From an uncultured Chlorobiaceae bacterium (lineage in GTDB: Bacteria > Bacteroidota > Chlorobiia > Chlorobiales > Chlorobiaceae): a stretch of DNA of 61,430 bases. How positions within the stretch are numbered: position 1 is the stretch's first letter; each line of letters begins with the position of its first letter. The stretch is from assembly GCA_903822595.1 (NCBI GenBank), contig CAIJPS010000102.1, forward strand, positions 1 through 61,430, given 5' to 3'. Made by a program: the position numbers and the translations under genes. This document shows, piece by piece, positions 1 to 61,430 of the stretch. The notes beneath the pieces were generated by a model. That model made no database searches. It was not told where the DNA came from and saw nothing but the letters and a program-made list of their open reading frames with translations.

Positions 1-115
1 CACCCCGTCAGGCTTCGCCTGCCACCCCTCCAAAGGAGGGGAATTTTCTTCCACGCCAATCCTTCTTCATTCCCCTCCGCTGGAGGGGTGCCCCGAAGGG
101 GCGGGGTGGTTATTG
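1..115. repeat. REP-like inverted repeat at window edge
   Basis: Two arms face each other. The left arm (about 1-44) has CACCCC, a GGCTTCGCC hairpin and CCCCTCCAAAGGAGGGG. The right arm (about 75-115) has CCCCTCCGCTGGAGGGG, a CCCCGAAGGGG hairpin and GGGGTG. Each arm contains two small hairpins, and the arms are imperfect reverse complements around a spacer of about 30 bp. This is the architecture of REP/BIME or MITE-type elements. The right arm supplies the last codons and stop of the hsdS remnant, so the element probably landed at the 3' end of that gene. It may continue beyond the left edge. Confidence 0.75.
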
Positions 116-378
116 CTATCTGCCGGAAAAAACTGTTGCATCAGCGCTTTTTTATGGGTTTTGAGCGTGTCGAGCTTTTGCGTTTGTGCGGTGATCAGTT
201 CGTCAATGGACAGGAAAAATTGAGCAATCTTAGTCTGTTCTTCTTGAGATGGATGGGGTATGGAAAAAGATCGAACTTGGGCAAAATTGAGCCCTTGCCT
301 GTTCCCGCCTGCTTGAAAACTGTCAATTTGTTTTTGGCCGTACTGAGAGAGTAAATACTGATTTAAAAATACCGCGTC
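67..378 (-). pseudogene. hsdS: Type I restriction specificity subunit, C-terminal remnant
   Basis: The reading frame encodes only the end of a type I specificity subunit: the tail of the second target-recognition domain (FLNQYLLSQYGQKQI, then GLNFAQVRSFSIPHPSQEEQ) and the conserved C-terminal helix (KIAQFFLSIDELITAQTQK, ending near LMQQFFP). In the intact family this helix spaces the two DNA-recognition domains and contacts HsdM. Intact subunits have about 400 residues; only about 100 remain. The upstream part is missing because the frame is joined to hsdR sequence near 372-378. The last residues after LMQQFFP are encoded by the REP-like repeat. It is not expected to work. Confidence 0.8.
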
Positions 379-1306
379 TGCCGGTCGAGGTCTTTGCGGT
401 CTACGACAAAGAGGCATTTGTCGATATCGGGGTATCCTTGATCAGGGTTGATGCCTTGAAGGAGGTGAGGGTTTTGCCGCTGCCGGTGGTGTGCCAGTAG
501 CCGTTGCCGGAGTTCTGGTGAATGCATTCCACGATGGCCTTGACGGCATGGATCTGGTAGGGGCGCATCATCATCAGCTTTTGCTCGCTGGCTACCAGCA
601 CCATGTAGCGGCTGATCATTTCGCTGAGGGTGCATTTGGCGAGGAACTTTTCGGCAAAGCCGTCGAGATGGGTGATTTTTTTGTTGTCTTCTGCGGCGAA
701 CTGGTAGAGCGGAAGAAAACGCTCGTCGGCGTTGAAGCTGAAGTGGCGGCTGTTGTTGTTGACGAAGTACCAGGTATCGGTGCGGTTGCTGACGATGAAG
801 AGCTGCAGGAAGCTGAGCAGTGTTTTAATGTAGCCGTTGCCGGGGTCGTTTTTGTACTCGACAATCTGCTGCATGGCGCGGCACGGGCTGATGGCGAGGG
901 TTTTCAGCTCGATCTGAACCACCGGCACGCCGTTGATGAGGAGCAAGAAGTCGTAGCGGTGATGGCTGTTATTGGTGTTGATGCGGAGCTGGTTAACGAC
1001 CTCGAAGCTGTTTTTGCACCACTCCCTGATGTTGACCTGTGTTTAGAAGAGTGGTGTGCAGTCGTCGCGGTCGAAGCTGTTGCGTTCGCGCAGATGGCGG
1101 GCGGCAGAGAAAACGTCGGGGGTGACAATTTGATCGATCAGTCGGGCAAACTCGGCATCGGTCAACTTTACCCGGTTAAGCGATTCGAATTTCTCACGGA
1201 AGTTTTGTTCCAGTGCGTCCCGGTCACGGATGTCGGTGCGGTAGCTGTATTTGATATCCTTGAGTTTTTCGATCAGGCTTTGCTCGGTCTGGTTTTCTGT
1301 TGTCAT
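376..1306 (-). pseudogene. hsdR: Type I restriction motor subunit, N-terminal remnant
   Basis: This is the N-terminal third of a type I restriction endonuclease R subunit, which in the family carries a nuclease domain and a helicase translocase. Translation from 1306 gives about 87 residues ending DDCTPLF and is stopped by an in-frame TAA at 1043-1045, where the family usually has Tyr. The same frame resumes with VNIREWCKNSFEVVNQLRIN and LLLINGVPVVQIELK (nuclease region) and reaches the Walker A-like HTTGSGKT. Near 440 a one-base deletion shifts the frame; the other frame continues as PDIDKCLFVVDRKDLDRQTR and then meets hsdS. One stop, one frameshift and loss of the motor domains show it is dead. 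Confidence 0.85.
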
Positions 1307-1676
1307 GCGTGAAACAATGCTTATATTTGAATCATTAGCATCACCAGAGAGAGCATCTCCGGCCCGATGCCTTCAACTTGGTTGGGGGCGTTTCTTTTTT
1401 ATTCCCTGCCTTTATCGACAGCCTTCTTTATGGAATCTACCCTCAGGGATAAGTGAGTGTTAATATACACAAGGGCTTTGATTTACAGTGGTTTGGCGGT
1501 TTATTTTTTCAATTACAGGGTCTCTTTTGGTACAGCAGAGGGCACGCCATGGCATGCCCCTACGGAATGGGTTTACACCTTTTTTGGGAGAACCGCCCAA
1601 AATCCTTATGATAGTTGTCAATGTAAAAGGCGACATTACCCCCGGCCATGTTTACTACGAATAAAGATGTAACCGA
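1307..1676. other. Intergenic stretch without a convincing gene
   Basis: About 370 bp between the hsdR remnant and the lipoprotein gene. Short open frames on the plus strand (1251-1463 and 1457-1672) show no recognisable motif and no ribosome site. I see no cobalamin riboswitch. The only structure noted is the 20-bp palindrome at 1540-1559. The upstream half is probably the former hsdR promoter side. Confidence 0.5.
1540..1559. repeat. Short palindrome
   Basis: GGGCACGCCATGGCATGCCC is self-complementary apart from one mismatched pair. It may be a degenerate REP-type sequence or a protein-binding site; it is about 120 bp from the next start codon. No second copy was noticed in the window. Confidence 0.4.
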
Positions 1677-2615
1677 ATGTACCGGAAAACCCGCGACATG
1701 AAAATCTTCAGATCATTCAGCACTATGTGCAACAACTTCTCGGCTAATCGCCTCCTGCCTGTCTGTTTATCACTGTTCCTCCTTCTGTCGGCAGGATGCG
1801 CAAAAAAAACAGATGAAAAACAGCATCCTGTTGGCAGGCCAACAATCGTCAGTCTTGCCCCAAGCCTCACGGAGATGATTTTTGCCATCGGCGCGGGTGA
1901 CCAGCTTGTCGGAAGAACCAGCGCCTGCGACTGGCCCGCTGCGGTATCAAAAGTTCCCGTTGTAGGTGCCTTTGGACGCCCTTCGCTTGAAGTACTGGCT
2001 GCCGTCCATCCCGATCTGGTGGTTGATGTCGATCTGGCCGATGAAGGGATGGGAAAAAAAATATCGGCACTTGGCATTCAGCAAGAGAGCATCGCCTGCA
2101 AGAGCCCTGACGATATCCCTGCCGCTCTCAGAAAATTGGGGAAATTGACCGGTCACATCAGGGAGGCCGACAGTCTGGCCCACTCTATCAGCGAGGGTCT
2201 TGCGCTATTCAAAAAAACGTCACAAAACCAGAAGAACAAAAAGAGCGTCTACCTTGAAATCTGGAATGATCCCTTCTGGACAGGTGGAAAAGGAAGTTAT
2301 ACCTCTGTGCTTATTGACTACGCAGGTGGCCGGAATATCGGCGACGTCGTAAACAAGGAGTATTTCGAGATATCACAGGAGTGGGTAATCGAAAAAAGCC
2401 CTGAGGTGATTGCCTGTATGTATATGTCAAAAGAGTCCTCTGCCTCCGATAACGTCCTGAACCGTCCCGGATGGAACTCTATTGTTGCTGTGAAAAATCA
2501 CCAGGTATACGACCGGTTCGACAACAACCTCTTTCTCCGTCCCGGTCCGAGAGTGCTTGAAGGGATTACACAGTTACACCGAATGATTTATCCGGCGGAG
2601 AAACCGGCTCTCTGA
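1677..2615 (+). CDS. Periplasmic binding lipoprotein, BtuF/FhuD-like
   Basis: Substrate-binding lipoprotein of an ABC importer of the vitamin B12, haem or siderophore class (helical-backbone fold). A basic and hydrophobic leader ends in the lipobox LLLSAGC at about residue 41, so it should be lipid-anchored on the periplasmic side. The N-domain has the family pattern RPTIVSLAPSLTEMIFAIGA, then DWPAAVSKVPVVG and LAAVHPDLVV; the second lobe has YLEIWNDPFWTGGKGSY. Inner starts at 1698 or 1725 would give a more normal signal peptide. No permease or ATPase gene follows, so the partner transporter is elsewhere. B12 is a plausible ligand because bacteriochlorophyll synthesis in this group uses cobalamin enzymes, but the sequence does not prove it. 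Confidence 0.75.
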   Translation: MYRKTRDMKIFRSFSTMCNNFSANRLLPVCLSLFLLLSAGCAKKTDEKQHPVGRPTIVSLAPSLTEMIFAIGAGDQLVGRTSACDWPAAVSKVPVVGAFGRPSLEVLAAVHPDLVVDVDLADEGMGKKISALGIQQESIACKSPDDIPAALRKLGKLTGHIREADSLAHSISEGLALFKKTSQNQKNKKSVYLEIWNDPFWTGGKGSYTSVLIDYAGGRNIGDVVNKEYFEISQEWVIEKSPEVIACMYMSKESSASDNVLNRPGWNSIVAVKNHQVYDRFDNNLFLRPGPRVLEGITQLHRMIYPAEKPAL

Positions 2616-2694
2616 TTTTTTAGGCACTCCCCTGTCAGAATCGGCGTTAATTTTTTTATCTTTGTGGCTTTAGCGGAACAAAACGAAATCATGC

Positions 2695-3966
2695 ATGAAG
2701 CGCTCTCCACTGCTCATTGTCCTCCTTACGGTTTTACTTGACCTTATCGGCTTCGGTATTGTGCTTCCGTTACTGCCGACCTACGCAAAAGATCTCGGTG
2801 CAAATCCTGCATTGATCGGGTTGATTGCAGCGATTTTCTCTATCATGCAGTTTATTTTTTCTCCTCTTTGGGGCAAGCTGAGCGACAAAATCGGTCGACG
2901 ACCGGTCATGCTGATCAGTATTTTTGTTACCGCGCTCTCCTATCTGGTTTTTTCGCAGGCATCCACGATTCCTCTGCTTATTTTTGCCAGAGGACTTTCT
3001 GGTATCGGATCAGCAAACATTGCCACAGCACAAGCCTATATCACCGACGTCACTGACAGTAAAAATCGTTCGGGAGCGATGGGCATGATAGGAGCTGCTT
3101 TCGGAATCGGCTTTATTATAGGCCCGCTTATCGGGGGAGTGCTCAAGCACTATTACGGCATTCCAATGGTAGGATATGTCTCTGCGGCACTGATCTTTGT
3201 CGACTTTATCCTTGCCATCTTTTTACTTCCCGAGTCAAACCAGAATGCACAGAAAATAGCGTTCGGCTTTCTGAAAAGACGTCCTCTCAATAGCGATCCC
3301 AGGCGAACGGCCTCTCTCTTTCTTGGCGAGAAAGTAAATGAGTATATCGATGGGCTTAAACTGACCTTCAGTTCGCGCCCCCTTGCGCTGCTCATGATTG
3401 CAAACTATACCTATACTTTTGCTATTGTGAATATGCAGGTCGCCTCCATTCTGCTCTGGAAAGAGTACTTCAGGGCTACTGACGAGCAGATCGGCTACCT
3501 CTTCGCCTATGTCGGGGTGTGGTCGGTTGTGGTGCAGGGAGGCCTTATCAGAAAGCTCATCAAAAAACTGGGTGAACACAAACTTTTCCTCTGGGGCCAT
3601 CTCTTCACCTTCATCGGAGTCTTTTTTGTTCCTTTTGCGCCACAGAGTTCGCTCTTTTCAATCGGGCTGTTTATTCTCTTCTTTTTTGCTATCGGTACCA
3701 GTCTGGTTGCACCCATCAACCTTTCCATGATTTCGCTCTACAGCTATAAACAGCAGCAGGGTCAGATTCTTGGTCTTTCACAGTCAGTCAACTCTTTTGC
3801 CCGTATCATGGGGCCTTTCAGTGGCAGTATTCTTTATGGCATGAACTTTCATGCACCCTATATTGTCGCCGGAATTCTGACCATCGCCGGGGCGGTCATT
3901 GCGTTGAGCCTCTTCAAGTACAAAATTGAAGCACTGGAACCTTCGAATGAAGCAAGCAATGGTTGA
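2695..3966 (+). CDS. MFS transporter, TetA-like drug/H+ antiporter
   Basis: A 423-residue major facilitator protein with the usual 12-helix layout and a hydrophilic central loop (about 175-220). After helix 2 it has the MFS signature [13 protein letters not shown], which in TetA-type antiporters gates the cytoplasmic face; helix 1 holds [13 protein letters not shown], typical of the DHA1/TetA group. Helix 5 carries [16 protein letters not shown], the motif C of drug exporters. It is predicted to sit in the inner membrane and export a small molecule by proton exchange. The substrate cannot be read from sequence. It is separated from the upstream lipoprotein gene by about 80 bp and is followed at 42 bp by an oxidoreductase gene. 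Confidence 0.85.
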
Positions 3967-4008
3967 AAGAGCTTATCCAGCCACAGTATCGATGCAGGAG
4001 CAAACAGT

Positions 4009-5043
4009 ATGAAAATTGGGGTTATCGGAGTAGGCAAGCTGGGTGAGTTTCACACAAAACTTCTCACGGAAATTGCTCAGGAGTGTAGTGATCTTCATTG
4101 TGCCGGCATTTATGATCTCGACAAAAGTCGAGCCGACGAGATGGCAAAAAAATATAATGTTTTGAGCTTCAGTTCACTTGAGCTCCTGGCAAAGTCGTGT
4201 GATGCCGCCGTCATTGCTACAACAACCAGCTCCCACTACGGGATAGCCCGTACGCTGCTCAGCGAAGGGTTGCACCTTTTTATTGAAAAACCCATAACCA
4301 CAACGGTTGAAGAGGCTGATGAACTGATACGGCTCGAAGCAGCAAACCGTGTGCGCATCCAGGTCGGACATATCGAGCGCTTCAACCCGGCACTTCGGGC
4401 TGTTGAAACGTATATAGGACGTCCGATATACATCCAGGCTGAACGGTTAACCGGGTTTTCCCGTCGGGTTACCGATGTTTCCGTGGTGCTTGACCTCATG
4501 ATCCACGACATCGACCTGGTTCTCTCCCTCATTCCATACGACATAAAACATATTGCCGCTTCGGGGGTCAAGGTATTCTCCAATGAACTCGACATGGCAA
4601 CCGCCAGAATCGATTTTGTCAACGGCGCGACGGCAAATGTTACTGCAAGCAGGCTGAGCCGCAGCAGGATACGCAAACTCCGTTTTTTTTGCAATGATCC
4701 GAAAAGCTATGCTTCGCTTGACCTGACAACCGGCAAATCGGAAATATTCAGGCTTGTCAAACAAGAGGAGGCGTCCTCCAAAAATCCACTCAAATCCTTT
4801 GCTGCACGTAAAATACTTGAACAATTCGGTGAAATCCACGAGACGATGCAGGGGAAGGTGCTCGACTATATCCACCCGGAAGTGCCAAAAATAAATGCGC
4901 TGCGTGACGAACTTGAACATTTTATCAATACCGTCAGAAACAACACACCAGCGCCCGTCAGCTCCTCCGACGGACGCCGGGCTCTTTTGGTTGCAGGTAA
5001 AATCGCGGACGAAATCGCCGCCAATGCAGCCTTACTTGAATGA
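4009..5043 (+). CDS. Gfo/Idh/MocA family oxidoreductase
   Basis: NAD(P)-dependent sugar oxidoreductase of 344 residues. The N-terminal Rossmann fold begins MKIGVIGVGKLGEFH, continues with DAAVIATTTSSHYGIA, and has the cofactor/catalytic EKP motif (LFIEKPITTT). The catalytic-domain segment GHIERFNPAL is typical of the UDP-N-acetylglucosamine 3-dehydrogenase (GnnA-like) and related branch, whose members modify nucleotide sugars for lipid A or surface glycans. No partner aminotransferase is adjacent, so this assignment is only possible. The stop overlaps the start of the next gene by ATGA (5040-5043), suggesting translational coupling with the CCA-adding enzyme. Confidence 0.85.
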   Translation: MKIGVIGVGKLGEFHTKLLTEIAQECSDLHCAGIYDLDKSRADEMAKKYNVLSFSSLELLAKSCDAAVIATTTSSHYGIARTLLSEGLHLFIEKPITTTVEEADELIRLEAANRVRIQVGHIERFNPALRAVETYIGRPIYIQAERLTGFSRRVTDVSVVLDLMIHDIDLVLSLIPYDIKHIAASGVKVFSNELDMATARIDFVNGATANVTASRLSRSRIRKLRFFCNDPKSYASLDLTTGKSEIFRLVKQEEASSKNPLKSFAARKILEQFGEIHETMQGKVLDYIHPEVPKINALRDELEHFINTVRNNTPAPVSSSDGRRALLVAGKIADEIAANAALLE

Positions 5044-6509
5044 CTGACCATGGCAGAGGCAAACCGGAAATGACCATAGACTCACAACAACACCTGCCGG
5101 AGATTCTTTATCGTATCGGCGACATGGCCGATAAGAGCGATATTGACTGTTACCTTGTCGGCGGCTATGTTCGCGACATGATTATGCAAAGAACCTGTAC
5201 TGATATTGATATCATGGTTATCGGTGATCCGGTTCCTTTTGCAAAGGCAGTCTGTGAAGGACTGAACGGAAGAAATTTCATTCTTTTTGAACGGTTCCGC
5301 ACCGCACAGCTTGAACTTTCAGATCCTATGCTCGGCAGCTTCAAGGTTGAACTTGTCGGTGCACGGAAAGAGTCCTATAACAACGATTCCAGAAAGCCGG
5401 TAACTCTCATCGGGACACTCGACGATGATCTTTCACGACGGGATTTCACCATCAATGCGCTCGCTCTCGTACTCAACCGGGAAAAACGAAACCAAATCAT
5501 CGACCGCTTTGATGGTATGAGGGATATCGATGCCGCAACCCTGAGAACGCCGCTTGATCCCCTGCAAACCTTTTCCGATGACCCGTTGCGCATGATGAGG
5601 GCCGCACGATTTGCTGCCCAGCTTGATTTCGGACTTCTTTCTGAAGTGATTGACGCCATGAAGGCAATGCACGAAAGAATCCGGATTGTTTCAATAGAGA
5701 GAGTCAGTCATGAGTTTTTCAAAATCATGCTCTCCCCGCGCCCCTCCAAAGGACTGATTATCCTCTATGAAACAGGAGTACTAAAGGAGATTATACCGGA
5801 AATTGCTGCAATGGCGGGCATTGAACAGGTTGACGGACTCGGGCACAAGGACACCCTTTTCCACACGTTCCAGGTTATCGATAATGTTGCTGCACAATCC
5901 GATAAGCTCTGGCTCAGAGTTGCTGCGCTCCTGCACGATATTGCCAAGCCTGTCACAAAACGTTTCAGCAAATCAGCAGGATGGAGCTTTCACGGTCATG
6001 ATGCCGTTGGCCCGAAAATAGTAGCCAGGATATTCCGCCAAATGCGCTGGCCGCTTGATCCACTCGATTATGTCCAGAAAATGGTCAGACTTCATCACCG
6101 GCCGATTCCACTCTCAAAAGAGGAGATTTCCGATTCAGCAATTCGACGGCTTATGTTTGATGCCGGAGAGGATCTGCAGGATCTCATGAACCTCTGCCGG
6201 GCCGATGTCACCAGCAAAAACCCGAGAAAAGTTGCCCGGATCATGAGCAACTTCAACCATGTTGAAGAAAAAATTGCCGAAGTTGGAGAAAAAGATCAGC
6301 TTGCCAGATGGCGACCACCTGTAAGTGGCGAGGATATCATGAACACTCTCGGTCTGGCGGAAGGAAAGATGGTGGGAATGATCAAAAAAAGGATGGAAAA
6401 TGCTGTCATTGACGGCCTTATCCCTTACAACCGCGATGCCGCTCTTGACTATATCCGGGAGATTTACCGAGAACTGGGTGGCGAAACAAAGGAGAGCGGA
6501 AAACAATAA
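5040..6509 (+). CDS. cca: CCA tRNA nucleotidyltransferase with HD domain
   Basis: 489 residues. The N-terminal nucleotidyltransferase core has the flexible loop and metal-binding motif YLVGGYVRDMI followed by TDIDIMV, the two-aspartate catalytic pair of class II CCA-adding enzymes and poly(A) polymerases. The RRDFTINALAL motif and the RMMRAARFAAQL neck follow. A C-terminal HD phosphohydrolase domain is marked by LLHDIAKP (about 300) and later KMVRLHHRP. It should add or repair the 3' CCA of tRNA in the cytoplasm. HD-containing forms also remove 2',3'-cyclic phosphates in some bacteria. A poly(A) polymerase cannot be fully excluded. ATG 5070 is an alternative start that would avoid the overlap. 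Confidence 0.88.
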   Translation: MTDHGRGKPEMTIDSQQHLPEILYRIGDMADKSDIDCYLVGGYVRDMIMQRTCTDIDIMVIGDPVPFAKAVCEGLNGRNFILFERFRTAQLELSDPMLGSFKVELVGARKESYNNDSRKPVTLIGTLDDDLSRRDFTINALALVLNREKRNQIIDRFDGMRDIDAATLRTPLDPLQTFSDDPLRMMRAARFAAQLDFGLLSEVIDAMKAMHERIRIVSIERVSHEFFKIMLSPRPSKGLIILYETGVLKEIIPEIAAMAGIEQVDGLGHKDTLFHTFQVIDNVAAQSDKLWLRVAALLHDIAKPVTKRFSKSAGWSFHGHDAVGPKIVARIFRQMRWPLDPLDYVQKMVRLHHRPIPLSKEEISDSAIRRLMFDAGEDLQDLMNLCRADVTSKNPRKVARIMSNFNHVEEKIAEVGEKDQLARWRPPVSGEDIMNTLGLAEGKMVGMIKKRMENAVIDGLIPYNRDAALDYIREIYRELGGETKESGKQ

Positions 6510-6597
6510 CCTGGCTCTTTTCCGGAAGTGTGGCTTTTCATGATTCCGGTCATTATATTGCGGAACTTATCTATCAACACTAAACAAAATCCAACAA

Positions 6598-7902
6598 GTG
6601 ATACCACGTTATTCCCCTAAAGACATTTCAGCCATCTGGACAGAAGAGGCAAAATTTGAACGCTGGCTGCAGCTTGAAATTGCTGCTGTTGAAGCACGCA
6701 TGGAAGCTGGTCTGGTTCCGGCAGAGGCACTTGCAGCCATCAGGCAGAAGGCTGCATTTAATGTTGCTGAAATTCTTGAGATCGAGAAAGAGACGAAACA
6801 TGATGTCATCGCTTTCCTGACCAACGTCGCAAATTATGTTGGCCCCGATTCTCGCTACATCCATGAAGGACTGACCTCCTCGGATGTTGTCGACACCTGT
6901 CTGGCCATGCAGATGCGCGATGCCGGAAAAATTCTTGTCGGTGATATTCAACAACTGGTGGAGGTCCTTGCAAAAAGGGCGGTAGAGTTTAAGTACACTC
7001 TTGAAATGGGAAGAACCCATGGCATTCATGCCGAACCAACCACCTTCGGCTTGAAACTGCTTTTGTGGCACCAGGAGATGCTCAGAAACCTCGAACGCAT
7101 GAAAAAGGCAGTAGCCACTATCTCTGTCGGAAAAATCTCAGGAGCGGTCGGAACCTATCAGCACCTTTCGCCCGATATCGAAGCCGCCGTATGCCGCAAA
7201 CTGGCTCTTGAACCCTCTTCTATATCAACGCAGATTCTCCAGCGCGACCGCCACGCTGAATTTGCCACAACACTGGCCATCATCGCCTCCTCAATCGAGA
7301 AATTCTCCGTTGAACTGCGCCATCTGCAGCGTACAGAAGTGCGTGAAGCCGAAGAGTTTTTCAGTAAAGGACAGAAGGGCAGCTCCGCCATGCCGCATAA
7401 ACGTAACCCGATCACCTTCGAGCGCCTTACCGGTCTTGCCCGCGTGGTTCGCTCAAACTCCCTTGCGGCAATGGAAAACGTTGCACTCTGGCATGAGCGC
7501 GACATTTCCCACTCGTCGGTTGAGCGCATCATCATGCCCGATTCAACCACTGCGCTCTGCTACATGCTGCGCACCTTCAGTGAAGCTTTGGATACCCTGC
7601 TTGTCTATCCTGAAAGAATGGAGGAGAACTTCAATTCATCCTACGGCCTGACCACCTCACAAACCATTCTTCTCGCCCTCACAGCCAGAGGGCTGACCCG
7701 TGAAGAGGCCTACAAGCTGGTACAACGTAACGCCATGGAGAGCTGGTCTACCAAAGTGCATCTGCGTGATCTGGTACTGAAGGATGAAGAGTTGCTGAAA
7801 CACATCAACCCGCAGGAGATAGCCGAACTGTTCAGCTCTGAAAACATCCTGAAAAAGCTGAAGAGCAGTGTCGACATCATCTTTGAGCGCAACGGGTTAT
7901 AA
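6598..7902 (+). CDS. purB: Adenylosuccinate lyase
   Basis: 434-residue fumarase/aspartase-superfamily lyase that cleaves adenylosuccinate to AMP and SAICAR to AICAR in purine synthesis. It opens [19 protein letters not shown], as PurB of the short bacterial type does. The three active-site segments are present: [24 protein letters not shown] with the catalytic His, and the signature [11 protein letters not shown] with the mobile-loop serine. The start is GTG at 6598, the only in-frame start that keeps the conserved N-terminus. It is followed at 11 bp by a DoxX-like gene. Confidence 0.95.
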
Positions 7903-7913
7903 CCATTATAGAG

Positions 7914-8387
7914 ATGAAAAAGCATCCTTTCAAAACGATCGGAATTACTCTTTTTCTTGCCGGGCGCTATCTCTTTGCCCTCTTTTTTCTCTATGGCTTC
8001 TGGCACAAGCTGGTAAAGGGGTGGCTTTGGAGCGACAAGATGCATAACTATTTCGTAGAGCGTCTCCACGCTCCCCCGCAACTGAACGACTTTCAGGCAC
8101 TCTACCTCGACCAGTTCGCCATACCTGTAGCCATGCCGATAGCATGGATCGTCACCATAGGGGAATTGATCATCGGAGTATGCCTTGCTTTGGGTCTTTC
8201 CGTCCGGGCCAATGCCGCCTTTGCGCTGTTTATGGTGCTGAATTTCGCAGCAGGAGGGTTCTACAATCTCACCCTCCCCCCCTTCATGATTTTTTCGGTG
8301 CTCATGATGATTTTCCCTTCAGGCCACTGGCTCGGGCTCGACAAACAACTTAACCGCAAATACCCGGATTCACTCTGGTTCAAGTGA
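7914..8387 (+). CDS. DoxX-like membrane protein
   Basis: 157 residues with about four membrane segments (roughly 10-30, 75-95, 98-115, 120-138), arranged as in DoxX/DoxD family proteins. The N-terminus has GRYLFALFFLYGFWHKL and the middle has AWIVTIGELIIGVCLALG, matching the family pattern of a glycine-rich helix with a buried acidic residue. DoxX members act in quinone-linked redox or membrane-stress functions, but this subgroup has no settled role. The 3' end overlaps the convergent aroQ gene by 18 bp. Confidence 0.7.
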   Translation: MKKHPFKTIGITLFLAGRYLFALFFLYGFWHKLVKGWLWSDKMHNYFVERLHAPPQLNDFQALYLDQFAIPVAMPIAWIVTIGELIIGVCLALGLSVRANAAFALFMVLNFAAGGFYNLTLPPFMIFSVLMMIFPSGHWLGLDKQLNRKYPDSLWFK

Positions 8388-8813
8388 AACGATACCCATG
8401 AGAGCCCTGACGCCAAGATGGTAGCTGTTGGCTCCAAAGCCGCTGATAACACCGACACAGACCTCGGAAATCACTGAACGGCGGCGAAACTCTTCGCGGG
8501 CATAGATGTTGGAGAGATGTACCTCTACAACGGGAATGGTTACCGCGCTGATGGCATCGCGCAGGGCTATGGAGTAATGAGTCAGTGCTCCCGCATTCAG
8601 CACCACACCCAGGTAACCACCCTGATCTTCACTCTGGAAGAGTTTTTCAAGCAATGCCCCCTCATATTCCGTCTGGAAAAACTCAAATGAGAACCGGGGG
8701 AAATTTTCCACCAGTTTTCGGTTGATATCGTCAAGGGTCTGACGACCGTACACTTCCGGTTCGCGTTTTCCGAGCCGGGAGAGATTCGGCCCGTTGAGGA
8801 CAAGTATTGTCAT
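8370..8813 (-). CDS. aroQ: 3-dehydroquinate dehydratase, type II
   Basis: Catalyses the third step of the shikimate pathway, 3-dehydroquinate to 3-dehydroshikimate. The small dodecameric type II enzyme is recognised by ILVLNGPNLSRLGKREPEVYG at the N-terminus (catalytic Tyr in VYG, active-site loop Arg), then VLNAGALTHYSIALRDAI and VEVHLSNIYAREEFR (catalytic His) and the C-terminal GVISGFGANSYHLGVRAL. About 147 residues is normal. The start was taken at ATG 8813, which matches the usual MxILVLNGPN beginning; ATG 8822 would add three residues. It is convergent with the DoxX-like gene and lies 65 bp beyond hslU. Confidence 0.95.
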   Translation of the reverse strand: MTILVLNGPNLSRLGKREPEVYGRQTLDDINRKLVENFPRFSFEFFQTEYEGALLEKLFQSEDQGGYLGVVLNAGALTHYSIALRDAISAVTIPVVEVHLSNIYAREEFRRRSVISEVCVGVISGFGANSYHLGVRALMGIVSLEPE

Positions 8814-8886
8814 CGCGCTCATTATGATTGTTGCAGCCAGCCCCTTCTTCGGACTGGCTCAGTCAAATATTAACAGAAAAAAGCAC

Positions 8887-10377
8887 TTACAGGATATACT
8901 GGCTGAGATCGCGGTCTGCAACCACGTGGTTCAGCTTCTCCTTAACCATGGTTTCATCAATCTCGACATGTTCGTCAGAGAAATTTTCGGGAATATTGAA
9001 CATCAGCTCCTCAAGAAGATTGGTCATGATGGTATGCAGACGCCTTGCCCCAATATTCTCAACACTCTCATTGACCCTTGCCGCAATTTTCGCAATCTCT
9101 CGAATGGCACCGTCACTGAAGGTCAAATCAACCCCTTCGGTAGCAAGAAGTGCTGAATACTGCTTGATAAGGGCATTATCCGGCTGTGTGAGAATCAGAT
9201 AAAAATCCTCTTCTGTAAGGCTTTTAAGCTCCACCCGGATCGGAAACCGTCCCTGAAGCTCGGGAATCAGATCTGAAGGCTTGGCAACATGAAAGGCACC
9301 GGAAGCAATAAAGAGTACATGGTCGGTCTTCACCATACCGTGTTTGGTCGCAACGTTGGAGCCTTCAACAATCGGCAGAAGATCGCGCTGCACACCCTCC
9401 CGGCTCACATCAGGTCCCTTGCCACCTGCTCCTGAAGATGGAGAGGCAATTTTATCAATTTCATCAATAAAAACAATTCCGGACTGTTCAACCTTGTTGA
9501 TAGCCTCCTTGATAACACTATCCATATCGATAAGCTTCTGTACCTCTTCCTGCTCAAGAAGCTTGCGGGCTTCAGCAATTGAGACCCTTCTTTTTTTGCG
9601 CTTCCGGGGCAGTCCGCTCATAAGGTCCTGCATAATTCCCCCGATCTCTTCCATCTGTCCAAGAGGGCCGAAAACCTGCATCATCCCGCCGGGAGTATCA
9701 CCGGAGAGGTCCATCTCAATCTGACGATCCTCCAGCTTTCCGTTGCGAAGACGCTCCAGCATTTTCCGGCGACTTCGCCGATTAACCTCAAGAGATTTGT
9801 CATGTTCATCAGCAGATGGAGCCTCAGGCGCACCATCCTCACCAGAAACATCATCATCATCATCTGAATTGCGTGAAGATGCTACAGGAGGAAGAAGGAT
9901 ATCAAGAAGACGTTCTTCAACAAGCAGGACAGCCTTTTCACGAACCTCCTCTGAGCGCTCGCTTCTCACCATAGCCACAGACTGATCGACAAGATCACGG
10001 ATCATCGACTCCACATCGCGACCAACATAGCCCACTTCAGTAAATTTCGATGCCTCAACCTTGACAAAGGGAGCTCTGGCGAGCTTTGCAAGCCTTCGGG
10101 CAATTTCGGTTTTTCCAACCCCTGTCGGGCCGATCATAATAATATTGTTGGGCATGATCTCATCACGGAGATCATCACTCACATGCTGACGGCGAAGTCT
10201 GTTGCGCAAAGCTATGGCAACAGATTTTTTCGCATCTTTTTGACCAATAATATATTTGTCGAGGAGCGAAACAATCTGGTTTGGAGTCAGATTACTGGGC
10301 GCAATAGAACTTACGCTACCGCTCCTGGCTTCGGGCAAAGCGAAAACACCCCTCTCACTGTTCGTAGTCGTTTCCAT
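8887..10377 (-). CDS. hslU: ATP-dependent protease ATPase subunit HslU
   Basis: AAA+ unfoldase of the HslUV (ClpYQ) protease; its hexamer feeds unfolded substrates to the HslV chamber. Seen are [22 protein letters not shown] at the N-terminus, Walker [12 protein letters not shown], the pore-loop region [20 protein letters not shown], an insertion (I) domain with an acidic low-complexity stretch ([12 protein letters not shown], about 180), Walker [12 protein letters not shown], and the sensor regions near GRFPIRVEL and ENIGARRLH. The C-terminal tail should insert into HslV. ATG 10377 ([10 protein letters not shown]) is preferred over a longer TTG or GTG start. The gene is 72 bp downstream of hslV and co-directional. 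Confidence 0.95.
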
Positions 10378-10449
10378 GCAATAAACTTGTAGATTACAGA
10401 AAAAGCTTTGGGTCACCAACCCTGAAGGTATACGGCATACCCAGAGCGC

Positions 10450-10998
10450 TCAGACCTCTTCAACAACAATATGATCGTTCGTGTAAATACAGATATCAGC
10501 CGCTATCTTCAAACTTTCCAGCACAATATCCTTTGCATGGAGCGTTGAGTGTTTCATGAGGGAACGCGCAGCCGCCAGAGCGTACATGCTACCGCTGCCA
10601 ATGGCGACAATACCATCCTCCGGCTCTATCACATCTCCGGTTCCGGAGATAATCAGTGCCTTGTCGTTGCTGACAATGGCAAGCATAGCCTCAAGACGCC
10701 GAAGATATTTGTCAGTCCTCCAGTCTCTGGCAAGTTCAACCGCCGCACGATCAAGCTTTCCATTATAGGACTCAAGCTTTTCCTCAAACCGGTCGAGTAA
10801 AGTCACCGCATCCGCCGTTGCCCCCGCAAAACCTGCAACAAGCTTTCCGTGATACAATCTCCGGATTTTCCTGGTCGAATGCTTGATGACCGTATTGCCG
10901 AGTGTCATCTGTCCATCACTTCCAAGAGCAGCCTTGCCATCCCTTATAACACCGATGACCGTCGTTGAACGGATCACTGGCCTTTGGTTATTCTTCAT
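10450..10998 (-). CDS. hslV: ATP-dependent protease peptidase subunit HslV
   Basis: Threonine peptidase that forms the double-hexamer chamber of HslUV. The mature N-terminus is [10 protein letters not shown], with catalytic Thr at residue 12 after removal of a short propeptide ([11 protein letters not shown]). Also present are [31 protein letters not shown] and the [16 protein letters not shown] segment close to the active site. ATG 10998 is used; a TTG lies one codon upstream. The gene begins directly after the rpoN stop codon, so the two are probably co-translated. Length of about 182 residues fits the family. Confidence 0.95.
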
Positions 10999-11001
10999 CA
11001 A

Positions 11002-12456
11002 TCAAAATATTTTTTTTCTTAATCTGGCTACCGGAATCTGCATTTGTTCCCGATATTTTGCAACTGTTCTTCGAGCTATATGTACTCCCCTTTTCATAAG
11101 CATCTCTGTTATACTGTCATCACTCTGGGGATTGGCAGAATCCTCCTCCCTGATCATATCAGCAATGTGCTGACGAATAACCTTGCTCGACAGATCCTCG
11201 CCATCACCTGTAGAGAGCCCTCCGCTGAAAAAATATTTGAGTTCAAAAACGCCGAAACGACTCTGTAAATATTTACCATTTACTGCCCGACTGATGGTCG
11301 ATATATCGAGACCGGTATCAGCCGCAATAGTTTTCATGCCAAGCGGAACCTCATAGCCGGGACCCGAAACAAAAAAGCCATATTGCCGCTTCATCAGCGC
11401 CTCAATAACCTTGAGCAACGTCTGACGTCGTGTCTCAATGGCACTCGTAAATTCATTGGCCCGCTGAATATTCTGGCGTATAAACTTCTTTTCCTCTTTT
11501 GGCCCTTTCCTGTTTTTAAGAAGTTCCTGATAGCGGTCAGAAACCCTGACAGAAAGAGCGCTTCTGTCATTGAGCACCGCAGTCAGCTCGCCATTTTCGT
11601 AGCTCACCACAAAATCAGGCGTGATATAATAGCCGCCCTCATCCTGAAAAATACCGGGATGAGGATCAAGCCGGATAATAGCTGAAACAGCCGCTTCAAC
11701 ACTCTCCCTGGTCGTTGCAAGCTTTTTCAGTAACAGTTCAAATCGTCGGTGCAGGAAATCGTCAAAATAATCGCGAAGAATCCTTGTTGCAGTATCATAG
11801 GTCCTTGATTCGTAACGCTCCATACCGGCCTGCAACTGCACAAGAAACCTTTCACGCAAATCCCTGACAGCAACACCAGGAGGATCAAGAAACTGGATTT
11901 TACGCACAACAGCCTTCACCTCGCTCTCGCTGACTGCAAGACCCTCAAAGTGCAGACTATCAACAATCACATGACACTCTTCGGCAAAATAACCGTCACC
12001 ATCAAGATTACCAAGAACCTCAATAGCTATCATCACCTCTCGCTCCCCGATCTCTTCATGAAGGCCCAGTTGCTTCAGAAGCATATCATGAAAACTGTCA
12101 TGCTGAACAGCCTGAAAAAACCGCTCCTTTGAGCCACTTTCATGGGCAAAATTCAGCCTTCCTTCAGTATATTCACCGGCAACCGGCACTTCAGAGCGCT
12201 GCTCTCTGAGAGAACTTTTACTGAAGCGATCAACGGCATCAAACATATCATCACCATCCAGGCGCTCGTTCTCAACAGCAATATCACCGGCTGTATCCTT
12301 GCGCTCCTCAACCAGTTCAAGCAGCGGGTTTTCCTGTAACTCATCATAAATCCGCTGTTCAAGATTCAACAGGGGAAGCTGAAGAAGCTGACTGCTTAAA
12401 ATCTGCTGCGCAGAAAGCTGTAGCGATTGGCGCTGTTGAAGTTTAATGTCAGCCAT
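11002..12456 (-). CDS. rpoN: RNA polymerase sigma-54 factor
   Basis: Sigma-54 directs polymerase to -24/-12 promoters that need an AAA+ activator. The glutamine- and leucine-rich region I is clear (LQQRQSLQLSAQQILSSQL), followed by an acidic region II, the core-binding domain, a helix-turn-helix segment (GLDISTISRAVNGKYLQ), and the RpoN box ARRTVAKYRE near the C-terminus that reads the -24 element. Length of about 484 is normal. ATG 12456 overlaps the end of the DUF3109 gene in ATGGCTGA, suggesting coupling. Its partner in this window is the NtrC-type activator at 43881, and a matching promoter lies at 45376. Confidence 0.95.
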   Translation of the reverse strand: MADIKLQQRQSLQLSAQQILSSQLLQLPLLNLEQRIYDELQENPLLELVEERKDTAGDIAVENERLDGDDMFDAVDRFSKSSLREQRSEVPVAGEYTEGRLNFAHESGSKERFFQAVQHDSFHDMLLKQLGLHEEIGEREVMIAIEVLGNLDGDGYFAEECHVIVDSLHFEGLAVSESEVKAVVRKIQFLDPPGVAVRDLRERFLVQLQAGMERYESRTYDTATRILRDYFDDFLHRRFELLLKKLATTRESVEAAVSAIIRLDPHPGIFQDEGGYYITPDFVVSYENGELTAVLNDRSALSVRVSDRYQELLKNRKGPKEEKKFIRQNIQRANEFTSAIETRRQTLLKVIEALMKRQYGFFVSGPGYEVPLGMKTIAADTGLDISTISRAVNGKYLQSRFGVFELKYFFSGGLSTGDGEDLSSKVIRQHIADMIREEDSANPQSDDSITEMLMKRGVHIARRTVAKYREQMQIPVARLRKKIF

Positions 12457-13027
12457 GACGCGGGGGGGATGAATCGACAAATGCTTTCAGGCTCACTATC
12501 CAGTCAACACCATACAATGACTCAAGAGCAAGATGAACATAATCAATAAGTTGTACCTTGCACCCTCCGCCCGCTTTCCTAGCAGAGCGACACATAGAGT
12601 GCTGTTCATAGACAAGATAGTCCAAACCAAACTTTTTTCTTACCCTTATTGGAAACAATCTGCAGGAGAGAGGCTTGTCAAAACCGAGGATGCCCTCACG
12701 AAATGCAATTTCAATGACACAAAAGGTTATGCCGTCACGAACACAGGTAAAAACACACTCACGATTATCAATAGTTCTGCTATACTGCCGTCCCTGATAA
12801 AGCTCAACCGGACCATGCCTGCGAAGATACTTCATATTTTTTTCTGGAAGCATCCTCAGCAGCTTTTCCGGTAACTGGAGCAACTGGTCTGCTTCAGTAT
12901 CGGATAACGGAGCGCCAAGCTCCCCCTCAACACAGCACTTTCCCCTGCACTCATGAAGATCACATAAAAAAAAAGCCTTCAAAACCTCCTTGTCAACAAG
13001 CACATCACCTATTGAAACCAGCGACAT
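12449..13027 (-). CDS. DUF3109 cysteine-cluster protein
   Basis: 192 residues with a cysteine pattern of the YkgJ/DUF3109 type: FLCDLHECRGKCCVEGELG near the N-terminus, then CVFTCVRDG, FCVIE, LSCRLFPIRV and a late CRSARKAGGGC. Such clusters are thought to bind zinc or an iron-sulphur centre; the biochemical role is unknown. It is the first gene of the minus-strand run DUF3109-rpoN-hslV-hslU and overlaps rpoN by 8 bp. The ATG at 13027 has no strong ribosome site. No membrane segment or signal peptide is visible, so it is probably cytoplasmic. Confidence 0.8.
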   Translation of the reverse strand: MSLVSIGDVLVDKEVLKAFFLCDLHECRGKCCVEGELGAPLSDTEADQLLQLPEKLLRMLPEKNMKYLRRHGPVELYQGRQYSRTIDNRECVFTCVRDGITFCVIEIAFREGILGFDKPLSCRLFPIRVRKKFGLDYLVYEQHSMCRSARKAGGGCKVQLIDYVHLALESLYGVDWIVSLKAFVDSSPPRHG

Positions 13028-13224
13028 AACGAACTATCCCCATGATAAATTGATAACCTCCCGATACTCCCCTGCTATATACAAACAACTTCCGTACCAC
13101 TGTTTTGCAACTCATCGCTTTTCAGATTTGCTGCTTCGATGATTTTTTCATAGCTATGTACAGCTCACTTTTAGAGCTCGACGATCACCCCTGAGGGGAA
13201 CATACACAACAAAGCCCTATCACC

Positions 13225-14112
13225 ATGCTCATTATCGACGGAAAAAAGGTCTCCCTCGACCTGAAAAACGAACTGAAAGCCAGTGTTGAAGCCTGCCAGG
13301 CCACCACCGGAAAAGTCCCCGGACTGACCGTTATCATTGTCGGCCACGATCCGGCATCGCAGGTTTATGTACGCAATAAAGCCAAAACATGCAAGGAGAT
13401 CGGTATGATTTCTACGGTGATTGAAATGGCTGCCGACACCACCGAAAAAGAACTGATCGACATCATTCACAAACTGAACAACGACCCTGCTGTCCACGGA
13501 ATCCTTGTCCAACAGCCGCTTCCGAAACAGATTGATGAATTTGCCGTCACGCTTGCCATCGATCCAGCAAAGGATGTCGATGGATTTCATCCCGAAAACC
13601 TCGGGCGTCTGGTTATGGGCCACCTCGACAAATGTTTTGTCAGTTGCACCCCTTACGGCATTCTTGAGCTGCTCGGACGCTACAATATTGAAACAAGAGG
13701 AAAACACTGTGTCGTGGTCGGACGCAGCAACATTGTCGGCAAACCAATGGCCAACCTGATGCTGCAGAAGCTTGATGCCACCAACTGCACCGTTACTATC
13801 TGCCACTCCGCCACCAAAAACATCCCCTTCTACACCCAGCAGGCCGACATTCTCATCGCGGCTATCGGCAAAGCGGGATTCATTACCGCTGACATGGTCA
13901 AACCGGGAGCTGTCGTCATCGACGTCGGCATCAACCGTATCGAAGATTCATCCACAAAAAGCGGCTACCGTCTCGTAGGCGATGTGGATTTCGACGCTGT
14001 TTCATCCGTTGCCTCAGCCATGACCCCGGTACCCGGAGGAGTCGGGCCCATGACCATCGCGATGCTCCTGAAAAACACCCTCCAGTCATTCCAGCGTATC
14101 AACGGACTCTAA
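13225..14112 (+). CDS. folD: FolD bifunctional folate enzyme
   Basis: Methylenetetrahydrofolate dehydrogenase (NADP+)/cyclohydrolase, which interconverts one-carbon folates for purine, formyl-methionine and serine metabolism. Substrate-site motifs are YVRNKAKTCKEIGM (catalytic Lys in the YxxxK arrangement) and GILVQQPLPKQI. The NADP-binding domain has VVVGRSNIVGKPMANLML. The C-terminal signature is TPVPGGVGPMTIAMLL. 295 residues is standard. The gene follows an intergenic stretch of about 200 bp with no clear structure, and radA begins 6 bp after its stop, so the two are probably co-transcribed. Confidence 0.96.
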   Translation: MLIIDGKKVSLDLKNELKASVEACQATTGKVPGLTVIIVGHDPASQVYVRNKAKTCKEIGMISTVIEMAADTTEKELIDIIHKLNNDPAVHGILVQQPLPKQIDEFAVTLAIDPAKDVDGFHPENLGRLVMGHLDKCFVSCTPYGILELLGRYNIETRGKHCVVVGRSNIVGKPMANLMLQKLDATNCTVTICHSATKNIPFYTQQADILIAAIGKAGFITADMVKPGAVVIDVGINRIEDSSTKSGYRLVGDVDFDAVSSVASAMTPVPGGVGPMTIAMLLKNTLQSFQRINGL

Positions 14113-14118
14113 AAGAGG

Positions 14119-15492
14119 ATGGCCAAATCCTCTACCAGATACGTCTGCTCGAACTGCGGAGCCATCTCCCTTAAATATCAGGGAAAATGCTTTGAATGCC
14201 AGAGCTGGGGCACTCTTCAGGAGACCCGCATTGAGCCCGAAGCGAAAAAACAGGGGTCAGGCTCTATGGGAGGTGTTGCGGTCATACAGAACCTGCATGA
14301 TGCCGTCCCCTCAGAATTTTTCCGTATCATGACCGGTATCGGTGAACTCGACCGGGTGCTCGGAGGAGGGCTTATGCAGGGATCAGCCGTTCTGGTCGGA
14401 GGAGAGCCGGGTATCGGTAAATCAACCCTCATGCTACAGCTCGCGGCACGCCTTGCTCCTGCAAAAGTGCTTTATATCTCCGGCGAAGAGTCGCCAAACC
14501 AGATCCGCGAACGGGCTCAGCGACTCTCCATTCAGGCAAAAAACCTCTGGCTTGCCGCGGAGGTGAGCCTTGAGCGAGTCCTTGATCTCATTGAACGCGA
14601 AAAGCCCGCGCTGGTCATTATCGACTCCATTCAAACCGTTCATTCGGATGAATACCAGAGTTCTGCCGGTACCATCACCCAGATCCGGGAGTGCGCTGCC
14701 ATGTTGATCCGGGCAGCCAAGCAGCAGAACGTGATCCTGATGATTATCGGCCATATTACCAAGGAGGGTGCGCTTGCCGGGCCCAAAGCCCTTGAGCACA
14801 TGGTCGATACCGTCCTGCAGTTTGAAGGTGAAGGCTACCAGCGTTACCGCATTATCCGCTCAGTCAAAAACCGCTTTGGCTCCACCAATGAGATCGGCGT
14901 CTTCCGCATGGATGAAACCGGCCTTGAAGAGGTCAGCAACCCCTCAGAATTCTTTATTTCCGGACGAAGAACCGATGTACCAGGAAACTCGATCCTTGCC
15001 GCCATTGAAGGCACAAGGGCCCTTCTTGTCGAAGTTCAGGCGCTGGTATCAAAAACCAACTACTCCATGCCGCAGCGCATCAGCACGGGGTTCGACCTGA
15101 AACGAATGTCGATCATTCTTGCCGTCCTGCAAAACCGGCTCCATATCGAAACCTGGGGGCAGGATGTTTTTGTAAAAATAGCCGGAGGGCTCAAACTTGC
15201 TGAGCCCGCAGCAGACCTCGCCATTGCTGCGGCCATCGCCTCAGGGCTCATGAACCGTCCGGTTGATGCTGCAACCGTCTGTTGCGGTGAGATCGGGCTT
15301 GCCGGGGAACTCAGAGCCATCAGCGACAGCGAACGGCGCATCAGGGAGGCCGCCCATCTCGGCTTCAAGCGCATTGTGCTACCCGAAGCCAATACCCGCG
15401 AACTGAAGCCATCACTACTCAATCTTCCCATAACCATCTTCGGATGCAAAACACTCTACGAGGCACTTCAGGAGCTTGATGTCAGTGGATAG
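14119..15492 (+). CDS. radA: DNA repair protein RadA
   Basis: 457-residue RecA-like branch-migration helicase used in recombinational repair. The N-terminal four-cysteine zinc finger is CSNCGAISLKYQGKCFEC; Walker A is GGEPGIGKSTLM; the RadA-specific KNRFGSTNEIGVF motif lies in the middle. The C-terminal Lon-like domain (about 290-455) contains DVFVKIAGGLKLAEPAADLA and GEIGLAGELR. All domains are present and the length is normal. It follows folD by 6 bp. Confidence 0.96.
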   Translation: MAKSSTRYVCSNCGAISLKYQGKCFECQSWGTLQETRIEPEAKKQGSGSMGGVAVIQNLHDAVPSEFFRIMTGIGELDRVLGGGLMQGSAVLVGGEPGIGKSTLMLQLAARLAPAKVLYISGEESPNQIRERAQRLSIQAKNLWLAAEVSLERVLDLIEREKPALVIIDSIQTVHSDEYQSSAGTITQIRECAAMLIRAAKQQNVILMIIGHITKEGALAGPKALEHMVDTVLQFEGEGYQRYRIIRSVKNRFGSTNEIGVFRMDETGLEEVSNPSEFFISGRRTDVPGNSILAAIEGTRALLVEVQALVSKTNYSMPQRISTGFDLKRMSIILAVLQNRLHIETWGQDVFVKIAGGLKLAEPAADLAIAAAIASGLMNRPVDAATVCCGEIGLAGELRAISDSERRIREAAHLGFKRIVLPEANTRELKPSLLNLPITIFGCKTLYEALQELDVSG

Positions 15493-15587
15493 TAAACAAG
15501 GGATAATAGAGAGTTGATAATCGAATGAATTGGTTACATTTTACTGTAGAGTTTCAGGAATAACCAAATTATAAAGAGGGGGTGATA

Positions 15588-15926
15588 ATGCATATCCTTA
15601 TCCAGTGGCTGATCAATGCCATCGCAGTCTATGCTACCGCGCATATACTCGACGGCATTCACCTGAAAAGTTTTGGAGCAGCAGTTCTTGTAGCACTGGT
15701 GCTCGGCCTCGTTAACGCTGTCGTGCGGCCTGTGCTGGTCTTTTTTTCCTTTCCTTTTATCATTGTTACACTCGGGCTTTTCCTGCTCGTCATCAACGCC
15801 CTTCTTCTGCAGTTTGCAGCCTCACTTGTTGGTGGCTTCTCTATCGACAGCTTCGGCTGGGCTATCGCAGGATCAATTGTCATCAGTGCGATATCCTGGA
15901 TTTTGAGTTCTCTTTTCCATTTCTGA
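15588..15926 (+). CDS. Phage holin family 4-like (DUF360-type) membrane protein
   Basis: About 112 residues and almost entirely hydrophobic, with four predicted membrane helices. The pattern LGLVNAVVRPVLVFFSFPF and LGLFLLVINALLLQFAASLV is characteristic of the phage-holin-4/DUF360 family, chromosomal inner-membrane proteins of unknown role that are not linked to a prophage. The start was taken at ATG 15588 because AGAGGGGG lies six bases upstream; a GTG at 15582 would leave no room for it. No lysis gene is nearby. It follows radA by about 95 bp. Confidence 0.85.
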   Translation: MHILIQWLINAIAVYATAHILDGIHLKSFGAAVLVALVLGLVNAVVRPVLVFFSFPFIIVTLGLFLLVINALLLQFAASLVGGFSIDSFGWAIAGSIVISAISWILSSLFHF

Positions 15927-16042
15927 ACTGGAACACATGGATCCTTATGGCTACGCTGGCACTCGTAACAGTCATGCTGCATATAAGACGGTGCATGTTT
16001 ATGGGCAGAATCGGAGGTTACGGGCAGACAGCTCAAGAATTT

Positions 16043-16438
16043 TCATCCCGTCATACTTCTCAATACCAATGGACCATAAAACCATGTTTTTATAGCTGTC
16101 TGTCTCCATCCTTGCCTTTCCAGAGCCCTGAAGCCATCCTCAGCGAAGAGTTTCTGAACAACCTCTTCCTCTTTGGCCGTAAAGCTGCTGAAAAATTCAA
16201 ACTGATGACCACAACCTTTTTTCGTAATCAAATCGATGACCTGAAACGTTGCAAATACCGGCAACCCGTTTTCATTCTTCAGGTCAAGATAAGGAACGCA
16301 TTCAGACTCAAACGTAAGGTATCCTGACTGCCAGATATTTTTAATAGAGAATGTCAGTACGCCCCCATCAACCTCCTTTTCAAAAAAATTCTGGTCAACA
16401 ATACCTTTTTTTTGTTCAGTACTTAATTTGTAAATCAT
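16043..16438 (-). CDS. Uncharacterised 131-residue protein
   Basis: I do not recognise this protein. It starts MIYKLSTEQKKGIVDQNFF at ATG 16438, with a clear GGAGG five bases upstream, which is better than most genes here. It has no signal peptide or membrane helix and looks like a small soluble alpha/beta protein. Notable pieces are KKGCGHQFEFFSSFTAKEEE, with a Cys-Gly-His, and the C-terminal WRQTAIKTWFYGPLVLRSMTG. It lies between a convergent holin-like gene and bchU (same strand, upstream), separated from bchU by about 240 bp that include a hairpin. The ribosome site and composition support a real gene. Confidence 0.65.
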   Translation of the reverse strand: MIYKLSTEQKKGIVDQNFFEKEVDGGVLTFSIKNIWQSGYLTFESECVPYLDLKNENGLPVFATFQVIDLITKKGCGHQFEFFSSFTAKEEEVVQKLFAEDGFRALERQGWRQTAIKTWFYGPLVLRSMTG

Positions 16439-16534
16439 AATATCCTCCAACTTTTTCAGTTGCAGAGAGCGAAAAACAAAAACATCAATCACTTGAACAC
16501 ATCAAAGCCCTCTCCAGTCAGGGTGGATCATATT

Positions 16535-16565
16535 CGCTCATCTCCAGTAAAGCCAAAGATGAGCG
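16535..16565. repeat. Perfect 9-bp hairpin between bchU and the unknown gene
   Basis: CGCTCATCT and AGATGAGCG are exact reverse complements separated by 13 bases. No T-run follows on either strand, so it is not a standard intrinsic terminator. It could be a stabilising 3' hairpin of the bchU transcript or an operator for the downstream gene. Confidence 0.5.
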
Positions 16566-16676
16566 CTCCTGTACATTTCGCTGTCAAATTAACGTAACTC
16601 AAAACATTTTCATCGGCCACGCGGATAAAAATTATACCATTATCCTTTTTTTGAAAATGAGTTGCAATAATTTTAC

Positions 16677-17696
16677 TTATGCCGCTTTTACAGCTTCACA
16701 GAAGAGGTGGCCATATTTTCTGACCGTACGAACATCCTGAAAACCGAGTGACTCAAGAATTTCCTTGTAGCTACTCTGCTGCTTGAAGCCGAGTACTGAA
16801 AACGGCATCCCGGCACCAAGGATATAGTGGCTCAGATAATCAAAGTTAGGGTTTTCCGGATCATCAATAATCATGTCGAGAATAAGCAACCTGCCACCTG
16901 GTGCAAGTGCTTCCCACGCTTTTCGGCAAAGCATGTCGGTCAACTGTTCATTTGCGGAATAGAGAATACGGCAGAACATGACGGCATCTGCTTCCGGGTA
17001 TGCATCCTTGTAGATATTCACGGCTGCGCCTCTCAGACGATCTTCGACTCCTTTTTCAAGAGCATTCTCATTGACGAGTTCAATAGCTCCCGGAAGGTTG
17101 AGAATGGTGGAGTCGAGCTGCGGATACTTTTTCAGAAGGGCTGCTGAAATATCGCCAATACCGCCACCAACATCCACAAGAGTTTTTGCTGTTGAAAGAT
17201 CAGCCTCTTCAAGCAGCAGCATAATAGCAAAATGGGCATTGCTGCGATGAATTTCTTCAAAATAGAGATTGTCTTCCCGTGTTACAGGAGGATAAGCCAC
17301 TTCCGCCTTGAAATTCACGTTTCCTCTGACGGCATCGGCTATCTTCAGGTAGAAATTGTCTGAAAGGGTTACCATGGCTTTTGCCAGAGGAATCATATAG
17401 AGGTTGGGATGTGCATGGTTCGGCAAAAACATTTTTTTCGCAAACGGGGTGAGGCTCCATTGCCCGTTCTTTTCTGCGGTAACCCCCATATGCCGCAGCG
17501 CCTCAAGCAGCATGACGAGCCGTGGAGGAATCGCACCAACACTGGCCGCAAGTGTTTCGAGATTTTTTGCCTCATCACCTATATGGGTAAACAGATCCAG
17601 TTCAAGAGCCGCCTTAAAACAGCCGCACTCGACAAGACCTTTAAAAATAAGTTCGTTTGCTCGGTGATGTTGCTTCAGTAGTTCGTGGGCGTCCAT
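16677..17696 (-). CDS. bchU: Bacteriochlorophyllide C-20 methyltransferase BchU
   Basis: SAM-dependent methyltransferase that adds the C-20 methyl group distinguishing bacteriochlorophylls c and e from d in chlorosomes. The 339 residues align along their length with what I recall of Chlorobaculum tepidum BchU: an N-terminal winged-helix dimerisation domain (HHRANELIFKGLVE), PPVTREDNLYFEEIHRSNA, SAM site VDVGGGIGD (177-182), and C-terminal NFDYLSHYILGAGMPFSVLG. Tyr246 and His290, reported to hold the pigment substrate, fall at exactly 246 and 290. The frame is intact, unlike strains that make bacteriochlorophyll d through bchU mutation. Its ATG is 63 bp after the radical SAM gene stop, so they may share a transcript. 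Confidence 0.95.
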   Translation of the reverse strand: MDAHELLKQHHRANELIFKGLVECGCFKAALELDLFTHIGDEAKNLETLAASVGAIPPRLVMLLEALRHMGVTAEKNGQWSLTPFAKKMFLPNHAHPNLYMIPLAKAMVTLSDNFYLKIADAVRGNVNFKAEVAYPPVTREDNLYFEEIHRSNAHFAIMLLLEEADLSTAKTLVDVGGGIGDISAALLKKYPQLDSTILNLPGAIELVNENALEKGVEDRLRGAAVNIYKDAYPEADAVMFCRILYSANEQLTDMLCRKAWEALAPGGRLLILDMIIDDPENPNFDYLSHYILGAGMPFSVLGFKQQSSYKEILESLGFQDVRTVRKYGHLFCEAVKAA

Positions 17697-17759
17697 GATA
17701 AAAGTAGTGCTGAATAGTTAAAGAAAGTTGACAATGGTACGAAAATGAACAAGAAGTGG

Positions 17760-19214
17760 TTAACGCAAAAAATTATTGAAAAATAAAATCCGGTTTTTCA
17801 CCAAAAAGTCTACAGGATTGAGGCGCGATTTCTCCTTGATGTTATGGTGTTGTTCAAACGTGTCGAGTTGCTCGCGTATGTTTTTTCTGAAGGCAAGACT
17901 GGTGACAAGATTGAGCAATTTATAGGGATTCCTTCTTACCCGGTTGGCAATATTTTTCAGGGAGTATGCCTTGTAATAGCTGGTCATGAATTTATGCTGG
18001 AATGCTACAGGGTTGTATCGGTCTGATCGGATAACCAGATTCATGGCATTGTATTTTTCCCAGTCTTCGTCAGTGATCCATCCTTTGCTCTTGTATTCCC
18101 AGTACATCGTTGTTCCAGGATAGGGAGTAATAATCTGAAATATCGGCATGAAGACATTGTTTTTCCCTACAAACCGAACAAGGTCATCCATGTCCTCGAA
18201 ACTGTCGAGTTCAGGATTGACCAGAAAATTGCCCTGAACATTGAGACCTGCCTGACGGCACTCCTCAATGAGCCGCGAAAATTGATCGGCAGAATTAACA
18301 TGTCCTTTATTGTAGGCTTCAAGGGTGCTCTGTTTTATGGATTCAAATCCGACAAGCACCATGATGCATCCGGCCTCTACAAGCCGCCTTACCGTCTCCT
18401 TGTCTTCAAGGAAATTGATGCTAAAAAAAACGCTGAAGTTAATATTGCACTCCTTGATCAGCTCAAGCGACTCCCAGAGACGTTTTTTGCTCACGCCAAG
18501 GTTTTCGTCACAGAGCATGAACCAGGGCTTTGAGGATTTCCTGTTTGGTTTAAAAAAAACTTTTTTGGCGGTCTCGATCTGCTTTTTCAGCTCTTCAGGT
18601 TTCTGTGCGCGATAGAGTTTTCCGGTAAAGTTGGGAGTGACGCAAAATGAACATTCAAAAGGGCAGCCTCGGGTGATATAGAGAGGAATGGATTTTGTTC
18701 CATCAACTTTTCCCCGTTTTGAGGCTTTGGCAATTCGTTCATAATCAAGGCCGACAACCTCCTTGACGGGTGGAAACTCCTTTGAGTCATAGAGCGGCTT
18801 CAGGCGGTTGAAAGCAACATCTTCGAGCAAGGTTAACCAAAGGTTCTCTGCTTCGCCGCAGACAAGCGTATCGGCATGGACTTTTGCCTCTTCAGTATTG
18901 AACGAAACATGCAATCCGCCAAGGATCACTTTTGTACCTTTTTTACGAAACCGGTCAGCAATCTCATAACCTCTTGTGGCATCTATGGTTCGTGACGTTA
19001 TTCCAACAAAATCGTAATCACCGTCATAATTGACCACATCGCCAAAATGTTCATCAACAATTTCAATATGGTGCTGCTCGGGAGTAAGGCTCACAAGTAC
19101 ACCTAACGCCATGTTAAATAATGGCTTCTGGTTTGATTTCGAATCTTTTTTCCCCTTCGGGGCTACGAGGAGAAGCTTGAGTGGCGTAATGCGCTGAGGT
19201 TCTGGATTGCTCAT
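17760..19214 (-). CDS. B12-binding radical SAM protein, BchE/BchQ/BchR-like
   Basis: 484 residues. An N-terminal cobalamin-binding-type Rossmann domain (about 12-135: [45 protein letters not shown]) precedes a radical SAM core with [12 protein letters not shown], the CxxxCxxC that holds a 4Fe-4S cluster. This class includes BchE and the chlorosome-pigment methylases BchQ (C-8 side chain) and BchR (C-12). Placement directly upstream of bchU on the same strand supports a role in antenna-pigment tailoring, probably radical methylation. Which of BchQ, BchR or another paralogue it is cannot be fixed from motifs. The basic C-terminal region ([18 protein letters not shown]) is shared by such family members. 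Confidence 0.8.
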
Positions 19215-19278
19215 GCTTGCATGCTGATTTTATCGGTTCTGATCAAATTATTGAGCATCAAGGTATTGTGAAAATCGA

Positions 19279-20502
19279 TCAAGTAAGCACGTTATTTTTC
19301 TGTTTTGTCATTCGGCTCGGTTCATGATGATTCAGATCAAAGGGAATATGCAGCCATTTGTCCTTGAAGACGGCATTCCCCGGCTCAAGCCCGGTCAGGC
19401 TGATCGGAAGCGTGATGATCTTGCGCTGGTTGCCGATATGCACGTAAAGCTCATCACCGGTTACCCAAATATCGATGTCAACAGGGTTGGCAAACATAAG
19501 CTTCAACTGTACCTCATAGATATCACCAGTACGAACAAACTTTATCGGTGGCTCATCATACATCATTTTAGAAGGATCACTGTCGCCATACATGTCTCTG
19601 GCAAAAGTCTCAAGTGCCTTCAGACCGACAATCTCTTTTTCATACATCCTGAGTTTTTTTACCGGAAGAGGAGAAAAACCCTCTTCGATCTCTCGAAGGT
19701 ATTTCTGCTGAATCGTTTTCCAATGCTCAAGATAACCACTGTCCTCTTTTGTGTCGAGCAGACGGTTGACCAGCACCATATCTACCTTAAAACCGTACAA
19801 GTTCAGATAGGTCAGGGCACGCATGGTCTCCTTGATGGACATCTTCTCCGCATTCATGACCAGACGAACAGTCGATTGGTTATTATCCGTGAGAATCTCA
19901 CGAATACCTTCAAGTTCATCAAAAATCTGGTCAACCGAATCAAGGGCGTCGTCGGGGGGAATATATTGCGCGATTTTATCAGACATCTTTGAAAGCGGCT
20001 TGCTGAGGGGTCTGACAATATATTTTGTGACATTTTTTACCGCTTTCATCCCCCAGGCAAGGGTATCAGGAAGGGAAAGGAGCCGCAGTGTCTCGCCTGT
20101 CGGAGCCGTATCGAGGACAAGAACATCATAACGTCCAGAGGCTTTATAACGCTTTATTCTCAAGAGTGAAAAAAGCTCTTCCATCCCAGGAAGGATGGTC
20201 ATTTCATCAGCAACAACTCCCGAAACGCCCTGGGCCCTGAATATCCCGGTATAGAATTTTTGTACCGCCTGCCAGTTCTGCTTAAGATCGACATAAGGAT
20301 TGACTTCTATAGCATAAAGATTCTCCTTGATCTTTGTCGGTTCAGAACCAAGAGAGAGATTAAACGAATCCGACAGGCTGTGTGCAGGATCAGTTGAAAG
20401 AACAAGAGTGCGATAGCCTAACTCCGACAAACGAACTGCAGTCGCAGCAGAGACACTGGTTTTGCCCACCCCGCCTTTACCTGTGAAAGTAAGAATACGC
20501 AT
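19279..20502 (-). CDS. ArsA/GET3-family ATPase with HSP20-like C-terminus
   Basis: 407 residues beginning MRILTFTGKGGVGKTSVSAA, the deviant P-loop of ArsA/GET3 ATPases, then LSTDPAHSLSDSF (switch I) and DVLVLDTAPTGETLRLL (switch II). The C-terminal 80 residues (YEVQLKLMFANPVDIDIWV, ending in a beta-rich segment) form the alpha-crystallin-like domain often fused to bacterial ArsA homologues. No arsB, arsD or arsR is present, so arsenite export is not implied; handling of hydrophobic or tail-anchored proteins is an alternative suggested by GET3. ATG 20502 gives the canonical start; a longer start would add 11 residues. It is upstream of the radical SAM gene on the same strand. Confidence 0.88.
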   Translation of the reverse strand: MRILTFTGKGGVGKTSVSAATAVRLSELGYRTLVLSTDPAHSLSDSFNLSLGSEPTKIKENLYAIEVNPYVDLKQNWQAVQKFYTGIFRAQGVSGVVADEMTILPGMEELFSLLRIKRYKASGRYDVLVLDTAPTGETLRLLSLPDTLAWGMKAVKNVTKYIVRPLSKPLSKMSDKIAQYIPPDDALDSVDQIFDELEGIREILTDNNQSTVRLVMNAEKMSIKETMRALTYLNLYGFKVDMVLVNRLLDTKEDSGYLEHWKTIQQKYLREIEEGFSPLPVKKLRMYEKEIVGLKALETFARDMYGDSDPSKMMYDEPPIKFVRTGDIYEVQLKLMFANPVDIDIWVTGDELYVHIGNQRKIITLPISLTGLEPGNAVFKDKWLHIPFDLNHHEPSRMTKQKNNVLT

Positions 20503-21098
20503 GAACAAAGGTTTTGCCTTTATTAACGAATACAAGAAAATTAAAACCCCACAAAGAGGGAAACAGGATCAGCTTAACTTCCGATAGAGGGGCCGCTGAA
20601 GAATCGAAAATGAAACACTGTAGAAAAACAATAGCCGATAAAGCATCGCCTGAGTGGAGTGGAGAGTAAATACAAATCCAGACCTCGAAGTTCAGAATTA
20701 CCACATCCAAAACACCGACACAACGTGAAATTCTTTTGCTTAAGTTAAATCTAAAATCAGATTCTCTAAATAAAAAGCCCCCATCTCTACGCTTGAATCC
20801 AATATTCTACGAAAAACATTATTCAGATGTAATTATATCGTATAACGCCACAGGAAATAGTTTTTCGGTATTTCAGATTATTGCCTGAAAAAGTTAACCG
20901 CACAATTTGGATGATCTTTATGGTATAAATTACAGAGCAATTTATACTCATAAACCATTTCGTATCAGACATCAGCGGATATTTTGTAACGGCTTGTGGC
21001 GGCAGGAAAACAGCCTTTTTATTTCCGTTTTATATATTCGGCCTCCCTGATTATCTTCTCCCTTTCACTCTCTGAAATAACCGGGTAACCATGTACCT
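20503..21098. other. AT-rich divergent intergenic region
   Basis: Nearly 600 bp between the divergently read arsA-like and bchC-type genes. It should hold promoters for both directions. I see no convincing coding sequence; the 77-codon minus-strand frame ending at 20477 lacks motifs and overlaps the arsA start. Two palindromes are visible: AATCT-N6-AGATT at about 20747-20762 and the longer repeat at 20923-20947. Confidence 0.6.
20923..20947. promoter_or_regulatory. Perfect inverted repeat upstream of bchC
   Basis: GTATAAATT and AATTTATAC form perfect 9-bp arms around a 7-base spacer, about 150 bp before the bchC-type start codon. The symmetry suits a dimeric repressor or activator. The regulator is unknown, and AT-rich DNA raises the chance of coincidence. 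Confidence 0.45.
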
Positions 21099-22061
21099 AT
21101 GACCATGAAGGGGGAGACTCAAGCGATTGTCTTGCGAAAAGCCAACAAACTTAAACTGCAAAGCGCTGCATATCATGCCAGTGAGCCCGGCGATGTTCTG
21201 GTAAAAACGATTGCGAGCACCATAACACCAGGTTTTGACCGGCTTCTTTTAACCAACAAGGCGGTATCAAGCAGGGTTTTCAAGTATCCCATCATGCCAG
21301 GAAGTGAGGCTATTGGCCAGGTACTTGAAACCGGTCAGGGGGTAACTGACCTGCATCCAGGGAATTTTGTCTATGCCTTCAGGGGTGACCGTTGGGATGG
21401 AATCGAATCCTACGCTGGCTGCCATGCGGAAATCATCCCGACATCGTGCAAGAACCTTTTTAAGCTTGGTCGACCTCCTATCCACCGCGATCTGCTCATC
21501 GGACTGCTTGCCTATGCGGTCAGTGCTGTGGAAAAAGTACCTCTTGATGCTTCATCAAGAATTCTTGTACTCGGTCTCGGCTCTGTCGGCCTTATGGTTG
21601 CGGAGTACCTTTACTCTCTCGGTTACCGTCACATCGATGCGGTTGAAACCTTCAGTATCAGGGGACAGCTCTCCCATGCTGAACATATCGCTCTCGATAT
21701 TGAGGATTTCACGCAAGAATTTAACAATAACTATGATCTCATCATTGAGACAACGGGAAGAATTCTTCTTGTTGAAAAAGCGGTGCGCCTGATGAAAAAG
21801 CAGGCAATCGTCTTGCTTATGGGCAATTATGAGGTAATGGCCTACGACTACCGCCTGATACAACATAAGGAACCGGTAATTATCTGTTCCGGCATTACAA
21901 CCATGGCCCACCTGAAGGAGGCTTTCGCTGTGCTTGAGGATGGAAGGCTTGAGACTGAAAAGTTTTTTACCAATGTCTTTCCTGTCAAAGAGTACGAGCT
22001 GGCCTACCGAAGGGCTCTTGACAGCAAAGATTCCATCAAGACCGTGTTGAGCTGGCTCTAA
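21099..22061 (+). CDS. bchC: BchC-type bacteriochlorophyllide dehydrogenase
   Basis: 320-residue medium-chain dehydrogenase without the zinc-binding lobe of classical alcohol dehydrogenases. The N-terminal half has TPGFDRLLLTN and YPIMPGSEAIGQVLETGQG, like the BchC family; the nucleotide-binding motif is ILVLGLGSVGLMVAEYLYSLG (about 151-170). BchC oxidises the 3-hydroxyethyl group of bacteriochlorophyllide to the 3-acetyl of bacteriochlorophyll a, the baseplate and reaction-centre pigment. The nearby bchU and pigment-type radical SAM genes support the call. A second ATG at 21105 is equally possible. The ABC ATPase gene starts 20 bp after the stop. A general zinc-independent quinone-type dehydrogenase is the main alternative. 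Confidence 0.75.
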   Translation: MTMKGETQAIVLRKANKLKLQSAAYHASEPGDVLVKTIASTITPGFDRLLLTNKAVSSRVFKYPIMPGSEAIGQVLETGQGVTDLHPGNFVYAFRGDRWDGIESYAGCHAEIIPTSCKNLFKLGRPPIHRDLLIGLLAYAVSAVEKVPLDASSRILVLGLGSVGLMVAEYLYSLGYRHIDAVETFSIRGQLSHAEHIALDIEDFTQEFNNNYDLIIETTGRILLVEKAVRLMKKQAIVLLMGNYEVMAYDYRLIQHKEPVIICSGITTMAHLKEAFAVLEDGRLETEKFFTNVFPVKEYELAYRRALDSKDSIKTVLSWL

Positions 22062-22081
22062 ACACTGAAAATTTTTACACC

Positions 22082-23623
22082 ATGGGTGTTGCCGTTCGTT
22101 TGATCGGTATCTCAAAAAAGTTTGGAAGCTTTTCGGCGAACAGCAATATCTCCCTATCGGTGGAGGAGGGCACCATTCATGCGCTTGTCGGGGAGAATGG
22201 CGCTGGGAAAAGTACACTGACAAAAATTATATACGGGATTCACCAGCCTACTTCGGGCGAAATGATCATACAGGGTAAAGGTATCCGCTTCACCTCTCCC
22301 CGCGATGCTATCAATGCAGGCATTGGTATGGTTCATCAGCATTTTATGCTTATACCGGAGCTCACGGTAACCGAAAACATCATCCTCGGCAATGAACAGA
22401 GCAAACTTTTTCAGCACATCAGCCTGAAAAAATGCAAAGCACTGATCCTGAAAAATACCGAAGCCTACGGGCTGGCGCTTGACCCTGATGCCCTTGCAGG
22501 AAGCCTCAGCATCGGTGAGCAGCAACGAGTTGAAATTCTCAAGCTTCTTTTTCGTCATGCGACCATCATGATTTTTGATGAGCCGACCGCAGTGCTTTCC
22601 CCCTCTGAAACGGAACGGCTTTTTGCAACGCTCCGATCCCTTCGTGACAAGGGAAAAACCATCATTCTCATTACGCACAAACTTGACGAGGTGCTTGCCG
22701 TAGCCGACACGGTAAGCGTCATGAGAAGAGGCGAAATCGTCGGCACCATCCCGGCCTCTTCAGCAACAAAACCGGAACTTGCCCGAATGATGGTGGGGCG
22801 CAGCCTCCTTTTACGGGTCAACAACCCCTCACCTTCCCCTGGCGAAACCATCCTCAGTATCAACAAGCTCGGATTTCGCACAAAAAGAGGGGTGGAAAAA
22901 GTGCATGACCTCAGCCTGAACATCAGGGCGGGAGAAATCTACGGTATTGCCGGAGTTGAAGGAAACGGACAGAGTGAACTGCTGCAAGCTCTCTGGGGAC
23001 TTGCGCCCGAGGGAAGCATGATTTCCGGCAATGCCTTGCTCAAGGGCGACTCACTCATCGGCAAGAAACCAGCCGAAATAGCCCGCCTCGGCGTTTCTCA
23101 TATTCCTGAGAACCGCCTGCGTCATGCCGTTATCCCGGACTTCACCGTTTCAGAAAACCTTCTTTTCGGTCGACACAGGGAGAACTCCTTTCACCAGGGG
23201 ATCGGGTTTAATAACCGCATAGTTGACCACTATGCCGCAGCAATGATTGCTGACTATGCTATCAGGTGCAGCTCACCGAATCGCCAGCCGATCAGCACCC
23301 TCTCGGGAGGCAATCAACAAAAGGTCGTTCTTGCGCGGGAACTCAACCGTCCGAAAATATCCCTGCTTCTCCTTGCCCAGCCTACCCGAGGAGTTGATAT
23401 TGGCGCAATCGAGACGATCCATCAAAAGATTATCGAAACCCGCACAAGTGGAATAGCAATACTACTTCTCTCCTCTGAACTTGAAGAGATCATAGCACTT
23501 TCAACGAGAATCGGCTGCCTCTATAAGGGATCAATACGATACGAATTCAGTCAGGAAGAGGTCGAATTCAAAAGAAATTCGGAGCATGAGTTCCAAAAAG
23601 AGATCGGCATGTATATCACCTGA
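22082..23623 (+). CDS. ABC importer ATPase, nucleoside/BMP type (YufO-like)
   Basis: 513 residues with two fused ABC domains. The first has Walker A GENGAGKST, signature LSIGEQQRVEIL and Walker B TIMIFDEPTAV. The second has a degenerate Walker A (GVEGNGQSE, Lys replaced by Gln), signature LSGGNQQKVVLARE and a Walker B-like LLLLAQPTRGVD. This pairing is typical of sugar and nucleoside importers of the RbsA/YufO group, where only one site needs full activity. The Q-loop segment GMVHQHFMLIPELTVTENI is characteristic of the purine-nucleoside branch. The permease gene begins 14 bp later. Confidence 0.88.
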   Translation: MGVAVRLIGISKKFGSFSANSNISLSVEEGTIHALVGENGAGKSTLTKIIYGIHQPTSGEMIIQGKGIRFTSPRDAINAGIGMVHQHFMLIPELTVTENIILGNEQSKLFQHISLKKCKALILKNTEAYGLALDPDALAGSLSIGEQQRVEILKLLFRHATIMIFDEPTAVLSPSETERLFATLRSLRDKGKTIILITHKLDEVLAVADTVSVMRRGEIVGTIPASSATKPELARMMVGRSLLLRVNNPSPSPGETILSINKLGFRTKRGVEKVHDLSLNIRAGEIYGIAGVEGNGQSELLQALWGLAPEGSMISGNALLKGDSLIGKKPAEIARLGVSHIPENRLRHAVIPDFTVSENLLFGRHRENSFHQGIGFNNRIVDHYAAAMIADYAIRCSSPNRQPISTLSGGNQQKVVLARELNRPKISLLLLAQPTRGVDIGAIETIHQKIIETRTSGIAILLLSSELEEIIALSTRIGCLYKGSIRYEFSQEEVEFKRNSEHEFQKEIGMYIT

Positions 23624-23637
23624 ACAACAACCCTCCC

Positions 23638-24669
23638 ATGAGCCGAAAAAACCTGAGACTTTTTATACCCATCCTCTCTATCCTCTCTGCTCTCGTTGTC
23701 AGTAGTCTGATTATTTTCATGGCAGGGAGAGATCCGGTGCTGATTTTCCAGAAAATGTTTCTGGCGACGTTTGGCTCACCCTATGGAACCGGGCAGGTGC
23801 TCTTCAGAATGACTACGCTTGTGTTTGTAGCTCTTGCCGTTGCCCTTCCCTTCCATGTGAGACTCTTCAATATCGGCGCTGAAGGCCAGCTTCAGATGGG
23901 TGCATTTGCTGCAGCAATTACCGGTGCCATACTTCCGGCCTGGATGCCCTCGATTACAGCCATCTCCCTTTGCGTCACGGCGGCAATGGCTGCAGGAGCC
24001 TTCTGGGCACTTCTTGCCGGGGTGCTCAAAGTACGCTTCGGTGTCAATGAGGTCATTGCAACCATTATGCTGAATTTCATTGCACAGGGCATTACCGGAT
24101 ACCTGCTGACTTGGCATTTTGCCCTACCCTCCACCGTTCATACTGCTCCGATCATTGACGCCACCACCATACCGGCGTTGTACACCGTCACAGGGTGGTT
24201 TGCCAACTCGCCGGCAAACCTCAGCACATTCCTTGCCGCTGGAGTTGCACTGCTCTTCCAGGTTATCCTGTTTCAATCACGGTTTGGTTATGAAATGCGA
24301 GCTGCCGGTCTGCAACCTGAAGCCGCCCGGTATGGAGGAATCAATGCAGGAATGCACACTCTAACCGCAATGGGCCTCGGTGGGGCCGCAGCCGGCCTGG
24401 GAGCGGCAAACATTGTTCTTGGCTACAAACACTATTATGAGGCGGGAATGAGCGGAGGAATCGGTTTTACGGGCATCGCTGTCGCACTCCTTGCCGGTGC
24501 TCACCCCTTGTGGATACTTCTCTCAGCACTCTTCTTTGGGGTACTGGAATACGGGGGACTGACGGTCAATGCCTACATTCCAAAAGATATCTTCATGATC
24601 ATCGAAGCTCTCACGATCCTGCTCATCATTGCCTTCAGCGCTCTTGGAAGGCGATTGGAACACGAATGA
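23638..24669 (+). CDS. ABC importer permease, nucleoside type (YufP-like)
   Basis: 343 residues with about nine membrane helices of the BPD_transp_2 family. LFNIGAEGQLQMGAFAAAI is the hallmark segment of the YufP-type permease in BMP/nucleoside importers, and GVNEVIATIMLNFIAQGI and GYEMRAAGLQPEAARYGGIN (coupling loop) follow. These importers normally need a second permease (YufQ type) and a BMP-family lipoprotein. Neither follows here: the next gene is a DUF2934 protein. The importer must use unlinked partners or is incomplete. Confidence 0.88.
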   Translation: MSRKNLRLFIPILSILSALVVSSLIIFMAGRDPVLIFQKMFLATFGSPYGTGQVLFRMTTLVFVALAVALPFHVRLFNIGAEGQLQMGAFAAAITGAILPAWMPSITAISLCVTAAMAAGAFWALLAGVLKVRFGVNEVIATIMLNFIAQGITGYLLTWHFALPSTVHTAPIIDATTIPALYTVTGWFANSPANLSTFLAAGVALLFQVILFQSRFGYEMRAAGLQPEAARYGGINAGMHTLTAMGLGGAAAGLGAANIVLGYKHYYEAGMSGGIGFTGIAVALLAGAHPLWILLSALFFGVLEYGGLTVNAYIPKDIFMIIEALTILLIIAFSALGRRLEHE

Positions 24670-24768
24670 AATAAATCGCTCTCCCACTCTACCCTGTTTA
24701 AGGATTATTTTTTATCTTGGTAAAGTTGTTATAAGCTCATGCATGCGAATAAAAAAGAGACAAAAACA

Positions 24769-24966
24769 ATGTCAAAAAAAACCACAGAAAAAGATGGTGG
24801 AGAAAAATCTCCAGCAAAACTGAAAAAAAACGACGCAGCACTAACTCCGGAAATGCGCGAGGAGCAGGTGAGGCTTGCAGCATACTACCGCTGGGAACAG
24901 AAGGGGAAAATTCACGGATCAGATTCCGATGACTGGCTGGAAGCGGAAGACTCGCTTACCGATTGA
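24769..24966 (+). CDS. Small DUF2934 protein
   Basis: 65 residues from ATG 24769 (75 if ATG 24739 is used). A lysine-rich N-terminus precedes a DUF2934 motif, seen as [20 protein letters not shown] followed by SDDWLEAE. This short helical domain occurs in many small bacterial proteins; its role is unknown. A strong hairpin terminator lies 26 bp after the stop, so the gene ends its own transcript. Confidence 0.75.
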
Positions 24967-24992
24967 ACTGCAGTTACATGTATCAATGCTGC

Positions 24993-25026
24993 AAGGCCAT
25001 TCTTGTAAAGGGATGGCCTTTTCTTT
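24993..25026 (+). terminator. Intrinsic terminator
   Basis: AAGGCCAT and ATGGCCTT pair perfectly around a 12-base loop and are followed by TTCTTT. It lies just after the DUF2934 gene. Confidence 0.8.
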
Positions 25027-25045
25027 ATGATTATCAACACCTCCT

Positions 25046-25219
25046 ATGGTAAAAAAAAGCATCTCTACAGTTTGGGGATCACTTTCAATTCTTTTTGCTG
25101 GCATGTGGCTGGTTATTCGCATTATTCTTGAATATTTCGGCATTATCAGCGACGGTAACGACAGAACAACCGGGATCAAAGACCTTCGGGAAGAGTACAA
25201 AAAAGCCAACTATAAATGA
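25046..25219 (+). CDS. 57-residue single-span membrane protein
   Basis: Small frame starting at ATG 25046: a basic start (MVKKSISTVWG), one hydrophobic helix (LSILFAGMWLVIRIILEYFG, about 14-33) and a charged tail ending EEYKKANYK. The topology suggests a small inner-membrane protein with the tail in the cytoplasm or periplasm. No family is recognised. Codons look normal, and it sits directly after a terminator and is convergent with the PASTA gene (stop codons 6 bp apart). The ribosome site is weak, so the call is moderate. Confidence 0.5.
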   Translation: MVKKSISTVWGSLSILFAGMWLVIRIILEYFGIISDGNDRTTGIKDLREEYKKANYK

Positions 25220-25225
25220 GGATGG

Positions 25226-25960
25226 CTATTCTACCATGATGACCACGGTCAGTTCAACAGGCTGATCGGGGGATATCAGAGAGCCGACGCCAGGCCTTTG
25301 GCTGATAACAGTATTAGGCACAAGAAGAGCTGAATATTCGGTCGTGACCTTGCCCATTCGGAGACCAGCATCGGTAATTGCCTTCTCTGCCTGGATAAGA
25401 GACATACCAAGAGCGTTTGGAACAGGAATTTTTTTCACTCCATCACTCTTTGCCTCATACCTGCCGATTATCATGGAAAAAGAGGTACCTGACCTGACAA
25501 TGGTTTGTGCGGGAATTGACTGGCTCAGCACCCGTCCATCCAATTCCGTACTGGTAACCGGGCTGACCTTGACATCCTGAACCACCATCTCCATTCGCTC
25601 TACCGCTTGACGGGCATCAAATTCAGGCCTTCCCAAAAGATCAGGCATGGGAAAGGTCGGCTTTTCCCGCTTGTTTACCACAAGATAGACCTTTCTGCCA
25701 GGCTTGACCTCTGTTCCGGCTTCAGGCATCTGGGAGAGCACAATATTTGAGTCAACCTTGCTGAGGTATATAACATGGTAACTTTTAATTGCCTCAAAAC
25801 CCTCACGCCGCAAACGCTCCGAAGCATTCTCATAATCCATATTGAGAACAGCAGGAACAACCTTTACACTCCCTTGTGAAATATAAAACGGCATAATAAC
25901 CTTGTCGAGAATCACGACAAACCCGATACACAAAAGAACGATCAACCCTGCTTTCTTCAT
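25226..25960 (-). CDS. Membrane-anchored PASTA-repeat protein
   Basis: 244 residues: one N-terminal membrane anchor (LIVLLCIGFVVILDKVIM), then three PASTA modules. They are recognisable by VPAVLNMDYENASERLRREG, MPDLLGRPEFDARQAVERM and VPNALGMSLIQAEKAITDAG, each followed by a VLSQMPEAGTEVKPG-type turn. PASTA modules bind peptidoglycan fragments in kinases and penicillin-binding proteins. Here no kinase or transpeptidase domain is attached, so it may be a cell-wall sensor or scaffold. It lies 68 bp downstream of the polyprenyl synthase gene on the same strand. Confidence 0.88.
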   Translation of the reverse strand: MKKAGLIVLLCIGFVVILDKVIMPFYISQGSVKVVPAVLNMDYENASERLRREGFEAIKSYHVIYLSKVDSNIVLSQMPEAGTEVKPGRKVYLVVNKREKPTFPMPDLLGRPEFDARQAVERMEMVVQDVKVSPVTSTELDGRVLSQSIPAQTIVRSGTSFSMIIGRYEAKSDGVKKIPVPNALGMSLIQAEKAITDAGLRMGKVTTEYSALLVPNTVISQRPGVGSLISPDQPVELTVVIMVE

Positions 25961-26028
25961 CTCGCTGCAAACCGGTTATTTCTGGAATTATCCTGTTTTC
26001 GATCCCCTCACTGTAACCAGGGAGAAGA

Positions 26029-27003
26029 CTAATACTCTCTTTTCATGACAAAATCCACCAACTTCAGCAATGAAGTCTTGGCTGAGCTGTCGGGAAAAGA
26101 GCTGATTGACGCAACTGCTTTTGCAGCAAATCCTTCTGCAACTTCAGCGGCATAAACAAGCCCCCCTTTACTGGTAACAAACGCAATAACCTCAGCGCTC
26201 TTCACCGCCCTTTTCCGTGAACTTTTCAAAATGGAACGGATCGTTTTCTGTTCAGAAGCCGGAGCATGGAGAAGAGCATAAATAAGGGGAAGTGTTATTT
26301 TCTTGTCCTTGATATCAATACCCATCTGCTTGCCGGTTTTTTTTGAATCACCCGTGTAGTCAAGCAAATCATCGCGGATCTGGAAAGCAAGGCCGAGATA
26401 TTCGCCGTAACTTTTCAGAGCTGCAATACGCCCCTCGTCAGTTGTTGCACTCATTGCGCCCATGGCACAAGCAGAAGAGATGAGCGAAGCTGTCTTGTCG
26501 GCAATGACACTCAGATAATCCTCTTCAGAAATATCAAGGCTGCGGGTTTTCTGGATCTGAAGAATTTCTCCCTCACTCATTCGGCGTACCGCTTCGGAAA
26601 CCATGTGCAGAAAACCATAGTCCTTGTATTCAAGAGAGTACAAAAGGCCCTTTGAGAGCAGATAATCACCGATAAGCACCGAGATCTTGTTTTTCCACAA
26701 TGCATTGATCGACGCGATGCCCCGCCTCATCTCGGCACCATCCACCACGTCATCATGAATCAGTGTTGCCGAATGGAGCAGTTCAACCATAATCGCCGCC
26801 CGATAGGACGATTCTGTAACGCCGCCACATAACTGGGCTGCAAGCAAAACCATAGCTGGGCGAATCTGTTTTCCTTGCTGCTTGAGCACATAGCGGGTAA
26901 CCTTGTCGACGAGCGTATTTTGGGCGTGAAGCACCACTTTGTACCTCTGCTGAAAAATTTCTATTTCATCGGCTACCGATGCAACAACATCCTTGATATT
27001 CAC
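26029..27003 (-). CDS. Long-chain polyprenyl diphosphate synthase
   Basis: Trans-prenyltransferase of about 324 residues that extends allylic diphosphates with IPP. The first aspartate-rich motif is LIHDDVVDGAEMRRG and the second is FQIRDDLLDYTGD; KKITLPLIYAL follows. Small residues before the first motif suggest a long product (heptaprenyl to octaprenyl class), fit for the menaquinone/chlorobiumquinone side chain of green sulfur bacteria. The start is probably GTG 27003, with AGGGG spaced five bases before it; a TTG lies one codon upstream. Final chain length needs assay. Confidence 0.9.
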   Translation of the reverse strand: MNIKDVVASVADEIEIFQQRYKVVLHAQNTLVDKVTRYVLKQQGKQIRPAMVLLAAQLCGGVTESSYRAAIMVELLHSATLIHDDVVDGAEMRRGIASINALWKNKISVLIGDYLLSKGLLYSLEYKDYGFLHMVSEAVRRMSEGEILQIQKTRSLDISEEDYLSVIADKTASLISSACAMGAMSATTDEGRIAALKSYGEYLGLAFQIRDDLLDYTGDSKKTGKQMGIDIKDKKITLPLIYALLHAPASEQKTIRSILKSSRKRAVKSAEVIAFVTSKGGLVYAAEVAEGFAAKAVASISSFPDSSAKTSLLKLVDFVMKREY

Positions 27004-27291
27004 CAAATCCCCTGACAGTAACGTGACGAGCTCCCCTTACCATACAGAGCTCTTGAAATGGAATGAAAAGTAAACATTTCGAGGTGCAAAAAAAATTGAT
27101 GAAACAGGAACTGTTGTTGATAAGCGATAAAAAATCCCTCTTCATGCATGATTACCGAGCAAACATTCTCCCCGGACGCAAACCATTAAAACATTTTCTT
27201 GGCTACGAGCTTCTTTGTTGCTATGTTTTGTGGTTTTTATCGTTTCTTTCAAAAAACAGCGCAGTAACAACCGCAGTCTGAAAAAAAATCA

Positions 27292-28107
27292 ATGCAAGAA
27301 GAGAGCGCATCAAAAACGTCACTCGAACTGCTGCAAGATGAGCAGCAGAGCACGGGGGTTACAGAGTCTGAACCGGAAAGCGAGCTCAACTTTATCGGCC
27401 ATCTTGAGGAAATACGATCCCGACTGATCAAGACCACCATCGTACTACTCATCGTTACCACCCTTTGTGCCACTTATGCCGACTTTCTGGTCAATGAAAT
27501 TCTTATCGGTCCCCTGAAAAGAAGCAGCGAAGGTCTGGTGCTTCAAAACCTTGTCCCTTACGGACAGGTCTCCTTATATTTTCAGGTTGTCTTCTTTGCC
27601 GGATTCATTCTCTCCTTTCCCTTCATAGCCTGGCAGATCTGGCAGTTTGTTGCTCCAGGCCTGCACGAACATGAACGCAAAGCCAGCCGTTTTTCCATAC
27701 TCTTTATCTCCCTTTGCTTCTTTGCCGGTATTGCCTTCGGTTATTTTGTTTTCCTGCCGATTTCGCTGCAGTTTTTTGCTGGCTTTGGAACATCGCTGAT
27801 TAAAAACAATATCTCCGTCCAGGACTACGTCAGCTTTTTTATCGGCACACTCCTGACTGCCGGACTGGTTTTTGAGCTCCCGTTCATCTCCTACATTCTT
27901 TCAAAAATAGGGCTTCTGACACCTGCATTCATGAGGTTTTACCGAAAACATGCTATCGTTTTCCTGCTGATTGTTGCTGCGGTTGTTACTCCCTCAACCG
28001 ATCTGGTCACACAACTCATCATCGGTCTTCCGATGATTCTTCTCTACGAACTCAGCATTCTGATTTCCGCCCATGTTAACCGCAACAATGCTGCACTGAA
28101 ATCATGA
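27292..28107 (+). CDS. tatC: Twin-arginine translocase subunit TatC
   Basis: Core receptor of the Tat pathway that exports folded proteins such as cofactor-containing redox enzymes. After an acidic N-terminal tail of about 30 residues, the family start LNFIGHLEEIRSRLIKTTIV appears, including the signal-peptide-contacting HLEELR-type motif. Six membrane helices follow, with the conserved FVAPGLHEHERKASRF loop and FELPFISYILSKIGLLTP. 271 residues is normal. tatA/tatB are not adjacent. The stop overlaps the esterase start by ATGA (28104-28107). Confidence 0.95.
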   Translation: MQEESASKTSLELLQDEQQSTGVTESEPESELNFIGHLEEIRSRLIKTTIVLLIVTTLCATYADFLVNEILIGPLKRSSEGLVLQNLVPYGQVSLYFQVVFFAGFILSFPFIAWQIWQFVAPGLHEHERKASRFSILFISLCFFAGIAFGYFVFLPISLQFFAGFGTSLIKNNISVQDYVSFFIGTLLTAGLVFELPFISYILSKIGLLTPAFMRFYRKHAIVFLLIVAAVVTPSTDLVTQLIIGLPMILLYELSILISAHVNRNNAALKS

Positions 28108-29129
28108 CAAGAGGCAGGATACCATACCCGAAGATCATTGAGGTTATCGTACCAGGCATCACTCTTGCCGGAAACCCCCTGAATGACCCGGCTGAACGCC
28201 GCATTCCCGTCTACCTTCCCCCCTCCTTCGACGGAAAAAAGCGGTTTCCGGTTATCTATCTTCTTGCGGGCTTTGCCTCCACAGGTGCCGCTTTCATGAA
28301 CTACAGTTTCGGGCGTCAAAGCGTACCGGAAATGGCTGAATTTCTGATAGCCGAAGGAAAAATGCAGGAGACCATCATTATCATGCCCGACTGCATGACC
28401 CGTTACGGTGGCTCACAGTATGTCGATTCTGTTGCAACAGGCATGTATGAAACCTATCTTGTCGATGAAGTTGTGCCTTTCATAGACCGCACGCTCCCGA
28501 CTCTTGCAGCAAGAGAGCACAGGGCTGTAGCAGGAAAATCATCAGGAGGGTTCGGTGCGCTCCGAATGGCTATGAAACATCCAGACAAGTTTTCCGCTGT
28601 TGCTTGCCACAGTGGGGATATGGGCTTCGAGCTTTGTTACAAACCAAATTTCCCCGCAGCCGCAAAAATCCTTGAACAATACGGGGGAGATATTGCCGGT
28701 TTTCTGACTTCCTATGAAAACGCACAGAAAAAGCCGCAAAAAGAGTTTGCCCTGCTTGACCTCATTGCTATGGCAGCAGCCTACTCTCCTGATCCGGAAA
28801 AAGGTGCACCTGAAAACATGCGACTGCCCTTTAATCCCCATACCTGCGAACCAGTCAGTAAGGTATGGAATGAGTGGCTAACCTTTGATCCGGTAGAGAT
28901 GATTGAGCGGGAAGAGTACCGCGAAGCACTGCGTTCGCTCAAACTGCTTTTCCTTGATTGCGGAACTCTTGACGAATACAATCTTCAGTTCGGTCACAGG
29001 ATTTTTTCAGCCAAGGCATCACGCTACGCCATAACGCACCGATATGAAGAGTTCATGGACTCGCACAGCAACACATCATACCGTTACGGCGTATCACTAC
29101 CGGCACTTTCAATGGTGATTGCAGAGTGA
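28104..29129 (+). CDS. Esterase of the EstA/esterase D family
   Basis: 341-residue alpha/beta hydrolase. YLPPSFDGKKRFPVIYLLAG marks the start of the fold. The nucleophile elbow is VAGKSSGGFGALRMAMKHP (GKSSG, catalytic Ser). A later LDCGTLDEYNLQFGHRIF likely carries the acid, and RYEEFMDSHSNTSYRY the catalytic His. It resembles esterase D-type carboxylesterases that act on small acyl esters; the natural substrate is unknown. No signal peptide is apparent. Translation is probably coupled to tatC. The 3' end overlaps convergent coaE by 21 bp. Confidence 0.85.
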   Translation: MTRGRIPYPKIIEVIVPGITLAGNPLNDPAERRIPVYLPPSFDGKKRFPVIYLLAGFASTGAAFMNYSFGRQSVPEMAEFLIAEGKMQETIIIMPDCMTRYGGSQYVDSVATGMYETYLVDEVVPFIDRTLPTLAAREHRAVAGKSSGGFGALRMAMKHPDKFSAVACHSGDMGFELCYKPNFPAAAKILEQYGGDIAGFLTSYENAQKKPQKEFALLDLIAMAAAYSPDPEKGAPENMRLPFNPHTCEPVSKVWNEWLTFDPVEMIEREEYREALRSLKLLFLDCGTLDEYNLQFGHRIFSAKASRYAITHRYEEFMDSHSNTSYRYGVSLPALSMVIAE

Positions 29130-29753
29130 TTCGGCAGCGGCAAGCAACGTATGCCAGAGTACTTCTGTCTCTTTTTTCAGCTCATCCAGAGCACCTTTAT
29201 TGATAAGTACATAATCAGCTTTTGCAATCAGCATCTCTTGAGGCCACTGCGCTGCTATACGCAACATGATCTCTTCACGCGTACCCATACCTTTCTGCAC
29301 CGCCCTGTTAATCCTTTCCTGCATATCAGCCGCCACAACAACCACGACATCAAGCCCCTCCCATCCGCCCGATTCAAAAAGAATCGCAGCCTCTTTCAGC
29401 AAAATTTTTGTGCCCCGCTTTTCGCCTTCAAGCACCGCTTTGCGAAATTCGCCTGAAACCTTTGGATGAATAAGCTTGTTGAGTGCTGCAAGTTTTTCGG
29501 AAGAGGAAAAAACATCTGATGCTATCTTTTTTCGGTCAAGCACCAAGCCACCAGAGGGATCAAGGGAATAAACCTCCGAACCAAAAAGTGCCTTGATTCC
29601 CTCAATCACCTCAGGATCGTGAAGTTGCAACTCCTTTGCTACACGGTCAGACTCAAAAAGAGCACAACCCATCTCCGAAAGGAAACGACATACCATTGAT
29701 TTTCCGCTTCCAAGTCCACCCGTTATGCCCACAAGAAAAGGATAGCTTCGCAT
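29109..29753 (-). CDS. coaE: Dephospho-CoA kinase
   Basis: Last enzyme of coenzyme A synthesis; phosphorylates the 3'-hydroxyl of the ribose. The P-loop FLVGITGGLGSGKSMVCRFL, the nucleotide lid ESDRVAKELQ, the LIHPKVSGEFRKAVLEG segment and VVAADMQERINRAVQKG match CoaE. Length of 214 is usual. The start ATG 29753 is preferred over the GTG one codon upstream. Convergent overlap with the esterase gene suggests little intergenic control at that end. Confidence 0.93.
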   Translation of the reverse strand: MRSYPFLVGITGGLGSGKSMVCRFLSEMGCALFESDRVAKELQLHDPEVIEGIKALFGSEVYSLDPSGGLVLDRKKIASDVFSSSEKLAALNKLIHPKVSGEFRKAVLEGEKRGTKILLKEAAILFESGGWEGLDVVVVVAADMQERINRAVQKGMGTREEIMLRIAAQWPQEMLIAKADYVLINKGALDELKKETEVLWHTLLAAAESLCNHH

Positions 29754-29986
29754 CACGCTCCTGCATCTGTTTTATTGAAAATAGTTGCCCGCACCTGCAC
29801 AAGGAACAATCTCCAGAGTTCTGAACTCTGCTTCTGCGCATCAATCTTGCGATGCCGACTCTTCCGATTCCCTACGGCTCAACTCAATTTTGAAAACCAA
29901 CAGAAACTAAATCTTCAAAATAGCAGTTTAAACCATATTGAATGTACCTGTATTGCCTCTTTTTAAACTCTAAATAATATCACTTT

Positions 29987-30589
29987 ATGGCATATCATCA
30001 ACCGGCATTATTATACGCAGAAAATGCACTCGAACCATTTATCTCCGCAAAAACCTTCAGCTTTCACTATGGCAAGCATCATGTTGCATACATAACAAAC
30101 TACAACAACCTTGTAGCAGGCACTCCTTTAGACAGCTTGAGTCTTGAAGAGGTCATTGCCCAAACATCCGCAGACTCGCAGAAAATCGGTATCTTCAATA
30201 ACGGCGCACAAGCATGGAATCACTCCTTCTATTGGAACTGCCTGACACCCAACGGTGGTGGCGAACCTTCCGGAGAGCTTGGAGCAAAAATCACGCAGGA
30301 TTTCGGTAGTTTCGACAAGTTTAAAGATGAGCTTAAAAGTGCCGCAGCAACCCAGTTTGGCAGCGGATGGGCATGGCTTGTCCTTGAAGGTGATAAGCTC
30401 AAAGTCGTAAAAACTGCTAATGCGCAAACCCCTTCAACCAGCGGCCAGAAACCGATCCTTACCATCGATGTCTGGGAACACGCCTACTATCTCGACTACC
30501 AGAACCGTCGGCCCGACTATGTCGCAACCGTTATCGACAACCTGCTCAACTGGGAATTCGCAGCAGAGAATTTCCGCACTGCACAGTAA
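29987..30589 (+). CDS. sodB: Superoxide dismutase, Fe/Mn family
   Basis: 200 residues. Metal ligands are visible as His in FSFHYGKHHVAYITNYN, His in GAQAWNHSFYWNCL, and Asp/His in the signature DVWEHAYYLDY. The Gln in FNNGAQAWNHSFYW together with GSGWAWLVLEG points to the iron-using type, although cambialistic use is possible. It converts superoxide to peroxide and oxygen, a defence for a strict anaerobe exposed to air. No signal peptide; cytoplasmic. It is preceded by an AT-rich 230-bp gap that should contain its promoter. Confidence 0.95.
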   Translation: MAYHQPALLYAENALEPFISAKTFSFHYGKHHVAYITNYNNLVAGTPLDSLSLEEVIAQTSADSQKIGIFNNGAQAWNHSFYWNCLTPNGGGEPSGELGAKITQDFGSFDKFKDELKSAAATQFGSGWAWLVLEGDKLKVVKTANAQTPSTSGQKPILTIDVWEHAYYLDYQNRRPDYVATVIDNLLNWEFAAENFRTAQ

Positions 30590-30600
30590 ACAAAACCGTC

Positions 30601-30647
30601 AAAAAAACCATTTCGGAGGGGGCTTAAGCCACATTTTGCCCTCTCCG
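30601..30647 (-). terminator. Probable terminator of the DUF4292 gene
   Basis: On the minus strand CGGAGAGGGC pairs with GCCCCCTCCG (one mismatch) around a 14-base loop, followed after a few bases by seven T. It lies between the convergent sodB and DUF4292 genes. Confidence 0.5.
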
Positions 30648-30683
30648 GCAAGGGTTCACATAACGTCGCAAAATGCCAGTGCA

Positions 30684-31541
30684 TCACATCCAGGGCAAAA
30701 ATGCTGTATCATCAAGGTTGACAACCTTTACTTTTTTCGGCATCACAAATTTGATCAACCGATTCTCCTGATTAAACACCCGTTCATCATAGGCTATAAC
30801 GAGTTGATGCTCACCGGTACCATCAGCGCCGCTGTTGTAAAGCACCATCTCGATCTCTTTCGGCACCAGTGCTCTGCGTCCGTCAACCGTGATAGACTCG
30901 AAATTCCTGAAGTGGATCTCCGTTGTTGTCTTTCCCTGCCGATCCTTTACAAGCAGGGCAGCAAGCGTCCTGTTGGCGGGATCGATAACCACCTCTTTGC
31001 TTCCCGTAAGACTCGCAAGCGTAAAGAGCAGCATCCCTGAACCCTTTTTCACCGATCTGATGGCGCTTGCAGGCTCATTGATTTTTACAAGCCCCAACAG
31101 AGACTCCATCAGAAGCCTGTATCCTGAATTTACTCCAAGAATTTTTTCAAGATTAAGCTCATTGTTACTGCCCAGAAAAAGGCGGTTATTGAGCATATCG
31201 TGCACATAGAGCGAATCCTTGTTAAAAAACATATCGGCAACCGGCCATCCAAGCAAGCCTGCACTCACAATCATCCTTGCTTCACCACCCCGGTTAATCC
31301 TGATGTTGCAAAAAAGACGATTCTGCCGTTTCGGTGTTTTTATCCAGACATCAGCGTAACCATCCAGCGACTCGATAAACGGCGATGCTTCGGCAACTTC
31401 ACGATAGAGAACCGTATGTTCGGCAATCAGCGCCGTCTGCTCAGCAGGCAGCTCCTGCTTGCCAACCGTTCTGAAATCGGCACACCCTCCACCCAAGACA
31501 AGCAGAAATAGTGCCCACACCAGCATTCCCTTTCCCTTCAT
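30684..31541 (-). CDS. DUF4292 lipoprotein
   Basis: 285 residues. A short signal ending in lipobox VLGGGC (Cys at about residue 20) predicts a lipid-anchored envelope protein. The mature part is beta-rich (YADVWIKTPKRQNRLFCNI, MIVSAGLLGWPVADMFFNKD), as in the DUF4292 family of Bacteroidetes and Chlorobi. That family resembles LolA/LolB-type lipoprotein carriers, so an outer-membrane lipoprotein insertion role is possible but unproved. AAGGAG precedes the ATG. No co-directional neighbour is close. Confidence 0.8.
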   Translation of the reverse strand: MKGKGMLVWALFLLVLGGGCADFRTVGKQELPAEQTALIAEHTVLYREVAEASPFIESLDGYADVWIKTPKRQNRLFCNIRINRGGEARMIVSAGLLGWPVADMFFNKDSLYVHDMLNNRLFLGSNNELNLEKILGVNSGYRLLMESLLGLVKINEPASAIRSVKKGSGMLLFTLASLTGSKEVVIDPANRTLAALLVKDRQGKTTTEIHFRNFESITVDGRRALVPKEIEMVLYNSGADGTGEHQLVIAYDERVFNQENRLIKFVMPKKVKVVNLDDTAFLPWM

Positions 31542-31772
31542 TCCACCACTCCTTTTCAGTTAGCAACCACAGGTTCAGCAAAGCCGGCATTTTTTTCCTT
31601 TGAGATTCATCGCTTTTGCTGCACATTGCATCAGGCACGCAAAGCACCGCGCTGGATGCTCTGCGGCTGAAAATGCCGTTTACTCGCGAACTGAACAATT
31701 GCATTTTACATTCCAGACTTATGTTAAGGTAAAATGCAAAGCTATCAAAACCACAACACATTTTTCAAGACA

Positions 31773-32954
31773 ATGCAATCGCTCTATCTTAAGCCAAAAG
31801 AACACCACCGGATCCAGAAAGGACATCTCTGGGTGTTCAGCAACGAACTCGCAAGCCTTCCCCGCGATATTGCCTCCGGTGAAACCGTAAAACTCTTTAC
31901 CCACGACAAAAAATTCCTTGGAACCGGCTTCTATAATCCCCACTCTCTCATCTCGGTAAGACTCTTTACCCGCAATGACGAAGAACCTAACAAAGATTTT
32001 TTCCATAAAAAATTTCGGGAAGCGCTCACGCTCCGTGAAAAAATCTACACCAGTCAGGAGACCAACGCTTATCGCCTAGTACATGGCGAATCGGACGGCC
32101 TGCCAGGACTCATTGTAGACCGATTTAACAAGGCAATTGTGCTTCAGGCTTTTTCGGTAGGCATGGACATTCACCTGCCGCTGATCTGCGATGTATTGCA
32201 GGAGATGCTGAACCCTGACGTTATCATCGTGCGCAACGAATCCCCCCTGAGAGAGCTCGAAGGTCTTACGCTCCACAAGGATGTTATCAGGGGCGAACGC
32301 TCTGCAACAAAACAGGTTATTTACGACGCAGACATCTCCTTTGAGGTTGATCTTTTTGAAGGACAGAAAACCGGCTTTTTCCTTGACCAGCGTGAAAACC
32401 GAAGAATTATCCGGAAGTTTTCCGAAGGTGCCGACGTGCTTGATGTCTTTACCAATGACGGAGGTTTTGCTCTTAACGCCCTTTATGGAGGGGCTCGTTC
32501 AGCCATTCTGATCGACGCATCCAAAGAGGCGCTGCAGCGGGCGGAACGCAACGCAACACTGAACAAATTCTCAGAATACAGTCTCGTTGCTGCAGACGCT
32601 TTCGATACCCTCGACCAGATGGTTGAGTCGAAAGAGGCATTCGACCTTGTTGTTCTTGATCCGCCAAGTTTCACCAAAAGCCGCAAAAACCTGCCCGGCG
32701 CACTCAAGGCCTACAAGCGGCTCAATAAACTCGGACTGCAACTCATCCGAAACGGAGGATTTCTTGCTACCGCTTCATGCAGTCACCACGTTTCAGAAGA
32801 GGATTTCCTGCAATCCGTACATCAAGCCGCACTTTCCGCAGGCTGCCAGCTCAGGCTGATCTACAAAAACACGCAACCCTTCGATCATCCTGTCTTGCTT
32901 GCCATGCCGGAAACAAGCTACCTCAAGTTCGCCTGTTTCTACGTAACACGCTGA
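31773..32954 (+). CDS. Class I SAM-dependent rRNA methyltransferase, RlmI-like
   Basis: About 393 residues from ATG 31773 (13 more if ATG 31734 is used). An N-terminal PUA domain ([20 protein letters not shown]) is followed by the RlmI-family linker ([19 protein letters not shown]) and a Rossmann methyltransferase: [29 protein letters not shown] (SAM motif I, with TNDGG in place of the usual CY/FSYTGG) and catalytic-loop [15 protein letters not shown]. coli RlmI makes m5C in 23S rRNA. CysCys residues differ across this family, so the exact target base is not certain. Confidence 0.85.
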
Positions 32955-33049
32955 TTCAGGAGTAAATCACCTCCGGCCTCTTCCCTGCCATATCCCGCCA
33001 TAACGCAGCCTCCGGGTTGCACGGACGGAATGTGGCAGCCTTGTATATC

Positions 33050-33223
33050 TCACTTGGGAAGTTCCTTTATGGCTCCCCGTATATACTCTGCCGCTTCATC
33101 AAGAACTTTCAGTGCCTGTCGGATCTCATAATCGTCATCCGCATCATCTTTTGCCCTTTCCATGCGTCTCTTTGCATCCTGAATGGCATTTGCAGCAAGC
33201 TGCAATTGTGAATCGATAGCCAT
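33050..33223 (-). CDS. 57-residue helical protein
   Basis: Starts MAIDSQLQLAANAIQDAKRR at ATG 33223 with GGAGA and AAGG just upstream, which selects this start over a longer one. Composition is strongly helical and charged (RRMERAKDDADDDYEIRQAL), suggesting a small soluble coiled-coil or helical-bundle protein. No family is recognised. It sits alone downstream of the P-type ATPase gene on the same strand, 99 bp after its stop. Confidence 0.6.
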   Translation of the reverse strand: MAIDSQLQLAANAIQDAKRRMERAKDDADDDYEIRQALKVLDEAAEYIRGAIKELPK

Positions 33224-33321
33224 GACCTTCTCTCCATGGATAAGAATGGTATTGAAAAAACAGCATCTCCCTCGAATGTAGCAACGATTCAAGAGAAGTT
33301 ATAATCCATCCATCAAGAAAG

Positions 33322-35997
33322 TCATTGCCGCCCGATCCCGAATAGCCCATTGCGTAAAAAATATTTAAGCAGTTCAATAACAGGCACAACAGTCGCAGCA
33401 GCGCCAATTGCAATTGCCCAATCTTGCGCTGTCAAAAAAAATGTCCCGAACGGTGTACGAAAAACAGGAATGGTAATAATTGCAGTCAGCATTACCAACT
33501 CCCAGACAATTGCAAGGTTCAGCCATTTGTTCGCAAAGGGCCGCTGGAGAATTGACGCACGTTCAGAACGAAAATTATAAGCTTTGAAAAACTGGATAAG
33601 CACGAGGGACACAAAAGTCATCGTCATGGCCTCCTGAAGAGATCGGCCTGAGGCAAGAGCAAACTGAAAAAGCGAGAGATTGACGATAGTCGACCAGATC
33701 CCGCCAGTCAGCATAAGGGTAAGTATGGGTCGAGTAAAGATCCCTTTTTTCGGATCGTTTGGACGGCGCCGCATGATATCGCTCTCAGCCGGATCAACAG
33801 CAAGAGCCAGCGCTGGAAGGCCATCGGTGGCAAGATTGACATAGAGAATCTGGACAGCAGAGAGCGGCAGCGGAATACCCATAAGCGTTGCTCCGGCCAT
33901 CAGGCCAAGTTCGCCGATATTGGAGGAGAGCAGATAGGTCAGATATTTCTTGATATTGTCATAAATACCCCGCCCCTCTTCAACCGCAGCCACAATTGAG
34001 GCAAAATTGTCGTCAGTCAGCATCATGGCGGATGCCTCTTTTGAGACGTCAGTACCGGTGATACCCATCGAAATACCAATATCAGCTTTCTTCAGAGCAG
34101 GTGCATCATTCACCCCGTCTCCAGTCATAGCGACCACTTCACCGTTTTTTTGCAAAGCTTCAACAATGCGAAGCTTATGCTCCGGTGCAACCCGCGCAAA
34201 AACCGAAATGGAACCAACAGAGTGGCAAAGTTCCTCCTCACTCATCCCCTGCAGCATAACACCGGTCACCACTCTTCCATCACGCAGAATACCAAGCTCC
34301 CGGGCAATCGCTTCAGCAGTCAGAGGATGGTCCCCGGTAATCATGACCGGACGAATACCCGCTTCAAGGCAGTGACGCACCGCATCAGCAGCTTCAGCTC
34401 TCGGCGGATCAATCATGCCGACAAACCCGAGAAAGGTCATTCCTTCGTCAGCTCCCCGAATCTCAGGGACCTCTTTGACGGCAAGAGCAAGAACCCTGAG
34501 AGCCCTTTTACCGAGAGCATCTGCCTCAGCAAGAAGCATGGCCCTCATTGCATCATCGAGCAACTGAACACCACTACCAAGACGAACATAATCACAACCA
34601 GCGAGCAAAACTTCCGGGGCACCTTTTATGACCGCTCTCTTTACCTGCCCACTCCGGTGCAGGGTAATCATCCGCTTGGTCTCGGAAGAGAATGGCAGCT
34701 CGTCAAGACGCTCATACTCATGCTGCAGTTCAAGCTCATCAAGTCCCGCCTTGCGGGCAACAACGAGCAGTGCCCCCTCTGTCGGATCTCCGGCTATCTT
34801 CCAGCCAGCCTCCCCGTTTTTCACAATCCGGGCATCATTGCAGAGAAGTCCCGACAGAAGCAGCTCTTGCATACTTTCAGGTAAAGTTCCCCCACCCTGA
34901 ACAGTAAAAGAACCCTCAGGAACATAACCCGAGCCGCTCACTTCGACAAGCACGCCAGAAGTATAGAGAACACGTACCGTCATTTCATCACGTGTGAGAG
35001 TACCTGTTTTGTCAGAGCAGATAACCGTGGTACTGCCAAGGGTTTCTACAACAGGCAGTCGCCTCATGAGAGCATGACGCTTCACCATCCGCTGCACACC
35101 AAGAGCAAGTGAAATGGTCACCACTGCAGGAAGCGCTTCAGGCACAACTGCTACGGCAAGCGCTATACCAAAAATAAGCATCTCAATGAACGACTGGCCT
35201 CGAAAGACTCCAAACGCCACAATAACCAGCACAATAACAAAAGCTGCACGAGCAAGAGCAGAGCCAACCTTGTCAAGATTTTTCTGAAGGGGTGTTTTTT
35301 CAGTTTCTACAGACTGAAGCATAGTAGCAATCCGGCCAAACTCCGTCTGCATACCGGTCGCAACCACAACTGCCAAAGCTCGACCATAGCTGATCGCTGT
35401 TCCGGCAAAAACCATGTTTTTACGATCGCCAGGGCCTGCATTTTCAGGAAGCAGTACATCTACCTCTTTTTCCGATGGCAGCGACTCCCCGGTCAATGAG
35501 GCTTCATCACTGCGCAAGTTCATTGCCTGCAAGAGCCGCGCGTCAGCCGGAACCCTATCGCCTGCAGCAAGCATCACTACATCGCCAGGAACAAGCTCTG
35601 AAGCATTAATCACAAGCTCCTCTCCATCACGCTTCACCTTTGCCAGTGGAGCAGCCATCTCCCTGAGTGCTTCGATAGCCCGTTCAGCCTTGAACTCCTG
35701 AACAAAACCAAGCAGCACGGCAAACACAACGATAACAGCAATAGCCACAGCTTCAATGCCGTGACCAAGAAAAGCCGAAAGAGCTGTAGCTATGAGAAGG
35801 GTGATAATAAGCGCATTTTTGAACTGCTCGAAGAGCAGTTTCCAGGGGCTTGCCCTGTGCTCGACCTGGATCCGGTTAGGGCCATAAACCTCAAGCCTGC
35901 CGGCAGCCTCGGCAGCACTGATACCACCGGAAGAGGAACAAAGTTTTTCAAGAAGCTCTTCAACTCGCAACGTATGCCATCCTGCCAACGCAATCAT
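33322..35997 (-). CDS. P2-type cation-transporting ATPase
   Basis: About 891 residues of the Ca2+/Na+/H+ P-type ATPase group (PMCA/SERCA-like). The N-terminal cation ATPase domain has LEVYGPNRIQ; the actuator domain has DEASLTGESLPSEK; the phosphorylation site is CSDKTGTLTRDEM; the hinge is MTGDGVNDAPALKKADIGI. The helix-4 PEALPAVVTI segment matches the Ca2+-type PE(G/A)LP motif, favouring calcium export. C-terminal helices include ILYVNLATDGLPALALA. ATG 35997 is chosen because GGGAG stands five bases upstream; ATG 36012 lacks a site. No regulator is adjacent. Confidence 0.9.
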   Translation of the reverse strand: MIALAGWHTLRVEELLEKLCSSSGGISAAEAAGRLEVYGPNRIQVEHRASPWKLLFEQFKNALIITLLIATALSAFLGHGIEAVAIAVIVVFAVLLGFVQEFKAERAIEALREMAAPLAKVKRDGEELVINASELVPGDVVMLAAGDRVPADARLLQAMNLRSDEASLTGESLPSEKEVDVLLPENAGPGDRKNMVFAGTAISYGRALAVVVATGMQTEFGRIATMLQSVETEKTPLQKNLDKVGSALARAAFVIVLVIVAFGVFRGQSFIEMLIFGIALAVAVVPEALPAVVTISLALGVQRMVKRHALMRRLPVVETLGSTTVICSDKTGTLTRDEMTVRVLYTSGVLVEVSGSGYVPEGSFTVQGGGTLPESMQELLLSGLLCNDARIVKNGEAGWKIAGDPTEGALLVVARKAGLDELELQHEYERLDELPFSSETKRMITLHRSGQVKRAVIKGAPEVLLAGCDYVRLGSGVQLLDDAMRAMLLAEADALGKRALRVLALAVKEVPEIRGADEGMTFLGFVGMIDPPRAEAADAVRHCLEAGIRPVMITGDHPLTAEAIARELGILRDGRVVTGVMLQGMSEEELCHSVGSISVFARVAPEHKLRIVEALQKNGEVVAMTGDGVNDAPALKKADIGISMGITGTDVSKEASAMMLTDDNFASIVAAVEEGRGIYDNIKKYLTYLLSSNIGELGLMAGATLMGIPLPLSAVQILYVNLATDGLPALALAVDPAESDIMRRRPNDPKKGIFTRPILTLMLTGGIWSTIVNLSLFQFALASGRSLQEAMTMTFVSLVLIQFFKAYNFRSERASILQRPFANKWLNLAIVWELVMLTAIITIPVFRTPFGTFFLTAQDWAIAIGAAATVVPVIELLKYFLRNGLFGIGRQ

Positions 35998-36070
35998 CCT
36001 GACTCCCGTCATGTTATATTTCAATCAAGCATAGCAACACCCGATCACCAAACAGCTTTTACAACTCTCA

Positions 36071-36538
36071 TCAGTTACCGGAATCCTTACCCGATTCCTT
36101 CCCTGAATCCTTGCCCGGATTATCACCAGACTCCGAGGCAGAGGTTGAGAACAGCATAAGCCGTCCAACGCTGATAAAATCAGCAGTCGCTCCCGGAATA
36201 TCTCCTGTGGCAAATTTGGCACTTCCCCTGCCAGAATAAGCTGTCAGCGATTTCGGATTAAGTTCTACTGCTTTTGAAAGATCAGCTATAGCTCCCTTGC
36301 TGTCGCCCATGGCATACTTGAGAGCCCCTCGACCAGCATAAGCCTTGGCTGATTTCGGATCAAGTTTTATAGCTTTTGTAAATTCAGCAATTGAGCCCTG
36401 TATGGCACTATTACCAATTTTTGAACCCGTATTCAGCAACGTGTTTTTTGAATTCTCAGTAGCATTATCACAAGCCGAAACTGCGACAAAAGTGAGTACC
36501 ACAAATGGGAGAAAAAGAGCGCGCACAGGGTTTTTCAT
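36071..36538 (-). CDS. TPR-repeat lipoprotein
   Basis: 155 residues: signal peptide with lipobox AVSAC at about 23, then two clear tetratricopeptide repeats. Each reads like AIADLSKAVELNPKSLTAYSG; the first begins at SIAEFTKAIKLDPKSAKAYAG, and a third partial unit ends GATADFISVG. The C-terminus is a short Gly-Lys-Asp-Ser tandem (GKDSGKESGKDSGN). It is likely an envelope scaffold that binds other proteins. It is upstream of the cation ATPase on the same strand, about 74 bp away. Confidence 0.85.
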   Translation of the reverse strand: MKNPVRALFLPFVVLTFVAVSACDNATENSKNTLLNTGSKIGNSAIQGSIAEFTKAIKLDPKSAKAYAGRGALKYAMGDSKGAIADLSKAVELNPKSLTAYSGRGSAKFATGDIPGATADFISVGRLMLFSTSASESGDNPGKDSGKESGKDSGN

Positions 36539-36631
36539 TGAAAAATTTGATTTATCGTTATTGCACGAGGCAGGTGTCCGACAAGAGACAAAGCACCTGC
36601 CACCAAAAGAGCTTATGACGAAGCATCAGCG

Positions 36632-36931
36632 TCAATCGAACAATTCGCCAAGAAATCCCAACGGACCTCCCCGTCTCTTTCGTCTCCCTGTTTTTGGATC
36701 GATATAATAATCATGGTCATCATCATGGTGGCCATGATGGGACTCCTCCCTGCGATACTCCCGGTCATTCTCTTCTGTCCGGAATCGGGGAGATTCAGAA
36801 GCCGATCGTTCAATGATTTTATCCAGCTCACCTCTGTCGAGCCAAACTCCCCGGCAAGCGGGGCAGTAATCAATTTCGATACCCTGACGTTCAGAAAGAA
36901 GCAAATCGGCACTACATGAGGGGCATTTCAT
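36632..36931 (-). CDS. TFIIB-type zinc-ribbon protein with His/Asp-rich tail
   Basis: 99 residues from ATG 36931, chosen because GGAG precedes it; a TTG four codons upstream is less likely. The zinc ribbon is MKCPSCSADLLL and later YCPACRGVWLDRGELDKII, the zf-TFIIB pattern found in many small bacterial proteins. The tail then has SHHGHHDDDHDYYIDPKTGR, a likely metal-binding stretch, and ends GGPLGFLGELFD. The function is unknown. It lies 93 bp upstream of the TPR gene on the same strand. Confidence 0.8.
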   Translation of the reverse strand: MKCPSCSADLLLSERQGIEIDYCPACRGVWLDRGELDKIIERSASESPRFRTEENDREYRREESHHGHHDDDHDYYIDPKTGRRKRRGGPLGFLGELFD

Positions 36932-37176
36932 CGTACTCTCCAATTGATAAATGTTGGTCAGACTTAAGTTCTCACTTTCTCACTTACAAAAGTATCAGAA
37001 CCAACCTTTAAAAAGCACAAAGCCAAGCTTAAAAATAGATTAAAATTACAGCAGAAAAGCACTCTGACGTTGAAAAATTCAGCTCAGAAAAAACACGACA
37101 AAAGCTTATATTCTCGTTCAATTTATCATTGTTAACGGTGCCGATTTATTTGCACTCCATACAAAAATTTACACTT

Positions 37177-37425
37177 ATGCCTGAAAATACTCTCCAAAAA
37201 CTTGAACTGCCACCGATAGCTACTGCCGGAGCTGCGATACTGATTCCTGTGTTTGGCATTCCCCTGGCACTCCACGCTTTGACCGGTGCAGCCATTGGTG
37301 GATTGACCTTCGTAGCAGCAAACCTGATACTGGGCCCGGCTCGCGGGAAAATCCTCAACATCCCCGGACTTTTACCAGGGAAAAGCTCAGTGAATCCGGA
37401 AGAAGTTGTCGCCGAAAATTCATGA
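37177..37425 (+). CDS. Small membrane protein of unknown function
   Basis: 82 residues from ATG 37177 (98 if an earlier TTG-type start is used). After LQKLELPPIATAGAAILIPV come two hydrophobic helices rich in Ala and Gly (GIPLALHALTGAAIGGLTFV and AANLILGP), then a basic segment and an acidic C-terminus. No motif was recognised. Base composition and hydrophobic pattern support a real gene, but no ribosome site is clear. It converges on the glycosyltransferase-like gene. Confidence 0.5.
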   Translation: MPENTLQKLELPPIATAGAAILIPVFGIPLALHALTGAAIGGLTFVAANLILGPARGKILNIPGLLPGKSSVNPEEVVAENS

Positions 37426-37462
37426 TCTGTTGAGTGAGACATAAACTGCGTCTGTCAGCGCA

Positions 37463-38518
37463 TCAGTGCCTCTTTTTTGCGGTATCAAAAAGAGCGGAGA
37501 GCTCCTGCAAACGCAACAGATCATCAGGCAGTGCCACAGGTATCGGCAGACCCATCATGGCGCAAAAGGCCTCTATCCGGTAACGCCAATCATGGTTGAG
37601 AAGTATCTGAAAAATATTGGTCGACCGTTGTTGTTCCAGACTGTCATTGCGTGACAAAAGGGCAATCAGCTCATCAGACGCAACCCGCGGATCATCCGAA
37701 AGTTCAATCGTCGAATTTTGCCAGAACAGCATGTCGTCCGCCATGCGTGATACCGGGCGTCGTCCTGCAACAATACAGCCCGACAGAAGCGACTCAAGCC
37801 AGCGACTCGTCACCATCATGGAACGGGGCCGATCACTCTGCGGCTCAACATAAAGATGGAAGGCAAGCGAAATACGGGTTCGGTGCAACAACTTGAACAA
37901 CATGCCACGCTCAAGAGAGACCTCTGTTCCTGATAAATGACCAAGGGGAGAGTGCAGATACAAATAGGGAGAACTTGCTGGATGAAAGCATTGTGAAAAC
38001 TGTGTATGAAAGGTTGGTGGTATGCGACCAAAACCCATCACATCAATCTCACGAGACTGTAATTTTCGTGGTGCCCAGGTCAGAGCGTCAGTACCTTGGT
38101 ACAACTGGTGGACAGGAATGCCAAAACGGATTTTTGGATACTCAACATCTTCATGAGCCGTTACCGTAATGGCATCAAAGAGAGCTGTCTCCTTGACAAA
38201 TCCTGCCTGAAAATATGAATCTGTTACAAATCCGAAGATTTTGCCAAATTTCTTGCGGCAATTCGGTATGGCACTGATCATGCCAAGATCAGTAGCACTA
38301 CGCGCCACCACAATCAGAACATCACCACCAGTTGTCTGTAACGGTTCATATCTGAGGTGGTGAGGGCGGATCAAGCGATCAACCAGGGGCAATGGCAAAA
38401 CTCTTGGCGACAGGATTTCAGCCTGAAAATAGTGTATCAGCAACTTCGCCAGCTCGTCAATAGCCACCCACCCGGCATGAGGAGATGCTGCACCGGCATA
38501 AAGAATAGAGATTTTCAT
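37463..38518 (-). CDS. Glycosyltransferase-like protein
   Basis: 351 residues with a GT-B style layout: N-terminal MKISILYAGAASPHAGWVAID, and in the second half SRWLESLLSGCIVAGRRPVS, which matches the region where group 1 transferases bind the nucleotide sugar and where conserved 'E..SLA.G.PVIA' residues lie. Middle parts (FGFVTDSYFQAGFVKETALFD) recall the acceptor-side domain. No signal peptide; likely cytoplasmic or membrane-peripheral. No polysaccharide genes are adjacent, so the substrate is unknown. The catalytic Glu-rich segment is weaker than in classical members. Confidence 0.6.
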   Translation of the reverse strand: MKISILYAGAASPHAGWVAIDELAKLLIHYFQAEILSPRVLPLPLVDRLIRPHHLRYEPLQTTGGDVLIVVARSATDLGMISAIPNCRKKFGKIFGFVTDSYFQAGFVKETALFDAITVTAHEDVEYPKIRFGIPVHQLYQGTDALTWAPRKLQSREIDVMGFGRIPPTFHTQFSQCFHPASSPYLYLHSPLGHLSGTEVSLERGMLFKLLHRTRISLAFHLYVEPQSDRPRSMMVTSRWLESLLSGCIVAGRRPVSRMADDMLFWQNSTIELSDDPRVASDELIALLSRNDSLEQQRSTNIFQILLNHDWRYRIEAFCAMMGLPIPVALPDDLLRLQELSALFDTAKKRH

Positions 38519-39190
38519 ATTCGTTTTTCAGTAGTGGGGCCATAACCGATTATCTTAAAACAAGATAAACACGAATCAAAACTGGGAATCAGCCCAAATT
38601 TTACACAAACGTTACAATTTGCTCAATAATCCAGTCTTTTGAGCTTCCCGTATACTCAGGGAATGCTCCTGAAGACCAAGATAAACAAGGAAATGGAGAG
38701 AGTAAACTTTTCAACGCAAAATCCGCTGAACTTCGAAGACTAATATCGGTAGCCCTGAGCGGAAGAGGTGTTCGATGTTGCCAGAATAAGCCGATGAACG
38801 ACTTATCGCCAGCTTCAATCCATTGCTCTGTGATGAATGGAGGCGCAAGCGCCAAGAGTTATTGGATGCAACAGAAAAAAACTACAGAAAATTGGTAATG
38901 AAGTTCATCGCCACACGAAAAACCCATTGTGAGTGCATCGGAAACAGGCCAAATGGTTGACAAGATTATCAATGGGTATAAAATGCCCAAACACTTTGAG
39001 ATATCTATTGCTGATAGAGAGTTTTCCTTCCGGAAGAAAGCTGAATAGATCGCACAAGAAGCGGACCTTGATGGTATCTGTTGAATTAATCCTGTAAAAA
39101 CGTAACAGTTCTTGTTGCTGTTTATTACCTTGATAATGAATTGGAATTATACCTTGTTTTTAACCCTATTCCACAACACAACAACATCGC
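38519..39190. other. Gene-poor stretch containing transposase debris
   Basis: About 670 bp between the glycosyltransferase-like and five-PAS kinase genes. The right-hand part holds the transposase remnant listed separately. The left part (38519-38786) shows no recognised protein; an 84-codon minus-strand frame at 38601-38855 overlaps the remnant and lacks motifs. Confidence 0.6.
38790..39084 (+). pseudogene. Decayed IS1634/IS4-like transposase fragment
   Basis: Translated pieces resemble the middle of an IS1634-group transposase. They are DERLIASFNPLLCDEWRRKR, QELLDATEKNYRKL in the same frame, then after a frameshift NGYKMPKHFEISIADREFSF and, past an in-frame TAG, IAQEADLDGIC. In intact members these read 'ERLI...NPLLA.ER.RKR.ELL.ATE', 'YK..KHFEL.IAD..FSF' and 'IA.EA.LDGIYV'. 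No inverted ends were found. It is a non-functional scar of an old insertion. Confidence 0.65.
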
Positions 39191-42010
39191 GTGATAAAAA
39201 AGCAGCATAACATCAAACCCGTGGCACATTCAGAGCTACGCTCACTTGCTGAAAAACGATTGCGGCGAAAGCCGATGACTCCGCTGGATGTTTCTTCTTC
39301 ACCAGAAGAGATGCTTCGAATGATCCATGAGCTTTCGGTTCACCAAATCGAACTCGAAATGCAACGGGAGGAGCTTGAGCTGACAAGAAGTGCCTTGGAA
39401 AAGTCACTTGAGCAGTACACCGTTCTTTACGAGGAGGCCCCTCTTGGCTACCTGACCCTTTCAAGGGAGGGCCGGATACTCCGGGCAAACCTTGCTGCCA
39501 AAAGGATGATTCCAGGCTTGATGAAAAAACGGTTAAGCAGCTTTGTTGCTGATGAAGCGTACTCGATGTTCAACGTCTTCCTGGAAGGTGCCTTCAGTTC
39601 CATGAAACATAAAGAAGCGGATATTGCCTTTCTGGATGACGACACTCCTAAGGCTCATCATCCTTCGGCTCGCCGTCGCATCCTTCATTGTGATGCACTT
39701 GTAGACGAAAATTGCAGAGAGTGCCGCCTTACTCTCTCGGATATAACTGATCTCTGCAATGCCAGGCAGAAGAATGCGTTGCTTCAGGAGGAAAAAAAGC
39801 ATTGGGGGAAATCGATTCACTCTCTTTTTGACAACTTTGCTGATCCGGTTTTGCTTCTGGATACTCACTATACTATCCTTGCAGCCAACAGCGCTTTTGC
39901 TGCAATTTTTGGCAAGAGCGTTGAGGAGTGCATGAACATGAACGGATTTGATTTGCTGACGTCTGAACTCCGTGAGCAGCGCATGAATTACACCGAAAAA
40001 GCAATCGACTCTGCAAAACCTTTTTCGTGGGAGGACGAGCAAGGTGATGCAACTCTCCGTCATACCATTTATCCGATTACTGATAAAGAGGGTAAGGTGA
40101 TGGAGTTGCTTGTTTTTGTCCAAAACATTTCCGAGACCAAAGCGATTGAACAGAAGTTACAGACTGAAGCGGCAATCAACCATTCATTAATCGAGAGTAT
40201 CCCTGGAATTTTTTACATGGTTGACCAGAACGGGTTGATTGTGCGGTATAACGACTATGTGCGGAGAGAAATTTTCGGTCACCAGCAAGGCGAGGGCATA
40301 GGTTTTAGCGCTACGGAGCTTGTGCATCCGGACGACAGGGAGAAAGCAAATAAGACACTGCAAAGCGCTATAACCCATGAGAATGATGAAATAACTTTTG
40401 AGTATCGGGTGCGACTTTGTGGAGGGCCTGAGTACCGTTGGTTTTTGGTAACAACCCGAAAAGTTACTCTTGGCGGAAACCCTTTTTTGATCGGTATGGG
40501 TATTGACATCACCGAGCGCAAGCGATTGGAAAAGGCTCTTGTTGAGCATGAAGAGCGCTTCAGAAAGCTGTTTGAAAGCCACGCAGCGGCCAAACTTCTT
40601 GTAGACCCAGAGAATGGAGCCATTGTTGAGGCTAACCAGGCGGCTGCCGACTTTTATGGATGGCCAGTTGAAGAGCTCTGCCGGATGCGTCTTGATCAAA
40701 TCCAGATCAGCACATTGCCTCCTGAAAAGCTTCAGAAGCAAATAGAGCGTTGTGTGACCAATGAGGAGCAGCACTTTATTTTTCGCAACCGCATTGCTGA
40801 TGGTACCATCCGTGATGTTGAGGTGTTCAGCAACAGCATTGATATTGGGGGAAAACCCTTTATTTATGCCATTATGTTTGACATTACCGAACGCAAGCGG
40901 CTCGAAGCACTCGCCGACAGTATTCTCGCCATTGACCTCAACGGTGCGATCATCAGCGTTTCCAATATGGGGCTCGACCTCTATGGCGCCAGAAGTCGGA
41001 AGGAGCTTCTTGGACTCCCCTTCTCCTCCCTGATGCACCCTCGTGATGTTGGCGCCTTTAAGGAAGCCCTTGCAAAAGTAGAGAGGGAGAGAACGGTGGA
41101 AAAATATGAATTTTTGCTGAAGCGGAAAGACAATTCCATTTGTTCATCTGAAATCAGCCTCTCTTTGGTTGAAGACAGTCATGGAGCACCCCATTCATAT
41201 CTGATTATTTTGCGCGATATTTCGCAGCAAAAACTCATTGAAAGTGAACTTCTCTTCAACAAAACCTTGACCGGCCTTGGTGAAATGGCGGCTGGCATTG
41301 CGCATGAGATTTATCAACCCATCAATACCATAGGGCTGGTTGTTGAGAAAATGCTTGTTGAAGCCAACACCTACAGTGGTGAGGTCAAGAGCGACATCAC
41401 CAAAACATCGAAAAAACTCCTTCATAATATTGAACGTATCGAAACAATTGTCGATACAATCCGCTCTTTTGCTGGCAAAGAATCAAAAAAAGGAGTAACT
41501 GTTTTTGACAGCAATGCCGCAGTAAGGGCAGCAATGGATATTGTTTCGCTGCTCTGTTACGAGAAAAATATTACGTTTGACTTTACGACGGCCGAGGCAG
41601 AGCTGCCGGTATCGGGCAATATGTACAAGTTTGAGCAGGTGATGCTTAACCTGATACGAAACGCCATCGATGCACTGGAAGAAAAAAAGAAAAAAACCGG
41701 TAAGGATTTCTCTATGAAAATCAAGATAAACTCATTGCGTAACGGTACTTCGGTTGTTTTGCAAGTGGAGGATAATGGTGTCGGCATGAGCCGTGAAGAG
41801 CTCGATTACATCACGCAGCCCTTCTATACCACCAAAACATCCGAAAAAGGCACCGGCCTCGGACTGTCGATCAGTCAGGGAATCGTTAAAGAGATGCATG
41901 GGACGCTCTCGTTCGAAAGCAAACCGCTGGAGGGAACAACGGTTACGGTAACTGTGCCGTTGAAAGAACGGATTGAGGGATTAGATCATAAAAATAGTAT
42001 CACATTTTGA
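39191..42010 (+). CDS. Five-PAS sensor histidine kinase
   Basis: 939 residues from GTG 39191. An N-terminal coiled-coil (about 35-75) is followed by five PAS-like domains (about 77-190, 205-320, 330-450, 455-575, 575-695), with DITERKRLE linkers closing units 3 and 4. The kinase core has GEMAAGIAHEIYQPINTI with phospho-acceptor His705. The ATPase domain has N-box NLIRNAIDAL, G1 VEDNGVGMS and G2 GTGLGLSI. There is no membrane segment or receiver domain, so it is probably cytoplasmic and orphan. The PAS units could bind haem, flavin or small ligands; none is identifiable. Confidence 0.9.
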   Translation: MIKKQHNIKPVAHSELRSLAEKRLRRKPMTPLDVSSSPEEMLRMIHELSVHQIELEMQREELELTRSALEKSLEQYTVLYEEAPLGYLTLSREGRILRANLAAKRMIPGLMKKRLSSFVADEAYSMFNVFLEGAFSSMKHKEADIAFLDDDTPKAHHPSARRRILHCDALVDENCRECRLTLSDITDLCNARQKNALLQEEKKHWGKSIHSLFDNFADPVLLLDTHYTILAANSAFAAIFGKSVEECMNMNGFDLLTSELREQRMNYTEKAIDSAKPFSWEDEQGDATLRHTIYPITDKEGKVMELLVFVQNISETKAIEQKLQTEAAINHSLIESIPGIFYMVDQNGLIVRYNDYVRREIFGHQQGEGIGFSATELVHPDDREKANKTLQSAITHENDEITFEYRVRLCGGPEYRWFLVTTRKVTLGGNPFLIGMGIDITERKRLEKALVEHEERFRKLFESHAAAKLLVDPENGAIVEANQAAADFYGWPVEELCRMRLDQIQISTLPPEKLQKQIERCVTNEEQHFIFRNRIADGTIRDVEVFSNSIDIGGKPFIYAIMFDITERKRLEALADSILAIDLNGAIISVSNMGLDLYGARSRKELLGLPFSSLMHPRDVGAFKEALAKVERERTVEKYEFLLKRKDNSICSSEISLSLVEDSHGAPHSYLIILRDISQQKLIESELLFNKTLTGLGEMAAGIAHEIYQPINTIGLVVEKMLVEANTYSGEVKSDITKTSKKLLHNIERIETIVDTIRSFAGKESKKGVTVFDSNAAVRAAMDIVSLLCYEKNITFDFTTAEAELPVSGNMYKFEQVMLNLIRNAIDALEEKKKKTGKDFSMKIKINSLRNGTSVVLQVEDNGVGMSREELDYITQPFYTTKTSEKGTGLGLSISQGIVKEMHGTLSFESKPLEGTTVTVTVPLKERIEGLDHKNSITF

Positions 42011-42089
42011 ATCGGTGCAAGGCATTAAATAACAAGCGATTGCGGCAAAAAAATGACTCTGCCAAAATGCGCTCGGTGAGCGTTCCACA

Positions 42090-42509
42090 TCATGCTGATA
42101 AAACTTCATTCATGATGGCAACAAGCCTCTCTTCTATCTCCTGCGCTATCTCTGTAATTTGCGGATCATTGAATTGTGCCACCAGTGAGGTCGGTCTCAA
42201 AAGAGCGATGATGGTTTGACCATCCTCATCATAAACTGAGATCCGGCATGGCAGAATAGTGGATAAACTGAGATTTTGATCAAGCAGCTTTTTAGCTTGC
42301 TGCGGCTGACAAACCTCGAAGACCAGACACTCACAAGAGAACTCCAGTCCCTTCTTTGCCATAATCTCTTTAAAATTATACACCTGCAAAACACCAAAGT
42401 GGTGGGCAGGAACAACCTCCTGCAAGGCAGCCGCAGCCTGGCTGACTGTTTTATCCGTTGAAAAGGTAATGAGCATTTTTTGACTGTTGTGATTTAAATT
42501 GTGGTGCAT
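42090..42509 (-). CDS. DUF302 protein
   Basis: 139 residues with the DUF302 pattern: DKTVSQAAAALQEVV, then HFGVLQVYNFKEIMAKKG, CLVFEVCQPQQAKKLLDQN and LLPCRISVYDEDG, ending in RPTSLV and helices. DUF302 is a small, widespread family of unknown function. The Cys-rich VCQP and PCR elements could bind a metal or thiol. It is convergent with the kinase gene. Start ATG 42509 or 42476; both keep the domain. Confidence 0.85.
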   Translation of the reverse strand: MHHNLNHNSQKMLITFSTDKTVSQAAAALQEVVPAHHFGVLQVYNFKEIMAKKGLEFSCECLVFEVCQPQQAKKLLDQNLSLSTILPCRISVYDEDGQTIIALLRPTSLVAQFNDPQITEIAQEIEERLVAIMNEVLSA

Positions 42510-42765
42510 CTCTTATTTTGTTCCTCGATTCCATTACTTCGTTGCTCGCGAAAAGTCGGGATACATTCTGTTTTTGTGGCAAAAAAGGTGGCCAAGGTCC
42601 ATTCTGTTGAGTAACCGTACTCCGAAAAATACGATAATAGAATTAATTTAAGTAGGTTACCGTTAAGTATATTTTGTAATGACAGTAAATCCTGTTCAGA
42701 GAGAGCAGAAACGCCAGGCTCTTTGAACCGCGATCAAACTCCGGGCACATCGAACAGGAAAATGA

Positions 42766-43872
42766 ATGGAAAAGTCAGCTATTATTCGAACACTGATACT
42801 TGCTGCCTCTGTCGTCGCCATCAGTTTGCTTCACTATCTGACACCTCTTCATCTTCACTATCTGCACGATATTTTTCAGCGTCTCTACTATCTGCCGATC
42901 ATCCTGGCAGCCTTCTGGTTCGGTCTGCGAGGCGGGCTTCTCTGTTCAATCATCGTCAGCATTGTCTATGCTCCTCATATCCTTTTCCAGTGGGGCGGGC
43001 ACCCGGGCATGGAGATGGAAAAATATCTTGAAATACTCATCTACAATACGGTCGGCGGAGTAACCGGTGTGCTGTCGCAACGAGAACGGGAACGAACCGT
43101 TGAACTGCAAAAGAGTACCCGGGGACTGAAAGAGTCATACCTGAAACTGCAACAGCAATCAGAACAGATCATCGTTATTGAAGAACAGTTGAGACGAGCC
43201 GAAAAATTGTCCACTCTTGGAGAGATGGCTGCCGTGCTGGCACATGAAATACGAAATCCCCTCAGCTCCATTCGAGGCACTGCCGAAATTTTAAAAGATG
43301 ATTACAAGCCGGATAATCCCAAATATGAGTTCATTGAGATCCAGATCAAAGAGACTGAACGTTTGAACCGGGTTGTAGAGGATTTTCTTCTTATGGCGCA
43401 CCCGAAACCGGTTGACATGCTCTCCTGCTCCATTCAGGATGAGCTTGAAACCATCATAAGTCTGGTGGCCAATGAGGCACGGGAAAAGCTTATCACGCTT
43501 CTTCTGCAACCACAGGCATTGCCGTTGATCATCCAGGGGGATGGAGAAAAACTGCGCCAGGCATTCCTGAACATTATCATCAATGCTTTGCAGGCTACGC
43601 CGCCTGGCGGCAAGGTCATTATCTCGACAAACGTTTCTGAGGCTGAATTCTGCGAGATCTGTTTCAAGGATACCGGATCGGGAATAACGGCTGAAACGCT
43701 TCCACGGATTTTTGACCCTTTTTTCACGACCAAACAGAACGGGACCGGACTTGGACTGGCTATTACCAGAAAAATCATTGAACGCCACAAGGGTATTTTA
43801 CTGATCGAGAGTGACACAGCAAACGGCACAACGGTAACAATCAGATTGCCGATGTTGAAAACAACCAATTGA
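42766..43872 (+). CDS. Membrane sensor histidine kinase of a sigma-54 two-component system
   Basis: 368 residues. Three to four N-terminal membrane helices (10-100) with short loops, including HLHYLHDIFQRLYYLPIILA and a His-rich APHILFQWGGHPGMEMEK loop that could sense metal. A coiled coil (105-145) leads to the dimer domain, GEMAAVLAHEIRNPLSSIRG with His160, and an ATPase domain with NIIINALQATPPGG, FKDTGSGIT and GTGLGLAI. The layout resembles the NtrB/ZraS-type kinases paired with sigma-54 activators. The next gene is such an activator, its start 8 bp after this stop, so they are certainly a pair. Confidence 0.9.
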   Translation: MEKSAIIRTLILAASVVAISLLHYLTPLHLHYLHDIFQRLYYLPIILAAFWFGLRGGLLCSIIVSIVYAPHILFQWGGHPGMEMEKYLEILIYNTVGGVTGVLSQRERERTVELQKSTRGLKESYLKLQQQSEQIIVIEEQLRRAEKLSTLGEMAAVLAHEIRNPLSSIRGTAEILKDDYKPDNPKYEFIEIQIKETERLNRVVEDFLLMAHPKPVDMLSCSIQDELETIISLVANEAREKLITLLLQPQALPLIIQGDGEKLRQAFLNIIINALQATPPGGKVIISTNVSEAEFCEICFKDTGSGITAETLPRIFDPFFTTKQNGTGLGLAITRKIIERHKGILLIESDTANGTTVTIRLPMLKTTN

Positions 43873-43880
43873 AGAATTTC

Positions 43881-45254
43881 ATGAAAGCAAAAATTCTGGT
43901 CATTGACGATGATACATCGCTGCGCAGAGTACTTGAATACAATCTTGAGGAAGAGGGTTATGAAGTACAGGCGGCCTCCTCAGGTGAAAAAGGATTGTCT
44001 CTCATGGAAGACTTTCAGCCCAACCTTGTTATCACCGACATGAAAATGACGGGTATGAATGGATTGATGGTTCTCAAAATCATCAAGGAACGCTCACCCG
44101 ATACCCTTGTCATTATCATAACCGCTTTCGGAACCGTTGATGCTGCCGTTGAAGCCATGAAGAGCGGAGCCTACGACTACATCACAAAACCATTCAACAG
44201 AGAAGCTCTCAAGCTGACAGTACGAAAGGCACTGCAATTCTGTGATCTGACGGAAGAAAACAAACGGATGAAAAGTGAGTTATCAGACCTGTCTGATTTC
44301 CATACCATTATCGGTTCATCAGAAGAGATGAAGAAAGTTTTTGAGGTTATTCGCAAAGTGGCCGACACGGAAGCACCCGTTCTGATAACGGGGGAATCAG
44401 GAACAGGAAAAGAGCTGGTTGCCCGCTCCATTCATGCAAACAGTTCGCGCAGGAACGGCCCGTTCGTTACCATAAACTGTGCCGCCATTCCGCGTGACCT
44501 TCTTGAAAGCGAGCTCTTTGGTCACACGAAAGGGGCGTTTACCGGAGCGATAAAAGAAAAAAAAGGGAAATTCCAGCTTGCCGACGGGGGCACCATCTTC
44601 CTTGATGAGGTAGGTGAACTGCTGCTTGAACTCCAGCCAAAACTGCTGAGGGCCTTGCAGGAAAAGGAGGTGGAACCGATTGGCTCAACCAAGGTACAGA
44701 AGCTTGACGTTCGCGTTGTGTCGGCAACCAATCTGAATATTGAGCAAGCGATTGCTGATGGCAGCTTTCGCGAAGATCTCTATTACCGGTTATCGGTCAT
44801 TCCGCTTCATCTCCCGCCACTCCGTGATCGAACGGAGGATATCCAGCTTCTTGTGAAATATTTTTGTCGAAAACATTGCAGCGACAAGATCAGAATTGAA
44901 AATGATGGGCTGAAGATCCTGATGACCTATCCCTGGCCGGGAAATGTGCGGGAGCTTGAAAACACCATCGAGCGTCTCATCATTCTGCGAAACAGCAATA
45001 CCATCAAGCTGGCCGATATACCCGTCAAATTTCGTGAATACAAAGTCAAAACGCGTGGCATTGTAACATTGCCTGACGAAGGGTACTCTCTTGAGCAACT
45101 GGAGCGCGAAATTGTTATTGCCGCTTTGGAGCGCAATGCATGGAACCAGACGGCGGCCGCCCGTTTTCTCAGAATTCCCCGCCATACACTCATCTACAGG
45201 ATTGAAAAATATGACATTAAACTGCCGAAAAAACAGAGCGAACCAAAAATTTAA
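43881..45254 (+). CDS. NtrC/ZraR-type sigma-54 response regulator
   Basis: 457 residues. Receiver domain with phospho-acceptor Asp53 in LVITDMKMTGMNG. AAA+ domain with Walker A TGESGTGKELVARSIH, the sigma-54-contacting loop GAFTGA at 218-223, Walker B GTIFLDEVGEL, and sensor RFREDLYYRLSVIPL-like FREDLYYRLSVIPLHLPPLR. C-terminal helix-turn-helix of Fis type (EIVIAALERNAWNQTAAARF, then RIPRHTLIYRIEKYDI). It should activate the -24/-12 promoter upstream of the efflux operon that starts 180 bp later. An upstream TTG would add four residues. Confidence 0.95.
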   Translation: MKAKILVIDDDTSLRRVLEYNLEEEGYEVQAASSGEKGLSLMEDFQPNLVITDMKMTGMNGLMVLKIIKERSPDTLVIIITAFGTVDAAVEAMKSGAYDYITKPFNREALKLTVRKALQFCDLTEENKRMKSELSDLSDFHTIIGSSEEMKKVFEVIRKVADTEAPVLITGESGTGKELVARSIHANSSRRNGPFVTINCAAIPRDLLESELFGHTKGAFTGAIKEKKGKFQLADGGTIFLDEVGELLLELQPKLLRALQEKEVEPIGSTKVQKLDVRVVSATNLNIEQAIADGSFREDLYYRLSVIPLHLPPLRDRTEDIQLLVKYFCRKHCSDKIRIENDGLKILMTYPWPGNVRELENTIERLIILRNSNTIKLADIPVKFREYKVKTRGIVTLPDEGYSLEQLEREIVIAALERNAWNQTAAARFLRIPRHTLIYRIEKYDIKLPKKQSEPKI

Positions 45255-45283
45255 TGTAAAAGAGCGACGTGCAGCCACAAATT

Positions 45284-45322
45284 GTGCTGAGAATTCTACT
45301 GCAAGTGAAGAATATTCTGCAC
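45284..45322 (+). promoter_or_regulatory. Paired activator-binding palindromes
   Basis: Two related sites: GTGCTGAGAATTCTACTGCA (45284-45303) and GTGAAGAATATTCTGCAC (45305-45322). The second is a near-perfect palindrome, with GTG/CAC ends and an AGAATATTCT centre. Centres are 20 bp apart, two helical turns, so activator dimers would sit on one face. They lie about 65 bp upstream of the -24 element, a normal enhancer position. Inferred target: the adjacent NtrC-type regulator. Confidence 0.6.
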
Positions 45323-45375
45323 ATTTGATAGTGCAACAGGATTTGATTTTCAACGGTGTCAAGTATAAGAGCGGA

Positions 45376-45392
45376 TTGGCACGATTTTTGAA
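45376..45392 (+). promoter_or_regulatory. Sigma-54 promoter of the copper-efflux operon
   Basis: TTGGCACGATTTTTGAA matches the consensus YTGGCACG-N4-TTGCW at every fixed base except the C of the -12 element (TTGA). GG and the GA are separated by 10 bases, as required. The predicted transcript would start near 45402, about 32 bases before the cusC start codon. Confidence 0.7.
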
Positions 45393-45433
45393 ATATTACT
45401 CATTACATAGGCAACTTATTGTAAGATGTTCAC

Positions 45434-46753
45434 ATGAAAACAGTCCATATTTCTGCATTACTGCTACTGCTCTCCATTTTGCCTCTGAAAGCATGGTCGG
45501 CAGAGGTGCAATTACCACCGGAAAATCTGACCGAACTTGTTGCAGCCGGATTGGCCAATAATCCGGAACTGAAAGCCTCTGGAGTACGCTGGCAGATGTT
45601 TGCAAGCAAAGTAAAGCAGGCTGGAGCACTGGATGATCCGATGATCATGCTGAAGGTACAGAACACGCCTGCACGGGAGCCACTGATTTTCAACAAGGAT
45701 CCCCAGTCCGCCAAGGTCATCGGCATCTCCCAGCAGCTCCCCTTCTGGGGCAAACGCGGCCTTCGCCGTGATGTAGCCCGCTATGAAGCCGACTCCTACC
45801 ACTGGGCTTTCGAAGAGCGCAAGCTTGAGTTGACGCGCATGATCAAGGAGAGCTACTACCAGCTCTGGTCTGTCGACAAGGGGTTGGAGATCGTCAATAA
45901 AAACCTCAGGATCCTTACTGATTTCGTCACCATTACCGAATTGAAGTACTCCGTCGGGCAGGGTATGCAGCAGGATATCTTCAAAGCTGGTCTGGAAAAA
46001 TCCAAAATGCTTGACATGCAGATTACCCTGCAGCAGCAGCGCAAGAGTCTGGAAGCAACCCTCAACTACCTTCTCTGCCGCCCCGGAAACAGCCCGGTTG
46101 GACCGGTCGCTGATTTCAGCATGCCGTTTATCACCTTATCCCGGGAGCAACTGAACGCGACTGCCATTGATCAGCGTCCGCAGGTAAAAGGTCTCTTCAG
46201 CCTTGAAAACAAGGCTGAAGCATCTCGCCGCCTTGCAGGAAAAGAGCGTTATCCCGATTTCAACCTCTCGGCAGAGTATATGATCCGTGACGCTGTAGCA
46301 ACAGAGATGGCAACCGATCCGGGCGATAACATGGTGAGCGTTGGCGTCACCTTCAACCTGCCGTTCCAGCAGGGAAAGCGTCAGGCAATGGTGGCCGAAT
46401 CAACTTTTGAGAAAGCAATGGCAACGGAAGAGCTGAATGCCTTGAAGAATACCATCTCCTACACAATAGACGAAACCCTTGTCCAACTGGATCGACGCCG
46501 CAAACTTGTTGAGCTCTATAGGGGCGGCCTTATCCCGCAGGCAGCGCAATCTCTCCAGTCATCACTTATCGGCTACAGGGTTGGCAAGGTTGATTTTCTT
46601 ACACTGCTCGATAGCCGGATGAACCTGTTCAACCTGGAGCGTGAACTCAATGAATCGCAGGCCGAGTATATGATGAAGCTTGCGCAACTCGAAGCAGCAA
46701 TCGGAACGGAGCTCACGACTGCATCACAGACCTCTTCACATCATGAGAACTAA
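45434..46753 (+). CDS. cusC: Outer-membrane efflux protein, CusC/CzcC-like
   Basis: 439 residues of the TolC-like outer-membrane factor family that forms the exit duct of RND pumps. An N-terminal signal peptide (ALLLLLSILPLKAWSAEV) leads to two long repeats of coiled-coil helix; typical pieces are LVAAGLANNPELKASGVRWQ at the start, ISQQLPFWGKRGLRRDVARYE, and in the second repeat VGVTFNLPFQQGKRQAMVAE, with VGKVDFLTLLDSRMNL near the end. No lipobox Cys is present, unlike classical CusC. It is the first gene after the sigma-54 promoter and is followed by cusB at 12 bp. Confidence 0.9.
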   Translation: MKTVHISALLLLLSILPLKAWSAEVQLPPENLTELVAAGLANNPELKASGVRWQMFASKVKQAGALDDPMIMLKVQNTPAREPLIFNKDPQSAKVIGISQQLPFWGKRGLRRDVARYEADSYHWAFEERKLELTRMIKESYYQLWSVDKGLEIVNKNLRILTDFVTITELKYSVGQGMQQDIFKAGLEKSKMLDMQITLQQQRKSLEATLNYLLCRPGNSPVGPVADFSMPFITLSREQLNATAIDQRPQVKGLFSLENKAEASRRLAGKERYPDFNLSAEYMIRDAVATEMATDPGDNMVSVGVTFNLPFQQGKRQAMVAESTFEKAMATEELNALKNTISYTIDETLVQLDRRRKLVELYRGGLIPQAAQSLQSSLIGYRVGKVDFLTLLDSRMNLFNLERELNESQAEYMMKLAQLEAAIGTELTTASQTSSHHEN

Positions 46754-46765
46754 CGAAATAACGGT

Positions 46766-48079
46766 ATGAGACTGGCCCTGAACAAAAAAATCGCACTACC
46801 TCTGTTGCTGCTGCTTCTCGTTTTTGCTGCGGGCGGAGGCTGGTTCCTTTGGCAAAATCAACACCCTGGCAAGTCCGGTGCTGAAAAAGCAATCCAGGTC
46901 AAGCAGCTCTACACCTGTTCCATGCATCCATTCATCATCAGGGAGAAGCCCGGACTCTGCCCGATCTGCGGGATGGAACTGATCAAAAAGATTGATAACT
47001 CAGCAACCAGCTCAGCGAAGACACCGGCAGATATGGATGCTCACGTCTCTCTCTCCTCCACTCAGCGGGTAATGGCCAATGTTGCCACCACTGAAGCAAG
47101 AAATGAGATATTGAACAAGGAGATCAACGCTGCAGGCATCGTGCAGTACGATCAATCGCGACAGGCCAAAGTCACAGCATGGGCTGCTGGCCGTATCGAC
47201 AAACTTTATCTCAACAGTGTCGGGGCGATGGTCAGCAAAGGAAGTTCGGTAGCAGAGCTTTACTCCCCCGATCTTGTTGCTGCACAGCAGGAGTATATCC
47301 TTGCCATCAAAAGCCGCGAAGAGTTGAAAAGCTCACCATTCCCCGCCATCTCACAGAATGGAGAGGGAATGGTTTCGTCGGCCAGAGAACGACTGAAACT
47401 TCTTGGAGTAAGGGAGGGTCAGATAGCGATGCTTGAAAAAAACGGCAGGCCCGATATCCGGCTTGCCATCTACTCCCCGTTCTCTGGTGTTGTCATTGAA
47501 AAAATGGTACAGCAGGGCCAGTACGTCAACTCCGGTGAAGTGCTCTTCAACATCGCCGATCTTTCAACGGTCTGGGTTGAGGTGGAGCTCTATGAAAACG
47601 AATTTCCAAATATTCATATCGGCCAACAGGTTGAGATTCGCTCGCAGTCTTTTCCCGGGAACGTGTTCACTGGCCGGATTGCCTTTATCTATCCTTTTCT
47701 CGATCCAAAAACAAGAACCCTCAAGGCTCGGGTGGAAATGCGTAATCCAGGCTTGAAACTGAAACCGGAGATGTTTGTCAACGCCATTATCCGCGTACAC
47801 CTTGAATCGACGATTGTTGTTCCTCTAACTGCAGTCATTGATACCGGAAAACGACAAGTCGTATGGGTGGAAAGCTCACCAGGAATGTTTGAACCACGTG
47901 ATGTTCAGGTTGGAGAGAAAAACACCGACAACATCCAGATTTTATCAGGACTTAACCCTGGCGACAAGGTGGCGGTCTCGGGAGCTTACCTTATTGACTC
48001 TGAATCACAATTGAAAGGCAACAGCAGTAAAGATGATGATATGCCTGGCATGCAGATGGATGAGAAAAAAACCAGATAA
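46766..48079 (+). CDS. cusB: Periplasmic adaptor CusB-like with heavy-metal-binding domain
   Basis: 437 residues. Membrane anchor helix (8-30), then a heavy-metal-binding domain with Cys51, Met53 and His54 (YTCSMHP) and Cys65, Cys68 and Met70 (CPICGM), the pattern of Cu/Ag adaptor proteins. The membrane-fusion core has the hairpin (about 150-220), lipoyl (KVTAWAAGRIDKLYLNSVGA, SPFSGVVIEKMVQQGQYV) and beta-barrel (WVEVELYENEFPNIHIGQQ) domains. It links CusA to CusC across the periplasm. The tail has Met- and acid-rich DDDMPGMQMDEKK, plausible for copper contact. cusA begins 32 bp later. Confidence 0.92.
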   Translation: MRLALNKKIALPLLLLLLVFAAGGGWFLWQNQHPGKSGAEKAIQVKQLYTCSMHPFIIREKPGLCPICGMELIKKIDNSATSSAKTPADMDAHVSLSSTQRVMANVATTEARNEILNKEINAAGIVQYDQSRQAKVTAWAAGRIDKLYLNSVGAMVSKGSSVAELYSPDLVAAQQEYILAIKSREELKSSPFPAISQNGEGMVSSARERLKLLGVREGQIAMLEKNGRPDIRLAIYSPFSGVVIEKMVQQGQYVNSGEVLFNIADLSTVWVEVELYENEFPNIHIGQQVEIRSQSFPGNVFTGRIAFIYPFLDPKTRTLKARVEMRNPGLKLKPEMFVNAIIRVHLESTIVVPLTAVIDTGKRQVVWVESSPGMFEPRDVQVGEKNTDNIQILSGLNPGDKVAVSGAYLIDSESQLKGNSSKDDDMPGMQMDEKKTR

Positions 48080-48111
48080 CACGTAAACGATTTCCGACAA
48101 GAACTGCTGCC

Positions 48112-51100
48112 ATGATAGAAAAAATCATTGAATATTCTGCCCGCAACAGGGTTATCATCCTGATGTTTTTCGGGCTTGTCATAACCTGGGGTATCTGGTC
48201 AATTTACAAGACTCCGGTTGATGCCATTCCCGACTTGTCCGACAATCAAGTAATCGTTTTTACCGACTATCCGGGCCGCTCTCCGCAAGTGGTGGAAGAT
48301 CAGGTTACCTATCCGCTTGCCGTCAACCTGCAGGGGCTGCCCCAGGTTCGTGCCGTTCGGGCATCAAGCGCCTTCGGCTTCTCGATGATCTATGTCATTT
48401 TCGACGACAAGGCGGACATCTACTGGGCCAGAACGCGCGTTCTTGAGCGGCTGAACTACGCCGCATCGCTCTTGCCCTCCGGTGTTGTTCCCACCCTTGG
48501 CCCTGACGGCACTGGTGTAGGCCATGTTTTCTGGTACACCATTGAGGGGAAGGGGTACGACCTCGAGCAGCTCAGAACCCTGCAGGACTGGTTTGTGCGC
48601 TACCAGCTCAATACCGTGCAGGGAGTTGCCGAGGTAGCCTCTATCGGCGGCTTTGTACGGGAATATCAGATCGATCTTGACCCCGGAAAGCTCTTTGCCT
48701 ACAACATCAAGGTCGGCAAAGTGATGGATGCCATCAAAGCATCCAACAAGGATGTGGGAGGAAAGCTGATCGAGCAGGCTGACGCCGAATATCTGATCCG
48801 GGGAAGCGGCTACGTTAAATCAAAGGCTGATCTGGAAGAGATCGTCGTCGGAGCCGACATGCGCGGTATTCCCATTTACCTCAAGAACCTTGGTACCGTT
48901 CAGATCGGAGGCGCCATCCGGCGCGGCCTGCTGGAAATTAACGGCAAGGGAGAGGCGGTTGGCGGCATCGTGGTCATGCGGTATGGAGAGAATGCCAAGG
49001 AGGTGATCGATCGGGTCAAGCAGAAAATTACTGAGCTGGAAAAGGGGCTCCCTCCCGGAGTAACGATAAAAGTCTCTTATGACCGCTCCGATCTGATCAT
49101 GCGGGCCATCGATACACTGAAAAAAAATCTGCTGGAGGAGTCAATTGTTGTCTCGCTGGTCATTCTCATCTTCCTGCTCCACTTCCGGAGCGCCCTGGTG
49201 ATTGTGCTGACCTTGCCGATCGCCGTTCTGATTGCGTTTATCACCATGAAACTGATGGGGGTCACCTCAAATATCATGTCGCTTGGCGGTATAGCCATTG
49301 CCATTGGCGTGCTGGTGGATGCGGGGGTAATCATGGTGGAAAACTGTTACCGACACCTCTCGGAGATCCCTCCTGAAGAACGGGATGCAAAAAGGCTGGA
49401 GATTGTCATCAGTTCAGCAAAACAGGTCGGACGGGCGATATTCTTCTCGCTGGCGATCATTGTTCTATCCTTTGTACCGGTCTTCATGCTTGAGGGTCAG
49501 GAGGGAAAACTCTTCCATCCCCTGGCCTTCACCAAGACCTTCTCAATGATGGGCTCGGCCATGATTGCGATAACGCTGGTTCCGGTGCTGATGTACTATT
49601 TCATGCGTGGAAAGATGCGTCCGGAAAGCGCTAATCCGGTCTCCACTTTTTTTATCAAACTCTATTCACCGGTTATCCGCTGGGTACTGGTCTGGAAAAA
49701 GACAACTATCGCCCTTAATATTCTGGCCCTTGCCATTGCTGTTCCACTGTTCATGAATCTCGGCTCCGAATTCATGCCGCCCCTCGACGAAGGCTCACTG
49801 CTCTACATGCCGGTAACGCTGCCCAACGTTTCGATAACCGAAGCCAAACGGATTATCCAGATACAGGACAAGATCATCAAAAGCGTGCCGGAGGTTGAGC
49901 ATGTGTTCGGCAAGGTCGGACGGGCCGAGACCTCCACTGATCCTGCTCCGGTCTCCATGTTTGAGAGTATCATCATCCTGAAACCCAAAGAGCAATGGCG
50001 TGCGGGAGTCAAGAAAGCGGACATTGTGGCTGAACTGGACTCTAAATTGCAGCAGATCGGTGTTCGCAACGGCTGGACCCAGCCGATCATCAACCGCATC
50101 AACATGCTCTCCACCGGGGTGCGCACCGACCTTGGTGTCAAGATTTTCGGCAACGATTTAAATGTATTGAAAGATCTGGCGCTTCAGGCGGAAACCATTC
50201 TCAAGCCGATCAATGGCGCGGTTGATGTTGTGGCTGAGCGGGTTACCGGCGGCAACTATCTTGATATCAACATTAACCGGGAAGCTGCCGCCCGATACGG
50301 GGTAAGCGTGGGCGACATTCAGGATATCATTGAAACCGCCCTTGGAGGAGAGATGCTCTCCACCGCCGTTGAAGGACGAAACCGCTTCCCGATCCGTCTG
50401 AGGTACCTGCGCGACTACCGCGACAACATCCCGGCAATCGGTCGTATTCTTGTCGGCAGCATGGATGGCGCCCAGGTGCCGCTCTCCCTCGTAACAACCA
50501 TGAAGATCACCACCGGAGCGCCAGAAATCAATAGCGAAGGTGGCCTTCTACGCTCGCTGGTCTATCTTAACGTTCGAGGACGCGACATGGGTAGCTTTGT
50601 TACCGAGGCAAAGCAGGTGCTGGAACAAAAGCTCAAACTGCCAGCCGGTTACTACGTCGCCTGGTCCGGACAGTGGGAAAATCAGATTCGCGCAAAAGAG
50701 CGTCTCCAGGTGCTGATCCCGCTGGGAATGGTCATCATCTTCATCCTGCTTTACTTCACCTTCAAGTCGGTGCTTGAAGCTTCGATGGTGATGCTTTCGG
50801 TGCCTTTTGCCCTGGTTGGCGGAGTCTATCTGGTCTCGGCCTTGAGTTATAACCTCTCGGTTGCGGTATGGGTTGGCTTTATTGCGCTCTATGGAATCGC
50901 CGTTGAAACCGGAGTTGTCATGGTCATCTACCTGCACGAGGCTCTCGACAAAAAGCTGATTAACGGGCCCTGCACCGAGCAAGATATCTACGATGCCGCC
51001 TTTGAAGGTGCTGTGCTCCGTCTGCGACCCAAACTGATGACCGTCGCCGTAGCTCTTTTGGGCCTGATTCCAATCATGTGGTCAGCGGGAACCGGTGCTG

Positions 51101-51249
51101 ATGTAATGAAACCGATTGCCGCGCCGATGATTGGAGGTATGATCTCCTCGGCCGTTCATGTTCTCATCATGACACCGGTCATCTTTGTGCTGATGAAAAC
51201 ACGGGATCTCAAAAAAGGGCGTCTGCACCATTCGGGGATGAAGCACTGA
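48112..51249 (+). CDS. cusA: Heavy-metal RND efflux pump CusA
   Basis: 1045-residue inner-membrane RND transporter with 12 helices and two large periplasmic loops. Opening DAIPDLSDNQVIVFTDYPGR is the HME-RND hallmark; helix 4 has GGIAIAIGVLVDAGVIMVE. The three methionines that bind Cu/Ag in E. coli CusA (573, 623, 672) correspond to Met566 (LLYMPVTLP), Met616 (APVSMFES) and Met665 (INMLSTGV), with the same spacing of 50 and 49. This favours Cu/Ag over Zn/Co/Cd specificity. Proton-driven export is expected. Ends HHSGMKH, a possible metal tail. Confidence 0.95.
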   Translation: MIEKIIEYSARNRVIILMFFGLVITWGIWSIYKTPVDAIPDLSDNQVIVFTDYPGRSPQVVEDQVTYPLAVNLQGLPQVRAVRASSAFGFSMIYVIFDDKADIYWARTRVLERLNYAASLLPSGVVPTLGPDGTGVGHVFWYTIEGKGYDLEQLRTLQDWFVRYQLNTVQGVAEVASIGGFVREYQIDLDPGKLFAYNIKVGKVMDAIKASNKDVGGKLIEQADAEYLIRGSGYVKSKADLEEIVVGADMRGIPIYLKNLGTVQIGGAIRRGLLEINGKGEAVGGIVVMRYGENAKEVIDRVKQKITELEKGLPPGVTIKVSYDRSDLIMRAIDTLKKNLLEESIVVSLVILIFLLHFRSALVIVLTLPIAVLIAFITMKLMGVTSNIMSLGGIAIAIGVLVDAGVIMVENCYRHLSEIPPEERDAKRLEIVISSAKQVGRAIFFSLAIIVLSFVPVFMLEGQEGKLFHPLAFTKTFSMMGSAMIAITLVPVLMYYFMRGKMRPESANPVSTFFIKLYSPVIRWVLVWKKTTIALNILALAIAVPLFMNLGSEFMPPLDEGSLLYMPVTLPNVSITEAKRIIQIQDKIIKSVPEVEHVFGKVGRAETSTDPAPVSMFESIIILKPKEQWRAGVKKADIVAELDSKLQQIGVRNGWTQPIINRINMLSTGVRTDLGVKIFGNDLNVLKDLALQAETILKPINGAVDVVAERVTGGNYLDININREAAARYGVSVGDIQDIIETALGGEMLSTAVEGRNRFPIRLRYLRDYRDNIPAIGRILVGSMDGAQVPLSLVTTMKITTGAPEINSEGGLLRSLVYLNVRGRDMGSFVTEAKQVLEQKLKLPAGYYVAWSGQWENQIRAKERLQVLIPLGMVIIFILLYFTFKSVLEASMVMLSVPFALVGGVYLVSALSYNLSVAVWVGFIALYGIAVETGVVMVIYLHEALDKKLINGPCTEQDIYDAAFEGAVLRLRPKLMTVAVALLGLIPIMWSAGTGADVMKPIAAPMIGGMISSAVHVLIMTPVIFVLMKTRDLKKGRLHHSGMKH

Positions 51250-51386
51250 ATGCTTTTTCATTGGCGTATGGTTCGGCACCGATTCCATATTCCCTCTTTT
51301 ACCTCGAACGGTAACAGCAGAAAGAGTGTTATGAGAATATGTTACGGTCAGTCACCGATAAAACCAGCTTAATCAACCGCAGAATA

Positions 51387-51740
51387 ATGAACATGAAAAG
51401 AATACCACTACTTACGATAGCTCTTATGACGCTTGCCGCACCAGCATGCTCTTTTGCTCTTGTAAATGCAGAGACGTTTTCGGTCGGCTATACGAAAGCC
51501 CATGATATTGCTCCAAATACCTTTACGGTAAAAACAGGTAAAAAGGTCCACATCGAGATTAACCCCACCGATACCGCCACCGGCTGCATGAGCGAGATCA
51601 TGGTTCCAGGTCTCTCGGACAAACCGCAACCTCTGGTAAAGGGCAAAAAGATTGTCATGGAGTTCACACCGCAAAAGCCTGGCGCCTACAAAATAACCTG
51701 CGCCATGGGAGTACCGCGTGGCGTCATCAACGTCCAGTAA
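51387..51740 (+). CDS. Periplasmic cupredoxin-like protein
   Basis: About 117 residues with a signal peptide (IALMTLAAPACSFALVNAE). The mature part is beta-rich and ends in YKITCAMGVPRGVINV; with NPTDTATGCMSEIMVPGL in the middle it matches the cupredoxin-like domain that accompanies bacterial Cu ATPases. Conserved Cys and Met (GCM, TCAMG) may bind Cu(I), but the classical type 1 set of two His, Cys, Met is not seen. Start ATG 51387 or 51393. It sits between cusA (137 bp) and copA (9 bp). Confidence 0.75.
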   Translation: MNMKRIPLLTIALMTLAAPACSFALVNAETFSVGYTKAHDIAPNTFTVKTGKKVHIEINPTDTATGCMSEIMVPGLSDKPQPLVKGKKIVMEFTPQKPGAYKITCAMGVPRGVINVQ

Positions 51741-51749
51741 CCATTTCGA

Positions 51750-54014
51750 ATGACCACCCGGAGATACAACGTCAAGGGGATGCACTGCGCAAGCTGCTCG
51801 GCCATCGTTACAAAAAAGCTCTCCAAAGTTGAGGGCATTCGGGAGGTCAATGTCAATCTGGCGACAGAAAAGGCAACGCTCGAATTCGATGGTAACGCTC
51901 TGACATCTGAAGCGCTTAATGATGTTGTCAACAAATACGGCTATTTCCTGGAGGCTGAACAACACCCTGTGACTCTGCGGGCAGCAGTAACCGACTCCAC
52001 CAAAATGAGGGAACAAAAAGAGGGTGAACTGCACGACCAGCTCCGAAAGGTGCAGTTTGCCCTGCCCGTCGCACTGGTAGTTTTCGTTCTCATGATGTGG
52101 GATATCGGCTCGATGTTTTTGCATGCGCTTCCCCATCTGCCCATCTCCATGGAGCTTCTGAACATTCTCTTCATGCTGATTTCAACAGGGATGGTCTTCC
52201 GTACTGGCGCACCATTTCTGCACGGCATTGTCATGTTTGTCAGGAGCGGTGCCGCAAGCATGGACACGCTGATCGGTATAGGAACAGTGACCGCATATCT
52301 CTACAGCGCAGCCATCACGCTTATCCCTCCGATAAAAGAGTTCCTGCACGCACCTGATTCGACCTACTTTGACGTTACCATTGTGGTGATCGGCTTTGTC
52401 CTGCTCGGAAAATATCTTGAAGCTCGCTCAAAGATGAAAACCGGAGAGGCCATCGAAAAACTGATCGGCCTGCAGGCAAAATCTGCTCTTGTCCAAAGAG
52501 AGGGTAAAGAGATCGAAATTCCGGTCGAACAGGTCAGAACAGGAGACCTCGTTATCGTGAAACCCGGTGAAAAGCTCCCGGTTGACGGCACGATTACCAC
52601 GGGGCACTCCTCCATTGACGAGTCGATGGTAACCGGTGAGCCAATACCTGTCGATAAAACGGTCGGCGACAAGGTGATCGGAGGCACCATCAACAAGCAA
52701 GGATCATTCATCTTTACCGCGTCAAACATCGGCCCGGACAGCGTATTGGCTCGCATCATCAGAATGGTTGAAGAGGCCCAGGGATCGAAAGCACCCATAC
52801 AGCAGATTGCCGACAAAGTCGCTGGAATCTTTGTGCCGGTCGTTCTGGCTCTTGCTTTGCTCACGCTTCTCATCTGGCTGACGGTCGGTTCATCATACCT
52901 TGGATTTTCAGCCGCACTCTCATACGGCATCATGGGGCTGGTCGGCATTCTGGTCATTGCCTGCCCCTGTGCGCTTGGGCTTGCCACACCAACAGCCATC
53001 ATCGTCGGTATCGGCAAGGGAGCTGAATACGGCATCCTTATCCGCAACGCAGAAAGTCTTGAAAAACTCAGCTCCGTCGATACCGTCGTCTTCGACAAAA
53101 CCGGTACCATCACCACCGGAAACCCTGAGGTCACCGATATCATTTCGCTCGACAAGGAGAACAACCCCACCTCCCTGCTGCAACTCGCCGCTACGATTGA
53201 AAGCCGCTCTGAACACCCGCTGGCAAAGGCAATTGTTGAAGCAGCAAATAAACAGGGGCTAACCCTCGACGACATCACCGATTTCAAGGCACTCGAAGGT
53301 GTCGGAGTTTCTGCGCTTATCTTCAATCGCTCTGTCAGCGTCCGCAAACCGATGGAGAATGAAAAAAAGGGGGCCGAGCTTCAACAACTGCAACAGGAGG
53401 GAAAAACGGTGGTCATGATTGAAGAGAACGGCAGATGCCGGGGACTGATAGCACTGAGCGACACCGTCAAGGAGGAGGCACAAGAGGCTGTTGCGGAACT
53501 GCACCGCAAAGGGATCAAAGTGATCATGCTGACCGGCGACAACCTTATGGCCGCAAATTATATGGCAAAACAGGTCGGAATTGATGAAGTGATCGCCGAA
53601 GTACTGCCACACCAAAAGGCTCAGAAAATCAAGGCGTTGCAAGCGCAAGGCAAAAGGGTGGTGATGGCCGGAGACGGCATCAACGACGCGCCAGCCCTCG
53701 CCCAGGCCGATGTGGGCATTGCGATGGCTACGGGAACCGATGTTGCCATGGAATCCGCAGGTATTACCCTGCTCAAGGGCGACATAAACAAGGTTGCGCA
53801 AGCCATCACTCTTGCACGCACGACCATGAGGGTGATTCGCCAGAATCTTTTCTGGGCTTTCATCTACAACATCATCGGCATCCCCCTTGCCGCCGGAGCA
53901 CTCTTCCCCATCTGGGGCATCTTCCTGAACCCCGTCTTTTCAGGAATTGCCATGGCTGGAAGCAGCGTCTCGGTAGTCAGTAACTCGCTGCGGCTGAAGC
54001 GAAAGAAACTGTAA
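51750..54014 (+). CDS. copA: Copper-exporting P1B ATPase CopA
   Basis: 754 residues. One N-terminal HMA domain with Cys13 and Cys16 in [11 protein letters not shown], then the P1B core: intramembrane Cys405-Pro-Cys407 ([13 protein letters not shown]), phosphorylated Asp449 ([10 protein letters not shown]), the nucleotide-binding [11 protein letters not shown] His motif, and [21 protein letters not shown]. Helix 7 has NLFWAFIYN and helix 8 has MAGSSVSVV, the N...YN and MxxSS residues diagnostic of the Cu+/Ag+ P1B-1 subgroup. It pumps cytoplasmic Cu(I) to the periplasm, where CusCBA can remove it. The gene follows the cupredoxin gene by 9 bp; both are likely in the cus operon. Confidence 0.95.
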
Positions 54015-54091
54015 GAGAAGTATTATTTTGATAATCTCCTTCATCAATGCAATGTTTTCCGAACGAAAATTGCAGACTTCAAAAAAACTCT

Positions 54092-54742
54092 ATGCCAATA
54101 CGTCACGCAATGTCAATACATTCAATACTAACCATGTGGTTGGTTGCCTGTACATTTTTGGTTGCTCCCTTGACCTCGCCTGCATTTGCCCTGACACCTG
54201 CACTCCCCGATTCCATATCAGCAGAACAGTCAATGCTGTTAAACGGTGAACCCGTGGTCATGCTTTCTGATCTTAATGACAGCATTATCGGCGTGACAGG
54301 GCATATTTTTATCGCTGCATCCCCAGAGAGAGTGTGGGAGGTCTTGACTGATTACAGCAATCACAAAAATTACATACCAAAGCTCATCGTTAGTGATTTG
54401 CTATCAGACAATGGGGTTGAAACCGTGATTTTCCAGACAGCAAGGAGCAGAATATTTATCTTCCAGAAGACGGTCTCTTTAACAGTAAAAATCCGGGGTG
54501 AGTACTTAAAGCACCTCTATTTTCAGCAGATAACCGGCGATTTCAAAGTGTATCATGGAGAATGGATTCTTGAAAAGAATAGGCACGGTCAGGGAACCTT
54601 TCTCACCTATAAATCCGAAGTAAAACCGGATTTTTTTGCACCGAAGTTTGTCGTCAAATATGTTCAGAAACATGATTTTCCTTCTGCTCTCCTGGCAGTG
54701 AAAAAACGGGCTGAAACCTCGAGCCATACTCTTTCAAACTGA
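54092..54742 (+). CDS. Secreted START/SRPBCC-like protein
   Basis: About 216 residues. A signal peptide ends near PLTSPAFALTP. The mature protein has the helix-grip pattern of polyketide cyclase/START proteins: GHIFIAASPERVWEVLTDYS, HKNYIPKLIVSDLL, and the C-terminal helix PKFVVKYVQKHDFPSALLAV. Such proteins bind hydrophobic ligands; this periplasmic branch has no known role. The start is uncertain: ATG 54047, 54092 or 54110. It is co-directional with copA, 77 bp after it, but no metal motif is seen. Confidence 0.75.
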   Translation: MPIRHAMSIHSILTMWLVACTFLVAPLTSPAFALTPALPDSISAEQSMLLNGEPVVMLSDLNDSIIGVTGHIFIAASPERVWEVLTDYSNHKNYIPKLIVSDLLSDNGVETVIFQTARSRIFIFQKTVSLTVKIRGEYLKHLYFQQITGDFKVYHGEWILEKNRHGQGTFLTYKSEVKPDFFAPKFVVKYVQKHDFPSALLAVKKRAETSSHTLSN

Positions 54743-54777
54743 GAAGCAAAAACAAGGATTCGCAAAAAAGCAAAGAG

Positions 54778-55749
54778 TTAAAACAGCTCGCCTTGCTGCC
54801 GGGAGGAATTAGGATGATGACCAGTCTGTATAGCACTCTTTCGAGGTGTGATGGTGGTAATGATTTCATCTCCCCGCAAGGTGTCGCAAAGCATTGGCGA
54901 GAGAGGATCGTATTGTTGACAGACTGAAAGTGCTTTCGTTTGGTTGGAAACCGCATAGCAATAAAGGCAGCCATGCGTACAGGTGTCGTAGCCGCCGATA
55001 TCGCGGCTTTCGATACACCCGCAGACATGACGCTGACTGCCCGCTTTTTTAACCCGCAACAATCGACGACCTGAGATGCGCTCAACAAGATCGCCATCAA
55101 TACAGCGGCTGTGCATGATTCCGTTATGCGACAGGTCGATATCATGGCTGCAGGTAAAAAGCGCGATGCTGTTGCGAAAGGCAGCGTCAGCAATAAAAGT
55201 GGCAAGCTCCCCCATTATCTCCTTGTCAGGCAGCGCATAGCCGATATGACGCATACGGCTCCTGATTTTACGATAGTCGTCAAGAAAACTGATAATGCAG
55301 CGCTCCGTATACCCGGAAAGTTCTTCGGCAAGTCGGCGGAACGCTTCGATATGCCAGGCAGACGTATAGCGAGTGGTCAACACAACAGGATCGTAACGCC
55401 ACACCACCCTTTCAGGCCCGACAAGGCGTGAGAGGCTTCTGAAAACGTCCACCATCTTTCCCTTTTCCGGAACCCCGGGCTCCAACGTTGCATCGTAGGG
55501 CGTAAGCGTAAAAAGGAAATAGTAAGAGTAACCCAAAGCATCAAGCTCCGACAACAGAGGTAAAAAATTTTCAGGATTTTTCGTCCAGAAAACAAGGCAA
55601 TCAACCGTTTCGGGTGCAAGCATAATCCTGCTCACCTGCTTCGACTGCATGGGATTGCGCACCAGCACCTCCCCCACCCTCAGGCGATTGAGCAGCCACT
55701 CGCCATAAAATGCAGGTATGTCGGATCTTCTGCTCGCGCTGATAATCAT
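54778..55749 (-). CDS. DUF1848 protein
   Basis: 323 residues of the DUF1848 family. The N-terminus IISASRRSDIPAFYGEWLL is the family signature, followed by RNPMQSKQVSRI and CLVFWTKNPENFLPLL, and a TIM-barrel-like body. The C-terminal cysteine group CGCIESRDIGGYDTCTHGCLYCYA resembles a cluster-binding site; relatives are treated as radical SAM-like, although the order of motifs is unusual with the cysteines late. Function unknown. Start ATG 55749 rather than the TTG one codon upstream. Convergent with the START-like gene. Confidence 0.85.
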   Translation of the reverse strand: MIISASRRSDIPAFYGEWLLNRLRVGEVLVRNPMQSKQVSRIMLAPETVDCLVFWTKNPENFLPLLSELDALGYSYYFLFTLTPYDATLEPGVPEKGKMVDVFRSLSRLVGPERVVWRYDPVVLTTRYTSAWHIEAFRRLAEELSGYTERCIISFLDDYRKIRSRMRHIGYALPDKEIMGELATFIADAAFRNSIALFTCSHDIDLSHNGIMHSRCIDGDLVERISGRRLLRVKKAGSQRHVCGCIESRDIGGYDTCTHGCLYCYAVSNQTKALSVCQQYDPLSPMLCDTLRGDEIITTITPRKSAIQTGHHPNSSRQQGELF

Positions 55750-55915
55750 CAAACAAACAAAAAGAGGAACGTTGTTGATAGTGGGTACTTGCCAGCCATT
55801 ACAAAAAGTTAACCGGGTTTTGAGGAAAAATGTATTCCGCTCAATTTACATTTTTTAGTAGTCCACGCTGAAACAGCAATAAAACCAACCAGCGTAATCA
55901 GCCTAAGCTCAACAC

Positions 55916-56668
55916 TCAGTCCTGATACACCACTGGATCCGGCGAGTCGATCATGGGATTGAGACGAACCGCCAGAGAGAAAAGATAGGGATAATCCTCC
56001 TTGAGATGCTGCATATAGAGTACCCATTCCCGGATCAGATGACCGAAAACCCGCTTTATGTCGCCATTGATGTGCTCTTTGTCGCTCGGAGGAATACGAT
56101 CGAACGACTCCCGGGCCCCAAGCTCTTCGGTGAAATGAAATGCTGCCCAGAGCAAGTCAGTAAAATTTTCATGCTCAAGCAGATTCTGGTTTTCCAGAAG
56201 GCTCAGGAGGAAGCTCCGTTTTCCGACCATGAACTGCTTCAGGCATGGGAGAGCGTCACTATCGACGCTGATCCGCTGGCTGCTTTGGCGAAGATACTCG
56301 AGCGCCTCGTCAAAATCCTGTTTTTTCCATGATCCGGTCATACGCATACGGTTTTTCAGCTCCTCGCTTCCCGCCACGTGTGCCGACAACTCTTTCAGCA
56401 GGTGGTTGCCGAATTCACTGAAAAAGACGCCGATGACCATGTTCAGTTTTCTCATGACCGACTTGCGCTCCCTCTCCCTCAGCACCCGTTCAAAGAGAAG
56501 CGTGACGACGATGATGTATATGGGAAGGAAGGCGAGATTGCCGAGAAAGCTGGCTGATATTTCCCTCAAATTGCCGAAAATAGTGAACTCAATACCATAA
56601 AGGGCCAGCGAAATGGCGAAGAGGGTGGAGACCGTCCACCCTTTGTTCATAAACAGTTTTTTTAACAT
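55916..56668 (-). CDS. Uncharacterised protein with two membrane helices
   Basis: About 250 residues. Two N-terminal membrane segments (VSTLFAISLALYGIEFTIF and LGNLAFLPIYIIVVTLLFE), then a basic stretch (RERERKSVMRKLNMVIG) and a helical cytoplasmic domain of about 180 residues. It has no catalytic motif I can name. The N-terminal layout resembles sensor-type proteins without a known output domain. Start ATG 56668 or 56650; an upstream GTG is possible. No operon partner is apparent. Confidence 0.65.
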   Translation of the reverse strand: MLKKLFMNKGWTVSTLFAISLALYGIEFTIFGNLREISASFLGNLAFLPIYIIVVTLLFERVLRERERKSVMRKLNMVIGVFFSEFGNHLLKELSAHVAGSEELKNRMRMTGSWKKQDFDEALEYLRQSSQRISVDSDALPCLKQFMVGKRSFLLSLLENQNLLEHENFTDLLWAAFHFTEELGARESFDRIPPSDKEHINGDIKRVFGHLIREWVLYMQHLKEDYPYLFSLAVRLNPMIDSPDPVVYQD

Positions 56669-56998
56669 GAACACCCGTTATTTTAACCGGAACCAACAAC
56701 CTGAAATACCTGTGCATCATAAACAAACAGGCAAAAACAGTTCACCGTTCGCTGAGAAGAGAAAACCCAAGAGGTGAAGGTTCAAATAAAAAATCGTTTA
56801 TCGGATGGATAATGTGCATTGCTTTTGAAGGGAAATCTGCTTTTACAATTTTTTCGTAAGGAATGGACATCGACACGGTGAAGGGCGTAAAGGGATTTTG
56901 CTTCGGTGGTTTTCCCGGGCGGAAGCCGAACAAGCCAAAATTGCTTACGGCTTCAACCAGGTACTTTTCAATTATACTTTAATAGCGACACGGGAGAG
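56669..56998. other. Intergenic stretch, no supported gene
   Basis: About 330 bp between the unknown membrane protein and trxB. A 63-codon minus-strand frame (56742-56933, starting with TTG and reading FGFRPGKPPKQNPF) has no ribosome site or homologue I recognise, and I do not call it. No terminator was found. Confidence 0.5.
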
Positions 56999-57934
56999 TT
57001 ACCGTATCGTTTCAAGAAAACGTTCTGCATCAACAGCCGCCATGCAGCCGGTTCCTACAGCAGTGACCGCCTGGCGGTAGGTAAAGTCCTGAACATCTCC
57101 GCAGGCAAAAACACCGGGCACATTAGTCTCTGTCGATGATTTTTTGGTTTTTATATAGCCATAATCATCCAAATCAAGTTGATCCTTGAACAACCTGGAA
57201 TTTGGCGCATGACCAATAGCAAGAAAAACTCCATCACACGGATGCTCTGCGAGTTCGCCAGTCAAAACATTTTTCAGCCTGATTCCTGTTACTTTTTGAC
57301 CGTCACCGAGAATTTCGTCGACGACCTCATTGAGCATCATGCTGATTTTTGGATTTTTTCGGGTACGCAAGCTCATGATTTTCGATGAGCGAAACTCTTC
57401 ACGGCGATGTACAAGGGTAACATGAGAAGCAAATTTGGTCAGATAAAGAGCCTCCTCCATTGCCGTATCACCGCCACCAATAACAAAAACCTTACAGTCG
57501 CGGAAGAAAAATCCGTCACAAGTTGCACAGGCCGATACGCCCTTGCCCCGATAACGAAATTCTGACTCAATACCAAGCCATTTGGCATTCGCTCCGGTAG
57601 CAACAATCAGCGAATGGGTCAAAAATTCCCGACCGTCCTCAAGTGTAAGGCAGAAAGGGCTTCTTGAAAGATCAACCTCGGTAACACTCCCACTGGCAAA
57701 CTCCGTATCAAACTTTGCGGCCTGATCACGCATTTTTGCCATAAGTTCCGGTCCACGAATACCTTCAGGAAAACCCGGAAAATTCTCAATCTCTGTCGTG
57801 ATCATAAGTTGACCACCTGGTTGAAATCCCTCAATAACCAGAGGCTTAAGATTTGCCCGCCCGGAGTAAATGGCGGCTGTATAACCGGCAGGACCGGTTC
57901 CCATGATAATGATATCGCGTACGTTACTCTCCAT
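56999..57934 (-). CDS. trxB: Thioredoxin reductase
   Basis: 311-residue FAD enzyme that passes NADPH electrons to thioredoxin. FAD site IIMGTGPAGYTAAIYSGRA; NADPH-domain motif KVFVIGGGDTAMEEALYL; redox-active pair CATCDGFFF (about 134-142); C-terminal FAD segment TNVPGVFACGDVQDFTYRQ. All essential parts are present. It is downstream of trxA with 20 bp between them, so the reductase and thioredoxin are likely co-expressed. Confidence 0.96.
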   Translation of the reverse strand: MESNVRDIIIMGTGPAGYTAAIYSGRANLKPLVIEGFQPGGQLMITTEIENFPGFPEGIRGPELMAKMRDQAAKFDTEFASGSVTEVDLSRSPFCLTLEDGREFLTHSLIVATGANAKWLGIESEFRYRGKGVSACATCDGFFFRDCKVFVIGGGDTAMEEALYLTKFASHVTLVHRREEFRSSKIMSLRTRKNPKISMMLNEVVDEILGDGQKVTGIRLKNVLTGELAEHPCDGVFLAIGHAPNSRLFKDQLDLDDYGYIKTKKSSTETNVPGVFACGDVQDFTYRQAVTAVGTGCMAAVDAERFLETIR

Positions 57935-57954
57935 GATTTTTTTGAGGAATGAAA

Positions 57955-58290
57955 TTAAAGGGAACCAATATGCTCGTCAAGTTTTTTGGCTATTGTGTTT
58001 TTCGGCATGGCTCCAACCATCTGATCAACGACCAGACCGTTTTTGAAAACAAGCATGGAGGGAATGCTTCTGATACCATACTGTGCTGCAATACCAGGAT
58101 TCTCGTCAACATTAAGTTTTGCTATAACAGCCTTCCCTGCGTAGTCGCTGGCAAGCTCTTCAATAACAGGGCCAAGCATCATACACGGGCCGCACCAGGT
58201 TGCCCAGAAATCAACCAGCGCAACGTTATCAGAATCAAGTATCTCTGCCTTGAAATTCAGCTCTGTTGCCGCAAGATATTTTCCACTCAT
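57955..58290 (-). CDS. trxA: Thioredoxin 1
   Basis: 111 residues with active site FWATWCGPCMMLGP and the cis-Pro region SIPSMLVFKNG. It reduces disulphides in ribonucleotide reductase and other enzymes. It is about 89% identical to the second thioredoxin at 58621-58950, and the upstream leaders also match (CCAGTTTAA...TTAATGA), showing a tandem duplication. It is directly upstream of trxB, so this copy is more likely the housekeeping one. Confidence 0.96.
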   Translation of the reverse strand: MSGKYLAATELNFKAEILDSDNVALVDFWATWCGPCMMLGPVIEELASDYAGKAVIAKLNVDENPGIAAQYGIRSIPSMLVFKNGLVVDQMVGAMPKNTIAKKLDEHIGSL

Positions 58291-58620
58291 TTTTTAAGTA
58301 CCAGTTTAAGTTAAGTTAATGACGCTTTAAACGTTTACAATCAATGCAATCGAAACAAATATATCGTCACCAATCTTTAAAGACTCTGAAGCCAAGCTTA
58401 AAATAAACTTAAAAAAAAGCGGATGAAAGTAACTACTACTGCGGAGTCAAAACATTTCGTTCTTGATTATTCAATATAACCGACGGGCTACTCCCAGTGA
58501 CAATGGAGGCCACGCAGGGCACTCTCCCGTCGACACTCTTTCAGAATGGAATTATAGCAAAAACGAACATCATCCCGGTGCAGGAACCGGGATGACAGGT
58601 TTGGCTGTTCTCAAAAAATA
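58291..58620. other. Inter-thioredoxin region
   Basis: 330 bp between the duplicated genes. It contains the duplicated leader next to trxA, an AT-rich stretch that probably holds a promoter for trxA-trxB, and the hairpin described at 58557-58594. No coding sequence is supported. Confidence 0.6.
58557..58594 (-). terminator. Probable terminator after the second thioredoxin
   Basis: CATCCCGGT and ACCGGGATG are perfect 9-bp arms around a 6-base loop; on the minus strand the stem is followed by ATGTTCGTTTT. The sequence also resembles a REP hairpin, so the two uses may coincide. Confidence 0.5.
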
Positions 58621-58950
58621 TCAGCCGATATGCTCGTCGATTTTCTTGGCGATCATATTTTTCGGCATAGCTCCAAGCATCTGGTCGACAACCTGGCCAT
58701 TTTTGAAAACAAGCAGGGAGGGAATACTTCTGATGCCGTACTGGGCAGCAGTATTGGGGTTCTCGTCAACATTGAGTTTTGCAATGACAGCCTTTCCTGC
58801 GTAGTCACCGGCAAGCTCCTCGATAACAGGACCAAGCATCATACACGGGCCACACCAGGCTGCCCAAAAGTCAACCAGCGCAACTTTATCTGAATCAAGG
58901 ATCTCTGCCTTGAAATTCAGGTCCGTCGCCACAAGATATTTTCCACTCAT
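58621..58950 (-). CDS. Thioredoxin 2 (tandem paralogue)
   Basis: 109 residues, active site FWAAWCGPCMMLGP. Differs from trxA at about a dozen positions, mainly conservative (ATWC to AAWC, S/G, N/K). ATG 58950 gives the same start as trxA; an upstream codon would add four residues. It ends before a hairpin terminator, so it is probably its own transcription unit, independent of trxB. Possible roles are dosage increase or sub-specialised electron transfer. Confidence 0.93.
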   Translation of the reverse strand: MSGKYLVATDLNFKAEILDSDKVALVDFWAAWCGPCMMLGPVIEELAGDYAGKAVIAKLNVDENPNTAAQYGIRSIPSLLVFKNGQVVDQMLGAMPKNMIAKKIDEHIG

Positions 58951-59048
58951 TTTGTTATACACCAGTTTAAATTAATGATAGTCTCAACGGAATAACCAAT
59001 GACCACCAACCAGTGAAGAAAGTAACAAAAATTTATGAATAAATCAGG

Positions 59049-61430
59049 CTACCCGGAAATCCGCACATTATCCGGCCCAAGCACCTCCTCAAGCTTTTCA
59101 ATAGTGCTCTCCGCCGGATCAATCGGCGTACTCCGGGCAAAAATCGTGATTGTTTCAATATTTTCTCCCGATTGCGCCTTTACCTCAAACTCGACTGGCG
59201 TTCCACCCTTGTTCGAGTCAAATATCTTTTTCACCCTCACAAGTTTTTCCATTTGCATCTGATCATCAGCGTCAACTTTCAAAATAATTTTTTTGACGAG
59301 AGCGTGTCTTACCTTTTTTATCGGTATAACCTCCCGGACAAGCAGTTTGAGCATGCCACCACTCACCTCCCCTTCAGCCACAAGCATCAAAACCTCTTCA
59401 GGTTTTATAAGATGACCATACTGTTCATAAAGACTGGCAAAGACGGTAAAATCCGCCTTGCCGGTAAAGTCTTCAATAGAGCCAAAAAGCATTTGCTTGC
59501 CTTTGCGATCCTGATAAGGTTTCACCGATACGACAAGACCAATCACCTTGTACTGTTTTGCTGCAACAACCTCTTTTGCATTGAGCTGAAGCGTCGCAAA
59601 AGCCTGCCAGTCGCGACGGTATGGTGACAACGGATGATGGCTCAGATAAAAGCCAACCAGTTTCTTTTCATGCAGAAGCTTTTCGGCTTCGGGCATCATC
59701 TCGGCAGCATCCATATCAGGATAGTGCTCTTCCTCAAGCAGTGCTCCCTCTTCAGCCGTAAAAAAGCCACACTGCCCCAGGGTCACCGAACGGTTCTGCA
59801 TCTGCCCGAATTTAATCGCCTTGTCAACATTGGCAAGAAGCCTTGCACGATGCTGATCAAGCTCGTCAAGTGCCCCCGAAAGAATCAGGCACTCAAACGC
59901 CTTTCGGTTCATAACTCTGAGATCCACCGATGCAGCCAGATCAAAGAGGTTTACAAAGTCACGTTTTCTGCGGAGCCTTGAGGTGACGACCGCTCTTGCT
60001 GCCGCCCCAACTTGCTTGACAGCGCTCAGCCCCACGCGAATGAACGAGCGACTACCGGAATCCTCAACCGCAAAAAGCGCATCACTTTTATTGATCGATG
60101 GCGGCAGTGTCGATATTCCGAAACTTTTGGCCTCATCGGTCAAATGCTTCATCCGTTCGATATCGCCGATTTCACTGTTCAGGACAGCCGTCACAAACTC
60201 AATCGTGTAATGAGCTTTCAGATACCCCGTCCAGTATGCAAGAACCCCGTAAGCAGCAGAGTGGCTCTTGTTAAAACCGTAACCGGCAAACTCGGCCATA
60301 AGCTCAAAAACCCGCGTGGCCAGAGTATCGTGCACCCCCTGCTGGACGGCTCCCTGAACAAAATCAGCCTTGTACTTCTCCATGATTTCCGGCTTCTTTT
60401 TCCCCATCGCCTTGCGCAGATTATCCGCTTTGGCAAGAGAGAAACCGCCCATCACCTGTGAAATCTGCATCACCTGCTCCTGATAGACAATAACACCATA
60501 AGTCTCCTTCAAAATCGTCTCAAGCATAGGGTGCATGTAATCGATCGCTTCACGGCCATGCTTGCGATCGACAAAAAGATCGACGGCATTGCGCTTCTCA
60601 TCAATACGGGCATTGAGGGCGCCTGGACGATAAAGCGCACTCATGGCTATGATATCGCCAATCTGTGTCGGCTGAAGACGTGTCATATAGCTCTGCATCC
60701 CCGACGACTCAAACTGAAAAATGCCGGCCATCTTGCCTTCCTGGAAAATCCTGAAGGTTTTACGGTCGTTCATGGAAACTTTTTCAAGCTCGATATCAAG
60801 ATTGTGCCGCCGCTTGATCATCTTGAGCGTTTCATCAATAACCGCCAGGGTTTCAAGACCGAGATAGTCAATCTTGAGCAATCCTGATGTTTCAATCCAG
60901 TTCTTGTCAAACTGGGTAACAACCTGCTTCTCATCGTTTCCATCGGATGCCTTGCCCCTGACATGATCGGGTTCATCAAGATCGATCTCATCGGCAAATT
61001 TGCGCACCTCGGTCTCAATCTTGTTGGAGACATAGAGCGGAACCTGCTCCTCAAGCCGTCCATCAGTAATAACAACAGCACCCGCATGCATCGAAACGTT
61101 CCGTGCTCTTCCCTCAAGGGCACGGGCATAGCGCATCAGCTCCCGAAGCTCCGGCGTACTGTCGGCAAACTGCTGCATCTCTTTTGCTTCGCTCAACGCC
61201 TTTTCAAGCGTTATGCCCGGCTTTACAGGAACCAGCTTTGCAAGTTTGTCGACCAGAGGCAGTGGAACCTCCAGCACCCTTCCGGCATCACGAATCGCCG
61301 CCTTGGCCGCGAAGGTACCAATGGCAATAACCTTTGCGACACTCTCGGTACCATATTTTTCAACCGTATACTCAAGCACCTTCTGCTTGCCAACAGGGGT
61401 AAAATCGATATCAATATCCGGCATTGAGGA
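59049..61430 (-). CDS. dnaE: DNA polymerase III alpha subunit, C-terminal part
   Basis: Incomplete at the right edge: 793 codons up to the stop, compared with about 1150-1200 in the full chromosomal replicase. The catalytic aspartates lie at the very edge in SSMPDIDIDF, followed by GTESVAKVIAIGTFAAKAAI. The finger region has GIFQFESSGMQSYMTRLQPTQ and YQEQVMQISQVMGGFSLAKAD; the helix-hairpin-helix region contains GYGFNKSHSAAYGVLAYW; the OB domain contains YKVIGLVVSVKPYQDRKGK. The N-terminal PHP domain must lie beyond the window. About 98 bp separate its stop from thioredoxin 2 upstream on the minus strand. Confidence 0.95.
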   Translation of the reverse strand, partial: SSMPDIDIDFTPVGKQKVLEYTVEKYGTESVAKVIAIGTFAAKAAIRDAGRVLEVPLPLVDKLAKLVPVKPGITLEKALSEAKEMQQFADSTPELRELMRYARALEGRARNVSMHAGAVVITDGRLEEQVPLYVSNKIETEVRKFADEIDLDEPDHVRGKASDGNDEKQVVTQFDKNWIETSGLLKIDYLGLETLAVIDETLKMIKRRHNLDIELEKVSMNDRKTFRIFQEGKMAGIFQFESSGMQSYMTRLQPTQIGDIIAMSALYRPGALNARIDEKRNAVDLFVDRKHGREAIDYMHPMLETILKETYGVIVYQEQVMQISQVMGGFSLAKADNLRKAMGKKKPEIMEKYKADFVQGAVQQGVHDTLATRVFELMAEFAGYGFNKSHSAAYGVLAYWTGYLKAHYTIEFVTAVLNSEIGDIERMKHLTDEAKSFGISTLPPSINKSDALFAVEDSGSRSFIRVGLSAVKQVGAAARAVVTSRLRRKRDFVNLFDLAASVDLRVMNRKAFECLILSGALDELDQHRARLLANVDKAIKFGQMQNRSVTLGQCGFFTAEEGALLEEEHYPDMDAAEMMPEAEKLLHEKKLVGFYLSHHPLSPYRRDWQAFATLQLNAKEVVAAKQYKVIGLVVSVKPYQDRKGKQMLFGSIEDFTGKADFTVFASLYEQYGHLIKPEEVLMLVAEGEVSGGMLKLLVREVIPIKKVRHALVKKIILKVDADDQMQMEKLVRVKKIFDSNKGGTPVEFEVKAQSGENIETITIFARSTPIDPAESTIEKLEEVLGPDNVRISG

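Follow-up and report, generated by a model that had tools for sequence, protein, structure and literature searches.

Proteins of green sulfur bacteria have already been placed in the Get3d clade of ATPases, and binding of tail-anchored proteins together with ATPase activity has been shown for two members of that clade, AtGet3d and NosGet3d (PMC10248533). The main text of the same paper mentions neither the chlorosome nor synteny, neighbours or gene clusters. As for the methyltransferase gene bchU, it lies near genes of chlorosome proteins in Chloroflexus aurantiacus, within a bchU-bchK-csm cluster (PMC3150298). Our literature search found no link of an ArsA-type ATPase or Get3 to the chlorosome, and nothing in which csmA, csmC and an ATPase were brought together with the chlorosome.

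Here, we describe a locus of an uncultured Chlorobiaceae bacterium in which genes of these kinds adjoin. The window, i.e. the whole stretch of DNA analysed, is 61,430 nucleotides long (contig CAIJPS010000102.1, positions 1 to 61,430). We read its genes get3d, bchQ-A and bchU as a compact cassette, organized like a transcription unit, that serves the synthesis and assembly of chlorosome pigment. We put the probability of this reading, the full mechanism including delivery by Get3d, at about 0.7.

Cassette layout, insertion site and recurrence

The three genes run along the minus strand from 20502 down to 16677, separated by gaps of only 64 and 63 bp (Table 1). Gene positions between 16677 and 22061 agreed with the open reading frame list as the original prediction had given them. 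It had also described the region as a single block in two divergent arms. Both arms exist, but comparison with C. ferrooxidans (L189) identified the plus arm as a conserved flank: window positions 10001-15916 and 21098-24644 lie directly side by side in that genome, at 8259/8209 (blastn). Because C. ferrooxidans shows the flanking block without the intervening 5.2 kb, get3d, bchQ-A and bchU constitute an insertion, and the BchC paralogue and the transporter genes are its old flank.

Table 1. Features of the cassette, the insertion and its flanks (positions in the window)
Feature	Position	Strand	Basis
radA/sms, conserved left flank of insertion	14119..15492	+	TIGR00416, 547.6 bits; collinear with L189
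5.2 kb insertion holding the cassette; absent at matching C. ferrooxidans site	15927..21098		blastn
149-aa protein, inside insertion, downstream of bchU	16043..16492	-	
bchU, bacteriochlorophyllide d C-20 methyltransferase; last cassette gene	16677..17696	-	TIGR02716
BchQ clade A, 484-aa radical SAM protein, probably cobalamin-type; probable C-8(2) methylase	17760..19214	-	tree, motif, fold
get3d-type ATPase, 407 aa; first cassette gene	19279..20502	-	PF02374, PF17886, fold, start as in relatives
BchC paralogue; flank, outside cassette	21099..22061	+	TIGR01202, below cut-off
Sugar/nucleoside-type ABC transporter ATPase, conserved right flank	22082..23623	+	collinear with L189; also in C. tepidum L187

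The divergent arrangement does recur in L039, L073, L102 and L164, which would fit one functional pigment block spanning 16677-22061 and including the bchC-like gene. We nevertheless regard such a block as very improbable, and as an ancestral unit it is already refuted. First, the bchC-like gene abuts radA in C. ferrooxidans, where the cassette is absent. Second, its product is not BchC, scoring 130 bits with TIGR01202 (cut-off 291.25); the dehydrogenase of the original prediction is thus a paralogue, and the true BchC is encoded elsewhere, beside a bchF (G000:C28:9712-10653, 436.5 bits). Third, the cassette has other neighbours in other genomes.

The order and strand of get3d, bchQ-A and bchU recurred in 29 of 80 bchU genomes among the matches listed, at several chromosomal sites and in at least six contexts; from this recurrence among relatives, the cassette has moved around the chromosome. 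In 9 further bchU genomes of the 80, again among the matches listed, get3d adjoined bchU without the full triad, and get3d stood beside bchQ-A in 34 of 98. Triads and get3d-bchU pairs together include genera g1 and g2. The full triad was absent, among the matches listed, from 51 of the 80 bchU genomes, which counts against the cassette reading. Sometimes (seven relatives, among the matches listed) bchR was also close by. These neighbourhood counts were drawn from 97 radical SAM matches (at least 56% identity), 82 bchU matches, 120 bchR matches and the best 137 get3d matches, excluding fragments and copies below about 62%; the csm rows comprised at least 150 matches in at least 80 genomes.

At the former site of bchQ-A, the window genome retains a 102-bp remnant of the gene. 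The older bchQ locus adjoins a hydratase gene of the BchF/BchV family, as in C. tepidum. GC content is 0.42-0.46 in the insertion and up to 0.55 in the flanks; foreign origin does not follow from GC by itself. A search for mobile-element ends found no long direct or inverted repeat framing the insertion, and promoter-like matches were at chance level (9 found, 9.0 expected). The 149-aa protein had no Pfam or NCBIfam match and is also present at the loci of four near relatives (L039, L040, L073 and L095).

The radical SAM protein and other pigment genes

The 484-aa protein contains a radical SAM core (PF04055, 49.5 bits, cut-off 29.5) with a CxxxCxxC motif at residues 184-191 (CPFECSFC at 184), while its B12-binding domain scores under the cut-off (PF02310, 26.6 vs 32.1 bits). 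Its predicted fold resembles that of cobalamin-dependent radical SAM enzymes along almost its entire length, with the cobalamin enzymes MgmA, TsrM and OxsB among the structural matches (Z 22.9-25.4). The best structural match is AprD4, a dehydratase and not a methylase; this and the low B12-binding score count against the methylase reading.

The protein is 69% identical to the product of G020:1683528-1684907, which we take to be bchQ (CT1777) of C. tepidum TLS (G020). This gene is adjoined by a BchF-family gene at G020:1682804, presumably bchV (CT1776). In a careful tree, the window protein fell into clade A (support 99/97), the C. tepidum gene into clade B (100/100), and the two were joined with support of 100/100, apart from BchR (27-30% identity) and BchE. 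The original prediction had proposed a radical SAM protein of the BchE/BchQ/BchR class, either a known methylase or another paralogue acting on pigment side chains; the tree bears out the class and makes the protein a paralogue of a known methylase, grouping it with BchQ and not with radical SAM proteins unrelated to pigments. Judged from its sequence, the protein represents a sister clade of BchQ and is probably a C-8(2) methylase. Assignment as BchE is rejected by TIGR02026 (69.9 vs 481.35 bits) and by a separate BchE at C36:46035-47522 (760.5 bits), and assignment as BchR by the separate BchR clade and the window genome's own BchR on C91.

Clades A and B rarely co-occur. With labels set by a 70% identity cut to the window protein, and not by a tree of every row, 33 of 58 Chlorobiaceae genomes that are at least 95% complete carried A alone, 17 carried B alone, three carried both and five neither. 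The three near-complete genomes with both suggest that the clades may be non-equivalent, and it could be supposed that clade A has a shifted activity, namely another degree of methylation (for example a third methyl group giving neopentyl) or another substrate (bacteriochlorophyllide e) than clade B. Each clade is well supported; both are carried by G001, G026 and G048, with both reading frames open in G001, and in G036, G040, G043, G045 and G076 tandem duplicates of clade A lie around get3d. We still consider such a shift unlikely, given that only 13 fixed differences separate A from B over the compared rows, that clade A is the sole bchQ in the 33 genomes counted above, and that in G026 (the genome of L087, C. 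luteolum CIII) A is broken and B intact.

No bchQ at all was present in 12 of 86 Chlorobiaceae genomes (5 of the 58 near-complete ones), so the gene is dispensable, a further point against the cassette reading. The nearest outgroup consists of three copies in one Thermodesulfobacteriota MAG. As CsmA was not found in this MAG, the deeper radical SAM family is not strictly tied to the chlorosome; BchL likewise gave nothing above the cut-off there, an unreliable result, since none was obtained for C. tepidum in the same search.

The bchU gene named in the original prediction is present: TIGR02716 matches its product with 476.5 bits (cut-off 276.1), and on this sequence evidence the BchU assignment is certain. 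Both the window genome and C. tepidum contain two BchF-family genes, so that the former looks green; G001 and C. phaeovibrioides BrKhr17 contain three. With only two such genes, a BChl e gene cluster (bciD/cruB/third bchF) was rejected for the window genome.

The Get3d-type ATPase and its chromosomal company

The original prediction had recognized an ArsA-type ATPase of no obvious role. The family stands, and the description is incomplete: the protein is an ATPase of the Get3d type, carries a C-terminal alpha-crystallin domain and has copies beside chlorosome genes. Both PF02374 (ArsA_ATPase, 387.5 bits) and PF17886 (ArsA_HSP20, 68.5 bits) match above cut-off. An earlier reading frame (19279-20535) began at TTG 20535; ATG 20502 is preferable, as it matches the start seen in relatives. 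Only Get3d entries gave a full-length structural alignment with the model (pLDDT 68.8), namely 8egk_A (Z 22.7, rmsd 5.7, 335 aligned over 1-391) and 8elf_A (Z 21.0, rmsd 5.3, 323 aligned over 1-390). The model of cyanobacterial Get3d (NosAFP equivalog, NF050088) gave 149.3 bits, under its cut-off of 325.

The match to the ArsA family, and the annotation of green sulfur homologues, C. tepidum included (PMC11269200), would speak for the ATPase of an arsenite pump. This is hardly credible for the window protein, which scores 123 bits with TIGR04291 (cut-off 650), carries the alpha-crystallin domain and contains 0 cysteines, hence no CxxC zinc motif either. ArsA binds arsenite via cysteines.

Several get3d copies are present per genome. 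In the three genomes read (G000, G020 and G090, one of them from another family of the order), a cluster get3d1-csmC-csmA-X-get3d2 was found. This company suggests that Get3d helps to build the light-harvesting antenna and serves chlorosome assembly. Within the genome, the cassette copy and the csm-linked copy are 86% identical. Together with the number of copies per genome, this favours Get3d as a passenger, recently copied from the csm-linked gene and carried along by chance. We hold this to be possible, at clearly less than even odds, since get3d is the leading gene, sharing the strand of the others, in the 29 triads and 9 pairs, these arrangements include genera g1 and g2, and the cassette carries get3d at several chromosomal sites. 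The bchU-adjacent copies, about 85% identical to csm-linked ones, do not group as a single clade in a weakly supported tree. There, the bchU-linked label needs 4 changes, although many forks are weak; get3d may have become coupled to bchU more than once independently.

Proposed roles and comparison with known systems

For the cassette reading, we propose that BchQ-A would add methyl groups at C-8(2) of bacteriochlorophyllide, using cobalamin and SAM, that BchU would then methylate C-20 towards the BChl c series, and that Get3d, an ATPase whose client chamber is hydrophobic, would pass small, hydrophobic proteins of the chlorosome envelope (or pigment) on to the chlorosome as it grows. Such a hand-over would explain why other get3d copies lie beside csmC and csmA. 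Only tentatively do we go further and suppose that green sulfur Get3d is dedicated to chlorosome assembly, as a chaperone driven by ATP that would deliver hydrophobic envelope proteins (CsmC, CsmA and their kin), or pigment, to the lipid monolayer of the chlorosome.

Get3d is conserved across photosynthetic bacteria and plants, and the company of csmC-csmA, bchU and bchQ offers a direct, testable client system, for which C. tepidum has the genetics. If true, the coupling to csmC-csmA and to the methylases that tailor BChl c would give this photosynthesis-linked family its first physiological client system. Furthermore, a movable cassette and a second BchQ clade show how green sulfur bacteria rearrange genes for antenna tuning.

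Compared with known systems, BchU showed no difference except for gene location relative to C. tepidum. In the Chloroflexus aurantiacus cluster, as that source describes it, neither get3d nor bchQ is named (PMC3150298). BchR and BchE belong to the same superfamily as the radical SAM protein of the window. C. tepidum BchQ shares its radical SAM family, probably cobalamin-type, as a sister clade, whereas the window protein stands in a separate well-supported clade, its gene lying between get3d and bchU. Finally, NosGet3d and AtGet3d have in common with the window protein the Get3/ArsA fold, the C-terminal alpha-crystallin domain and the lack of CxxC, while the window Get3d differs from them by its intact switch I and II motifs and by its linkage to bch and csm genes.

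Identity of the radical SAM protein

The window lies on contig C102 of a Chlorobiaceae assembly (G000) of 3.04 Mb in 109 contigs. Its get3d, radical SAM and bchU genes run head to tail (Table), with spacers of 64 bp and 63 bp, respectively. The assignment of bchU in the original prediction was borne out by the equivalog model (476.5 vs 276.1 bits). For the radical SAM protein, BchE was ruled out (69.9 vs 481.35 bits); the BchE of this genome is encoded on contig C36 (760.5 bits). Where the original prediction had left a choice between a known methylase and a further paralogue, a phylogeny of 71 rows grouped the protein with C. tepidum gene G020:1683528, with BchR and BchE forming separate clades. 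G020 is taken to be C. tepidum TLS, and its gene order fits CT1777 (bchQ), CT1320 (bchR), CT0028 (bchU) and CT1959 (bchE). In a careful tree with 37 BchQ-type rows, the window protein fell into clade A (support 99/97) and the C. tepidum protein into clade B (100/100); the two clades were joined at 100/100, with Chloroherpeton- and Thermochlorobacter-type sequences branching outside, and they differed consistently at 13 positions among the rows compared.

The predicted fold (pLDDT 82.5) matched AprD4 (Z 28.8, rmsd 2.9, 396 aligned), MgmA (Z 25.4, rmsd 3.5, 370 aligned), TsrM (Z 22.9, rmsd 3.4, 401 aligned) and OxsB (Z 22.9, rmsd 4.7, 433 aligned). We conclude that the protein is a paralogue of BchQ and infer that it is most likely a C-8(2) methylase, although the top structural match, AprD4, is a dehydratase, which counts against a methylase.

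Table. Coordinates of the features discussed (L, compared locus; C, contig of the window genome)
Feature	Sequence	Position	Strand	Remark
get3d	window	20502-19279	-	first of three
radical SAM gene, 484 residues	window	19214-17760	-	second of three
bchU	window	17696-16677	-	third of three
149-aa protein without known family	window	16043-16492		just downstream of bchU
BchC-like gene	window	21099-22061	opposite to cassette	heads transporter block
BchC paralogue	L187	5949-6905		C. tepidum
true BchC	C28	9712-10653		adjoins a bchF
inserted segment	window	15927-21098		holds cassette
remnant of radical SAM gene 3' end	L155 (C33)	6750-6851
flavodoxin-PF08369 fusion	L155 (C33); L154	5277-5900; 8706-9332
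clade A bchQ, broken	L154	7109-8520		C. luteolum CIII
tandem cassette	L039	3774-10609		near relative G079
extra radical SAM genes	L044, L046, L050; L058, L060, L061	10625, 10620, 10698; 15099, 13028, 12255		downstream of bchU
get3d1-csmC-csmA-X-get3d2	L157; L198; L196	7454-12503; 4115-9792; 3118-8412

Distribution of the clades and of the cassette

With A and B labels set by a 70% identity cut, the 86 Chlorobiaceae genomes comprised 48 with clade A, 22 with B, 4 with both and 12 with neither; among those at least 95% complete (n=58), the figures were 33, 17, 3 and 5, the last, near-complete genomes without bchQ, being a result against our reading. In C. luteolum CIII, either a frame change or a stop disrupts the clade A gene, and the clade B copy is intact. 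The presence of a BchQ-type outgroup in Thermodesulfobacteriota MAG PL23b_bin.63 (G098) counts against a strict tie of the family to chlorosomes. Its loci (L098, L099, L128, L160-L162, L180-L184) encode three BchQ-type proteins (44-51% identity), one that branches as sister of BchR, and a pair of BchF-family hydratases, all on contigs without visible bch clusters; a search of this MAG for CsmA found none. These genes would serve either to modify tetrapyrroles in a non-phototroph or to make pigment in an organism not yet recognised for it. Another BchQ-type gene (58% identity), from a MAG named Chloroflexi L.E.CH.39_1 (L094), groups with Thermochlorobacter-type sequences and is possibly mis-binned Chlorobiales DNA.

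bchU was present in 80 of the 98 genomes of the order. The order get3d, clade-A bchQ, bchU, all on a single strand, occurred in at least 29 of these 80; among the get3d matches listed, 9 further genomes had get3d and bchU but not the full triad, 3 had bchQ and bchU without get3d, and 51, the majority, lacked the triad, which counts against our reading. In at least 34 of the 98 genomes, get3d and bchQ shared a strand and were no more than 600 bp apart; bchR came within 6 kb of bchQ in seven, and clade A genes lay on both sides of get3d in at least five. The tandem version in G079 reads get3d-bchU-get3d-bchQ-bchU. Some relatives have additional radical SAM proteins of the cobalamin type encoded just downstream of bchU; these fall into two other clades, one of 608-619 aa and one of ~500-550 aa, the latter with DUF4070 in one tested member.

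Surroundings of the cassette and its former site

The cassette is accompanied by BchC-like/radA genes (window, L039, L073, L164), flavodoxin-PCP_red/AmgK (L043), or genes for a LolC-like permease (L041, L191, L193), a UbiA-type prenyltransferase (L055, C. ferrooxidans), a stomatin-like protein (L056, L192) or FKBP/oxidoreductase (L058, L061); LolC, stomatin and FKBP were named by reading the sequence, not by family search. The 149-aa protein recurs in L039, L040, L073 and L095.

In C. ferrooxidans (L189), the BchC-like gene of the same chromosomal block adjoins radA; window 10001-15916 aligns as far as L189:8259, and window 21098-24644 begins at L189:8209. Given this adjacency and the abutting alignments, the ~5.2 kb holding the cassette are an insertion at a site almost empty in C. 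ferrooxidans. The C. tepidum BchC-like/transporter block (L187) is likewise without the cassette. A remnant of the radical SAM gene (102 bp, 82% identical) sits on contig C33, with a flavodoxin/PCP_red protein encoded on one side and an AmgK-like kinase on the other, a site that in other genomes holds the clade A gene alone (L154, L146) or the whole cassette (L043). Most simply, the cassette would have arisen or settled on that spot first and have moved afterwards to where it now lies. At the former site, a flavodoxin domain and the C-terminal domain (PF08369) of the 57 kD subunit of protochlorophyllide reductase form one fusion protein, whose gene repeatedly adjoins bchQ or bchR.

The flanking gene, originally called bchC-type, failed the BchC equivalog model (130 vs 291.25 bits), and the true BchC lies elsewhere (436.5 bits). 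The C. tepidum genome, too, encodes both kinds, with 497 bits for the true BchC and 119 bits for the paralogue; the latter is kept upstream of an ABC transporter there and in Chlorobium.

Get3d-type ATPases and chlorosome genes

Three genomes share the arrangement get3d, csmC, csmA, X and a second get3d-type gene: that of the window (L157), that of C. tepidum (L198) and G090 (L196), which belongs to a different family of the order and has one additional small ORF ahead of csmA. CsmC passed PF11098 (211 bits in L157, 137.5 bits in L196); X is a conserved, unnamed protein (413-680 aa), and Pfam searches of two examples gave no matches. Among 80 genomes with csm matches listed, at least 60 had a get3d within 1.5 kb of csm; in at least 59 of these, csm followed get3d on one strand. 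A bchR copy lay 45-145 bp from a csm gene in at least 11 genomes, and a clade A bchQ within about 700 bp in at least two. A literature search found no paper linking Get3 with the chlorosome. From this neighbourhood, Get3d may serve chlorosome assembly. That the get3d of the cassette is a passenger gene is possible at somewhat less than even odds, and is favoured by the closeness of bchU-linked to csm-linked copies.

The cassette ATPase combines an ArsA/Get3 domain (387.5 bits) with a C-terminal ArsA_HSP20 domain (68.5 bits), has intact P-loop and switch motifs and contains no cysteines. As for an arsenite pump, model TIGR04291 was failed. Green sulfur proteins have already been assigned to Get3d by Barlow et al. 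(PMC10248533). The ATPase differs from cyanobacterial Get3d in failing the narrower model NF050088. Compared with solved structures, its predicted fold (pLDDT 68.8) aligned over residues 1-391 with NosGet3d (8egk_A, Z 22.7, rmsd 5.7, 335 aligned; 3igf_A, Z 22.6, rmsd 4.6, 316 aligned). With AtGet3d, the alignment spanned residues 1-390 (8elf_A, Z 21.0, rmsd 5.3, 323 aligned); other Get3 structures stopped near residue 304 and one ArsA structure at 366.
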